Notes under the pieces: model-generated
The model's database searches: none
Seen by the model: only the letters and a program-made list of their open reading frames with translations
What the model was told of the DNA's origin: nothing
Position numbers and translations under genes: made by a program
Source: Lantana camara
Taxonomy: Eukaryota; Streptophyta; Magnoliopsida; Lamiales; Verbenaceae
Length of the DNA: 64,000 bases
Assembly (NCBI GenBank): GCA_037501455.1
Contig: CM074865.1
Location: 36,376,501-36,440,500, forward strand
Direction: 5' to 3'
Shown: positions 1-64,000 of the stretch, piece by piece
Layout: every line of letters begins with the position of its first letter
How positions within the stretch are numbered: the stretch's first letter is position 1

Positions 1-340
1 GAACTCAAATAGGAGCATAGAACATATTCAAGCTCTCCCAACAAGCTACTATATACCTCATATTACATAAGATAGCATATTTCCAAGGTTTGACAACAAG
101 AAGAAATCATATGATATAGAAAATAAGTGATGCGATTCATAAACGACATATAAACACACATAAACGGCATTAAGAAAAAGCATGCCTATAACACATCCAA
201 ATGCCATGAAATTACACCATAATGCTCCCAACATATAGCAAAACAAGTTCATAGTTCAACACAAAAGGAGATAAAGTCATTAAGGAGGTGAAACGAATCA
301 AATATCGAAAAGGAAGCAACACGGACTGCGCAGGGGAAGG

Positions 341-465
341 GACACGGGGGTGTCACCTTCCTTAGCCAAACTGAGCCACGACCGTGGCTCAGTACAGACC
401 TGACCAGAGGGTGTGACACGCCCGTGTCTCACTCTTATGAGTAAATGAGACACGGGGGTGTCACG
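341..465 (-). repeat. Gyp1 palindrome cluster
   Basis: Four inverted repeats lie within 125 bp. They are GACAC-GGGG-GTGTC at 341-354, a perfect 10-bp-arm repeat CTGAGCCACG-AC-CGTGGCTCAG at 371-392, GACACG-CC-CGTGTC at 415-428, and another GACAC-GGGG-GTGTC copy near 449-463. On the minus strand the cluster lies about 900 bp downstream of the donor-like site at 1355. That is the relative place occupied by palindrome clusters in the other gypsy LTRs of the window. Confidence 0.85.
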
Positions 466-1350
466 GTACAGAACTAAAACCGTTCACAAATTAAAACCGG
501 CAAAACTGAACCCTTACAAACTCAATCCAAAAGTATACCAAATGAACTCCAAATGCTCTGAAACTTAATATACAACATATTTGGCATGTTATTAACATTT
601 TTCATTTAGAGTGCAAAAGCTAAATCACACGTTAAGATCATCGAAACCATGCAACAAAACTGGGTCGCCAAAATCGCACATATGAGCCCTAATGATTCTA
701 TCATGCCTTGATCAAGTACTTTGGGGTTGAATTTGGATCTGAAACTTTGGGGAATGCATGCTAACATACTAAAGAACTAATATACATCATATATATGCAA
801 AATGGTACAATTTAAAGCACATTAGGGTGACCAACAACCACACAATTGCAACAGCAGCAACTCTGTCAAAGATCATGCATAAGAACAGGCCATGTACTTC
901 GGTTTTGAGGCTTCTAATGGATCCAAATACTTAAAACATGAATGCTAACATATAAAGTAATGAGTTTAAATCAACTCCATGCAATTTCACACGAAATGGA
1001 GACCATTTGATCAAGCAACAACACAATATTTCACACAGCAGTTCGAAAACAGGGGAAGTAGTTTGATCATCAAGTTTGAAGCTCCATAACTCATAATTTC
1101 ATAAAAGGAGCAAGAGATGAAATCCTCCTAACATCATATACTATCAGTTGGGAAAGAAATAGGCCAAGAAACAAGCTCAAATGATCATGAATAAGCAAGA
1201 AAATCAGCCACACAAGCAAATAGGTCACTAGAACAAAAATCCCTAAAAGTTCATTCCAAACTCATAAACCAAAACCTAATCAAATCTGATCCAAATCATG
1301 TTGTAAGAAGATTAAATCAAGTATAATAGAGTAGAGAAGACATAGATATT

Positions 1351-1360
1351 CATACCTTGA
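1351..1360 (-). other. Gyp1 candidate splice donor
   Basis: On the minus strand the sequence reads TTCAAG|GTATG, a good plant donor, with the GT at 1355-1354. It corresponds in place to donors in the other LTR families. The matching acceptor would be off-window to the left. Confidence 0.4.
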
Positions 1361-2510
1361 AGATTTGGTGAAAGAAGATGGTGATTTGAGCTCCAAAATC
1401 ACAAGGATGGCCTAGGGTTTTCTTTCTTCTCCTCTTCCTCTCCCTCTCGTTCAGTTCTAGCTGAAAATGGAGATGTGTGGTTCGGTTTTCAGAGCTAAAG
1501 GGAAGAGAAAGGGGCTAACTCTAGGTACAAGAGTCATGGTTAAGGTATGGTTAGGTTAAGGGGTGTTATGGGGTCCCACCATGAAGACTAGTCAACATAA
1601 AGAGCTCTTCTTGCACGAGTTGTCCGTTACGGTTGGATTTCGGAGGTCTTAATGATTTCAAAAAGGTATGAGGCTTGTTCCATTGTCTCCGAATCGTTGA
1701 TACGAAGACAACGGAGGTGTCGGAATTCGAATCCGAATTCCCGAGCTCAAGATATCACATACGGAACCAAGGGTGCGCTAATTGCTCGTTAGCCCCCGAC
1801 TTGGTTCCACAAATCAATATAAATTCATAAACACGTCAAATGAATCCGAAAACATAAACCGAGCATACAGGCATGTTCACAACACACATATATACGACAT
1901 ACTAAATTTCCATACCAATCCGATATCATTACATATATAAACGAAGCACAAATAGAACACTCATGCGCATGAACGAATTCATATTGTTATAAATAATTTA
2001 CTAAAACTTAAATTCCATTTTAATTAAATTAAAACCAACTAATAACATGTTGAAATTAATTAACGAAATTACCGAAATAGTTAAGGTAACATGAAACCTT
2101 AATTAAGAAATTAAACACTAAATATCAAAGTAAAATAAAATGAATTAAATTAGAGTAACAATAGCTTACAGTTTAAATCAAATAAAAACACTTATAAACA
2201 ATTAATCATATAATTAAATAATTAAGTCGCGCAATTTATAAACAAATACGCCACATTATTATAACCGAAAAACTGGGGCGTTACAGCATAAGTATATACC
2301 GAATACATAATCTTAAAATACATAAGCAAAAGAAGAAGAAATCCACTACGATGCATGAAGACTCAAGCTATACCACAAGTAAATCCAAAAGACACTTGCC
2401 GCCTAGCTTGACTCGGGAGAACCTACAAACTTAAAAGAAAGGGAAAAGGGGAAAAACAACAACGAGGGTTAGTCCTAGCGACTAGTGAGGGGGCTAACTC
2501 ACGCACCCGA

Positions 2511-2539
2511 TATATATATATATATATAGAGAGAGAGAG
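2511..2539. repeat. (TA)n-(GA)n microsatellite
   Basis: About nine TA units are followed directly by about six GA units inside the Gyp2 LTR, next to the conserved CTCAC motif. This is simple-sequence DNA. Confidence 0.9.
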
Positions 2540-3276
2540 CAAAACATTTAATCAAAACGGAAAATCCTTGAATCGGGAGTGGTTTTTGCAAGCCAAATTA
2601 ATTCCCGTGATATAGATATATATAGGTTAAAGGAAAGGAAAAAGGCCAAAAGCCCAAACTCCAAGTTTTAGGTAAATTAAGAATCCACTCTCGTTCCATA
2701 GATCATACAAAGATAAACCAACTCGGCGAGTATGAGTCACACACAACCCAACCTCCATATACAAAGATCAAAGCAAAACAAAACAAATCAGAATCCATCC
2801 CCAACACCGGTTGATAGAAGGGTTGATCGGCCCTAACTATCCACATACACAGACGAGACAAGGTTTAATTACTACCTTGAAACCTTCTGCGGTTGCCTCC
2901 GCCGGCTCAAGAGAAATACCCTTCCTCAACCTCCCAAGGTTGGGCGAGACTCTCAAATGGAGGTGTTGATGGAAGAGCTCGGCGACCCCTCGGTCGTCCC
3001 GAGATTACCATACCACACTCCGGGGCCCAAACATATCACGAAAGTCACACAAACATACCTCAAAACTTATCTTTCAAAGCCACATCACGCTTACACACAC
3101 ACACTTGCACAAAATTAAACTTTTCTAACGAAAGCAAAATAACTTATATACTTATACAAAACGTTTTCAAACTCTTATAATCATACACTTATTTACCATA
3201 TATTATACGTATCCACATGCGAGGCCTCAAATCAAGTAGGGTTATATGTCGATTAACTAAAAGAACGAAACCTCAC

Positions 3277-3356
3277 CTTGTCAACGAACGTAGTGGAGGC
3301 AAAAGTGTGACAACCGGACACCTACGGAGCAAGCTCGTCCTCAACAGGGAGGTCCT
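3277..3356 (-). other. Gyp2 candidate LTR mini-exon (80 nt)
   Basis: On the minus strand a pyrimidine-rich GTCTTGTTCAG acceptor precedes 80 nt that end in GACAAG|GTGAGG. GAGTCTAAG, also seen before this acceptor in other families, lies upstream. The upstream donor is TTTGAAAG|GTGAG at 4184/4183. A later acceptor, TTTGTAG|GTTC, is near 2423. Position and length match the equivalent segments of Gyp3, Gyp4, Gyp5, Gyp7 and Gyp9. Splicing is inferred from motifs only. Confidence 0.5.
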
Positions 3357-3675
3357 CTGAACAAGACAAACAACAAGGAACACTCTTAGACTCAATATGA
3401 ACCACATTGACGCTCGGTACATGCATGTGTATGTTTATGATGCAAATGATATGAAATGAATCCACATTTAGACCATTTGTAAGCATTCAACGCATATACG
3501 GACATATATCATAAACGAGGAGATAAATCAAAGCACAAATTGATAACATAAGGCTTAACATAAAATATAACAAGTTGGTCACGCATACACACCAAGATGA
3601 GGCAAGAAGGAACAACAAGAAGCGACGGAAAGGAAGCAAAACCAAGCAAAGACGGACGAAAACTAGAGTTCCTAA

Positions 3676-3895
3676 GGGACACGCCCGTGCCCCCTGGAAG
3701 GGCAAGCCGAGACACCCCCGTGTCTCGGTACAGAAAAACGAACAACAGAAACCTGGAGGTGATACGCCCGTATCACCAAAAAAAGGCCAGTCGAGACACC
3801 CCCGTGTCTCGGTACAAAAAAACGAACAACGAAAACAAAAGGTGACACGCCTGTGTCACCAACAAAAAGCAAACCGAGACACCCCCGTGTCTCGG
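3676..3895 (-). repeat. Gyp2 palindrome cluster
   Basis: At least six near-perfect inverted repeats occur. GAGACACCCCCGTGTCTC is at 3709-3726, 3793-3810 and about 3876-3893. GGTGATACG-CC-CGTATCACC is at 3758-3777 and GGTGACACG-CC-TGTGTCACC at 3841-3860. A decayed member is at 3677-3692. Two palindrome types alternate, separated by short A-rich spacers of 25-45 bp. The cluster lies inside the putative first LTR intron. Confidence 0.9.
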
Positions 3896-4944
3896 TACAG
3901 AAAAACGAAGATTGCTCAAACAGCAAACTCAGCAACCCCAAATAAAACTAAACACTCAAACTCCAACTACCAAGCAAGGAAATGCAATAAATGCTAATAA
4001 TTAAGTTCTAGGAGCATAATATTAACATCAAAACTCAAGAAAACAAGAAAAGAGCAAGAATCAACAATTCTCCCAACATCTACTATTCACAAGTTTGCCA
4101 AATATCACCAATCCACCATGGAAATGAACTTAAGAGCACATAAAAGAGAGAAGAGAGAGTAAAGATGACAACCATGAACTCACCTTTCAAATTTGAGAAG
4201 CTTGGGTGAAGATTTGAGCTCAAAATCAAGAAAATGGACAAAGGGTTTCTTCTTCCTTCTTGCTTCCTTGTGCTGATCGGTTTTGGGAGAGAGAGGGGGA
4301 GATTGGCTCGGTTTCCAGTAGAAAAAAGGGAAGAGAGGGTTCAACTCAAGGTCTAACTCAAGGTTAAGGCTTGGTTAAGGTTTAGTGGGGTCCACAAAGT
4401 CATAGCTAGGTCAAAAGGTGTCTCTCAAGCATAAGGGGCTCGTTACGGGTGAAATTCGAAGGTCTTAACGAGCTTAGAAAAATGTGAGGCTTGTCCTATT
4501 AAACCCAAATCGTCGAAACGAGTTCAACGGAGGTGACGGAATTCGAATCCGAATTCCCGAGCTTAAGGTACGCGTCCCGGAACCCAAGGTGCGCTAAATG
4601 CACTTTAGCCTCCTTTAGGTCCCGTCTCCAAAACGAACCCAAAAAGGTAACTAAAACAAATACCAAAACATAAAACGAGCACATAACCGAGTCCATAAAG
4701 CATATAATTAACACATAGCACGAATTCACAAAAATCAGAATTAAATACGAATCTAGAGCGAGCAAAATACAAAGAGAAGAAAAATTAAACGTTCAAGTTA
4801 AACAAATCCATACCAAAGCAATTAAGTTCAAATAATTTCAATTAATCCACGTTAACAATTAAACATCGCATAATCACTTAAAGTAATAATTAAATAGCGC
4901 ACATAAGAGGTTACCTAAAAAGTCTGATCAGTCGGGATGTTACA

Positions 4945-5172
4945 CATATTGTTTTATAGCTTGATTCATGGATTTAAATTGCTACCAATGTGTTATACGT
5001 GTGTTATGTCATGTTTTCTGGTGTTTTTGTGGTGTATTTTGATTTAAATCGGAGTTGGAGGTGTTCGAGACCTTTCCCTTCGTGTTTTTCACCTTCTGTA
5101 CCCTGTTTTTTGACCCAGGAGTAGCCGAATGGTCGTTCAGTGTTTTCATGAACGACCGTTCATCCATCTAGA
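4945..5172 (+). mobile_element. Gyp3 5' LTR, left fragment
   Basis: This piece aligns closely to 39540-39765 in the 3' LTR of Gyp3, including the run TTGCTACCAATGTGTTAT and the palindrome ATGAACG-AC-CGTTCAT at 5148-5163. On its left it is cut by Gyp2. On its right it joins the Gyp4 LTR directly at about 5172-5177 without a target duplication. Comparison with 39765-41018 implies that about 1.25 kb of Gyp3 LTR is missing at this junction. Confidence 0.85.
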
Positions 5173-5287
5173 ATTCCCCTCTTCCAACAATTATGAAAGA
5201 AACTAACCTATTTTAGAGAAATTACGAAAAGAACCCCATATTATCCATTAATTTTGGAAAAATTGCAAAGTCACCCCAACCTTCACC

Positions 5288-5295
5288 TATAAATA
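5288..5295 (+). promoter_or_regulatory. Gyp4 5' LTR TATA box
   Basis: CCTATAAATAGAG fits the plant TATA consensus and is kept in the 3' LTR at 33146-33153. It lies about 70 bp before the donor-like AAG|GTATG at 5363/5364, which leaves room for a first exon of about 40 nt. Because the upstream 800 bp of this LTR are missing, most of its own promoter is gone. Confidence 0.65.
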
Positions 5296-5852
5296 GAGCA
5301 TGAGAGGCCTTCAAAATGTGCTCATTTACTCCCCTGAAAACCTAGCTCCTTCCCCCTTGAAAGGTATGTTTTCTTTTATTTTTTTTTTATGTTATAATTA
5401 GTTTATTTTATGTTTTAAATTATGTTTTAATTCATGTTTTAATTTATTTACTAATTATGCTAGGTTTAGGCTTTAATATATCTTTTATTTTGTGCATGAA
5501 TTATGTGATTTAATTTATGTTTTAAATATTCATGAATTTATGAATTATGTCTCTTATAGTATAGTTTATTATGAAAGTGTTACATAATTTAATTTTGTTA
5601 CAAATTAATTATGTGACAATTATTCTAACATGTTATATGTTACACTTTAATTATTTTATGATCATACTTAGGTAATTTAATTTATTACATGATTTAATTT
5701 AATGTTACATGTTATTTATTGTTACATGATTAAAGTATAACCTATAGTTTTAAATGTTACATGTTTAATTAATTGTTACATAATTATACTTGACCAATTG
5801 ATATATGTTATGGTATACATGTATAATATACATATACGTATTTGATTCCTTT

Positions 5853-6114
5853 ATGTATAAATACGTGTACACTTTCGCATAAATACTAAATGTATTTTTA
5901 AAATAAATACGTATTTACGTTTGTATAAATACAGCATGTTTTCTAGTATACGTACCACATGTATTCTTGTATAAATACTGTATGTACCTTGTATAGATAC
6001 TGTATAAATATTGTAGGTATCCCCGTATAAATACTGTATACATACAGTATACATACCGTATACATACCGTACATACTGTATAAATACCTTATACATATAG
6101 TATATATACCGTAT
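5853..6114 (+). repeat. Gyp4 5' LTR palindrome cluster (ATAC/GTAT type)
   Basis: A run of units built on GTATAAATAC, ACTGTATAC and CCGTATAC occurs here. The clearest inverted repeat is ATACTGTAT-AC-ATACAGTAT at 6031-6050. The cluster is roughly 60 bp longer than the matching one in the 3' LTR (33716-33911), so unit number has changed between two LTRs that began identical. It lies within the putative first intron. Confidence 0.8.
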
Positions 6115-6120
6115 ACTTGA

Positions 6121-6172
6121 ATAGTGACCTTTGACCCTTGACCTTGACCTTTGACTTTGACCTTGGTCAAGA
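6121..6172 (+). repeat. Short tandem TTGACC repeats, W-box-like
   Basis: Several units of GACCTTT/GACCCTT/GACCTTG follow each other, which gives at least five TTGAC(C/T) cores. TTGAC is the core recognised by plant WRKY factors. The same block is in the 3' LTR at 33918-33975. It lies downstream of the TATA box, inside the putative first intron. Confidence 0.7.
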
Positions 6173-8205
6173 ATTTTGACTTTTAACCTAAATGATCGTT
6201 TCGAAGAGACGAATTCAACGGGTCAAAGCCTTTTTCGAAAATTCTCAAAAACAAGGGATCAAAGTTGGTTTCAAAGTTCACATTCCTTTTCTAAATGAGA
6301 TTGTTTTATGACTCTAAGAATATCTCCTTAAGTTCTTCACACGAGCTTTCAATTGAGACTAATCGTTTACTCGAATCCTCTGTTCGAAAAAGAGTATTCC
6401 TTGTTCAAGCTCTTTGCTTTCCAGCCAACCTTGTGTTTCATTCTTAGCTAAATGATTCTTCTGCATTAAATGGTATTACACTCCTATGTACTGCATTACA
6501 TGAATCTTATTATGCCTTCATGCTTGATGGTTATTGAATAATTATCATGAAATATCACCACATGATATGAGATACTTTGATGTTGTTTCGTCCTGTACAT
6601 ATGATATCGTTATGTGCTATTGAATGACTTGAGGTCGTCCTTACTTGTTTATGTGACTATATGGTTTCTGGATAGAAACTTAATCATTCACCACTCACAG
6701 GTGAAGTCCGGATTTACTGTGGCTCTGATATTATTGCATAATACCGTTTCTGTAGGTGAGTTTTAAACTATTTCAACTGGAACCATGAATATTCTTATGT
6801 ATTCAAACGATTTCAAAATCAACTCATTCGAGTTCAAAGATTCTTATCTTTCAAGTTAAACATTTTCCCATTTTGGGGCAAGACTTCAAGTTTAAAGTTA
6901 ATGATCTCTGATATATATCCTGTACACTGCTACACTTCTTTGAATAAAGGTTCAGTCTCCTGAACTCTGTGTGCTTATGCCCTTTTGTTATTCTGAATGC
7001 AAGCTTTGGAAATTTTGTTATGTTGGGCCCTGGCGGTATGGTTAAGTAGTAGACTGGGAGGCGTGCGCCAATGGCTACTATGACATTGGCCGCTGTACTG
7101 ACCGTGGTGATGGTTTAATCGGAGGTTGGTTACTCCACATCGAAGGTCGGGAGAGGTGGTAAATTCCTCCAGTTTTGTTTACGTCACCGTGGGGTAGCTC
7201 CCTGGTCGCGACAATAAGGGGAGAAGGGGTGGTGCATGTGTATATGGGTGTTGGAGTCCTAATGGATCTCGATACCAACTTTGTAAATGTTTTTGAGGAG
7301 TAAAGGATGGATATGGCCTAGCTTGCGGGCAAACTTTGGTTTTAAAGCCTGGTTCATATCTTTGGAAAATATCCCGTACCCTGTTCCCCGTTTATAAAGT
7401 ATATATGAACCAGACCCTCTGACGTGTGCACATGTGTGTGCTTGCTTGAAAGTCCTGTTCCAAAGTAATGTTTTGAAGTACGATTCTAAAATAAAGTGTT
7501 AAAGTAAAGTTCTGAAATTCAGTTTGAAAGTACAGTTTCGAAGTAAATCCTTTTCTGAAAACCTAAAGTTCTAAGTACTTATATTGTTTCAAAAGTCATG
7601 CCTCACTTAGTCCCATTGACTAATACCTCCACCCTGTTTTCTGACCTCATGGTTTCAGGTTCAGTGATCGCTTGTTGGCTGGTATATATCTTGAAGAATA
7701 GGAAATCCTCTGTTGTGCTATTATGGTCAGGTTCTTCTGAACCATCTTGGACACCAACCGTTTAATGATAACGTAGTGTTCAATTAGTTATTTATCGATC
7801 TAGACTCCGGTGTCCTTTGTGTTGGAAAACACGAATCAGAAAGCAGCGGAATTTAAAAAAATTTTCCCAACAAAAGGATCTTGAACTCGCAATCGTGTAT
7901 CCAAATTCGTAAGGATAGAAAACTTACTTTTCTTTTATTCTTTCTTGAAGCGTTTCAAGCCACCCAAGAACGCTCTTCTCGCGGCTTGATCCCCTCTCCT
8001 TGGTAAAGCTCGAATCTTCAAACTTCTAACTTGAAGTCTCTAGAGAAAGTCCACCAACTTGATCACAATCTAACCAGTAAGGATGCTAGTTCTCTAGTTA
8101 GTGTTTAGGCTTAACCTAGGGTTTAATTTAATCTTGGAGAAAGGAAGGTGTTCAACACATGAACCAAGAATTGTCAATTAGCTCTAAAGGGGAGCATGAG
8201 CTCCC

Positions 8206-8215
8206 CTATATATAG
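8206..8215 (-). promoter_or_regulatory. Cop1 3' LTR TATA-like box
   Basis: CTATATATAG is palindromic, so strand is taken from the element's orientation. It lies about 340 bp downstream of the G-box array in transcript direction, a plausible core promoter position. Confidence 0.5.
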
Positions 8216-8553
8216 GAAAGGGGAGGGGCGGCCGAACCTAGTCCTAATGGACAAAGGATTTGGTCCCTCTCTCTCCTATTACTTGATCATCAAGTATTTT
8301 CCAACTTTGACTTTGAATTCTAATTCTAGTCAACTTTTAAGAGAGCTAAAAATATCCAAACTATTTTTGGATAATTTTATACTTTATTTATTATAAAATA
8401 AATAACTTATTTTTATCTAATTAATTAATTCGTAATTAATTAACTAGATTATTTTCTCCAAAATTAGACTTTCTTTTTAATTCAAAATTAAACCATAAGT
8501 CTATTAAATAATTAACTAATTAATTATTTAATATATATATAATATATATATAT

Positions 8554-8613
8554 ACACACGTGTGTGACACGTGTCACAGTGACACGTGTCACTCACGTGA
8601 GCCACACGTGTGG
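8554..8613 (-). promoter_or_regulatory. Cop1 G-box palindrome array, left LTR
   Basis: Five CACGTG palindromes fill 60 bp almost end to end: ACACACGTGTGT (8554-8565), GACACGTGTC (8566-8575), GACACGTGTC (8581-8590), CTCACGTGAG (8592-8601) and CCACACGTGTGG (8602-8613). CACGTG is the plant G-box, bound by bZIP and bHLH dimers. It lies upstream of the TATA-like box in U3, so an enhancer role is plausible but inferred. Confidence 0.85.
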
Positions 8614-9758
8614 AACCCTCTTGGCCCGATTAACTCGTTTAATCATTTTCAAGCCTCAACTCATGTAACCAAGTTGTTGTGTGTGACCCTCTAGGTTCTC
8701 AATTCAATTAGCAGTGACCCTAATTAATTAATTCACTAATTAATTAATCAGTCCACAGATTAAACGACCATAGTCTAGCAACAGGTGTTTAACCCCTAGC
8801 TGAATTGGAATGTTCGGATTCGACAGAACCTTTAAGTCATTGATTCATGTGAGATACAATCCTCCTACTTACTATCTCTCAACCATGATCTAGGGTAAGG
8901 GAATAATTAGAACCCTAATAATCTGGTCTTAAAGCTAAGTGCATTTCATATCCATTTGATCTCAATCCAAGAAACCCTTTTCTTGATGTCTTGATCTACT
9001 GCCTTGGCCAAGGACTCCATATGGCATATGAATGACTTACACAATAAGAGATCACCTTGCATATGCAAGTGTAGGTCCTTTCTTGATTCTCATTCACTTT
9101 CATGAATCACTTGTGTAGCCCCAGCATAAGCCTTGAATCAGTTGTCTAAGGCGACACCCTTTAAAGCTTATACCAAAGACTACAGAGTTAACTCATAAAG
9201 TAACATGGAACCTCAAGTCTAAGGATCAATTAATCACATCAATGACTCGTGAGATATTTCCTAATCTGGAAGTTTCCATTTCCTGAAATAGAAACTTCCT
9301 TTCCCATTTAGGAATGTTCTCACACGGGGCACCTCAGTGAACTTACTTATTAAAGTAAGCACCCTCATGTATCACGCACGTATCAACTATACACTTTGCA
9401 CCTCCATGAAACAAGGTGGTCCTTCTTAAGGGCGTGATCCCACAAGCAAGCCTTAGAGGAGTCAGGTTGACACTCCCACTGTCTGTAGGACTCATCGGCT
9501 TGGAGTATTTTACTAATCATGACTTATGTGATATAGGGCTCGTTTCATGAACCATTTCACCTAAATGGTAGAGTCCTAAAGTCATCAGGATTAGGGGAGT
9601 TCTCATACATGCACAGCTAAAGTAAACGCATACCAAACAAGAGCATATAAAGAAGTGTTGCCTCAATTCGTTATTTTATTCAAAGATTGTCTGTGATTAC
9701 AATAAGGAAAAGCACAAAGCGGATATACAATCGGCTTTCTAGGGCACTATTCCTAACA

Positions 9759-9773
9759 ATCTCCCACTTGCCC
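9759..9773 (-). other. Cop1 polypurine tract
   Basis: On the minus strand GGGCAAGTGGGAGAT abuts the LTR start at 9758. This is the usual plus-strand primer position for a copia element in minus orientation. Confidence 0.8.
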
Positions 9774-11200
9774 GTAAAAGCCATTTAGGTACTCTAAGTC
9801 CCATCTTCTCAAGATGACTTTGAGAGCCTATTGACTTTGGGCATTTCCAAAGTGGATCTGCTATATTCTCTGCTGATGTGACCCTCTTGTTTACACATCT
9901 CTTAGGAAACACCTTTTCCTTATAAAGTGATTCGTAATCACGTGTTCAGTCTCTTGGTGAGGTCTTGGTTCTCTTACTTGAGCAACCATCCTTTTTATCA
10001 TACAATATGATCAAGGAGTTGTTTCATGCTAGGAACTTCATCTAACCAGTTAGATGGAGTTTCTTACCCAAACACTTAACTTAGCGTTATATAATACGAC
10101 TAAGTTCTCAACTACGACAGTCGAGTTTTGCAATGTCCGTCCTTGGAACCCTTTCCAACACATTGCATTACCATTCTGGTAGGAGTTGTACCCTTTCAAT
10201 GATTTCATAATCATCTATGTTTGATGCAACAATTACATCAAAATATCCTTTCAACGATAAGATCTTTTGGGCTCTGTAAACTAATACATATCCTCATTTC
10301 TTCTCAAGTACTCTGAGGACATCCTTTACAGAGATCTAATGACCTTCTCTGAGGTCATATTAGATTCGGCCTACTACGCTTAGTGTTGCGCCATATCTAA
10401 TTTAGTACATAACTTTTCATACATTATGCACCCTTTCACTTAAAGGGATTTTGGACATTCTAACTTTCTTAAAGTTATCTTAGGACACATACTCTTCAAG
10501 AGAGATGTTCCATTGTCCATACTAAACTCCTTTTAGTACGGTGGTTATGTACTCATTTTTTGATAATCCTTTTATTCTCTTAGATCTATCTTCAATAGAT
10601 CTGAATGTCGAGAATGTAGGATAATCACTAAGATCTTTCATGTCAAATTGTTTCTTAAACAAGAATTGGTAACTTTCACGTTATCCTTGTCATTCCTAAT
10701 GAGAAGGATGTCGTTTTCTAAAGAACCAAAATTGACTTTTAGATCACTAACTTTCTTATGTACACTTTTGAGACTTATTCGACTTCCATCTGTGTCAAAC
10801 GATTTGACTATCCTATGAAATCGAATTGTCTAACTCCTAGAAGCCTTTATCAATCCACAGATTGACTTTAGGGATTTGCATACCTTATGTATACTCCCAT
10901 TGAATATGAGATTTATAGAAATACCTTATTTCAGTCTCTTTCAATCTCATATTGAACAAGATAGTTCTCATATTCATTTATCATATCTCATAGTCAGAAT
11001 ATGAGGATATGGTAAACACAACCCAAATGGACTTTTGCATTTCAACCGTCAAGAAGGTTGTAATGCTTTCCATTTACTCGAAGCTCTAGGAGCTTGATCC
11101 TATCAGGTGGATCAACCAAGGTCAAAACTCGGTTTAAGTATATGGAATCCATATTGGATTTCAAGGCTTGCTTACACTACTCAGATTCCAAATCTGACAG
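9774..11200 (-). pseudogene. Cop1 decayed copia reverse transcriptase-RNase H
   Basis: On the minus strand from about 11200 down to 9820, copia pol landmarks appear in mixed frames. They are a MDS.YLNRVLTLVDPP start of the RT region near 11180-11100, ILLIRND remnants of the catalytic segment near 10700, and an ENIADPL end of RNase H near 9870. Many stops, frameshifts and deletions separate them, so no protein can be made. Its decay contrasts with the near-identical LTRs, which means the dead interior was copied as such. Family level (copia RT/RH) is fairly sure; clade is not. Confidence 0.7.
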
Positions 11201-13200
11201 TGTCTTCTCTTCAAGTAATTCCTTGGCTATCTAGGAACGCGTTCTAAACGCATCTTAAGAGAAGGGTTTCACACGTGTACATACTCTAAAATTTGGCTAA
11301 GTTTTATCAGATGGGCTCGTTTCTTCTATATGTGGCATGGATATTTTTCCTCAAATTTCTTTGAGGTCTGCTTGCTTGCCTTTCTTCTTCTATAGGAACA
11401 ATTCCTTAAGAAAGGTACATTCCTTTGGGACAAACAACCTTTGTGCAAGGGAATCGCAAAACTGATATCCAATATCATTGTATAAACTTGAACTCATTTC
11501 AAGCTTATCTCCCACTATCCTCTTCAAGTAAGAGGATTCCATTGAATTCTTGGATAAGAATAATTAGGGAATTTAGTATGCCACTTTGCATAGTGCAACT
11601 GAAGGACTGATTTTGGAAGGTACTAAATTCAAAATCTCTAACTGCATATTCTAGGAGTTTATTCCTAGAATGATTATAAGTCAGTAAAGCTTGCTATGGA
11701 ATGGACCATATCCTATAAGGTTTCATTCCCTCATTCGGAAACACTAATGTGTTCTCGAATTAGTTTACTGAGAGATAATCCTATTATTTCTAAGATGACT
11801 AAGGAATTAGTTGATAAGATATTGGCTATCTCGATCATATCGATTTGCCTATAACTTATGACTACTTCGGTTCCTAACCTCCTTTTGAAATTCTAAGAAT
11901 TTCATATAAGTTTCGAATTTGTACTTCAACAAGTACATTCATTCATAATGATTAACCTGACGATTGTATCTAGTGCTTACATTAAGCATCTTACACTCAT
12001 CAGTATGGATTGAAATCCAGTATAATTTTGGAACGTTCCACGTTTCTTATAAACAGGATTCAGGAACGCTTCCCTCAAGACAGGATTCACAGGAAGTCAA
12101 CTCTATAGGTTCATTTTCATAGAATGATCCTAAGGTGTCTGACTTGCTAATCCTTTTATATCTCAACGTTTCAAATTAATTCGAAGCTTTGTCATCTTAC
12201 TTACTTTTGTTATCTCGTTGTATGTTCAGAACATTAGTGCTCTGAGTCTTTGCACAATGGATTATGCAGAATTGACTCAAGACTAGTGAATTCTATTCCT
12301 AGTAGAATTACTAAACGAGGTAACATTTCAGAGTACTCATACTCTTTGCAGTTCCCTTTCAAAGTCCTTATTTGCTACCATAGAAGCAAACGTCCAATTT
12401 GATCTCTAGTGTCTTTTGGGCGTACCCCTTACATGCCCCTCCATTGGGCTCTTAAGGGTTTCTTCTTCTTTAGGCCTTCAAGCCTTTTTAACTCAGTGAG
12501 TTTAGAAGAATAATTAACCATCACAACCTTTCGTTCCTTCTTAAGGATGCTTTCAACCATTATCAACTAAATGATTAACTATGCTACATTAGCATCATTC
12601 TAGTTGAGCATAAAGGGTTTGAATGATGGTGGAAGCAATGTAAGCAATCAGTGCATAGAGAACTCTTTTCTCGGTTGATGATCGAGACCATAAGATCTTC
12701 AAATAAGATCTTTAGACCTTGTTCGTGTGCACTTGTTTCCTCATTTGGAATATTGAATAATTCCATAGTGTTATACCTTGTAACATTTTCATGAGGTGGT
12801 TCAATTGCTCTTAAGTGGTTGGAAAAATCCATTCACCTTAGATTGCTTCTCTTTGGCCCGGGTCAAATTTTCATAATTGAAAACTTCGCCTTTTAGAGAA
12901 CGCCTTTCTCTATTCGGAATCTAAAACGAATTTTAGGGTCCGAAGCCAATTAGAGTTGGTTAGGACTAAGTCAACTTATTTGACTTAAGGATGGATACGA
13001 ATGGGTTTGCATTTCATATTGTAGAGAATCACAGAACTACAACCTAAATGCTAAGCAGAGAACTAGGTGAGCATGCTGAATAATAACGATATACATAAGA
13101 TAAGGTCTTTAATCTAATGTAGCTCCCACTGTTTTTCAAAGATCTATAATTCCCAAAGATCTAAGAGGAACGCGTTTCCCAATGGGTACTAAGATCCTAG
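11201..13200 (-). other. Cop1 interior without recognisable coding domains
   Basis: Gag and integrase would be expected here, but I recognise neither. One open stretch of 82 codons at 12584-12832 (minus) starts MDFSNHLRAIEPP. It may be a gag remnant but has no zinc knuckle. The rest is AT-rich and full of stops in all frames. Confidence 0.45.
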
Positions 13201-13214
13201 GCATTTTACCTCGA

Positions 13215-13540
13215 ACCCACGACTCGCGGACATTCTAAGTAAGAACCCTAGGTAGGTACAACCTACCAATTCTAACACCTTTAGAACTCTTAGTAATTAT
13301 TTTTGCATCACCTATCTTTCAATATGGACCCACGACTCGTGCGACATCCATATTTACTTAGGCGTTAAGCTTGACCCATCAATCATAAGATCATGATCAA
13401 AACTTAGTTCGAACGACCCACGACTCGCGGACATCGCCCTTGCTAAAATCGACCATGAAATATTGATCATTTAAAAAAAGGATCAATTAGGTAACTAAGA
13501 ACTAATAAGCTCCACTAGCTATCCCACGACTCGCGGACAA
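13215..13540 (-). repeat. Four spaced copies of an 18-bp motif in the Cop1 leader
   Basis: CCCACGACTCGCGGACA occurs at about 13216-13232, 13417-13433 and 13523-13539, with a variant ACCCACGACTCGTGCGACAT at 13328-13347. Spacing is roughly 90-115 bp. The sequences between the copies differ, so this is not a simple tandem array. It lies in the long leader between primer-binding site and pol. Confidence 0.8.
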
Positions 13541-14649
13541 TAACTAGCTTCACTTACTAAACTTAAAACCTATTGATGGAATGCTAGGAATTTAATCCAA
13601 AATTTGCATCTCGAATTAAATACCTATTTATTCGAAATTAGCTTAATATTCAATGGGAATTTTCGAATTAACCGGAGAGTTGTCCGGTTCGACCTCACCA
13701 ACATATATGTTATCCAATTTTATTAGTCTTGATTAATGCAAGTACACTTAAATGCATTTCAAACAAGCACATAAACAGATAACATGTCCTAGCATGATAC
13801 TAACATGTAATGATCATGGGTTCTACCTATCTTATGCGTGATATGTGGGAGCCACTCCACAATCACAAGTTCTAACATACATGCCACATAAACAGTTTAA
13901 ATCACATAAGGGAAAGCGGTAACAAAATACGAGCCCTATCTCTATTACATTTATCAATTGAGATTCCCCTCCCTAACATTTTGAGGGGTCTTCACTTATG
14001 GCCTCCTTATTACTTGAATGTGGTCCATCTTACTCCATGGGTGCATTGTCTCCAAAATGAAAATAAAACCTCACCACCTATCTCTACTCTCAAATTACAA
14101 TAAAAAGAAAAAGACATAAAGTAATAAGACTCAATCTTCATATTGGCCTTAGACAATTACACGGGGCATACCCCGGCCTCAAAAACAGTAATATGGAAAG
14201 CCACATAATAAATCACATAACAGTACGCACATAAGTGAGGCTCCAACCTCAATTGAAAAACGCAACTATAGGGCTCCAACCCCAATTTAAACCATCCATG
14301 TGCATAAATTAAAACCATACATAGATCTAAACCCATGATCACCTAACATGCTTTTGCGAGAATTTAAATTTAGCCAATAAATTAAAATTCTCGTTTCAAG
14401 TCCAAATGACTTAAAACACGACTTGATGCGAGTCTTATTTATAAAAGTTTTCAATAAATCCCAAATTACCAAAACAAATAAAATTCCAATTAATTTCTGA
14501 AAATTAATAATTTTACCAAAGATTGTATTTTCCCAAAATATAAACCGTTTCAATTTCTCAAAAATCCCAATTTTAAGTTTTATTCAAAAATTAAAAATAA
14601 ATATTCAAAAATAAAATTTTTAAAATTAAAATAAAAATTGGGATTGGAT

Positions 14650-15070
14650 TGCACGAAACACGAAAAAGCGGGATCACGAAAACGGGGCCCGTACGCGAAA
14701 AAGGGTCACGCCAGTTGCAAGCGCGCGGGCGCGCGGGCGATAGGCGCGTACAGCGCGCGGCCAAGGCCGCGCTAGTGCGCGCACTGCGCGCGCATGCTTG
14801 CCCGCCTGCTGGGCGTGTCCCTTCCGGGCGTGTGCGGGTGGGCTGGGCGACTGATCCCGCACGCCTTGCGGGATCGTTCCCCAGCCTGGGCGGGACGGCG
14901 TCGGCAGTCCTGGGCGGGGCGCCTAGGCGCGCCCGGAAGGCTCCCGCACAGGCGTGCGGGAGGTGCTGGGCGGATGCCCTGCGCACGCCTAGGACAGGCG
15001 GGCGGTGGCGCGCGAAGCCCGCTCGCGCGACGGCTTCGCGCGCGGGGTTTCGCGTGTTCGTCGTGATCCG
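14650..15070 (-). other. GC-rich structured island in the Cop1 leader
   Basis: An abrupt GC-rich block sits within AT-rich surroundings, 270-690 nt downstream of the primer-binding site in transcript orientation. It is rich in perfect inverted repeats: GCGCGGCC-AA-GGCCGCGC (14755-14772), GATCCCGCA-CGCCT-TGCGGGATC (14853-14875), and GCGCGCGAAGCC with GGCTTCGCGCGC (15008-15019 and 15032-15043). Open frames across it on both strands are arginine- and alanine-rich by-products of composition. A structured RNA leader is the likelier reading. Confidence 0.75.
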
Positions 15071-15320
15071 GTTTTCGTTTCGTGTTTTCGTTCAAAAGCA
15101 AAACCAATCCAAGAAATCCAATAACAGTTTATACAGTTTCAAATCTAAAATAGTTTTCAAAATTAAATTTTGCAAAAACCAATTTTCAGAAACTTTCAGG
15201 AAAAAATACAGTTTCGTAATTCAGGCTTTCTAAAACAATTACAAATACTCAATCGCATCAAGCCTAAGAATTTCTACCAAATTCAGAATAATTGAGACGA
15301 ATCAGAAACACGATTAACGA

Positions 15321-15336
15321 GGTGGCTCTGATACCA
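15321..15336 (-). other. Cop1 primer-binding site
   Basis: On the minus strand TGGTATCAGAGCCACC lies two bases inside the 5' LTR boundary at 15339. It is complementary to the 3' end of plant initiator tRNA-Met, the usual primer for plant LTR elements. Confidence 0.9.
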
Positions 15337-15338
15337 CT

Positions 15339-17276
15339 TGTTGGAAAACACGAATCAGAAAGCAGCGGAATTTAAAAAAATTTTCCCAACAAAAGGATCT
15401 TGAACTCGCAATCATGTATCCAAATTCGTAAGGATAGAAAACTTACTTTTCTTTTATTCTTTCTTGAAGCGTTTCAAGCCACCCAAGAACGCTCTTCTCG
15501 CGGCTTGATCCCCTCTCCTTGGTAAAGCTCGAATCTTCAAACTTCTAACTTGAAGTCTCTAGAGAAAGTCCACCAACTTGATCACAATCTAACCAGTAAG
15601 GATGCTAGTTCTCTAGTTAGTGTTTAGGCTTAACCTAGGGTTTAATTTAATCTTGGAGAAAGGAAGGTGTTCAACACATGAACCAAGAATTGTCAATTAG
15701 CTCTAAAGGGGAGCATGAGCTCCCCTATATATAGGAAAGGGGAGGGGCGGCCGAACCTAGTCCTAATGGACAAAGGATTTGGTCCCTCTCTCTCCTATTA
15801 CTTGATCATCAAGTATTTTCCAACTTTGACTTTGAATTCTAATTCTAGTCAACTTTTAAGAGAGCTAAAAATATCCAAACTATTTTTGGATAATTTTATA
15901 CTTTATTTATTATAAAATAAATAACTTATTTTTATCTAATTAATTAATTCGTAATTAATTAACTAGATTATTTTCTCCAAAATTAGACTTTCTTTTTAAT
16001 TCAAAATTAAACCAAAGTCTATTAAATAATTAACTAATTAATTATTTAATATATATATAATATATATATATACACACGTGTGTGACACGTGTCACAGTGA
16101 CACGTGTCACTCACGTGAGCCACACGTGTGGAACCCTCTTGGCCCGATTAACTCGTTTAATCATTTTCAAGCCTCAACTCATGTAACCAAGTTGTTGTGT
16201 GTGACCCTCTAGGTTCTCAATTCAATTAGCAGTGACCCTAATTAATTAATTCACTAATTAATTAATCAGTCCACAGATTAAACGACCATAGTCTAGCAAC
16301 AGGTGTTTAACCCCTAGCTGAATTGGAATGTTCGGATTCGACAGAACCTTTAAGTCATTGATTCATGTGAGATACAATCCTCCTACTTACTATCTCTCAA
16401 CCATGATCTAGGGTAAGGGAATAATTAGAACCCTAATAATCTGGTCTTAAAGCTAAGTGCATTTCATATCCATTTGATCTCAATCCAAGAAACCCTTTTC
16501 TTGATGTCTTGATCTACTGCCTTGGCCAAGGACTCCATATGGCATATGAATGACTTACACAATAAGAGATCACCTTGCATATGCAAGTGTAGGTCCTTTC
16601 TTGATTCTCATTCACTTTCATGAATCACTTGTGTAGCCCCAGCATAAGCCTTGAATCAGTTGTCTAAGGCGACACCCTTTAAAGCTTATACCAAAGACTA
16701 CAGAGTTAACTCATAAAGTAACATGGAACCTCAAGTCTAAGGATCAATTAATCACATCAATGACTCGTGAGATATTTCCTAATCTGGAAGTTTCCATTTC
16801 CTGAAATAGAAACTTCCTTTCCCATTTAGGAATGTTCTCACACGGGGCACCTCAGTGAACTTACTTATTAAAGTAAGCACCCTCATGTATCACGCACGTA
16901 TCAACTATACACTTTGCACCTCCATGAAACAAGGTGGTCCTTCTTAAGGGCGTGATCCCACAAGCAAGCCTTAGAGGAGTCAGGTTGACACTCCCACTGT
17001 CTGTAGGACTCATCGGCTTGGAGTATTTTACTAATCATGACTTATGTGATATAGGGCTCGTTTCATGAACCATTTCACCTAAATGGTAGAGTCCTAAAGT
17101 CATCAGGATTAGGGGAGTTCTCATACATGCACAGCTAAAGTAAACGCATACCAAACAAGAGCATATAAAGAAGTGTTGCCTCAATTCGTTATTTTATTCA
17201 AAGATTGTCTGTGATTACAATAAGGAAAAGCACAAAGCGGATATACAATCGGCTTTCTAGGGCACTATTCCTAACA
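15339..17276 (-). repeat. Cop1 5' LTR (right copy)
   Basis: In element orientation this is the promoter LTR. The TATA-like CTATATATAG is at 15725-15734 and the G-box array at 16072-16131, identical to the other LTR. It differs from the left LTR by a G/A change near 15413 and a missing T near 16013. Confidence 0.92.
16072..16131 (-). promoter_or_regulatory. Cop1 G-box palindrome array, right LTR
   Basis: Same five CACGTG palindromes as at 8554-8613. This copy lies in the 5' LTR, about 340 bp upstream of the TATA-like box, so it is the one able to drive the element's transcription. Confidence 0.8.
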
Positions 17277-17281
17277 CTTTG

Positions 17282-17539
17282 TTACTTGTTTACACTAGTT
17301 ATATTATCCCTTGACACTCTATCGAAATATCTCTTTCAATACTCAATTCCTGTACAGTCCTTGTACTTGGTTACTAGCCTCTTATGTCTCCTGATTTATA
17401 TTTTGAAAGTTTTAAATTTCTCATATTTCCGCTGCAATGTTCCCTTCTAGTACTCTGATCTTGTAATGTTTTGTCCATTCGCCGGTGTCCACTTGAGAGG
17501 TACGACGGTGCGGGGTTGTGGCCCCTTCGGGGTGCTACA
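17282..17539 (+). repeat. Gyp4 5' LTR, part 2
   Basis: The Gyp4 LTR resumes after the CTTTG duplication and aligns with 35604-35887. It ends GGGGTGCTACA. The primer-binding site TGGTATCAGAGCC follows at 17547. Confidence 0.9.
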
Positions 17540-19501
17540 GCTAAGGTGGTATCAGAGCCCCAGGTTGCAGAAATCTAGGGATCTTAGAGTTTCACAAGTA
17601 TTCTCGTGTCTTTAGTGCTTAAATTGTGATTGATCACTGTTTGGGGCGGCCGACCAACATGTGATTTGTTACAATTGTAGTACTAAAACCCTTTTTCAGC
17701 CGAGTCATCCGTCTAGTTTTATCAACATCAAAACTCTTGAGTTCTATTGAGTCTTTCAGTACTTTTGGAAACCCATTCACTTGTTAGAGGTTACGATTTT
17801 CAGATTTTTACTTCGTTCATCGTCTTACTTGCATCTCCAACTTGTGGAAATTTCCTATTTACACTTCCAGCCCGATCGTGCTTCAAGTCCTAGAGTCACT
17901 TCAAGATATACAATGTGTTTTATGTGCTAATTGGATACTGATTACTTGAATACTGAACTTTGATGACTTGTTGTTCCCTGTGTTGACAAGTACTAGCTAA
18001 TTGATAATTGATGATTCCTGATGTATAATTGTTACTTGAATATCGCTGATTGAATAATGGATGCTGATTGGCTTTGGTTCTCCACTTTGATATGTACTTG
18101 ATATTTGTTAATAAGTGCTCTGTGACATGCATACGTGTTTCATGAATATTGCCTCTGTGACATGTTGTGAACCATTCTTGACCCACATGCATTATATTTT
18201 AATTGTTGTTCCTGACTTCCAAAAGTACCTGCTTTGGAACGAAGTGGGAACTCGGATTTCGTTGATATGACCAGAAGTACGGTACATGCTCTTAACACGC
18301 CAGTTAAGGTTCGATAACCCTGGCGCCATGCATTCATTACATCAAAGTTATATGTGTGCGTACTTGTTCCTATTAAGTACTTGGTCATGCAAACATCACA
18401 TTAAATCTCTTTTGAGATTTGCTTTGTTGCATCATTGGTATATAAACGCATAACTTTATCGGATGTTAATCACTACTATTTGTCGAATTCTGTTATGCTA
18501 CTGGAATGAGATATGGGATCGTCCAAGGAAAGGACAAGGGTTGGGAAGTAGAAGAAATGAAGTATGTGTTATGGGAAGTTAAATAGTAATCTTTGTGGGA
18601 CGACGTAGCTTGTTCTTTGAATAAGCAATAAAGGTCAACTCTTGTAAGAGAAATGGACGTGGTATACGAGTTCTTAAAGGAGTCCTTGGACACCAAAACT
18701 TATTACCTCCAGAGCATAAGTGTGTTAGGACTATATCCGCCATGAGGAAAGTAAGACCATTTTTGAGGAAAACCATAATGAACAACTCCGACCGAGTACG
18801 AGAGGATGGAAGAAGTAACCTATTAAAGTTATAAAATTGAGGTGTAACTACCATAGCGTGTTGTAGGAAACGCTCGCGTTATGTGAAACATCCAGTTGGT
18901 ATAATGATATGAAGAGAACTGAATTCCCTGATAGTAAGGAAAATGTGATATCCCCTACCGCTAATCGATAAGTTATTTGGAAAACTATGAAGTTCCCAAT
19001 TATGGTTCAAGTTAGATTTGAATAAGGGCAGCGTGTCCCCAATTGAAGGACAAAGAAGGATGATCCAGGACCGTTTTCCATACAGAATTAAGGGCACTCC
19101 AATTGCACAAATATATCGAGGAATTGACTATTATACCTACAATAATTGAGAATGTGTTGGATTTCCAAATGATATCTTTACAAGTTATCCTGAGCTCCAT
19201 TGGCAACATCCTGATGTACTTAATGGCTAAAGATGCATGATTCATATGGCAACTAGTATTGGGCACTTCACTGGAGCACAAGTCAACTACTAAGTTCGAT
19301 GAATACAATTTTAGGTAGAAAAGAGAAACACTCTTTGATCATATCACCTCTGGCTCAGGAAGTTGCAGATAAACCTTCAAGGATAGAAACATTGATGGAT
19401 TTGATATTATCACGGAATACATCTAAAGTAAAGGCTTCTTGCCAGATGGAATATTATAAAGGGTCTCCAAAGAAATTAAGTAAAGTTCAGTTTATGAACC
19501 C
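17540..19501 (+). pseudogene. Gyp4 interior, left part: leader and unrecognisable gag region
   Basis: It starts with primer-binding site TGGTATCAGAGCC at 17547-17559. The remainder shows only short open stretches with stops in every frame. No zinc knuckle, protease or reverse transcriptase motif can be recognised. Its place between the PBS and the pol relic right of Gyp5 makes it the former leader-gag-protease region, heavily decayed. A segment at 19257-19350 resembles 30740-30830 on the other side of Gyp5, which hints at a small internal duplication. Confidence 0.55.
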
Positions 19502-20238
19502 ATAACTGTGACACCCCGACTTTCAGACTATACAGGTATGACGTATGTGCATAATTTATTTTATTTAAATTCTTATTCTTTATTCTTTTAATTCTTATTT
19601 CAAATATTTCTTAAGGATTTGAATGAATTTTATATGATTATGAATGCTATATGTTAAGATTTGATTCGTTGATGCTTGAATTGAATCCGGAATTTTCTGT
19701 TATTTTAGTATGATAGAGACTTACGTGTTATGAACTTGGATATATGCTCGTTACATGTTTTCGAATCTAATTGTTGAGCTTTTGAATTAATTGTTACGTT
19801 CGGAACCTAAAGGAGGTTAAAACGCTTTTAGCGCACCTTGGGTTCCAATATGTGTAATTTGAGCTCGGGAATTCGGATTCGAATTCCGTCACCACCGTGG
19901 AACTCGTTTCGACGATTCGGGTTCGATGGACTAAGCCTTATAACCTTTTAAGCTCATTTGGTAATCCGAAATCCGACCGGAAACTTACCTCGCTCTTATA
20001 TGACTACCTTTCACTTAATTGCACCTTAGTCCCTCAATTCTTGACATATTACCCTCAAGGTTGGCCCCACTTTACACTAAAACTCAGCATATTCATCACT
20101 CCCTCTCTCAATGTCGGTATACACAAGGAAAAAGAGGAAAAGTGCAAAAACTTTGGAGTTCAAGCTCAAAACCCGTCACTATTTACCCTTGGGAGAGATT
20201 GAGCTCTAATCTCCATTTTCTTCCAACATCTTTAAGGG

Positions 20239-22098
20239 GTAAGCTAGTATTTGATATGTACTTGAATATATGGTCATTTTGAGCTATTAATTCCATGCTT
20301 TGGGCTATGTTTGATACACATATGGAACATGACATGAATTTTAAGGGTTTGATGATCACCTTGGTTTCTTGGACTTAAGCTTTAGTTTGAAGTTATATAT
20401 ATGATCTTTTATGACTCTAATATGCTTATATGATCTCCCTTTTCAATATGGTTGAGCATGGAGGAAGTTGCCATTGATGAAATTTGAATTCTTGCATGAG
20501 AATTCTTGATATATATGATAATTTTTGAGCTTTTGGGATGATTGGATGATTGTATGTTAATTAGGGAGTGATTTTCCTTCATTTACATGAGTTTTGTGGC
20601 TTGAGGTTGTTGCTTGTTGTTGCTGCGTGCTCCCCTACTTCCTTGCTCTGTTTTTTCACGCAGAGTTACTGTTGCTGCTGCTATTTTTTTTCGAAGACGA
20701 TAGGCCAACACGGCCGTGTCATCTTTATGCATGTTTTGGACACGGCCGTGTCAGCCTCTCGACTTGGAGCAATTTATTTTTATAAAACCGGACACGGCCG
20801 TGTCCATTTTGAAGTAAAACTCAACACGGCCGTGTCAGCCTCTCGAATTAAGCTCCTGAATTTATTTTAACCGGACACGGCCGTGTCCATTTTGAACTAA
20901 AACCCAACACGGCCGTGTCATTTGAAAATATGGCTGCGACAATTGCTCGTTTTATCGCTTCGTTGCTTTTCTTTGTGTTTTCTTTCTTCGTTTATGACGT
21001 GTATGCAATGTAGCTTGTTATATTACGCATTATGTGCCTTGTTTTGAACTTATGATCTCATTTTCTATGAATTGTGTGAATATGATTTGGTAGGGTTCAT
21101 TTGTCATGGTTATGCATTTCATTTGCCTTAATTGCATTCCTAAGCATTTTCGAGCGTCTAATTGGTACATATTTGAGTCTAAGTCTCGGGTCTTGCGTTC
21201 TTTTGTTTCAGAGCCTCTTCACGAAGTTAAAGAGCCCGAGGTTTAGGTGTTCGGTTGCTTCTTTTGTCCGATTTTCACTCCACTTCCACTTCAAGGTGAG
21301 GGTTAGGATCTTTTCTTGTGGATAAACGACCTATGGCCTTTATGTTATTGATTTCGTATCCCGTATATGGCTATATATGTATTATATGGTTAAATACGAA
21401 TGCTTATGATACGTTTATGATTTTATGAATCCCTTTTCGAATTTATGAAAATGGTATAAGTATGGGCGTATATGAGCTTATGATTTTGAATCCCTTGTAC
21501 GTTTCCTTTATGATTCCGCGAGATGTGCCCTGAAAGATGGGTTATTGGCATGTTTCTTATGAATCCGGGCCCAGGGATTATGGGTAAGGACCCCCGGTAC
21601 GACAAGGGCCGTCGGGTTAAGCCTGTGCACATCCCATTTGAGGTGGTGGCGTGCGACTCTTGGAGGTTGAGAAGGCGCTCTTACCTTGAGCCCTCGGTGA
21701 ATAACCTGGGAAGGCATATCGTGGGTTAGCTACCCCGTATGTATATAGAATCCATATGGGTGGAAAGGGTTTGATTCCCGATCACCAAGGCGTTGAGGAG
21801 TTATGAATTTATGAATTCTTATGTATTTATGATTTGTATGAGGAGTTGAGGAGGTCCGTACTCGCCGGACGTTTATGTTTCGTTTATGCTTTGGTGGTTG
21901 TGAAACGGGTTGGGATTTCCTTTGTATTATATATGTTTTAAAATGATTTGGTATGAAAAACCCTAGCTCGGTTCATGATCGACCCCTTTGACTATTTGTG
22001 ATGCTCTATATGTAGTTATGGTGTGGGTGTGCGTTAGCCCCCCTCACTCAGTCGAGTTTTGACTGACCCCTTCCTTTTAACACTTTAGTTGCAAGTTG
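20239..22098 (+). other. Gyp5 5' LTR candidate splice signals
   Basis: Donor GT at 20239. Acceptor CTTTTGTTTCAG at 21211, then an 84-nt exon-like segment (21212-21295) ending TTCAAG|GTGAGG. Branch-like CTGAC precedes a pyrimidine tract, and the final acceptor site here reads TTGCAAGTTG at about 22090. The 3' LTR has an intact TTGCAG|GTTG. The last acceptor therefore appears mutated in the LTR that would be transcribed. Confidence 0.5.
20708..20918 (+). repeat. Gyp5 5' LTR palindrome cluster (ACACGGCCGTGT)
   Basis: Six copies of the perfect 12-bp palindrome occur at 20708-20719, about 20740, 20792, 20825, 20875 and 20907. Two outer contexts alternate. GGACACGGCCGTGTCC is followed by ATTTTGAA and the other form by AGCCTCTCGA, giving a higher-order repeat of about 82 bp. 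It lies within the putative first intron. The copy in the 3' LTR (28899-29111) has decay in its first unit. Confidence 0.92.
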
Positions 22099-22505
22099 CT
22101 CGAGCTAGGCGGGGAAGTGCGTCGGTCGTGTCGTACTTTTGAGTTTAGGTCGAGTCGGCATATTTACCTGCTGCATTTTAATTACTTTTATGAACGGTTT
22201 TGAATCCTAAATATGTATTCGAAGATTTATGTTAATACTTGACCTATTTTTGGGCTATCAGGCCGTGGTATATGATGTATATGTTAGTATAGAGCTCCTT
22301 TGCGATCCTTATGATATTGCTTCCGCATTCTTATTGTTTGTCTGAGCGCTCTGTTCGTGTTGTAGCCCCGCTTAGCCTAACGTGTGAGTGTAGGTTCCCG
22401 TTCGCTTAGACTTGGGCTCATGTATGGAAATCCATTTCATATGTGGGTTCGGGTTTAAGTGCGGGGGATGTGGTGGCCCACCGTTCTGGGCGCTACATCT
22501 TAAAG

Positions 22506-22517
22506 TGGTATCAGAGC
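22506..22517 (+). other. Gyp5 primer-binding site
   Basis: TGGTATCAGAGC begins eight bases after the LTR end and is complementary to initiator tRNA-Met. The same string is used by Gyp4, Gyp7 and, on the minus strand, Cop1. Confidence 0.92.
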
Positions 22518-22692
22518 TTTCGGTTGCAAAACCGAAGCTTTTGAGTCGTGTTGAGTTTGTCTAGGTCGTTCGGATTAGGACAATGTGGTTATGTGCATTT
22601 ATGTGTCTCATTCACTTGAATTTCTATGAATTGTGCACATGATCATGGACTAACCGCATGCATGTGTATTGGAATTCTTTGGATGTTATAGT

Positions 22693-25659
22693 ATGCCTCC
22701 GAGAAGAGATCATCATCGTGACAGGTCTCCGGGCCATAGACATCACCTGGATCGTTCCCCACAAGCCGAGAACAACATGGAACCTGAGGGATTCATGGCG
22801 AGATTATGTGCATATTTGGATACCCGATATCGCCAGAATGCACCTCCGGTTGTCAATCATAAAGGAGGGCAAGTCACTCATATTTTACGGGAGTTCAGGA
22901 ATCAGAATCCCCCCAAGTTTGAAGGTGGAAATGATACTCAAGCTGAGGAGTGGCTAATCCAAATAGAAAGAATTTGGGAGTTAATACCATGTGAAACCGT
23001 TGAGAAGGCAAGGTGCACCCTCACAATGGTGCAAGGTCAGGCTTACAGTTGGTGGACTAGCATCCGAGCCCGTTTGGATGCCGCCGGTGATGAGATTAAT
23101 TGGGAAACATTCACTCGGGAGTTTCGTAACAAGTACATTCCAATCGCCGCTAGGGACCGAAGACTCCAAGAGTTCATGGACTTGAAACCAGGTGAGAAGA
23201 CGGTCACCGAATACATTGATGAGTTCGACCGTTTGTCAAGGTATGCTCCCAACATTTCCAATGACGACCGCCACAAGGCTTTGAAGTTTCTTCGAGGGTT
23301 AAGAGAAGATATGAAGAATGCACTAGAAGCTGTTGATACCGACACTTGGGCGTTAGTTACCGAGAAGGCTTTGAAAGTGGAGGATCGAGTGGTTGCTAGG
23401 AGGAGGAGGACTTCTCAGGCTGTACAGGGTTCTAGCTCGGGAGGTCAGAATAAATATGGAAAGAGGCCAGCTTACCAAGCTTTTACACAGGCAAAGCCTC
23501 AAAACAAGCAATTTAAGCCAACAGGACAAAAGGCTCAACCTCTAGCATTACCAGCACCACCTCAAGTCCAATGCAAATATTGTAAGGGTAATCATCTCGT
23601 TGAAAATTGCTTCAAACTTCACAAGAGGTGCTACGGTTGCGGCTGGCCGGATCACATGCTTAATCAATGCCCGAACAAAAGGCCAGGACAGGCAGCGGGG
23701 AACAATCAGAGGCCCGCAATTCAGGCTAGAGCTTATGCACTCGGGGCCGAGGAAGAGGAAGCTGCAAATCTTGATCCTAATGCCGTGATTGAAGGTACCG
23801 TAAGCATTCATGGCACTACATTTCATGCATTGTTCGATCCCGAGGCATCTCATTCCTTTATTTCTCGGGATCTTGCTTCTTCGTTGAGCTTGCCTGTTAC
23901 CCTCTGTGCGCATGATTATGTGGTTAGTTCGCCTCTTGGCGGTAGTCTTGTTACTTGCAGGATTTATCGGGGTTGTCCAGTGAGTTTTGAAGACAGGGTT
24001 TTCCTCGCCGATTTGATTGAAATGCCGATGAAGAGATATGATGTAATCCTCGGAATGGATTGGTTGTCTGAACATGGGGCTCAGATGGATTGTCGGGAGA
24101 AGAAGGTTTCTTTTGGTTCAGTGGTGTTTAAGGGCGAGAAGGTGAAGTCAAGCCCGTTTATTTCTTTCGTTGAGGCGAGTAAACTGGTCCGGGACGGTGC
24201 GACAGGTTTCGTAGCCTATCTTTTGAATAGACCGAAGGATCAGGCTAAACTTGAGGAGACGGAGGTCGTGCGGGAGTATGCCGATGTATTCCCTGAGACA
24301 TTGGGTTCTTTGCCACCCGATAGGGACATCGAGTTCGTAATCGACCTTTATCCCGGAACAGAGCCTTTTTCGAAGACTCCCTACAGAATGGCTCCCGCAG
24401 AGTTAAAGGAGTTAAAAACGCAGCTTGATGAGCTTCTAGCTTGCGGTAACATTCGTCCGAGCAGTTCTCCGTGGGGTGCTCCCGTTCTATTTGTAAAGAA
24501 GAAGGACGGAACGCTACGAATATGTATAGACTACCGTGAGTTGAACAGGATGACTGTGAAGAACAAATACCCTTTGCCTCACATCGAGGAGTTATTTGAT
24601 ATTCTAGAAGGCTCGAAAGTCTACTCCAAGTTAGATTTGAGGCAGGGCTACTATCAGCTGCGAATTAGGGAGGAGGATATTCCGAAGACTGATTTTAATA
24701 CCAGATATGGGCACTTTGAATTCGTTGTCATGCCGTTTGGGTTAACTAATGCTCCAGCTGTATTTATGGATATGATGCACCGAGTATTCAGGCCTTTTCT
24801 TGACAAGTTCGTGGTGATCTTTATAGACGATATTCTGGTGTATTCTAGGTCGGCTGAAGAGCATGCTCAACATCTACGGATCGTCTTGGAAACTTTGAGG
24901 GAACATAAGTTGTATGCAAAGTTCAGCAAGTGTGAATTTTGGATCGACCGAGTTATGTTTTTGGGACATATAATTTCAGGTGATGGGATTGAAGTTGATC
25001 CATCTAAGGTTGAGTCCGTGCTTCGTTGGGAGAGACCGAGAAATGTCTCAGAGATTCGGAGTTTTCTTGGGTTGGCCGGTTATTACCGCAGATTTGTTAA
25101 GGATTTCTCTAAAATTACCGCCCCGCTGACTCGCCTAACTAAGAAGGAAGTGAAATTTGAATGGGATGATAAGTGTGAGGCGAGTTTTCAGACTTTGAAG
25201 GTGAAGTTAACTTCAGCACCAGTTCTTACCCTACCCGAGGGTACAGAGGGTTATGCAGTTTATACAGATGCTTCGAAAGAGGGTCTTGGTTGTGTTTTGA
25301 TGCAGCACGGTAGAGTGGTAGCTTATGCTTCAAGAAAGTTGAAGGAGCATGAGAAGAATTACCCTACCCACGATCTTGAATTAGCTGCGGTTGTGTTCGC
25401 TTTGATGAAGTGGCGACACTATCTCTACGGTGCAACGTTCGAGGTGTTTACGGATCACCAAAGCCTCAAGTATCTCTTTTCTCAGAAAGATCTGAATGTA
25501 AGACAGAGGCGTTGGATGGAGTTATTAGAGGATTACGATTGCACCATTCAGTACCATCCAGGTAAAGCAAACGTGGTTGCCGATGCCTTGAGTAGAAAGG
25601 CGAATGTGGCTAATTTGGAAGCAGGTTCTTCAAGTTTGGGTTCAGAATTCATGGTTTAG
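22693..25659 (+). pseudogene. gag-pol: Gyp5 gag-protease-RT-RNase H polyprotein (stop before integrase)
   Basis: The start at 22693 (MPPRR) is preferred over an in-frame ATG 24 bp upstream because the Gyp7 gag also begins MPPRR. Order of domains: retrotransposon gag about residues 60-200; two zinc knuckles at about 293-325, the first CX2CX3HX4C (one residue short) and the second canonical CX2CX4HX4C; aspartic protease near residue 381, where the usual D-S/T-G reads D-P-E; reverse transcriptase with [16 protein letters not shown] and catalytic FIDD at 24820-24831; RNase H with YTDASKEG through [14 protein letters not shown] at 25657-25659 ends the frame, and the same frame carries on as integrase beyond it. 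The altered protease and the stop argue against present activity. Confidence 0.93.
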
Positions 25660-27130
25660 GGAACTTGGTTGGCTAATCTTACGATAATACCGGATTTGAA
25701 ACAGCAGTTGTTAGAAGCTCAGGCTACGAATGCCGAGATTCAGAAGTTGGTAACTCGTTCTAAGGATGATCCGAATTCTAAGTTTGGGATTGATGATTTC
25801 GGTTTGTTAAGGTTCGAAGCGAGAATATGTGTCCTAGAAGAGCTCAAGAGGATTATACTTGAGGAGGCACATCGCTCGAGGTACTCGATTCATCCGGGAG
25901 GTACTAAGATGTATCGGGACCTGAAAGAGAAATTCTGGTGGAATGGCATGAAAAGGGACGTCGCGAACTTCGTGAAGCGATGTCTAACGTGTCAAAAGGT
26001 GAAGGCAGAGCACCAGAAGCCGGGAGGAACTCTCCAACCACTTCCTATTCCCGAGTGGAAGTGGGAGCGAGTGACGATGGACTTTGTGTCCGGCTTACCT
26101 AGAGTTAAAGGAGGGTTTGATGGAATATGGGTAATTGTGGACAGATTGACTAAGTCTGCCCATTTCCTCAAGGTTCGGATGTCTGAGAAAGTTCCTAAGC
26201 TAGCCGAATTGTATGTTGGGAGATTGTAAGGTTACATGGAGTTCCGTCTGGTATTGTTTCGGATCGGGATCCACGGTTTACTTCGATCTTTTGGCAGAAT
26301 CTTCAGGAGTGTTTGGGCACTAAGCTCAAGTTTAGCACAGCTTCGCATCCTCAGACGAACGGCCAATCTGAAAGGCTAATTCAATACTTAGAGGATATGC
26401 TTAGAGCATGTGCTTTGGACTTCCAAGATAAGTGGGATGAGCACCTACCTTTGGTTGAGTTTGCTTATAACAACAGCTATCAGGGTTCGATTAAGATGGC
26501 TCCGTACGAGGCACTTTATGGAAGAAAGTGCAGGTCTCCTCTATTTTGGGATATTGAGGATTGGAGGTGGACCGAAGAGAATAAGCTCGAGAGAGCCGAG
26601 TCTAAGGAAAGATTGTCGATACCATTGAAAAAGTTCATAAGATTCGACAAAGGATGAGAGCAGCTCAAGCCCGTCAAAAGAGTTACGCCGATAAGAGAAG
26701 AAGGCCCTTGGAGTTCGAAGTCGGAGATAGAGTCTTTTTGAAGGCGTCTCCTAGAAAAGGCTTCACTCGTATAGGTAAAGGTGGAAAGCTCAGTCCTCGT
26801 TACCTTGGGCCGTTTGAAATTTTGGAAAGAATAGGAGAAACAGCGTATAGATTGGATTTACCGCCGAGTATGACCGGGATACACAATGTGTTTCATGTCT
26901 CTCAACTCCGTAAGTATTATCCCGATGAGTCAACAATTCTCCCAGTTGAAGAGGTTCAGTTAGAGCCGGATTTAACCATAGAAAAGCATCCGGTTGCAAT
27001 TCAGGATCGGAAGATGCAATAATTGAGAAACCGGCGGATTCCTTTGGTTAGGGTACTTTGGAGGGATCAGAAATCCGAGGAATCGACTTGGAAACTGAGG
27101 ACAAAATGAGAAGGTTATATCCGTAGTTGT
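25660..27130 (+). pseudogene. Gyp5 integrase and chromodomain, frameshifted
   Basis: Directly after the TAG, in the same frame, comes the integrase: HHCC zinc finger (H...IHPGGT, then KRCLTCQKVK) about 25870-26000, first catalytic Asp in MDFVSGL about 26078. A 1-bp deletion-type frameshift near 26215 moves the rest (SDRDPRF with the second Asp, [10 protein letters not shown] with the Glu) into another frame. A second shift near 26600 precedes the C-terminal LKASPRKGF and HNVFHVSQLRKY segments. The chromodomain after about 26990 retains RRIPLVRVLWR but has a stop at 27020-27022, a shift near 27100 and another stop at the end. The core residues remain, but the product would be broken in at least five places. 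Confidence 0.9.
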
Positions 27131-27168
27131 TTGAGGACTCGGTTCGGACTTGAGGGCAAGTCCTTTTT

Positions 27169-27180
27169 AAGGGGGAAGGA
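27169..27180 (+). other. Gyp5 polypurine tract
   Basis: AAGGGGGAAGGA lies one base before the 3' LTR. A pyrimidine-rich TCCTTTTT precedes it, as in Gyp3, Gyp4 and Gyp7. Confidence 0.9.
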
Positions 27181-27994
27181 TTGTGACACCCCGACTTTCA
27201 GACCGTACATGTATGACGTATGTGCGTAATTTATTTTATTTAAATTCTTATTCTTTATTCTTTTAATTCTTATTTCAAATATTTCTTATGGATTTGAATG
27301 ATTTTTATATGATTATGAATGCTATTTGTTAAGATTTGATTCGTTGATACTTGAATTGAATCCGGAATTTTCTGTTGTTTTAGTATGATAGAGAATTACG
27401 TGTTATGACCTTGGATATATGCTCGTTACATGTTTTCGAATCTAATTGTTGAGCTTTTGAATTAATTGTTACGTTCGGAACCTAAAGGAGGTTAAAACGC
27501 TTTTAGCGTACCTTGGGTTCCAATATGTGTAATTTGAGCTCGGGAATTCGGATTCGAATTCCATCACCACCGTGGAACTCGTTTCGACGATTCGGGTTCG
27601 ATGGACTAAGCCTTATAACCTTTTAAGCTCATTTGGTAATCCGAAATCCGACCGGAAACTTACCTCGCTCTTATATGACTACCTTTCACTTAATTGCACC
27701 TTAGTCCCTCAATTCTTGACATATTACCCTCAAGCTTGGCCCCACTTTACACTAAAACTCAGCATATTCATCTCTCCCTCTCTCAATGTCGGTATACACA
27801 AGGAAAAAGAGGAAAAGTGCAGAAACTTTGGAGTTCAAGCTCAAAACCCATCACTATTCACCCTTGGGAGAGATTGAGCTCTAATCTCCATTTTCTTCCA
27901 ACATCTTTAAGGGGTAAGCTAGTATTAGATATGTACTTGAATATATGGTCATTTTGAGCTATTAATTCCATGCTTTGGGCTATGTTTGATACAC

Positions 27995-28501
27995 GAGTAA
28001 ATTGCCGAAAACTACCTCGTGTTAGGCGAAAAGAACAAAAAAAACCCCGTCATATGGAATATCATCCAAAGAACCCTGTGTTTTCTAAAATTTTGGAAAA
28101 AAAACCCTGAGCGCGTTGTGTGACCCTCACGCGCGTTGATTGCGAGTAGGAATGTGTTTTTTTGGGATAAAATGTCTATAATGCCCTTAATGAGTTAACT
28201 GCATAAAACCCCCTGTGTTTGTCCCAATTTGCAAAAAAAACCCTATGTTACAAAAATTAATTCAAAAACATTATGTTATTTAATTTTTTGCACATCACCC
28301 CCTCATTTCTTTGGTCAACTGTCAAAAAAACCTTATGGAGTAAGGGTATTTTAGGGTTAAAAGATTTAATAGTTGACCAAATGGAATAAGGGGGCCGTGT
28401 GCAAAAAATAAAATAACATAAGGTTTTTTGAACTAATTTTTATAACAGAGGGTTTTTTCTGCAAATTGGAAAAAACACAGGGGGTTTGGTGCAGTTAACT
28501 C
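27995..28501. mobile_element. Mite1: small foldback DNA transposon
   Basis: The 507-bp insert is bracketed by a perfect 10-bp duplication, TTTGATACAC (27985-27994 and 28502-28511). The 5' LTR of Gyp5 shows the empty site at 20310-20319. Outer ends are short imperfect inverted repeats: GAGTAAATTGCC against GAGTTAACTGCA. The right 310 bp (28192-28501) form a second foldback with arms of about 135 bp, roughly 85 per cent matching by eye, and share the right end. Duplications of 9-11 bp are typical of the Mutator superfamily, so a Mutator-like MITE is the best guess. No transposase is encoded. It entered after Gyp5 integrated, because only one LTR has it. Confidence 0.85.
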
Positions 28502-28898
28502 TTTGATACACATATGGAACATGACATGAATTTTAAGGGTTTGATGATCACCTTGGTTTCTTGGACTTAAGCTTTAGTTTGAAGTTATATATATGATCTC
28601 TTATGACTCTAATATGCTTATATGATCTCCCTTTTCAATATGGTTGAGCATGGTGGAAGTTCCCATTGATGAAATTTGAATTCTTGCATGAGAATTCTTG
28701 ATATATATGATAATTTTTGAGCTTTTGGGATGATTGGATGATTGTATGTTAATTAGGGAGTGATTTTCCTTCATTTACATGAGTTTTGTGGCTTGAGGTT
28801 GTTGCTTGTTGTTTCTGCGTGCTCCCCTGCTTCCTTGCTCTGTTTTTTCACGCAGAGTTACTGTTGCTGCTGCTATTTTTTTTCGAAGACGATAGGCC

Positions 28899-29111
28899 AA
28901 CAAGGTCGTGTCATCTTTATGCATGTTTTGGACACGACCGTGTCAGCCTCTCGACTTGGATCAATTTATTTTTATAAAACCGGACACGGCCGTGTCCATT
29001 TTGAAGTAAAACTCAACACGGCCGTGTCAGCCTCTCGAATTAAGCTCCTGAATTTATTTTAACCGGACACGGCCGTGTCCATTTTGAACTAAAACCCAAC
29101 ACGGCCGTGTC
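28899..29111 (+). repeat. Gyp5 3' LTR palindrome cluster
   Basis: Six units matching those of the 5' LTR. The first (AACAAGGTCGTGTC) and second (GACACGACCGTGTC) have lost perfect symmetry and the other four are intact. Confidence 0.9.
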
Positions 29112-30696
29112 ATTTGAAAATATGGCGGCGGCAATTGCTCGTTTTATCGCTTCGTTGCTTTTCTTTGTGTTTTCTTTCTTCGTTTATGACGTGTATGCAA
29201 TGTAGCTTGTTATATTACGCATTATGTGCCTTGTTTTGAACTTATGATCTCATTTTCTATGAATTGTGTGAATACGATTTGGTAGGGTTCATTTGTCATG
29301 GTTATGCATTTCATTTGCCTTAATTGCATTCCTAAGCATTTCCGAGCGTTTAATTGGTACATATTTGAGTCTAAGTCTAGGGCCTTGCGTTCTTTTGTTT
29401 CAGAGCCTCTTCACGAAGTTAAAGAGCCCGAGGTTTAGGTGTTCGGTTGCTTCTTTTGTCCGATTTTCACTCCGCTTCCACTTCAAGGTGAGGGTTAGGA
29501 TCTTTTCTTGTAGATAAATGACCTATGGCCTTTATATTATTGATTTCGTATCCCGCATGTGGCTATATATGTATTATATGGTTAAATACGAATGCTTATG
29601 ATACGTTTATGATTTTATGAATCCCTTTTCGAATTTATGAAAATGGTATAAGTATGGGCGTATATGAGCTTATGATTTTGAATCCCTTGTACGTTTCCTT
29701 TATGATTCCGCGAGATGTGCCCTGAAAGATGGGTCATTGGCATGTTTCTTATGAATCCGGGCCCAAGGATTGTGGGTAAGGACCCCCGGTACGGCAAGGG
29801 CCGTCGGGTTAAGCCTGTGCACATCCCATTTGAGGTGGTGGCATGCGACTCTTGGAGGTTGAGAAGGCGCTCTTACCTTGAGCCCTCGGTGAATAACCGG
29901 GGAAGGCATATCGTGGGTTAGCTACCCCGTATGTATATAGAATCCATATGGGTGGAAAGGGTTTGATTCCCGATCACCAAGGCATTGAGGAGTTATGAAT
30001 TTATGAATTCTTATGTATTTATGATTTGTATGAGGAGTTGAGGAGGTCCGTACTCGCCGGACGTTTATGTTTCGTTTATGCTTTGGTGGTTGTGAAACGG
30101 GTTGGGATTTCCTCTTTGTATTATATATGTTTTAAAATGATTTGGTATGGAAAACCCTAGCTCGGTTCATGATCGACCCTTTTGACTATTTGTGATGCTC
30201 TATATGTAGTTATGGTGTGGGTGTGCGTTAGCCCCCCTCACTCAGTCGAGTTTTGACTGACCCCTTCCTTTTAACACTTTAGTTGCAGGTTGCTCGAGCT
30301 AGGCGGGGAAGTGCGTCGGTCGTGTCGTACTTTCGAGTTTAGGTTGAGTCGGCATATTTACCTGCTGCATTTTAATTACTTTTATGAACGGTTTTGAATC
30401 CTAAATATGTATTCGAAGATTTATGTTAATACTTGACCTATCTTTGGGCCTTCAGGCCGTGGTATATGATGTATATGTTAGTATAGAGCTCCTTTGCGAT
30501 CCCTATGATATTGCTTCCGCATTCTTATTGTTTGTCTGCGCGCACTGTTCGTGTTGTAGCCCCGCTTAGCCTAGCGTGTGAGTGTAGGTTCCCGTTCGCT
30601 TAGACTTGGGCTCATGTATGGAAATCCATTTCATATGTGGGTTCGGGTTTAAGTGCGGGGGATGTGGTGGCCCACCGTTCTGGGCGCTACAATAAG

Positions 30697-32241
30697 AACC
30701 TTGTTGAAAAAGTAAAAAGGACCTCCTTGCTTTAGTGATGGGCACTTTGCTGGATCACAAGCTATAAGCCAAGTTCAGATGATGCAAATTTTGGCTGGAG
30801 AAAGAGTCACAATTCTCGAGCGTATCGCAACTATTTAGGGTTCAGTGTGAATCTCTCAAAATTGGAAACAATTGTGAAGTGGAAACCGTCAAGGTATTTC
30901 TTTGAAGGAACGGAGGTTATACAACCTATATAGATGAGTCGAAAGAAGGATGAGATAGCATTTTGACGCGATATGGAGAAATAACAATGAAAGCTTAAAC
31001 CACATGAGATCAATTACCTTACACATGACTTGGAGTTACCAGAAATTGTTTTCTCTCTTATCAAGTGGAAGCATTACCTTTGTCGGGTTATATTTGAAGT
31101 TTTCACAAATCGAAAGATTTTATTCTATTTGTTCAGCTAGGAGGACTATGACTGCATAATTTGGTACCATCTTAAGAAGCTAATGTGGTAGCTGATGGGC
31201 TAGGTCAGAAAGCTAGACTAGCTAACCCGATATATTAGCACCACTGAAATAAGAAGGGATGAAAGCACAGTCTAATGATACGTGGATCAAGGAATGTTCA
31301 CCTTTTCAAGGGAAAGGAAGACGAGACCGAAATCCAGAGTTAGTAAAGATGGGATTTTGAGGTGTAAAGGTAGAGTTGGTGTGCCGTCAGTAATTCAAGA
31401 AGAAGAATAAGACGAGGCACATGAGACATATTATACGATACATCCTGAAGGGACAAAGATGCATCAGGATCTCACGGAACACCTCTGAGGGAATGGAATG
31501 GAAAAAGACATAGCTGAAAATGTCAAGAAATGCTCAGCTTCTGAAGAGGGTAAAGCAAAATACCCAATGCCAGGCGAAAAGTTATAAACCCTGCCAATTC
31601 AAACTTGGAGATAAATCAACAACTATGGACTTTATCACCACCTTACCGTGAGATGGAAGAGGACAAAATAGTATATGGGTCATAATCTATAGATTGATTA
31701 AATCAGCACATTTCTTATCAGTTAAGATAGCGAATAACGATAACTCTTTGGCAAAACGGTATCAAGTTGAGATTGTGAGATCTCATAGAGCACCGGCTAA
31801 TATAGCGGCTGATAGAGATCCAAAGTTTACATCATAATTTCGGCAGAGTATTCCAGAGTTATGGGAAGAAACTTAGACTTCATCATAACAGCCTATCCTC
31901 AGACATATGGATAGTCACTGGGGATGATAAAGAGTCTAGAGGACATGATGAAGGCATGTGCATTAGAGTCGGGTACTTTGCTAAGTCGTCCTAAATTGTG
32001 GTAATGAATGAAGTACCGTGAGGATCAAGCTCAATCGATGGTTTAATCCAGATAAAGATTTTTGGAAATAAAGTTACTTGGTTTGATATATTGGAAAATC
32101 TCCTAACAAAGATCCTGAGGAAAGGACACGACACTTGGAAAGTAGGGTAGGAACAGAGAAAAGGATACAAGAACATCACCCTAAGTTGTCCGTAGAATGG
32201 TTGTGGAATCTGAGGACAGATTCCTTTTAAGGGGGGAAGAT
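30697..32241 (+). pseudogene. Gyp4 interior, right part: RNase H and integrase relic
   Basis: In shifting frames one can read RNase H remnants at about 30915-31215 (a YTDAS-like start, LTHDLEL-like middle, ANVVADGL end). Integrase remnants follow at about 31380-31970 (a TIHPEGTKM zinc-finger part, a KSAHFL equivalent, then AYPQT and SLEDMMKACALE). Stops and indels are frequent. No reverse transcriptase was found between the left part and this one, and no chromodomain before the LTR. The polypurine tract CTTTTAAGGGGGGAAGA ends at 32240. An old, dead pol. Confidence 0.75.
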
Positions 32242-33145
32242 TGTAATAGCCCGTCTCAGGACCTAGCTGGAACCAGTAAATGAAAGAGGACAAGAATGCG
32301 TTTACATACCTTAGTTCACCTTTACAAATGTTCTTGCGTTGCATTCTTATGTGAACAATGTGCATTGATTAGTCGTATTGTGTTTTAAGGGGGATTTCCT
32401 TAGCACGAACCGAATTTACTATTTATTTCCCGAGCCTACCTTGTCCTAGCATCTCATTGGAACCCTAGAGGTTCATAACTCATGTTTCCCAGTCATATGA
32501 ACATGTTTTCCAAGCTTCGAAATCCTTTCTTGATCATTAGGGGTATTTTGGGAATTTTTATCAAAAGTACTATTTATTTTCCGAACCAGCACTATGCCAT
32601 GTTATTCGAGAAACCCTAGAGAACCTATACTTATTTTCTTAAAATTTTGCAGTCCTCTTTTCAATGCTTCGTGGTTTCGTTTATTTGTCCAAAGCAATTC
32701 AAGAATTTATTTTCAAATAAAAATTTCCGTCAGTAGAATATATTTCCTTTGATAGGATGATTTAACCCTTGAAACCATCGCCATAACGTTCCTCGATTTT
32801 TTCTACATTTTTTAAGAACCTTTGGACCATCAAATCATACTCTAAGTATTTATTTCATAATTAAAATAATTTTCCGAAATTCAAGAAAATCCCATCTTCC
32901 GGAGCTTATAACTTTTACCGTACGTCCGATTTTGACCCGTGAGTAACCGTTTCGAAGCTTATTTTATTTCCTAGCTCTTGGGAACATTTTCAACTCCTAA
33001 AACACACAGTCTAAAGGTGTAATTACCAGAATACCCCTCTTCCAACAATTATGAAAGAAACTAACTTATTTTAGAGAAATTATGAAAAGAACCCCATGTT
33101 ATCCATTAATTTTGGAAAATTTGCAAAGTGACCCCAACCTTCACC

Positions 33146-33153
33146 TATAAATA
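33146..33153 (+). promoter_or_regulatory. Gyp4 3' LTR TATA box
   Basis: TATAAATA in the context CACCTATAAATAGAGC, about 75 bp before the donor-like site at 33222. Identical to the 5' LTR copy, which supports function in the live ancestor. Confidence 0.65.
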
Positions 33154-33221
33154 GAGCATGAGAGGCCTTCAAAATGTGCTCATTTACTCCCCTAAAAACC
33201 AAGCTCCTTCCCCCTTGAAAG

Positions 33222-35447
33222 GTATGTTTTTTTTTTTTTATTTATTTTATGTTATAACTAGTTTATTTTATGTTTTAAATTATGTTTTAATTCATGTTTT
33301 AATTTATTTATTAATTATGCTAGGTTTAGGCTTTAATATGTGTTTTATTTTGTGCATGAATTATGTGATTTAATTTATGTTTTAAATATTCATGAATTTA
33401 TGAATTATGTCTCTTATAGTATAGTTTATTATGAAAGTGTTACGTAATTTAATTTTGTTACAAATTAATTATGTGACAATTATTCTAGCATGTTATATGT
33501 TACACTTTAATTATTTTATGATCATACTTAGGTAATTTAATTTATTACATGATTTAATTTAATGTTACATGTTATTTATTGTTACATGATTAAAGTATAA
33601 CCTATAGTTTTAAATGTTACATGTTTAATTAATTGTTACATAATTATAATTGACCAATTGATATATGTTATGGTATACATGTATAATATACGTATACGTA
33701 TTTGATTCCTTTATGTATAAATACGTGTACACTTTAGCATGAATACTAAATGTATTTTTAAAATAAATACGTATGTACGTTTGTATAAATACCGTATGCA
33801 TTCTAGTATAAGTACCGCATGTATTCTTGTATAAATACTGTATGTACCCTGTATAGATACTGTATAAATATGGTAGGTATCCCCGTATAAATACCGTATA
33901 TATACCGTATACTTGAATAGTGACCTTTGACCCTTGACCTTGACCTTTGACCCTTGACCTTTGAGTTCGACCTTGGTCAAGAATTTTGACTTTTAACCTA
34001 AATGATCGTTTCGAAGAGACGAATTCAACGGGTCAAAGCCTTTTTCGAAAATTCTCAAAAACAGGGGATGAAAGTTGGTTTCAAAGTTCACATTCCTTTT
34101 CTAAATGAGATTGTTTTATGACTCTAAGAATATATCCTTAAGTTCTTGACACGAGCTTTCAATTGAGACTATTGAAAAAGAGTATTCCTTGTTCAAGCTT
34201 TTTGCTTTCTCGCCAACCTTGTGTTTCATTCTTAGTTAAATGATTCTTCTGCATTAAATGGTATTACACTCCTATGTACTGCATTACATGAATCCTATTA
34301 TGCCTTCATGCTTGATGGTTATTGAATAATTATCATGAAATATCACCACATGATATGAGATACTTTGATGATGTTTCGTCCTGTACATATGATATCGTTA
34401 TGTGCTATTGAATGACTTGAGGTCGTCCTTACTTGTTTATGTGACAATATGGTTTGTGGATAGAAACTTAATCATTCACCACTCACAGGTGAAGTCCGGA
34501 TTTACTGTGGCTCTGATATTATTGCATAATACTGTTTCTGTATGTGAGGTTTAAACTATTTCAACTGGAACCGTGAATATTCTTATGTATTCAAATGATT
34601 TCAAAATCAACTCATTCGAGTTCAAAGATTCTTATCTTTCAAGTTAAACGTTTTCCTATTTTGGGGCAAGACTTCAAGTTTAAAGTTAATGATCTCTGAT
34701 ATATATCCTGTACACTGCTACACATCCTTGAATAAAGGTTCAGTCTCCTGAACTCTGTGTGCTTATGCACTTTTGTTATTCTGAATGCAAGCTTTGGAAA
34801 TTTTGTTATGTTGGGCCCTGGCGGTATGGTTAAGTAGTAGACCGGGAGGCGTGCGCCAATGGCTACTATGACACTGGCCGCCGTACTGACCTTGGTGATG
34901 GTTTAATCGGAGGTTGGTTACTCCACATCGAAGGTCGGGAGAGGTGGTAAATTCCTCCCGTTTTGTTTACGTCACCGCGGGGTAGCTCCCTGGGCGCGAC
35001 AATAAGTGGAGAAGGGGTGGTGCATGGGTATATGGGTGTTAGGGTCCTAATGGATCTCGATACCAACTTTGTAAATGTTGTTTGTGGAGTAAAGGATGGA
35101 TATGGCCTAGCTTGCGGGCAAACTTTGGTTTTAAAGCCTGGTTCATATCTTTGGAAAATATCCCATACCCTGTTCCCCGTTTATAAAGTATATATGAACC
35201 AGAACCTCTAACGTGTGCGCATGGGTGTGCTTGCTTGAAAGTCCTGTTTCAAAGTAATCTTTTGAAGTACGATTCTAAAATAATGTGTTAAAGTAAAGTT
35301 CTGAAATTCATTTTTAAAGTACAATTTCGAAGTAAATCCTTTTCCGAAAACCTAAAGTTCTGAGTACTTATTTTGTTTCAAAAGTCATGCCTCACTTAGT
35401 CCCTTTGACTAATACCTCCACCCTGTTTTCTAACCTTATGGTTTCAG
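33222..35447 (+). other. Gyp4 3' LTR candidate splice signals
   Basis: Donor TTGAAAG|GTATGT (33222). Acceptor CTCACAG (34488) and 55-nt segment 34489-34543. Final acceptor GGTTTCAG (35447) preceded by CTAAC. The arrangement is the same as in the 5' LTR. Confidence 0.5.
33716..33911 (+). repeat. Gyp4 3' LTR palindrome cluster
   Basis: GTATAAATAC/ACCGTATAC units matching the 5' LTR cluster, but about 60 bp shorter at its right end. Confidence 0.8.
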
Positions 35448-35887
35448 GTTCAGTGATCGCTTGTTGGCTGGTATCTTTAAGTATACGAAATCCTCTGTTG
35501 TGCTCTTATGGTCAGGTTCTTCTGAACCATCTTGGACACCAACCTCATAATGATAACATAGTGTTCAATTAGGTATTTATCGATATAGCCTCTGGTGTCC
35601 TTTGTTACTTGTTTACACTAGTTACATTATCCCTTGTGACTCTATCGAAATATCTCTTTCAATACTCAATTCCTGTATAGTCCTTGTACTTGGTTACTAG
35701 CCTCTTGTGTTTCCTAATTCATGTTTTGAAAGTTTTAAATTTCTCATATTTTCGCTGCAATGTTCCCTTCTAGTACTCTGATCTTGTAATGTTTTGTCCA
35801 TGCACCGGTGTGCTTCTTGGGTGCTAGGTCTCCTAGCCACTGGAGAGGTACGACGTTGCGGGGTTATGGCCCCTTCGGGGTGCTACA

Positions 35888-36684
35888 GGTCTACTCCTGA
35901 GTACGGCCTCCATCTATCTGAAATGATGTACCGGAACGCACCAGGAGGTTTGGTTGGGGGATGGAGTCCTGAGGGTTGGAGAAGTATTGAGCACTCCCCT
36001 CACCTGCTTGGATGGTTAGGGTAGGATCACCCCTTCAATCACACAGAGAAGAGGTAGGTTTGTTTGATTTTGATTTCGTCTGAATATGACTATGAACTGA
36101 GGAATCGGTTGGAGTTTGAGCACGCACCTACCGAGCGTTTTATCTGTTTTGTCATAAGTTCATGAAACGTGGGTAGATTTATAAATTGAGACAAAAGTTA
36201 GAATATTTTAACCTAATAAAACGTGCTCTGATATGTCTGCTATGTTTGCTTTGATATGAACATATGTTCTAGATATATTGCATTTTGAATTCGGTTTCAG
36301 TTATGTATTATGATCGTATGTACGAATATGTATAAGCATGAATTATTTGAATTATGTTATGGATTTCAGGATAGGCTCTTGGGATAGTTCGAACTCGTTT
36401 AAATTTATGATTTATGTTTTGATTTCATATTCGGGATTAGGGATCTATGCTAGTTGAACCCGTCACCTGCTTATTTTGTTTTGGATTTTTGTATGGCATG
36501 TTTTACGCTTCCGCATTTATGTTGGATGTTTTTGTGTAGTTCAGGGTCTACGTTCCGCCTAGCCTAGGTGTGTGTCGGTCGATCTCCCGTTCGCCACTGT
36601 TTGGTTCATGTACGGACTTCCATTTCGTATGTGGACTGGATCTTGGTGCGGTAGATGTGGTGACCCACCGTGCGAGGTGCTACT
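35888..36684 (+). repeat. Gyp3 5' LTR, right fragment
   Basis: Resumes the Gyp3 LTR at the position equivalent to 41018 and runs to its end at GGTGCTACT (ACA in intact LTRs). About 290 bp present in the 3' LTR (roughly 41397-41690, with the CTCACTCAGTC block and last acceptor) are missing here at about 36277. Confidence 0.85.
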
Positions 36685-38737
36685 TTCTAAAGTGCTATCA
36701 GAGCCCCAGGTTGCAAAACGGGGGTTCAGTATTATGTTGTCTCTGTCTAGGTCGAATGACATAGGACAATTTAGTTTTGTGTGCCTTTGCATCATGATTT
36801 GTTATGCTATGAATGTGAAATCTTATCATTTTGACGATTTTATATTACGTGATGCATTGCATTTCTTAGGTGCTCATTATTGATTTAATTATGTAATATA
36901 TGCACTTACTAATTGGCATGCATATATCTATATTATAGATGTTGAGATTTTCAGGATACCACCACATTGATCCAACCACGATCGGTCTTTTGCCAACCAT
37001 ACCTACGAAGAGCAATGGGATGGATCGAAGAGGTGCTACGATTGCGAGTCAACAAGGAAATTAAGGATAGAAGGCTGTAATTTGGAGACCAACATGCAAT
37101 CAGGAATTGAGGTAATTAGATCCATGGCACGTGCATCCATACCGCATTTAAATTTTGATGATTATGTGATGCATTCCATTTGCACCCTTAACCCGACAAG
37201 CATATTTAGTGATTGTTCAATAGGATATTGCTTGCTTCATACCACCAAATTCCTGGGTCCAATGAGATTGGAAGAAATGATTGGAACTAGAGTCGAGTTC
37301 GGGACCTCCTTTAGGAATTAGGTTGATGGTTTTAGGGTGATGTGAAGATGCACTGAATAGCAGTGGTTTGAAAAGTCTACGTGCAAGGTTGAGGATATAG
37401 GAATTGGGGTACATCTAGGTGACGTCCGATGAAAGTGATAAAGTAGGAAGCACACCTCCACCTTTCTAAGTATTAGTTGGATAAGATGGGATCGCGCCTA
37501 CAATGGAAGGTTTAATCCTTGGAAGTTATACATAATGGAGGGTTAAATTCTTTTAAGGAGATTTATATTACCGGGCATAAGGCATAATTGATCTAAGATT
37601 TGGGTCGAAGAATAAGAAAGGTGCCGGAATCGATTCATAAGAGATAATTTAGGAGATGCATTGAGGAGTCCCACTAACGGTGCAATCCGAGCCAACACAA
37701 CCTATGCTAGAGCAAGAGTTAAGACTTAAGGTTTTCGGTAGCATGGTGATCGATTGATTATTCAACCGTGCCTTTGGAAAGGAAGTTCAATGATATCGTT
37801 AGAAGACTTTATTCGAGCTTCCAGAGGACTTCAAATTTTAAGAAAAGAAGGGTGTTATCCGTGAAGCCTTGGCGGGAGGAAGTTATAATTATGAAACAAG
37901 GTTATTCCTTCAAGAAACACACGGGCGAGAGAATTAGAACTATGAGGTTGATGACAATATACCGGGCTTATAGCTCATATGAAGAATCATAACAATTCAC
38001 TGGAGTCCGAGAAATTCGAATTATTAGGAACAAGAGCAAGACCAAGAGAACACTTAAGAAAGGAAGGTTCGGATTGAAGAATTATTAAGGGTGGAGTTGT
38101 GGCCGTGGAGTGAAGATCGGGAAGATATTTGGAGCATAAAATACATCGGGAATTTCAGGCCATGATCATGGGCAAATAAACTAAGCATTGATTCAAACTA
38201 TCATAAAGACAAAGATCTAATGCATCGGTGAACGATACATTAAACACACATGTCACTTGCATCATGCATTCTTTTTTTTGGGTTTTGTTTTGTATTTGTT
38301 TGTTGTTTGCTAGTTGCCTTCAGGTAACTTTGAGCGTATGAGTGCTTTTCTCACGTGGTGTGATGAGGGTCGAGTTTGCAACGGACCTTATGACGCATCC
38401 TTGGAGACCACAAGTGAAAGCTAGTAGTGGTGGAAGTTCTTTAACGACCGTGCTCGTGATTTCGAGTTACGGGTGGTTTGGATGGGTTCAAATGGTGGGA
38501 GTTGAATCACTTTAGACACTCCTATCAGGGAAAACATTCGAGCTATTCCAAGTTGGGATCGAGTTCATGTGAAGCTTGAAGTGAACAATTGAACCCCCTT
38601 CGTGCTTGAAGACCTTTCTCGGGCTAACCCTGGTTGGGATGTCGTGAACCCTGAACTTGGGTGAATACGGGAGAGCTGCTCGTATTTCTAACTTGAGCGG
38701 TCGGACCCGGGGACCAATTCCTTTTAAGGGGGGAGGT
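36685..38737 (+). pseudogene. Gyp3 interior: dead gag plus conserved non-coding block
   Basis: Begins with a primer-binding site changed at one base (TGCTATCAGAGCC, 36693-36705). The gag start seen in Gyp7 as TTTCAGGATGCCACCAC is here TTTTCAGGATACCACCAC (about 36950), so its ATG is lost. Only fragments of gag follow. From about 37100 to 38730 the sequence aligns with 49550-51085 of Gyp7. It has no protease, RT or integrase, only scattered short open stretches. It ends in polypurine tract AAGGGGGGAGG (38726-38736). This is a gag-only, non-autonomous member of the Gyp7 group. Confidence 0.75.
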
Positions 38738-39271
38738 TGTAACACCCCGACTTTTCGGCAATCCAGGTATGGCATTACGAGAGAGTTTAATTCCGTATTT
38801 TCTAAATTATATGCCCTCGCATGCCTTATGTGGTAACGGGAATTCATTTTAGTTTAATACGCTTTAGAATTTAATTAAAATGTATTTGGACTCAATTGTC
38901 CAAAATGTGGAGGTTAGGGACCTAATTATAATTAGGGTATTTTGATCATTCGTGACTAACTTGAGCTCGGGGATTCGGATTGGAATTCCAACTTCACCAT
39001 TGGATTCGCTTCTACGATTCGGGTCCAATGGAACAAGCCTCACCTTATTCTGAAGCCGTTTGATCACCCTACCATTTTAAAATCCGACTCATTCCGACCC
39101 GTTTCTCCTTAAACCGACCCGTTTTTAACCCTTAAGGGCTGAACCCTCTTCTTTCTTTCCCCATTTGAAATGATGTAGCAGCCAAGGAGAAGAAGAAGAA
39201 GGGCTTCCCCCACCCCTCAACCTTTGAGCTCAAGTTCCGACTTCATTTGTCCCCCCGATCAACGATCTGAG

Positions 39272-41611
39272 GTAAGCATTGAATTCCTCTCTTCGAGTAC
39301 ATCGTTTCTTCCCGATTGAATCTTGTTTATCTTGCTTGCTTTCATGATCTTGGTGAAGATGATGAATAGTAGCATTCTTGTGAAAATTGTTCCCTTGCTT
39401 CCATTCTTGAATTATTTGCTCCAAGAATTACTTATATTGTTCCCGTGAGTTCCCTTATCGTATATTTATAGGAAATTTTATTGTGGGTTGTGTATTATAT
39501 GAAACTCCATTGTTGGAGCTTAAATGAGCTTTAATGTCATGTTGTTTTATAGCTTGATACATGGATTTAAATTGCTACCAATGTGTTATACGTGTGTTAT
39601 ATCATGTTTTGTGGTGTTTTTGTGGTGTATTTTGATTGGAATCAGAGTTAGAGGTGTTCGGGACCTTTCTCTTCGCGTTTTGCAGCTTCCATACCCTATT
39701 TTTTGACCCAGGAGTGGCCGAATAGCCATTTAGTGTTTTCATAAACGACCGTTCATCCATCCAGAAGCCCCCCCGGTCCTTCGAACGGTCGTTCCTGGTT
39801 TTAGGCATGAAATCCGAACGGACGTTCACTATCCAAACGAACTCCGAATGACCTCAATTTTTTATACAATAAACATTTTTAAGTTTAGAACATTCTCCAA
39901 TTGTAATTATCTCAAAATTCATTTTGGTTTGGTAGATATAATCATTTTAAAATTATGTTGCCACTTCACCAGAATTCTGCAATTGTCCAATTTCAAACCT
40001 ATGCCATTTTCGTGTTTCTTTGAACCACAATTTGAGCCATATACCGTTGGAAATATCTATGTGTCTAGTTTTATTTCCAAGAAATAAAACTCAATTATCA
40101 TTTCTCAAACTCAAGTTATACCCATTTTCCTACAGCTTGTCCGTTTCGGAAAAACTGTCACGTTTGGCCTAATTTCACTCGGAACCCCTTTTAGTGTTTT
40201 TATTCTGTTTTTCTCATATGTTTCCATCTCCAAAATTGTTCCTAACTTATTTTATCATGTGTATGTGTATGTATTCAGTCTTATATGCATTTTATGTTGC
40301 TTTAGGAATGTGATATGTGTTTATAAATGAATAAATGCCACCATACGCCTTCCGTTTATCTTTGATGCATTAATTGTGCACATGAACTTGTTCTTAACAT
40401 TTTATATGATATTAAATGAGTATGTTGAGTGTGGTATGACTTCTATTGCATGAATTTGATATGATTATGAGCTTTGCTTACATGTTTGCATCTCTTAAGC
40501 GCTTATGCATACGTCGTGCATCTATGTGGTTCATTCTCGAGTCTAAGTCTTGTGCTTTATCTTCAGTTTGATCAGGTGCACCCGGGGTGGTGTTTTGTCG
40601 GCCAAGTTGATTCTGGGGTGGATCATTCATCGTGTTTTGGCTTCTTCAGTGTAAGGTGAGTTTAGGATATAGTTAACCATAATGAAATGTGCCCGTTTTT
40701 GAATGCATGTGATTTATAAGAATTATGTATATGTAAATATGTGCGGGGTATGTATTTTGATGGTTTTATCATATGCTTGAAAGTATGAACTCTATGTATG
40801 AGCCTACGTATGCTTAGTCTTGATTTTGATATGATTTTGAGGTAAGTAAGTGTGTGGTATGTATGTACGATATGATAAGTACGATACGCATGAGTTATGT
40901 CTGTTTGTCTGTCTGTCTGTAGCGGGATTTGAACTTTGAATTTGAATTTCAATTTGACTTTGAACTTGGGCCCTGAAGGTTTGTGCTAAGGAGCCTCGGG
41001 ACGGTGTCAGGACGTCGGGTCTACTCCTGAGTACGGCCTCCATCTGTCTGAAAGAATGTACCGGAACCCACCAGGAGGTTTGGTTGGAGTACTGAGGGTT
41101 GGAGAAGCATTGAGCACTCCCCTCACCTGCTTGGATGGTTAGGGGTAGGATCAACCCTTCCATCACCGGAGAAGAGGTAGGTTTGTTTGATTTTGATTTC
41201 GTCTAAATATGAATATGAACTGAAGAGTTGGTTGGCGTTTGAGCTCATACCCACCGAGCTATCTATCCGTTCTGTCATAAGTTTGTGAAACGGGGGTAGA
41301 TTCATAAATTAAGATAAAAGTTTGAATATTTTAACCTAATAAAACGTGATATGTCTGCTAAGTTTGCTTTGATATGAACGTATGTTTTAGATATATGTAT
41401 GAACTAAGTTGCGTTTTGTTCTATTTTGACAAGCCACCCTATATATATATTATCACGGGCAAATGTTTTGGCGTGCAAAAACTAATCCCGGATCCCGAAC
41501 ATCTACTTTTGAACATGTTGTGCTCTTACGTATATGTAGGTGTGTGTGGGTAGCCCCTCACTCAGTCTTTGGACTAACCCCTCCCCTCCCCATTTTTTTT
41601 TTAGTTTGCAG
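39272..41611 (+). other. Gyp3 3' LTR candidate splice signals
   Basis: Donor TGAG|GTAAGC (39272). Acceptor TTTATCTTCAG (40566), then 89-nt exon-like segment 40567-40655 ending GTGTAAG|GTGAG. Branch-like CTAAC and a strong pyrimidine tract lead to TTTGCAG (41609-41611). TCTAAGTCT lies before the first acceptor, as in Gyp5 and Gyp7. Confidence 0.5.
39714..39840 (+). repeat. Gyp3 3' LTR palindrome cluster (GAACG..CGTTC)
   Basis: Inverted repeats GAACG-GT-CGTTC (39783-39794), GAACG-GA-CGTTC (39816-39827) and AACG-AC-CGTT (about 39744-39753), plus a decayed one near 39718. The 5' copy has a better ATGAACG-AC-CGTTCAT at 5148-5163. Confidence 0.85.
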
Positions 41612-41837
41612 GTTCGCTTTGGAGTTCGAGCTAGGCAGAGTGAGTCTGACCTTGGAGTTGAGATTTCGTTTAAGTTCGGACTTTGCATTTGCATTTTGAA
41701 TTTGATTTCATTTATGTATTATGATAGTATGTACGAATATTTATAAGCATGAATTATTTGAATTATGTTATGGATTTCGGGACAGGCTTCTAGGGATAGT
41801 TTGAAATCGTTTAAATTTATGATTTATGTTTTGATTT

Positions 41838-42812
41838 GATATTCGGGATTAGGGATCATGCTAGTTGAACCTGTCACATGCTTATTTTGTTTTGGATTTT
41901 TATATGGCATGTTTTACGCTTTCGCATTTATGTTGGATGTTTTTGTGTAGTTCAGGGTTTATGTTCTACCTAGCCTAGGTGTGTGTCTGTCTGTCTCCTA
42001 TTCGCCACTGTTTGGTTCATGTACGAACTTCTATTTGTATGTGGACAGGACCTTGGTACGGGGGACGTGGTGACCCACCGTGCGGGGTGCTACAGGGTAC
42101 ATTCGTTCGAGTTCTTCTTTTGGGGTTCACCGGTTTTATTTGTGAAGAAGAAAGATGGAACCTTAAGAATGTGCATCGATTATAGAGAGTTGAATTGGAT
42201 GACGGTCAAGAATAAATATCCCCTCCCATATATCGAGGAGTTCTTCGATATATTTCAGGGTTCAAAGGTTTATTCTAAGCTTGAGCTATGTCAGGGATAT
42301 TATCAATTGCGAATCCGAGAAGAAGATATTCGGGATTAGGGATCATGCTAGTTGAACCTTTCACATGCTTATTTTGTTTTGGATTTTTGTATGACATGTT
42401 TTATGCTTTTGCATTTATGTTGGACGTTTTTACGTAGTTCAGGGTCTATGTTCTACCTAGCCTAGGTGTGTGTCTGTCTGTCTCCCGTTCGCCAGTGTTT
42501 GGTTCATGTACGGACTTTCATTTTGTATATGGACGGGACCTTGGTGCGGGGGATATGGTGACCCACCGTGTGGGGTGCTACAGGGTACATTCGTCCGAGT
42601 TCTTCTCTTGGGGTGCACCGCTTTTATTTTTGTAGAAGAATGATGGAACCTTAAGAATGTGCATCGATTATAGAGAACTAAATTGGATTACGGTCAAGAA
42701 TAAATATCCCCTCCCATATATCGAGGAGTTCTTCGATATATTTCAGGGTTCAAAGGTCTATTCTAAGCTTGGGCTATGTCAGGGATATTATCAATTGCGA
42801 ATCCGAGAAGAA
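41838..42812 (+). repeat. 488-bp tandem duplication across the Gyp3 LTR / Gyp6 pol boundary
   Basis: Unit 1 (about 41838-42325) and unit 2 (about 42325-42812) each hold the last 257 bp of the Gyp3 LTR followed by about 230 bp of Gyp6 reverse transcriptase. GATAT occurs at each breakpoint, a 5-bp microhomology. The two units have since diverged by several bases. In unit 1 the RT stretch is cut short at GATAT-TCGGG; in unit 2 it continues into the rest of pol. Confidence 0.88.
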
Positions 42813-44907
42813 GATATCCCGAATACATGGTTTAACACTCGGTACGGGCATTATGAGTTCGTGGTGATGCCTTTCAGCTTGACTAATGCCTCCACAACTT
42901 TCATGGACATGATGCACATAATATTCCAGTCTTTTCTTGACAAGTTTATGGTAATCTTCATTGACAATATTCTTGTGTATTCGAGGTCCGAGGAGGAGTA
43001 TGCGAGACACCTTAAACTTGTTTTGCAAACGATCTAGGATAATCAGTTATTCGCGAAGTTTAGTAATTGCGATTTTTGGATTGATAGGGATTCTTTCTTG
43101 GGTCATATTATATCCGAGAACGGAGTTGAAGTTGACCCTGTAAAGATTAAGACCGTGTTCAAGTGGGAGAATCGAAGAATGCCTCGAAAGTTTGAAGTTT
43201 CTTGGGTTTAGCAGGATACTATAGAAGATTTGTGAAAGACTTCTTGAAGATCGCAGCTCCTTTAAGCCGATTGACTAAGAAATAGGTGAAATTTGTGTGG
43301 GATGAGGCATGCGATAAAAGCTTCAATCTCTTGAAGGAGAAATTGACTACCACCTCGGTCTTGACACTTTCCGAAGGCTCCGAGGGTTATGCCGTTTATA
43401 CGGATGCATCAAAGGAGGAATTGGGTTGTGTATTGATGAAAAACAGGAAAGTTGTTGCATATGCCTCTAGAAAGTTAAAGGATCATGAGAAGAACTACCA
43501 TACACACGACTTGGAACTCGCCGCCGTGATTTTTGCTCTTGGTAACTGGTGGCATTACTTGAATGGAGTTCCTTTTGAGATCTTTACCGACCATAAGAGC
43601 CTGCAATATTTGTTCACTCAAAAATGATTAAATTTGAGGCAAAGGCGTTGGATGGAATTTCTTGCAGATTATGAGTGCACAATCAAGTACCATCCCGACA
43701 AAGCCAATGTGGTTGCCGATGCAGTTACTAGGAAGACTAGTGTATCAAATTTGGAAGTGGGTGAAAGAAGTAAGGTCGAGCCAATTGTCTTGAGGGCTCG
43801 TGTTTTCAACATCAATGTGCAACTGGAGTTGAAGCATAGGTTGTTTAAAGCTCATACTAGTGATTCGGGAGTTCAGAAATTGGTTGCCAAGGCGAGAGTC
43901 GATCCATAGTGTCTGTTTGGGTATGATGAGACTGGATTATTTCGATTCAAGAACCGTATGGTTGTATTAGAAGAGCTGAAACGGGTGTTGATTGAAGAGG
44001 CTCACAAATCGGCTTACTCTATCCACCACAGAGGTACTAATGTGTACAAGGACTTGAAGCAATATTATTGGTGGAATGGTTTGATGAAGGATGTGGCCGA
44101 GTATGTGAGGCATTGCAAGACTTGTCAGATGGTGAAAGCAGAACATCAAAACCCGGAGGTCTTTTACAGCCGTTACCTGTCCCCGAGTAGAAGTGGGACG
44201 ATAGATTTTGTGTTCGGGTTGCCGAAAGTAAAGGGTGGTTACGATGGTATTTGGGTAATCGTTGATCACCTGACTAAGTCGGCTCATTTTCTACCAGTTC
44301 AGATGTCCGATAAGATCAACAAGCTGGCCGAGTTGTATAACAGAGAGATTGTTCGCCTTCATAGGATTTCGGTTAGCATTATGTCGGATAGGGAACCAAG
44401 GTTCACTTCGATATTATGGCAAGAGTTGTAAGGTCTTTTGGGTACAAGACTCAAGTTCAACACCGTTTCACACCACGGATGGTCAATCTGAGAGGTTGAT
44501 TAAATATCTAGAGGATTTACTATGGGCTTGTGCTTTTGGACTATCAGACTTCTTGGGATAAACAATTGCACTTGATCGAGTTCGCGTATAGTAACAGTTG
44601 TCAAGCCTCGATTGGTATGGCCCCATATGAAGTACTCTATGGTAGGAAATATTGATCCCCGTTGTTCTTCGATCTCGAACAATGGAAATAGACTAAGCAA
44701 GAGGGCATTAAGAAGGGTGAGAAGAAGGAGAAACCTTCTGAGGCCGTGCGGGATATGATTGACAAAGTTCAATTGGTACAACAACAGATGAAAGCGGCTC
44801 AAGATCGACAAAAGAGTTATACCGATAATAGAAGAAGGGATCTTAAGTTTGAAGTTGGGAACCGGGTGTTCTTGAAGGCATCTCCTCGTAAGGGGTTCGC
44901 TCGGATT
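42583..44907 (+). pseudogene. Gyp6 RT-RNase H-integrase relic
   Basis: Reverse transcriptase from about 42583: [22 protein letters not shown], then FIDN near 42958 in place of the catalytic FIDD. A stop (43036-43038), a frameshift near 43175 and a stop near 43285 precede RNase H ([10 protein letters not shown] to [11 protein letters not shown], 43380-43740), which has its own stop at 43627. Integrase follows: EAHKSAYSIHHRGT with HCKTCQMVK at 43995-44135, IDFVFGL about 44202 and SDREPRF about 44385. It breaks at 44429 and again after. LKASPRKGFARI ends exactly at the Gyp7 insertion. Sequence clearly chromoviral; no function possible. Confidence 0.9.
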
Positions 44908-45301
44908 TGTGACACCCCGTCTTCTCGGCAATTCAGGTACGACGTCACGGGAGAGTTTAATTTTGTATTTTCGTAATTTATGTGTGATTTGTATATCTTA
45001 TGTGGCACTTTGTGTTTTATTTTACTTATATGGGCATTAGAATTCGCTAAATGTTCTTGGGCTCAATCGCTCAATATTTGCCGAATTAGGGACCTAATTT
45101 TATTTGGGGTGTTTTAGCCTTCGTGGCTATTTTGAGCTCGGGATTCGAATTCGAATTCTAACCTTGTCATTGGGTTCGTTTCGATGATTCGGATTCAATG
45201 AATTAACCTTTTATTTCCTAAGCCATTTGATAGCCCAACCGTTTTAAAATCCGATCCGAATGGACCGGATACTGTTTGACCCTACCCGTTTACCCGAACG
45301 G

Positions 45302-45323
45302 TATCAGCCCTTAAAGGCTGATA
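45302..45323 (+). other. Gyp7 exon-1 hairpin
   Basis: TATCAGCC-CTTAAA-GGCTGATA is a perfect 8-bp stem about 120 bp before the donor. In the 3' LTR (51487-51508) the stem is unchanged while the loop reads TTTACA, a small hint that pairing matters. Confidence 0.6.
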
Positions 45324-45445
45324 TTATCCTCTCTCTCCATTTGATCGATCAAAGTAAGGGAGAAGAAAAGAGAAGGAAGCCCCTTTGGCCATTCCAAGCT
45401 TTGGGTCGAGCTCGCCTCATCCGACCTTCCAACCGAAGAACAAAG

Positions 45446-47718
45446 GTAACAATTGTATTCCTCTCGTTACGTGCTTCAATTCTACGTGCATTTCGTGGTA
45501 TGATTCCGTGTCTAAGTGGCTATTTGGGAGTGATGATGAATAGTGTAGATTTCGTGTTTTGGGTGTTCGGACTCTTTTCTTAGTCCAATTTATGGTCTAA
45601 TGTGATATATATATGTGATATACCTTGATTTTGAGTGTTTTTGGTGTATTGTATGATTGGTATGTGATTTGGGGTGGTTTGGGAACCACCCCCATCGACC
45701 CCTAGCTTTCTTGCTCTTTTTTTTCGGAGAAGACGACCCAACACGGCCGTGTCAGCCCCTAGTTCGTTTCCGACACGGCCGTGTCAGGCTCTCGAGTTTG
45801 AATTTTTTTAACCCGACACGGCCGTGTCAGTTTTCAGGCCAATATTGACACGGCCGTACTGACCTCGTTTGAACTCCGATTGGCCTCATTTTTTAACCCA
45901 CGGAAACCTCTTGAAGTCTAGAATATCCTTCAATTGGAATCACTTCATTATCTTTTGTCATTTGTGAGATATAATTGTTTGAAATTTTTGTCGCCACTTC
46001 GCTTAAATTCTGCATTTATCCAACTTCGAACTTACGCCATTTTCGCCTCGCTTTGAACCACAATTCGAGCCACCTACCATTTGAAACATCTATGTGTCTA
46101 GTTTCATTCCCAAGAAACAAAACTTAATTTTCATTTCTCAAACTCAAGTTATGATCGTTTTCCTACAGCTTATCCATTTCGGAAAACTTCCAACTTTTGC
46201 CCGTTTTGCTCGGAACCGTTTCTTATGTTTTTCTTCGGCTTTTCTTGCACTGTTTCACCTCCGAACCCATTCCTAACTTGTTTTATATTATTTTATGTGT
46301 ATGTATTTGTTCTTATATGCATTTTATGTCGCTTTAGTAATGTGCTTTGTGATCATACATGAATAAGTGCCACCATTTGCCTTTCGTTTACCTTTGTATA
46401 CATTGATAGTGCACTTGAGCATGCTTTAATGTGGTTTAAGCACATGATAAGCTATGAAATGCATTCGCTTGTATGAAATAAGTTTGAAAATGAATTTTGT
46501 TTAGGTAGTTGAATCTCTTATGTGCCTATGCATACGCCGTGCGTCTATGTGGTTCTCCTTTGGGTCTAAGTCCTGCTTTTTGTCTTCAGTTTGTCCAGGT
46601 GCACCCGGGGTGGTGTTTCGTGAGCCGTTTTGATTCCGGGGTGGATCACTTGTGTTGTTCTTGGCTTCCTTTGGTATAAGGTGAGGTTAGGTTATAGTTA
46701 AACCCTATGAAATGTGTTCGTTTTCTATGCATGCGAGCTATGACCATAAGTATAAGTAAATATGTGTGAAATATGTAATGTGACAAGTCTTTCCAAGTAC
46801 GATACGCTTTGTACAAGCCTATGTACGTTTGTTTTGGGTATGTATGATTTACTACGGTTGCAACATCAAACTATACTTCAAACCGTGTGCCTCTTACGAG
46901 CTGAGAGCTACGAGCTATGGATATGCTGTGGATTTGACACGGAGAGGTATGTAAAGTATAGTTGTTGCAAGGTAAGATTGTTATGTCAGTTTTTTTTGTT
47001 AATTTTGTTATGTAGGGGGTTATGTTATGGTATGCTCCCTATGATTTGTTCGGTATGATTGGGCCCCGGTGTTGTGGGTAAGGGGGACCCGGGTCGGCCA
47101 TGGGGTCGCCGGTTTATGACCCCGTGCACATCTCCACAGTTTGATAGGAATAACCCTGAACCCTCCAGGAGGTTTGGTAGGGGAATGGGAACCTGAGGGT
47201 TTGAGTGTTCGCGCTCCCCTCATATGATTTGGATGGTTTGGGTCGCGCAACCCTTCCATCACCGGAGAAGGAGGTATGTATGATACGTTTGCTATGTGTT
47301 GTTTTGGATTTGTTATGTATGTTTCGTTTGAGGAGCCCAGGATGGGATTAGGTGCTCGTACCCGCCGAGTATGTATGTATGCTTTGGTAAAGTTCGTGAA
47401 ACGGGGATAGACTTTTAAATTAAAATAAAATATGCATCTTTTTAAATATGTAAGCTAAGATATGATTTGATTCAATATGATTTGCTAGGAATTAATCATC
47501 CGGTTTTATATGAAATCCTTTAAGCTTTGGTTTGCTTTGTTTCTTTTAGAATCCCTATATATATGTATCACGGGTTAAACTTTGGTATGCAAAAACTATC
47601 CCTGAGTTCACGCACTATGTGATTGTTATGTGCTTTGCTCTTATACATATAGCGTGTGTGGGTAGCCCCTCACTCAGTCTGTGTGACTGACCCCTCCCCC
47701 CTTTTGTTTTAGATGCAG
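45446..47718 (+). other. Gyp7 5' LTR candidate splice signals
   Basis: Donor ACAAAG|GTAACA (45446). Acceptor TTTTTGTCTTCAG (46589), 91-nt exon-like segment 46590-46680 ending GTATAAG|GTGAGG. Branch-like CTGAC, pyrimidine tract and TTTTAGATGCAG (47718), then GTTCAGATTTTGG. TCTAAGTCC precedes the first acceptor. Confidence 0.5.
45741..45861 (+). repeat. Gyp7 5' LTR palindrome cluster (ACACGGCCGTGT)
   Basis: ACACGGCCGTGT at 45741-45752, GACACGGCCGTGTC at 45772-45785 and 45815-45828, and a half-decayed unit near 45847. Same core as Gyp5, although the LTRs around it are otherwise well diverged. Confidence 0.9.
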
Positions 47719-48214
47719 GTTCAGATTTTGGAGTTCGAGCTAGGCGGTTTTGAGTCGGGTCTGTCGAGTCCGTGTCTGTCTATTTGTTTCATTAAGTGCT
47801 TAGCTCGTTATTGTGTAAGAAGTTATGTATACGTATATGATATACTTTATGCAGGTTTGCACTTATAATTTGGAATGTATGAATTACGGGACAGGTTAGG
47901 ACAGGTTCGCGAAATTAGTTGAACCCGTTTGTATTTTAATTTATGTTATATTCGGGATTAGGGATCTATGTTAGTTGAACCCGTCAACTGTTGCTTTTAA
48001 TTTAAGTTGTTTGTGTGATTGCTTCCGCATACGCTTTCGTCTTTGTTGGTTGGTTTAATTTGCAGGGTCTACGTCCCGCCTAGCTTAGGTGTGTGTCTGT
48101 CTGTCTCCCGTTCGCCTTTTCTTGGTTCATGTACGGGTTTTCCATCTCGTATGTGGATTAGGCTTAGGTGCGGGGGATGTGGTGACCCACCGTGCGGGGT
48201 GCTATATCCTAAAG

Positions 48215-48226
48215 TGGTATCAGAGC
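48215..48226 (+). other. Gyp7 primer-binding site
   Basis: TGGTATCAGAGC, complementary to initiator tRNA-Met, eight bases after the LTR end. Confidence 0.9.
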
Positions 48227-48479
48227 TCTAGGTTGCAAAACTGAGCTCAGAGTCGTGTTATGTCAGTCTAGGTCGAACGGCATAGGACAATGTGGCTATG
48301 TGCTTGCATTTGCATTATGATTTGCTGTGATATGTATTTGGATTCTTAGCATTTGGTTGATTTTACATTTCCTGATGCATTGCATTTATTTAATTGCTCT
48401 TACTTGATTTAATTACGTGTCATTCTCACGTACTAACCGGCATGCATGTCTTATATTGAGGTTGTTGAGAATTTCAGGA

Positions 48480-49505
48480 TGCCACCACGTAGACAAGATT
48501 TTGGTCAACCACCACATCGACATCGTTACAATCAAGGGCAAAATCATGCCGAGATGCAACCTTTGAATCCGATAGCAACCTTATATCGAGACTTCAGAAC
48601 ATTCAACCCTCCCCAATTTAGAGAAGGCAATGATATCAGGGCGGAAGAGTGGCTCTCCGAGATTGAAAGTATATTCGAGGTATAGCCGTGCGACTCACAA
48701 GATAAGGCTCGCCTTGCCTTACTACTTTTGCAAGGTCAAGCAAGACAGTGGTGGAAAAGAGTTGCTCCACAATTAGAAGCAACGAACGAAGGATTGACAT
48801 GGGATACCTTCGTTCAAGAGTTTAGAAGAAGGTACTCACCGGCTATTTTACGAGATCGAAGATTTGAGCAGTTTCGTACTCTAAAACAAGGAGGCAAAAT
48901 GGTCATGGAATACATCGAAGAATTTAAGAGGTTAGGCACCTACGTACCACATATCATGAACAATGAAGAGATGAAGACTTGGTACTTTATGGAAGGACTA
49001 CGAGATGAGTTCAAGGAGGCCTTAATTGCCGAGGTATGAGTACTTGGGACAAGGCTACCACGAAAGTTTTAAGGGTTGAAAATCGGAGAATAACAAGAGG
49101 CAAGGAAGAAGCGGAGTTGAGACCGAGAGGTGAATTAGGATTTTGCTCGAACCTACAAATGGAAGAAAGATTCCAACCTCCCGGTATCCAAGCTAAGAAG
49201 AAAAGGATTCGAGGAAAGAAACATAAAATCGGGGATCCTTCGAGACCAAGGAAAGAATCTCAACCTTGTGCTTATTGTGGAGGAACTAATCATGCCTACA
49301 ACTCGTGTTGGGATAGATTGAAGAAGTGTTATGCGTGCCGATCAAAGAAACATATGGTTGCCGAATGTGATCAATCTAAGGCTAATAAGCAATGGAAGCG
49401 AGAACAAATACTTCAATTTGGAAACCAACATGAATCCAAGGATGGAGGTATTTGCATTCATAGCACATGCATTCACGACATTTTAGGTTCTGCAATTATC
49501 TATTA
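48480..49505 (+). pseudogene. gag: Gyp7 gag with two zinc knuckles, two in-frame stops
   Basis: Starts MPPRRQD at about 48480, immediately after a TTTCAGG acceptor-like string. The gag domain includes FNPPQFREGND, AEEWLSEIE, then a TAG at about 48683 and a continuation LLLQGQARQWWKR...FVQEFRRRYSP...YIEEFKRLGTYVPH. A second stop, near 49037, comes with a frame change. Zinc knuckles at about 49267-49370 are both canonical CX2CX4HX4C (CAYCGGTNHAYNSC and CYACRSKKHMVAEC). No protease follows. Gag would coat the RNA in the particle. With both stops this copy cannot make full-length gag, though knuckles and matrix-like parts are well kept. Confidence 0.88.
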
Positions 49506-49509
49506 ATTG

Positions 49510-51092
49510 TGCTATAATTGCCATTATAACATATTTTTTTAAGTGTTTGAGTGGTAATTATGTGATGCATCCTATTTACACGTTAACCCGGCATGCATAT
49601 TTAGTGTTTGCTTGATAGGATGTCATTTCTTTCAATCTCCAAGTTTTGTGCCTGAGGAAGTTAGAAAAGATGGATAGAGAAAGAGGCAGAATTAGGGACC
49701 CTCTTGAGATCGGGTTGAAGGTTGTAGCATATATGAAGAAGGTGTTGAAGGGTATGGGATTGGAAAGTCTACAAATGAGATTGAAGATTTAAGGGAATTG
49801 GAATCCACTTTGAAGAAGAGCTAAGTTCTTCAAGGAGGTACAACGATGAAAGTTCCAAAAAGAGAAGTAATTAATCCATGAGCAAAATTGTGAAGAACTC
49901 TACTAATGGGCATAAAATTTGGGTTAACCAAAATCACGGGGCATGGAGATTGACTCATTTTTCAACCGCGCCCTTGGAGAAGAGTTTCGAGGAGAATTAA
50001 TAGGAGACTTTTGTTGGGCTTTTGGGGAACATCAATGGATTGAGGTAAAATCTTAAATGAAGTCGTAGGCTAAGGGCGAGATGATAAGAAGTAAAATTTG
50101 GCCACGAAGAAGGGCACTCGGACGAGAAGGAATTGGGGAATGTGTCAGTGTTTAAGTTGGGGAACTTCGCGATTTCCTAACAACAAGGATAACGCAAGGA
50201 GATGTCCTCGGGGTAAAGGAAGAGTTTGATGAGAATTACTAAGAGGCTTTGGATGTAATTCTCTTATATTCCAGGAAAATAGTATACGGTACTTTCGAGC
50301 ACCTTGACGAAGAGGATTTATGATTACAAGACAATACCCCTTCTTTAGGATTTCTATGAGTAAGTCTTCAAGTGAAAGAATCCGGAGTAAGGCCGTTGGT
50401 GATGAATTAGAGCTCGAGGGATGCAATTCTTGGAACCAATAATAAGACCAAGAGAACATCTAAGAGTGAAAGATTGGGTTAGAGAAAATTCCGAGGATAG
50501 GCAACAAATAAGGGATGAAGATCGGGATGAAATTTGAAGCAAAGGGCACCGTGAACCTCAAGGCGAAAATATGGACAAAAGGGACTTCGACTATGAGCAC
50601 ATCATCATAAGATCAAATTTTCCCACATCGGTGAACGGTACACTTAAACATGCATATCACGTACATCATGCACTTTAGTTTTCTTTTGTATTTTGAGTGC
50701 TCGAGAGTGGTGTCTTGGTAAGATGAGGGTCGAGAATTGCAACGAGATCAACAACCCCTCGATGATTTTGGTGGTATATGAAGAAGGTTCGGATGTTAGA
50801 CACTCCGGACCTTAGATCGTGGACTCGTGTGGCTGAGCTTAAGAGTTGACTCAAATGACTCAAACGGTAAGAGTTGAATCTATTTTAGACCCTCTTAATT
50901 GTGCGAGTCGAACGAGCAATTCAAATGATCGGATCGATTTAGAGATTCAAACCCCTTGCGCTTGAAGACCTTTCTCGAGCTAACCCTCGTCGGGACGTCA
51001 TGAACCTCGAACTTGGGTGAATACGGAAAGTTGTTCGAGCTTGAAACTCGAGCAGGCGAACCTGGGGACCAGGTTCTCTTAAGGGGGGAGAT
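49510..51092 (+). other. Gyp7 non-coding block in place of pol, with polypurine tract
   Basis: No pol domain is recognisable and stops occur in all frames. It aligns in several stretches with 37100-38737 of Gyp3, for example the GAAGACCTTTCTCG...AACTTGGGTGAATACGG part (50960-51028 against 38609-38670) and AAGACCAAGAGAACA (50447 against 38039). The polypurine tract AAGGGGGGAGAT (51081-51092) ends it. Since two elements share it, the block belongs to the family design rather than being random decay. Confidence 0.75.
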
Positions 51093-51630
51093 TGTGACAC
51101 CCCGTCTTCTCGGCAATTCAGGTACGACGTCACGGGAGAGTTTAATTTTGTATTTTCGTAATTTATGTGTGATTTGTATATCTTATGTGGCACTTTGTGT
51201 TTTATTTTACTTATATGGGCATTAGAATTCACTAAATGTTCTTGGGCTCAATCGCTCAATATTTGCCGAATTAGGGACCTAATTTTATTTAGGGTGTTTT
51301 AGCCTTCGTGGCCATTTTGAGCTCGGGATTCGAATTCGAATTCTAACCTTGTCATTGGGTTCATTTCGATGATTCGGATTCAATGAATTAACCTTTTATT
51401 TCCTAAGCCATTTGATAGCCCAACCGTTTTAAAATCCGATCCGAATGGACCGGATACCGTTTGACCCTACCCGTTTACCCGAACGGTATCAGCCTTTACA
51501 GGCTGATATTATCCTCTCTCTCCATTTGATCGATCAAAGCAAGGGAGAAGAAAAGAGAAGGAAGCCCCTTTGGCCATTCCAAGCTTTGGGTCGAGCTCGC
51601 CTCATCCGACCTTCCAACTGAAGAACAAAG

Positions 51631-53902
51631 GTAACAATTGTATTCCTCTCGTTAGGTGCTTCAATTCTACGTGCATTTCGTGGTATGATTCCGTGTCTAA
51701 GTGGCTATTTGCGAGTGATGATGAATAGTGTAGATTTCGTGTTTTGGGTGTTCGGACTCTTTTCTTAGTCCAATTTATGGTCTAATGTAATATATATATG
51801 TGATATACCTTGATTTTGAGTGTTTTTGGTGTATTGTATGATTGGTATGTGATTTGGGGTGGTTTGGGAACCACCCCCATCGACCCCTTGCTTTCCTGCT
51901 CTTTTTTTTCGGAGAAGACGACCCAACACGGCCGTGTCAGCCCCTAGTTCATTTCCGACACGGCCGTGTCAGGCTCTCGAGTTTGAATTTTTTTAACCCG
52001 ACACGGCCATGTCAGTTTTCAGGCCAATATTGACAACGCCGTGCGGACCTCGTTTGAACTCCGATTGGCCTGATTTTTGAACCCACGGAAACCTCTTGAA
52101 GTCTAGAATATCCTTCAATTGGAATAACCTCATTATCGTTTGTCATTTGTGAGATATAATCGTTTGAAATTTGTGTCGCCACTTCGCTTAAATTCTGCAT
52201 TCGTCCAACTTCGAACTTACGCCATTTTCGCCTCGCTTTGAACCACAATTCGAGCCACCTACCATTTGAAACATCTATGTGTCTAGTTTCATTCCCAAGA
52301 AACAAAACTTAATTCTCATTTCTCAAACTCAAGTTATGATCGTTTTCCTACAGCTTATCCATTTCGGAAAACTTCCAACTTTTGCCCGTTCTGCTCGGAA
52401 CCGTTTCTTATGTTTTTCTTCGGCTTTTCTTGCACTTTTTCACCTCCGAACCCATTCCTAACTTGTTTTATATTGTGTTATGTGTATGTATTTGTTCTTA
52501 TATGCATTTTATGTCGCTTTAGTAATGTGCTTTGTGATCATACATGAATAAGTGCCACCATTTGCCTTTCGTTTACCTTTGTATGCATTGATAGTGCACT
52601 TGAGCATGCTTTATTGTGTTCTAAGCATAAGATAAGCTATGAAATGCATTCCCTTGTATGAAATAAGTTTGAATATGAATTTTTTTTAGGTAGTTGAATC
52701 TCTTATGTGCCTATGTATACGTCGTGCGTCTAGGTGGTTCTTCTTTGGGGCTAAGTCCTACTTTTTGTCTTCAGTTTGTCCAGGTGCACCCGGGGTGGTG
52801 TTTCGTGAGCCGTTTTGATTCCAGGGTGGATCACTTGTGTTGTTCTTGGCTTCCTTTGGTATAAGGTGAGGTTAGGTTATAGTTAAACCCTATGAAATGT
52901 GTTCGTTTTCTATGCATGCGAGCTATGACCATAAGTATAAGTAAATATGTGTGAAATATGTAATGTGACAAGTCTTTCCAAGTACGATACGCTATGTACA
53001 AGCCTATGTACGCTTGTTTTGGGTATGTATGATTTACTACGGTTGCAACATCAAACTATACTTCAAACCGTGTGCCTCTTACGAGCCGAGAGCTACGAGC
53101 TATGGATATGATGTGGATTTGACAAGGAGAGGTATGTAAAGTATAGTTGTTGCAAGGTAAGATTGTTATGTCAGTTTGTTTTGTTAATTTTGTTATGTAG
53201 CGGGTTATGTTATGGTATGCTCCCTATGATTTGTTCGATATGATTGGGCCCCGGAGTTGTGGGTAAGGGGGACCCGGGTCGGCCATGGGGTCGCCGGTTT
53301 ATGACCCCGTGCACATCTCCACAGTTTGATAGGAATAACCTTGAACCCTCCAGGAGGTTTGGTAGGGGGATGGGAACCTGAGGGTTTGAGTGTTCGCGCT
53401 CCCCTCATATGATTTGGATGGTTTAGGTCGCGCAACCCTTCCATCACCGGAGAATGAGGTATGTATGATACGTTTGCTATGTGTTGTTTTGGATTTGTTA
53501 TGTATGTTTCGTTTGAGGAGCCCAGGATGGGATTAGGTGCTCGTACCCGCCGAGTATGTATGTATGCTTTGGTAAAGTTCGTGAAACTGGGATAGACTTT
53601 TAAATTAAAATAAAATATGTATCTTTTTAAATATGTAAGCTAAGATATGATTTGATTCAATATGATTTGCTAGGAATTAATCATCCGGTTTTATATGAAA
53701 TCCTTTAAGCTTTGGTTTGCTTTGTTTCTTTTAGAATCCCTATATATATGTATCACGGGTTAAACTTTGGTATGCAAAAACTATCCCTGAGTTCACGCAC
53801 TATGTGATTGTTATGTGCTTTGCTCTTATACATATAGCGTGTGTGGGTAGCCCCTCACTCAGTCTGTGTGACTGAGCCCTCTCCCCTTTGTTTTAGATGC
53901 AG
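51631..53902 (+). other. Gyp7 3' LTR candidate splice signals
   Basis: Same donor, 91-nt mini-exon (52775-52865) and last acceptor as the 5' LTR, all splice dinucleotides unchanged. Confidence 0.5.
51926..52045 (+). repeat. Gyp7 3' LTR palindrome cluster
   Basis: Four units at the same spacing as in the 5' LTR. The first two are perfect, the third and fourth carry substitutions. Confidence 0.88.
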
Positions 53903-54395
53903 GTTCAGATTTTGGAGTTCGAGCTAGGCGGTTTTGAGTCGGGTCTGTCGAGTCCGAGTCTGTCTATTTGTTTCATTAAGTGCTTAGCTCGTTATTGTGT
54001 AAGAAGTTATGTATACGTATATGATATACTTTATGCAGGTTTGCACTTATAATTTGGAATGTATGAATTACGGGACAGGTTAGGACAGGTTCGTGAAATT
54101 AGTTGAACCCGTTTGTATTTTAATTTATGTTATATTCGGGATTAGGGATCTATGTTAGTTGAACCCGTCAACTGTTGCTTTTAATTTAAGTTGTTTGTGT
54201 GATTGCTTCCGCATACGCTTTCGTCTTTGTTGGTTGGTTTAATTTGCAGGGTCTACGTCCCGCCTAGCTTAGGAGTGTGTCTGTCTGTCTCCCGTTCGCC
54301 TTTTCTTGGTTCATGTACGGGTTTTCCATCTCGTATGTGGATTAGGCTTAGGTGCGGGGGATGTGGTGACCCACCGTGCGGGGTGCTACAGGATT

Positions 54396-54726
54396 GGTAA
54401 AGGAGGAAAGCTTAACCCTTGATCCTTGGGTCCATTTGTGATTCTTGAGAAGATTGATGGAGTTACTTACCGTTTGGACCTACCGTTGAGCTTAACCGGG
54501 ATTCACAATGTCTTCTATGTTTCTCAGTTAAGGAAGTACTTTCCCGATGAATCCGAAAATTTTCCCGTTGAAGTTGTTGAAGAAGCCGAGCTGCAATCGG
54601 ATTTAACATTTGTCAAAAAGCGATAAAGATTTTGGATCGCATGTTTGAAGTTTTGAGATAACGGCAAATCCCATTCGTAAAGGTTTTATGGAGAAGTGAT
54701 AAGACCGAGGAAGCCACGTGGGAAAT
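54396..54726 (+). pseudogene. Gyp6 integrase C-terminus and chromodomain relic
   Basis: Continues exactly where 44907 stops: GKGGKLNP, a stop, then SLGPFVILEKIDG..YRLDLP, HNVFYVSQLRKYFPDES, then broken chromodomain remnants (QIPFVKVLWRSDKTEEATWE-like, in two frames) up to about 54726. A new sequence starts abruptly there. Confidence 0.88.
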
Positions 54727-54802
54727 CATATCATTTCATTTCATAACATATACATATTTCATAAAATTTATTCATTTCATAAGCATTGCATATTTTCTAA
54801 CT

Positions 54803-54830
54803 TATATATATATATATATATATATATATA
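54803..54830. repeat. (TA)14 microsatellite
   Basis: Uninterrupted TA run within the Gyp8 LTR. Confidence 0.95.
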
Positions 54831-55200
54831 ATCACCTACTTATAAAATAAAGTACATGTACTTTTATACATATTATATGTCATGATATCTTATATTACAT
54901 ACACATATACATATAAACTTATATCACACATTACACATACTTTATACATACATTACATACACCTAACACTTAATACATATCTTATTATATTATACATATA
55001 TACACACAAACACAAGAATCCATGTACTATTCATCTTCTTCATTTCTAACACACACAAACACACAATTCTCTCCCCACACACACACACTCCATTTGAGCC
55101 ACTCAAGAAGGGATGAGAAGGAGGAGCACAATCTTTTCACTCATCATCTTCATCATCTCCACCATCTTATTCTCTCATTTTCTCCATTTCCTACAAGGTT

Positions 55201-55202
<2 letters not shown>

Positions 55203-55257
<55 letters not shown>

Positions 55258-55270
55258 GTGTGTGTGTGTG
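55203..55270. repeat. (TA)25 and (TG)n microsatellite
   Basis: About 50 bp of TA, then TTTATGTG and several TG units, starting five bases after the candidate donor. It is the longest simple repeat of the window and is likely to vary in length. Confidence 0.95.
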
Positions 55271-55595
55271 TATATGTGTTTGAATGTGTGAGATTGTGTT
55301 AGAGCTTTTGTAATCTAAGCCTATATTCTTGTTCCTAAGCAGGTTAATGTGTATATATGTGCAAATCCCTTGAATTTATTGCTTGGAAGCTTAGTTGTTG
55401 GAGTATTAATTGAAATGAGGGTTTTGTGAATAGTTGGGGGTGATATTTAAATGTGCAAACTTGTGTTATATGATGCCTACTTAAGATATAATTTGTAAAA
55501 TATTGTTATAAGCATGTTTTTACTTGAATCTCCAAACTTGTTGGTGTTTTGAGTGGTGGTTGCAAGCATTTTTAGCAAGTCCCCTGCCACACCCC

Positions 55596-55925
55596 TGCTA
55601 TCGAGGGCCGGGAACCTTTTCAGTTCATTTTGATCCCGATCGGGATCCTCTTGTAGATTACTGCCTAAAACAGCAATCTCGGTCGGGTTGATTTTGGTCC
55701 AGGCCGGGATTGTAAAATATTCTCTTTTGAATTATTGGTCTCAACCGGGACCTTTTTCAGTTCAAAACCAATCCCGGCCGGGATGGCAGTACAGGCGGGT
55801 TTTTGGACAAGGTGTCCCGACCGGGATTGTTTTCTGTCCAGGCCGGGATGGCCATGCAGACATAGCTGCTGGAGCTATGTCCCAGCCGGGATCCATTTTA
55901 CACTAAAACTCATCCTGATCGGGCT
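55596..55925 (+). repeat. Gyp8 palindrome cluster (ATCCCG..CGGGAT)
   Basis: GATCCCGATCGGGATC (55632-55647) and ATCCCGGCCGGGAT (55771-55784) are perfect. At least six further half or degenerate units (GGCCGGGAT, CCCGACCGGGAT, CAGCCGGGATCC, ATCCTGATCGGG) lie between 55608 and 55923. Located in the putative first intron. Confidence 0.88.
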
Positions 55926-57654
55926 GGAGCCCTGGGAGCAACATATATGTTAATTTAATTCTTTTCGTTGCATTACTTATTTACCTGATCCATGGGACAT
56001 TAATTGTACACATGAACATTTATATAAATTATTAACATCAAAATCTCATATCATAACATAACATAAGCATGCCGTTCGTCGATTATTTGGTTTATAAGTC
56101 TCGAGTTTCACGTACACTTGTACTTCTTGACAGAGCTTGATCCAGTGATCGAGGAGCAGGGTCCTTAAGCTTCTCTTATCTTTTCTTTTGTCAGGGTGAG
56201 GTTTTATTTCTAGTTATTAGAACCCGTAATACCTTGTGTGACTATTTTAGCCAAAATGTAATATTTATACATATAATTTTAGAAAAATAATTTATTATGC
56301 AAAGATTTTCAAATATTTTCTTGAAAATATTTTGGCGAGAATCATTTACGTATTATTGGGCCTGGGGAAATGTGTGAGTGGAAACCGGTACGACATCGGG
56401 CCGTCGGATAATCCATTCATATAAAGTACCCTTTGAGAATATATTCGTGCGACTTAGGTGGAAGGAAGGCGGGATATTCTTGAGCCGGTGGTTAACCCAT
56501 CGAAGGAGCAGGTAGGAGTCATGATCCCCCGACTCGATACGAACCAACGAGGTGGTTAGGCCTTGCAAACCTTTCCACTGTCCCTGAGGAAGAAGGATGG
56601 AAAACAATGTTTATTATCGTGATCATGATTACGTTTATAATCATTAATGTGCATGAATGGCTTATAACTTAAATTTAATGCACACACTATGGGAGTAAGG
56701 TTGGAGAATTGCCCACTCACCGAGCCACATTTTATTATTATAAATTGTAATTTAATGAAATAATATTCGTAATTCCGAGCGATGACTTCTCTAACTTTCC
56801 CACTTGGGATTTCACAAAACTTTACTTAGAGTTATGAATTGAATCTGTATGCAATATATTTATTTATGCCCCTCACTCAGTCTTTCGACTAACACCCCAC
56901 GTTGTTTTTAGATCTTTTGCAGGTATACTAGGCGGGGAATAAAGTCTTAAGGAGTCTTTATTTTGGGTTTAGCATATTTCATGTTTTGTATCTCTCATGC
57001 TTCTCTACTTTGATACTTTGGGATTTGTAATATTCTATTTTGGAGGATTGTAATATTTGGGCAATGTTGGCCATTCATGCTATACTTTTAGGATTGTATG
57101 TTGGAGTTGTAATTATTATATGCCAGTATGATGTTCACGTGTTTCTGCTTTAATTGTTGCATCGTAATATGATTGGTTTAAGGGTTAGTCCCGCTTAGCT
57201 AGGCTGAGTTATTTTATTCTTATCACCCGTTCGCCACGTGTTTGATTCATGTATGGACTTTCATTTCATGCGTGGATTGGGCTCATGGTGCGGAGGATGT
57301 GTCGCTTATCGATACGGGTGCTACACTAAGAATTCTATATTAGATGGAATTGGTAATTAGCCCCTACGTAAAGGTTTTATTTTGGATGTCTCACGAATCA
57401 GGGGTCCAGTGTAAAATACTTGGGATCTCGGTACCCACTGGGAAAATAAATTTCCTATAAGATTTTTAGATTTTATGATCATATATAAATAATGAGAAGC
57501 AATATGTAATGAAAGAACTTATTTTATATATAACGTTATTATTCAGCATGCTCCTGATTTCTCTATTTCTCCATCTAGGTTGTAAATTCTGTGATTCTGT
57601 AAAAAATGTGAAATGGCAACCAAAAATCCACACGTATCCATCCTCGAGTCAATT

Positions 57655-58901
57655 TCAACTTTTGGGTAATGGATACCGGTTGTGAATCTCATATCTATAA
57701 TGATTTGCAGATACTAAGTGAGATGAAGGGGCTGAGAAGAGGAGAATGCGTCTTGAAGGTTGGAAATGGCTCAAATGTTGAGGCACAAGCTTTTGGGATA
57801 GTTAGATTAGATTTAGGTGTTTTTACTTTGGTTTTGAATAAGGTCCTTTATGTACCAAACATTATTAGAAACATTTTTTCTATTCTAATGCTTGATTGTG
57901 AAGGTTCTGAGACGTTTATTGATAATGTTTGTTTTTATGTTACGAAGAATGGTTCTTCTTCTATACTTGGTACATTATGAAATGGACTTTATCTAACTAA
58001 TAACGTCAATATTCTGATATACAACTAGAAAACAAACATAAGAGAGACTTCAAAGTTTTAGCAAGTCTTGGGCACGCTAGACTTTTACATATTTCCAGAA
58101 ACAGGATGAGCAAGTTAACTAACTTAGGATCATTCTATGAAAATGAACTTAAAGAGTTAATTTCTTGTGAATCCTATCTTAAAGGAAAAATGCCCAAAGC
58201 CCCGTTTAATGGAAACATGGAACGCACCAAAGAAGTTTTGGATTTGATCTATACTGATGTATGTGGACTGCTCAGTGTAAGCACAAGAAACAATCATTAG
58301 TATTTCATAACATTCACAAATGACTTTAGTCGTTACGGTTATGTGTACTTATTGAAGTATAAGTCTGAAGTTTTTAAGAAATTCTTAGAATTTCAAAAAG
58401 AGGTTGAGAATCAAATAGGTCAAAGCCATACAATCTGATCGAGGTGGCGAGTATCTTAGTGACGAATTCCTTAGTCATCTCAGAGATAATGGAATTATCT
58501 CTCAGTGGACTCCTCCGGGAACTCCTGAATTAAATGGAGTTTCTAAGAGAAGGAACAAAACCTTATCAGATACAGTTCATTCTATGATGAATTTCACTAA
58601 CTTGCCACCTTCATCCTACAGCTATGCCCTAGAGTGCGCAACGAAGATCATTCATAAAAATACTACTTTTCTTGAGGAATTGCTCCTAAAAGAAAAGAGC
58701 GGTAAGATCGCAGATATCAAAGAAATTTGAAATGAAGTTCTCACCCCACAAATAGAGCAAACGAATCCGTCCAATGTAACTCAACCAATTATGGAGGACA
58801 AGATACGCCAAAATCCTCTTACATTAACACGTTCTCAACGCACCCCTAGACAACCTGAGACATGGTATGGATTATTCCATGCAACCTCTCATGTAGAGAA
58901 T
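57655..58901 (+). pseudogene. Cop2 protease-integrase relic
   Basis: Protease: WVMDTGCESHI with the catalytic D-T-G at about 57669-57680, followed by VGNGSNVEAQAFG and NIIRNIFSI. Integrase: LGHARLLHISRNRMSKL zinc finger about 58070, where the expected second CXXC cysteine is tyrosine (CESY, about 58168). The first catalytic Asp is in YTDVCG. A stop (58298-58300) and a frameshift follow before QSDRGGEYL. The active-site Glu is replaced by Lys in NGVSKRRNKT (about 58536). A hinge region RSQRTPRQPE ends at the Gyp9 insertion. Enzymatically dead. Confidence 0.85.
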
Positions 58902-59336
58902 TATAGCACCCGATGCGTAGAGCACTACATCCCTCGCACCATATCCCGACACGTGTAACAAAATGAGAACTCCGCACACGCATCAAGCTACAGCGAACGG
59001 GAGATAAACAAAATCTCTCCTAGGCTAGGCAGTCTAGACCCTAATTCAGAGCGCGCAACAAAATCATAACACATGCGGCCGCAACAGGATCTCAAACATA
59101 CAGAATATATACGTACATGCTGATAATAAAGCTAGTCAATTTACAAATGCCATGCCCATCCCGGGCCAAATAAATCATACAAGTTTTCAAAGCTTAATTC
59201 CGAAATCATATCTTATACATATTTATACATAGTACCAGAGCTTAAAAGTAAAGATGCGGTATACAAAATACTCAAACTAAGAGAATCTAACGACCCAAAA
59301 GAAAGACCACCGCCTAGCTCGGAACAAACCCCGCAC

Positions 59337-61416
59337 CTGCAAACTCAAAGAAATAAAGGAAAAAAAGACAACGAGCAGGGGTCACTCCTAAAGACTGGTG
59401 TGGGGGCTAACACACTCACACATACATATACATAAAGCAGAGCATATTCAAAGTCATAAAAGCTCATGAACCCTAGCGTGGTTTTTGCAATCTAAAACAT
59501 TTTAGCCCGTGATACTATATATAGAAAAAAGTTAAGGTCGAAGGCCAAAATCACCAAATTTTTAATAATGAGGAATCCACTCCGGTTTCACAAACCAAGT
59601 TCAGAATCTAAATCATACAACTCGGCGAGTACGAGTTTCAGACCAACTTAACTGCATTCATAATCAAAATCATTGTCGAATTCAAACGAAAACAAAGTCA
59701 AACAAACATACCTCTTCTCCGGGAGATGGAAGGGTCGTACGCACCCCTAACCATCTGTTTTAAATGTAAGGGTCGTGAGTGTCATGATGCTCATGCCCGA
59801 GGATTCCATCCCCCACTAAATCTCCTGGTGGGTTCCGGTTGATCCTTTAAGTGGAGACCATACTCGGGGAGTGACCCGACGGCCCAACACCGTCCCGGGG
59901 CTCCTTTGCACAAATCTCCCGGGCCCAGTTCCAATTTTCAAAGTTCAAAATTCAAAAGATCTAAATTTTCTAAATCAGACTTAACTTTCAAAGTCATAAA
60001 TTCCTAGTTCAAAACACACACACCAACCCTTTTTCAAAACAAACAAATGAAAATATAACTTATTTATATATAAAAGCGTTTTTCAAATGTTTCATAACCA
60101 ACGGGCCAAGTCCCACAAAATACAAATCAAGCACGTATCTAGATATATGTATAAATATGTAGGTCGCATGAGGGCTTAAAACCCATTTAGGGTTGTAGGT
60201 CATAATGACTAAAAGAAATAAAATTTCACCTTATCGACCAAACTGAACGGGACAAACCGGAACACACATAACGAACCACCTCGTTACCCTCGTAACGAAC
60301 CTCTAAACTAAAACAAGGGATAAATACATACTTAGACTCAAAATGAAAAAATTAGACGCTTGGCAAATGCATATGAATGCAAATAATGCGTACGAGATGC
60401 AACAAGGTGACACTTAACTTATATAAATTCATATCAATTCATAAATTACATATTTTACGTCAAACGAATTCATAAACTTCATATAACGAACATAAAATAT
60501 CATATAACATGCTATTAAGGCATATATATCAAAGAAGAAGCAAAGAGATATCATACGAGGCGAATAAACAAAACATTTAGCCATGCATGCACATAGAGAA
60601 TATCTTATCATATATCATGTATAAAAGCATCAAAATTACATTATAAATTCATAACGAAACATGTAACACATAATATAGCAAGCTATCAATGCATAAGAGA
60701 CATAGAAGAAGCAAGAAAGTCATGTAATACGTAAAGGAAATGACAAATAACATGTATGGCAGCAGCAGGTCGAAACTCCCCCTAAAAAGGGTCGTGGCCG
60801 CGACCTAAACTCAGCACAAAAGGGGTCGTGGCCGCTACCACAACCACCACCAGCTCCAGCAGCGACCACAAGTCAAAACAAGGCCTAAAATCAGCCACGG
60901 CCACAACCAAGAAAGGCCTTGGCACGGTCGCGGCCGCGACTGTGCGTTGTAGTCCGAGAAACATAACAGCAACCCTGTTTTCTCCTCCAAAACAAACAGC
61001 AGCAACAAGGGTACGAGGTAAGGTAACAAAGGCAGCAAAGAGGTAATAAAAACACATAAAATCTAACACGAAACAAGCACAACAACAACAGTAAATTCAG
61101 ACGCAGCAACAAGAATGCAGAAAGTTCAAGTTGAAACTCATTTTCAAAATTTCATGAAGTGCATCCATGGTAGATCTAGATGCAGTTATTTTCCACGAAA
61201 TTTGAGCTGAAATTCATGACAATGAATTCATCTAGATCATAAAAATAGCTTCAAATGAAGAAATGCTTCAAGGAATCATAATAATTAACAAAAATTTTAC
61301 ATAAACCTTTACTATTCACGTTTTTTTTATCAAAACATGCTCAAATGATACCCAAAATCAAAAAATCTAGGCTTGAAAGATTCATAAGAGAGTGGGGAAC
61401 AATAATATATTCATAC
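59337..61416 (-). other. Gyp9 candidate splice signals
   Basis: Minus strand: donor CGGAAG|GTATG (61417/61416). Acceptor CCCTTGTTTTAG (60308), 78-nt exon-like segment 60307-60230 ending CGATAAG|GTGAAA. Final acceptor TTTGAGTTTGCAG (59337) with a CCAGTC...GAGTGACCCC block upstream. GAGTCTAAG precedes the mini-exon acceptor. Confidence 0.5.
60789..60940 (-). repeat. Gyp9 palindrome cluster (GTCGYGGCCRCGAC)
   Basis: GTCGCGGCCGCGAC (60927-60940) is perfect. GGTCGTGGCCGCGACC (60790-60805) has one mismatch pair. Further decayed units occur at 60824-60838 and 60896-60907. Same relative place as the other clusters. Confidence 0.85.
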
Positions 61417-62173
61417 CTTCCGAATCGGAGAAGAATCCAAGAAGATACGAGCTTGAAATCGTCAAAGATGAATAGTGGTGGGTTTTCTTCTCTATCCCTC
61501 AATCAGTTGCTTCTCTGTCTTCCCTCTTGCTGAGTCCGAAAATGGGGTTGGCCAAGGGTGAAATAGGGTTTAACTAGGGTTAATTGGTGTAAAAATCAGG
61601 TCATTTGGTTAAGAAACGAGGGAGTTATGGCCAAATCTGTAAAAGGCGGCAGTCACGCGAGGCTCTCAGTTCGGGCAAAATTCGGGGGTTCAAACGGGCT
61701 TAGAAAAATATAAATATAGGTCAAAAGCTCCAAATTTTCATTGTGAGTCCAACCCCACTTCCAGAACTCGAAACCAAATTCACGAGCTCAAATTACGCCT
61801 TTCGGAACATTAGGTGCGCTAAACGAGTTAGGCCATCGAGTCCCTTAACAAACAAAACGGTTTAAAAACCATATCAAACGAACTAAAAAACGAGAAATCA
61901 ACATGTAAATAAGTTCATAACACATATAATTCATGCATAGCAAATTATCACAAAAATCGAAATAAAAAACGGGCACATACGGATTAAGTTCAAGAGCAAC
62001 CGAACAAAAACATTCAAAATTCATGTATAATCACTTAACCAATAATTCATAAAAATTCAAGAATACCATATAAACAATATAATAAACACATAATTACATA
62101 AATAAATAATTAAAAAACGCACTTAGCTCACTCGTAACGACGTACCTGTACGGCCGATGAGCGGGGTGTTACA

Positions 62174-62760
62174 ATAATGATCCACTAACATATGAAGAGG
62201 CACTGTCAGATTTAGACTCTGAACAGTGGAAACAAGCCATGAAGTTCGAAATGGATTCCATGTACTCAAACTAAGTTTGGACCTTGGTTGATCCACCTAA
62301 TGGGATTAGGCCCACAGGGTACAAATGGATCTACAAGCGAAAGCTTGGAGTAGATAGAAGTGTGGCAACCTTTAAAGCAAGATTAGTTGCTAAAGGTTTC
62401 ACTTAAAGACCAAGAGTAGACTTTGATGTAACTTTCTCCCCGGTTGCAATGCAAAAGTTCATTCGGATCATGCTTATCATAGCTGTATATTATAACTATG
62501 AGATATGTCAAATGGATGTGAAAACTTAATGGAAACATTGATAAAGACATTTACATGGAACAATCCATAGGTTTCACGTTTAGTGGGAGTGAGCAAAAGG
62601 TTTGCAAACTCCAAAAGTCAATCTATGGATTGAAATAGGCTTCTAGAAGTTGGAATATTCGATTCAATGAAGCAGTCAAATCCTTTGATTTTATTTAGAT
62701 TTCGAATGAATCCTGTGTGTACAAGAAGAAATTAGAGACCTTGATTCAATGACCATTTTA
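62174..62760 (+). pseudogene. Cop2 reverse transcriptase relic
   Basis: LTYEEALSDLDSEQWKQAM, then MDSMYSN, a stop, WTLVDPP, a long readable stretch GYKWIYKRKLG..ARLVAKGF, a stop, DFDVTFSPVAMQKFIRIML and QMDVKT. After this the frame changes repeatedly through equivalents of the LYGLKQASRSWN region. The catalytic YVDD segment is not reached: similarity ends near 62750. Confidence 0.85.
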
Positions 62761-63152
62761 TGATGACGGACCCGGTCAGCACATTCTGTTTTTGAAGTAC
62801 AGTATTGTAGTTTGGTATTTATGTTCTATTTTATTCGATCCTGGTTGTAATTAACGAATGGAGATATGTTTGTAGAATATTTTTGGTCTTAGTGTACTTT
62901 GGTTTGGTTTGGTTTGGGTTTGTGTTTTCGGAATTTTAACCAATTATAATGCACATTTGTTGAGCAAGGAATTAAAAATGTTGAACTAAGTTTTCAACAC
63001 TTAAAGTAAATGAAGTATAAATTAGAACTAATTTATCTAAATGTATAGTTTATGAAGTAATGATGTAGTAACATAGAACTAAATGTACAGTTTATGGAGT
63101 GATGAAGTGGTAACGTAGAACTAAACGTCCAGTAGTTTATAGAGTGATGAAG
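62761..63152. other. Unassigned stretch with a 42-bp tandem repeat
   Basis: No coding sequence or element end was recognised in 62761-63036; it includes a short (GGTTT)n run near 62910. From 63037 a 42-bp unit starting CTAAATGTA repeats: 63037-63078, 63079-63120 and a partial, slightly expanded third at 63121-63152 that is cut by Gyp10. Confidence 0.7.
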
Positions 63153-64000
63153 TGTAGCACCCCGAGCGAGGAGCACCACATCCCCCACACCATAGCCCGA
63201 CAGGTGTTATAAAATGGGAGCTCCGCTCACGCACCAAGCCATGGCGAACTGGTGACAAAATAAAAACACACCTAAGCTAGGCAGTCTAGACCCTGAAACA
63301 GAGTGCACAACAATTAAAAAAAAAACAGAAGCGGAACCACAGGATCAACATACACGCATGCAAGGCCACCGGCCAGCAGAAATTAAAGCATACACGCCAT
63401 ATGCAAACTTGGGCACACAGGCCAAGTTTTGGGACATAAGGTAAGGCCCAGCAAGGGCAATTCTAATCATATGCTTATCAAATTTGAATCATATTACAAA
63501 CTTATACATAACCTCAGAATGAAAAGGCAAAAGTAATGAAGATGCAGAATGTAAAGACTCGACCCGAACGACTCAAAAAAAGACCGCCGCCTAGAACGAA
63601 CCCAAACCTAGCACCTGCAACTGAGGGGGAAAAGAGAGCGGTCAGTCTACAACTCGACTGAGTGAGGGGGACTAACGCGCACCCAACACGTATCTACACA
63701 TAGAGCAAAGCACGTATTAAACAAAAGACTATGAACCAGGAATAGGGTTTTACACACTAAATACATTCTCCAAAAGTACTCATACTTATTCATATATTCG
63801 TACATTCTTAAGTTTGAAAACTCATAAGGATTCATATATTCAAGAACGCATATGGATTCATATTAAAAACTCATAGGGATTCATATTGAAACTCATGAAG
63901 ATTCATAATTAAAACTCATAAGGATTCTTATATTCAGATTGATTCATAGTTTAGCAAAGAAATCTAATATTGAAAACAAACTCTCCTATCCCGTTTCATA
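63153..64000 (-). mobile_element. Gyp10: end of a minus-strand gypsy LTR
   Basis: On the minus strand the LTR ends GGGGTGCTACA at 63153. Going upstream (rightwards) are GGTCTAGACTGCCTAGC (about 63275-63292), CTAGGCGG and acceptor GTTGCAG (about 63615-63617), and CTCACTCAGTCGAGTTGTAGACTGACC (about 63637-63665). The rest continues beyond the window. The AGTC...GACT block and splice acceptor agree with the other families. Confidence 0.85.

What the first reader, a model, noticed from the sequence alone, without database searches (positions are those of the whole stretch)
20708..20918. Every gypsy LTR family carries a cluster of short palindromes at the same relative place, but each family uses its own palindrome
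Seen directly: clusters at 341-465, 3676-3895, 5853-6114 with 33716-33911, 20708-20918 with 28899-29111, 39714-39840, 45741-45861 with 51926-52045, 55596-55925 and 60789-60940. Cores are unrelated in sequence, apart from Gyp5 and Gyp7 which share ACACGGCCGTGT, yet all are self-complementary. Flanking LTR sequence is strongly diverged. Keeping symmetry while sequence turns over suggests selection for self-pairing or for dimeric protein binding. I do not know of a described feature matching this.
Basis: seen in the sequence. Interest (0 to 1): 0.9.

Follow-up and report, generated by a model that had tools for sequence, protein, structure and literature searches.

The report
Paired-palindrome arrays in plant gypsy LTRs
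Most of the plant gypsy retrotransposon LTRs in this window carry an array of short palindromes that share a CG-two bases-CG centre but differ between families in the outer bases, which looks like docking sites for a paired DNA-binding protein and resembles palindrome arrays already described in another retrotransposon group.

Summary
The palindrome clusters are real in seven of the eight gypsy LTR families seen here. The eighth (E3, 5853-6114 and 33716-33911) is an AT-rich periodic tract and stays inconclusive. A scan of all 64 kb for three copies of one palindrome returns only AT-rich tracts and arrays of six families; G9 is too decayed to reach it.

Four families (not two) share ACACGnnCGTGT; the others use GAACGnnCGTTC, TCCCGnnCGGGA and TCGCGnnCGCGA. 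With a 2-bp gap all share CG-NN-CG, a free centre and symmetric outer bases.

In the sister families E6 and E7 the arrays are orthologous by flanking sequence, yet both arms differ in step. Centres lie 21-23, 32-34, 40-43 or 49-52 bp apart, one gap of 102 bp aside. The arrays probably lie in U3 (inferred).

Best reading: arrays of half-site pairs for a dimeric double-strand DNA-binding protein whose specificity drifts. RNA pairing fits less well.

The closest known thing is the palindromic CGG-CCG repeated motif of Sirevirus (Ty1/copia) LTRs, PMC2829016: so a new variant of a known kind, in Ty3/gypsy. No binding protein is identified; all evidence comes from one window.

The parts
20707..20919 (+). 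E5 5' LTR array: 6 copies of ACACGGCCGTGT (GGACACGGCCGTGTCC at best), centre spacings 32,52,32,51,32
28899..29111 (+). E5 3' LTR copy of the array, same spacings, first copy decayed
45740..45859 (+). E7 5' LTR array: 4 copies of ACACGGCCGTGT (last decayed), spacings 32,43,32
51925..52044 (+). E7 3' LTR array, last copy decayed beyond 2 mismatches
39720..39827 (+). E6 LTR array: GAACGnnCGTTC, 3 clear copies and one decayed, spacings 40,33; orthologous to the E7 array by flank
5127..5161 (+). fragment of a second E6-like LTR with two better kept palindromes, spacing 23
341..465 (-). G1 LTR array: ACACGnnCGTGT type, 4 copies incl. ACTGAGCCACG[GT]CGTGGCTCAGT, spacings 34,40,34
   Evidence: LTR extent at this point inferred
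3676..3896 (-). G2 LTR array: 6 copies of ACACGnnCGTGT type with arms up to 10 bp, spacings 34,49,34,50,33
55600..55925 (+). G8 LTR array: TCCCGnnCGGGA, 9 copies with up to 2 mismatches (a tenth decayed upstream), spacings 43,21,41,33,43,22,43,33
   Evidence: LTR start not found
60789..60940 (-). G9 LTR array: TCGCGnnCGCGA, 3 copies with up to 2 mismatches, spacings 102,34
   Evidence: missed
5853..6114 (+). E3 AT-rich periodic tract (GTAT/ATAC, period about 11/22); membership inconclusive
33716..33911 (+). second copy of the E3 tract; inverted repeats not above shuffles
19507..22498 (+). E5 5' LTR (3' LTR 27182-30691), Ty3/gypsy; PBS at 22506; gag-protease-RT-RNaseH ORF 22654-25659
44908..48206 (+). 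E7 5' LTR (3' LTR 51093-54391)
38738..42096 (+). E6 LTR
41440..41447 (+). possible TATA box of the E6 LTR (E7: 47556), 114 and 110 bp upstream of CCCCTCACTCAGTC; would put the array in U3
   Evidence: 2 of 5 LTRs with that landmark; role inferred

Best explanation
Each array is a set of docking sites, probably in the U3 region of a gypsy LTR, for a symmetric (homodimeric) protein that binds double-stranded DNA. Each subunit reads a half-site of the form NNNCG on its own strand, the two half-sites are held 2 bp apart, and several dimers sit along the array at regular intervals. The most likely outcome is transcriptional control of the element (enhancer, or relief from silencing) by a host transcription factor. 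Shown: the arrays; the CG-NN-CG core; the symmetric difference of the outer bases between families while the central 2 bp are not symmetric; the spacing classes; array homology between E6 and E7 by flank. Inferred: that the arrays lie in U3, that a protein binds, that it is a dimer, that several related proteins or one drifting specificity explain the family differences, and that copies within an array are kept alike by duplication or conversion.
For: With gap 2 and one mismatch the best palindromes have ACACG, GAACG, TCCCG and TCGCG half-sites, all ending in CG (again in the 64-kb scan for all but TCGCG). 58 of 72 half-sites have CG next to the centre, 22 of 36 copies on both sides. The three pair positions outside CG are complementary in 0.94, 0.94 and 0.86 of 36 copies against 0.50, 0.71 and 0.39 when right halves are dealt out over all copies, 0 of 2000 each; the central pair is at its expectation (0.53 and 0.53). 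At a site placed by flank, not by palindrome, E6 has GAACG..CGTTC where E7a has ACACG..CGTGT; the landmark GAACTCCGA starts 17 bp from the last centre in both. The 28 spacings counted fall into 21-23, 32-34, 40-43 and 49-52 (G9's 102 left out; repeats in E5b and E7b not counted). After collapsing to 15 values the in-phase statistic at 10.5 bp is reached by 0.4% of uniform draws. In the array RNA fold no palindrome of E5a, E6 or E7a forms its own stem.
Against: No protein is identified, and no expression, binding or methylation data exist here. Copies were chosen by likeness to a palindrome, so one search is partly circular. Within families the permutation gives p 0.008 jointly, but no core column is significant alone. 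Gap 2 was chosen after seeing six settings; with gap 0 the best words of G2 and G9 are others (TCGGTACCGA, GGTCGCGACC). The best-fitting spacing period is 9.35 bp, not 10.5, and arrays share ancestry, so phasing p-values are too good. Arms reach 10-11 bp in G1 and G2, longer than a usual dimer site. Own stems form in 2 of 4 palindromes of G1, 4 of 6 of G2, 1 of 10 of G8 and 1 of 3 of G9. The RNA of the E5 array folds far better than shuffles (z -9.5) and so does G2 (z -4.6), as any palindrome array would. The TATA box that places the arrays in U3 was found in only 2 of the 5 LTRs with the landmark. Only one window and seven families were examined.
Confidence: 0.55

Rival explanations
1. The palindromes act in RNA: stem-loops or intermolecular pairing in the element's transcript (packaging, dimerisation, small-RNA source).
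For: Array RNAs fold better than 200 shuffles (E5 z -9.5; G2 z -4.6). G2 forms a row of hairpins, arms 8-10 bp; G1 forms 2 of 4. LTR sequence is part of the genomic RNA wherever U3 ends.
Against: In E5a, E6 and E7a none of the palindromes forms its own stem in the array fold, in G8 1 of 10 and in G9 1 of 3; 24-nt hairpins of E6 are 0 to -5.4 kcal/mol. Of 52 mismatched arm cells 23 are A-C and 12 G-T in LTR sense, so no excess of wobble pairs (counts sequences, not events). CG beside a 2-nt centre is not needed for a stem.
Confidence: 0.15
2. Mutational origin: palindromes are made and kept symmetric by template switching of reverse transcriptase or by conversion between arms, then multiplied by tandem duplication, without selection.
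For: Duplicated 83-bp units in G2 and E5. One template switch could change both arms at once, giving the E6/E7 pattern.
Against: Does not explain why four different half-sites all end in CG, why the central 2 bp are not symmetric, why spacings keep to four classes, or why one search finds no such array in another GC-balanced part of the 64 kb.
Confidence: 0.15
3. CG-dense islands kept for chromatin reasons (methyl-CG readers or protection from methylation); the palindromes are a by-product.
For: Arrays are richer in G+C than the rest of each LTR in 7 of 7 families and higher in CpG o/e in 5 of 7 (G8 barely), with G1 equal and G9 lower. Sirevirus RM clusters define CpG islands (PMC2829016).
Against: CG density alone needs neither symmetric outer bases nor spacing classes; CpG o/e in the G1, G8 and G9 arrays is only 0.68-0.86.
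Confidence: 0.1
4. Chance or composition.
For: Inverted repeats of the E3 tract are explained by its composition; E6 and G9 do not pass that test either (201 and 51 of 1000).
Against: for the other families.
Confidence: 0.02

Closest known systems
Palindromic repeated motifs (RM) of Sirevirus LTRs (Ty1/copia), PMC2829016
   Same: Family-specific palindromes in the LTR, 3-14 copies per 3' LTR in its Table 3, 12 of 13 with a common CGG-CCG core, diverged flanks, upstream of the TATA box, mostly in the upper half of the LTR; authors suggest binding of different nuclear factors.
   Different: Here the elements are Ty3/gypsy; the core is CG-NN-CG and is CGGCCG in only 12 of 36 copies (6 of 6 in E5a, 4 of 4 in E7a, 1 of 9 in G8, 1 of 3 in G9, none in G1, G2, E6); centres in spacing classes; centres 0.8-1.8 kb from the LTR start (starts of G1 and G8 uncertain); palindrome difference at orthologous sites of two sister families.
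Target motif arrays of VANC anti-silencing proteins in VANDAL transposons, PMC5735166
   Same: Short motifs in non-coding arrays of a transposon, differing between families, spread by tandem repeat formation, units evolving together.
   Different: The VANC motifs given in the passages seen are not palindromic, and those of VANC21 lie in one orientation; VANDALs are DNA transposons that encode the binding protein; no such protein was met here.
Palindromic structures in the cis region of maize Sirevirus LTRs (Bousios and colleagues, Genome Research 2016; recalled, not held)
   Same: LTR palindromes linked to host silencing, as recalled.
   Different: Ty1/copia, maize; not read here.
Dyad-symmetric activator boxes in plant LTRs such as Tnt1 box I (named in PMC2829016, passage)
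   Same: Symmetric cis element in an LTR.
   Different: Not compared by sequence here.

Membership tests
Sirevirus palindromic RM | lies in a Sirevirus (Ty1/copia) element | tested here: not met
   E5 ORF carries gypsy gag, RVP_2 protease, RT and RNase H; integrase zinc-binding and Tf2-1-like SH3 domains lie in ORFs that follow. Matching pol follows the E6 LTR and matching gag the E7 LTR. G1, G2, G8 and G9 are assigned by LTR likeness only
Sirevirus palindromic RM | repeated palindrome in the LTR | tested here: met
Sirevirus palindromic RM | CGG-CCG core | tested here: inconclusive
   CGGCCG in 12 of 36 copies; CG on both sides of the centre in 22 of 36
Sirevirus palindromic RM | at least 8 copies per element | tested here: inconclusive
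   3-9 copies with up to 2 mismatches per whole array here; the paper's count includes other parts of the element
Sirevirus palindromic RM | clusters define CpG islands | tested here: inconclusive
   array CpG o/e above the rest of the LTR in 5 of 7; islands not called with the paper's program
Sirevirus palindromic RM | upstream of the TATA box | tested here: inconclusive
   E6 and E7: a TATATATA lies about 1.6-1.7 kb downstream of the last palindrome; the other three LTRs with the landmark show no exact match at that place
VANC target array | cognate anti-silencing protein encoded by the element | not tested
   only gag-pol domains were met in the gypsy ORFs that were scanned; no search for a further protein was made
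VANC target array | non-palindromic motif, one orientation | tested here: not met
   motifs here are palindromic; paper passages
Tekay chromovirus | integrase chromodomain | tested here: inconclusive

The most novel reading that the evidence does not exclude
A rapidly drifting dimeric DNA-binding system (host or element-encoded, of the VANC or anti-silencing kind) recognises CG-NN-CG palindrome arrays whose outer bases act as a family password. Sister gypsy families switch password by coordinated change of both arms in all sites, and the same system underlies the CGG-CCG palindromes of Ty1/copia Sireviruses, so two superfamilies converge on or share one protein family.
Probability: 0.12. Interest if true: 0.85.

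Novelty: new variant of a known kind. Interest (0 to 1): 0.55.

Why it matters
If the arrays bind one protein family with drifting half-sites, plant LTRs offer a natural series of specificity switches with orthologous pairs (E7 and E6). That makes the question of who reads LTR palindromes, left open when the Sirevirus motifs were described in 2010, directly testable by one-hybrid or DAP assays. It also gives a motif (NNNCG-NN-CGNNN, regular spacing) with which to search plant LTRs for regulatory arrays.

Tried and rejected
Rejected: target-site palindromes (PMC6911290, abstract, outline and passages) concern insertion sites, not LTR arrays. A bZIP G-box was rejected because the ACGT core is interrupted by 2 bp. 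NAC, ARF, E2F and other plant factors were considered from memory; none that I recall fits all four half-sites, and no motif database was available.

Led nowhere: relatives of the RT/RNase H part of the E5 frame in viral contigs (one pattern match, none confirmed); paired ACACGGCCGTGT in viral contigs and genome contigs (6 bacterial loci, none matching the LTR profile at E 1); an E5 array reading frame in the protein database (3 candidates, none scored); a made-up peptide probe (one hit with E 1.7 among 94 candidates, P0052, read, no context). Likeness of arrays with palindromes masked (21 family pairs): 0 of 1000 shuffles for E5-E7 and E6-E7, where the match lies in the 40-bp flank, and for G8-G9 (a 12-base word); E5-G8, which share a spacer by eye, 39 of 1000; the other 17 pairs 68 of 1000 or more. 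Paper searches listed no title or abstract start on such arrays in Ty3/gypsy LTRs; this library lacks most subscription journals, and I opened only four papers (PMC6911290, PMC5735166, PMC2829016, PMC10794571).

Full report
What is there. The window is packed with LTR retrotransposons and is plant DNA by its best named protein relatives (Striga, Paspalum and others, where only the 7996 candidates sharing most words were scored). Self-comparison, primer binding sites and a profile made from three LTRs place the clusters in one homologous group of gypsy LTRs: E5 19507-22498 / 27182-30691, E6 38738-42096 (second copy in fragments 4945-5183 and 35888-36683), E7 44908-48206 / 51093-54391, G8 ending at 57325, and on the minus strand G1 (about 2100 to the window edge), G2 (4944 to about 2138), G9 (62173-58902) and the end piece G10 (63958-63153). 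For G8 and G1 the matched parts stop about 420 and 600 bp short of the array, so their arrays are placed in the LTR by continuity; the likeness of the E3 LTR to the group is weak and AT-rich. E5 carries gag, protease, RT and RNase H in one open frame, with integrase domains in frames that follow.

Is it more than chance. Scored as perfect inverted repeats against 1000 dinucleotide shuffles, G1, G2, E5a, E5b, E7a, E7b and G8 stand out (0 to 5 of 1000 shuffles reach the value). G9 is weak (51); E6 (201) and E3 (161 and 539) do not stand out. E6 and G9 look like decayed arrays: when repetition of one palindromic 5+NN+5 word with one mismatch is scored, all 10 non-E3 gypsy intervals exceed all 200 shuffles; E3a does too, E3b does not (12), nor does a copia control (13). 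That setting was the best of six and picked afterwards; in the others the worst counts are 0-5 of 200 for the whole arrays of G1, G2, E5, E6, E7, G8 and G9, but 130 for the short E6 fragment. Two scans do not use chosen places. One search scores 1278 windows by palindrome excess; its 45 listed windows are led by the copia LTR, G2, a TA microsatellite, G1, E5 and E7, with G8 last and E6, G9 and E3 absent. One search asks for three copies of one 5+NN+5 palindrome within 150 bp and returns 16 stretches: eight are the arrays of G1, G2, E5a, E5b, E6, E7a, E7b and G8, and eight are AT-rich, two of them E3; G9 is missed. All eight array half-sites end in CG.

Anatomy. With gap 2 the best half-sites are ACACG in G1, G2, E5 and E7, GAACG in E6, TCCCG in G8 and TCGCG in G9, always CG, then two free bases, then CG. 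With gap 0 the best words of G2 and G9 are different ones, so the frame rests partly on this choice. The centre is GC in 17, GG in 7 and others in 12 of 36 copies, and its two bases pair no more than expected. The three pair positions outside CG are complementary in 94, 94 and 86 percent of copies against 50, 71 and 39 percent when right halves are reassigned over all copies. That test partly restates how copies were chosen (E5b, E7b, one further E6-fragment site and two decayed sites were left out), and within families it is weak (joint p 0.008, no core column alone). The cleaner evidence is E6 against E7, sister families in the LTR trees. Their arrays share the downstream landmark GAACTCCGA, which starts exactly 17 bp from the last centre in both, so these sites are orthologous by flank. 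At the next-to-last site (spacing 33 against 32) both arms read GAACG..CGTTC in E6 and ACACG..CGTGT in E7a (CATGT in E7b); at the last site the E7 copies are decayed, and only the left arm of E7a still reads ACACG.

Spacing. Centre distances are 34,40,34 in G1; 34,49,34,50,33 in G2; 32,52,32,51,32 in E5; 40,33 and, in the fragment, 23 in E6; 32,43,32 in E7; 43,21,41,33,43,22,43,33 in G8; 34 and 102 in G9. Leaving out the 102 and the repeats in E5b and E7b, 28 values fall into four classes about 9-11 bp apart. Collapsed to 15 values the in-phase statistic at 10.5 bp has p 0.004 against uniform spacings. The best period is 9.35 bp (maximum over 8-14 bp p 0.003), and shared ancestry inflates all of this. 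I treat it as supportive only.

Place. The landmark CCCCTCACTCAGTC is identical in E5, E6, E7, G8 and G10, 5 of the 9 LTR pieces searched, and a TATATATA lies 114 and 110 bp upstream of it in E6 and E7; E5, G8 and G10 have no exact match at that place (E5 has a TTATATATG there by eye). If that is the TATA box, U3 makes up most of the LTR, and the arrays end 0.95-1.8 kb upstream of the landmark in the four families where both are seen (coordinates). The claim 'same relative place' holds as an interval between the GGAATTCGG block and the AAGGTGAG block in G2, E5, E6 and E7; in the other three families one or both blocks were not found.

How it works. The favoured model is a dimeric DNA-binding protein reading NNNCG half-sites 2 bp apart, several dimers per array, acting on transcription or silencing of the element. 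RNA pairing is less likely: in E5a, E6 and E7a no palindrome folds on itself in the array (G1 2 of 4, G2 4 of 6, G8 1 of 10, G9 1 of 3), arm mismatches are A-C 23 and G-T 12 of 52, and a stem does not need CG at its top. G2 does fold into a row of hairpins, so RNA is not excluded there. A purely mutational origin explains paired arm changes but not the shared CG, the free centre or the spacing.

What is known. PMC2829016 (section 9 read whole, other passages by search) describes, in Sireviruses, a Ty1/copia genus, 13 elements with palindromic repeated motifs, in the LTR upstream of the TATA box, all but one with a CGG-CCG signature, and suggests that small changes may let them meet different nuclear factors. 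That is the same kind of thing in another superfamily. The present case differs in the core (CGGCCG in only 12 of 36 copies), in the spacing classes, and in the difference at orthologous sites. VANC target arrays (PMC5735166, passages) are the nearest case with a known binding protein. My ten paper searches listed no report for Ty3/gypsy, within an open-licence library.

Limits. One window, seven families, no expression or binding data; the genome search did not complete.

Noticed in passing
8554-8613 and the copy about 16072-16131 (copia element 7820-17276, minus strand): The copia LTR has the strongest palindrome excess of the window: tandem GTGACACGTGTCAC (a G-box by recall) directly upstream of a TATATATA tract.
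   Followed up: partly
19868-19887, 27543-27562, 1722-1741, 4538-4557: GGAATTCGGATTCGAATTCC, a 20-bp interrupted palindrome, is identical in E5, G1 and G2 at LTR position about 361-387 and recognisable in E6 and E7: a sequence-conserved palindrome in contrast to the arrays.
   Followed up: partly
21212-21300 (E5), about 40560-40660 (E6), about 46590-46690 (E7): An exon-like block in the LTR, with a CAG before and AAG|GTGAG after it in three families (AAGGTGAGG also in G2), downstream of the arrays; could mean a spliced LTR transcript.
   Followed up: no
22040, 41554, 47666, 56869, 63669 (minus): CCCCTCACTCAGTC is identical in five diverged LTRs, perhaps a core promoter or R-region element.
   Followed up: no
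14700-15100: Island of 71-77% G+C in a 39% G+C window, in the leader of the copia element just inside its 5' LTR.
   Followed up: no
41838-42817: 488-bp tandem duplication spanning a joint where the E6 LTR runs straight into pol sequence: a rearranged element.
   Followed up: no
27995-28504: About 500-bp insert in the E5 3' LTR whose second part is a near palindrome (28189-28504, 80% self-complementary), MITE-like.
   Followed up: no
L002, L005 (Daejeonella sp.), L006 (Verrucomicrobia): Bacterial repeats with the same ACACGGCCGTGT word at the centre of longer palindromes; no match to the LTR profile.
   Followed up: partly
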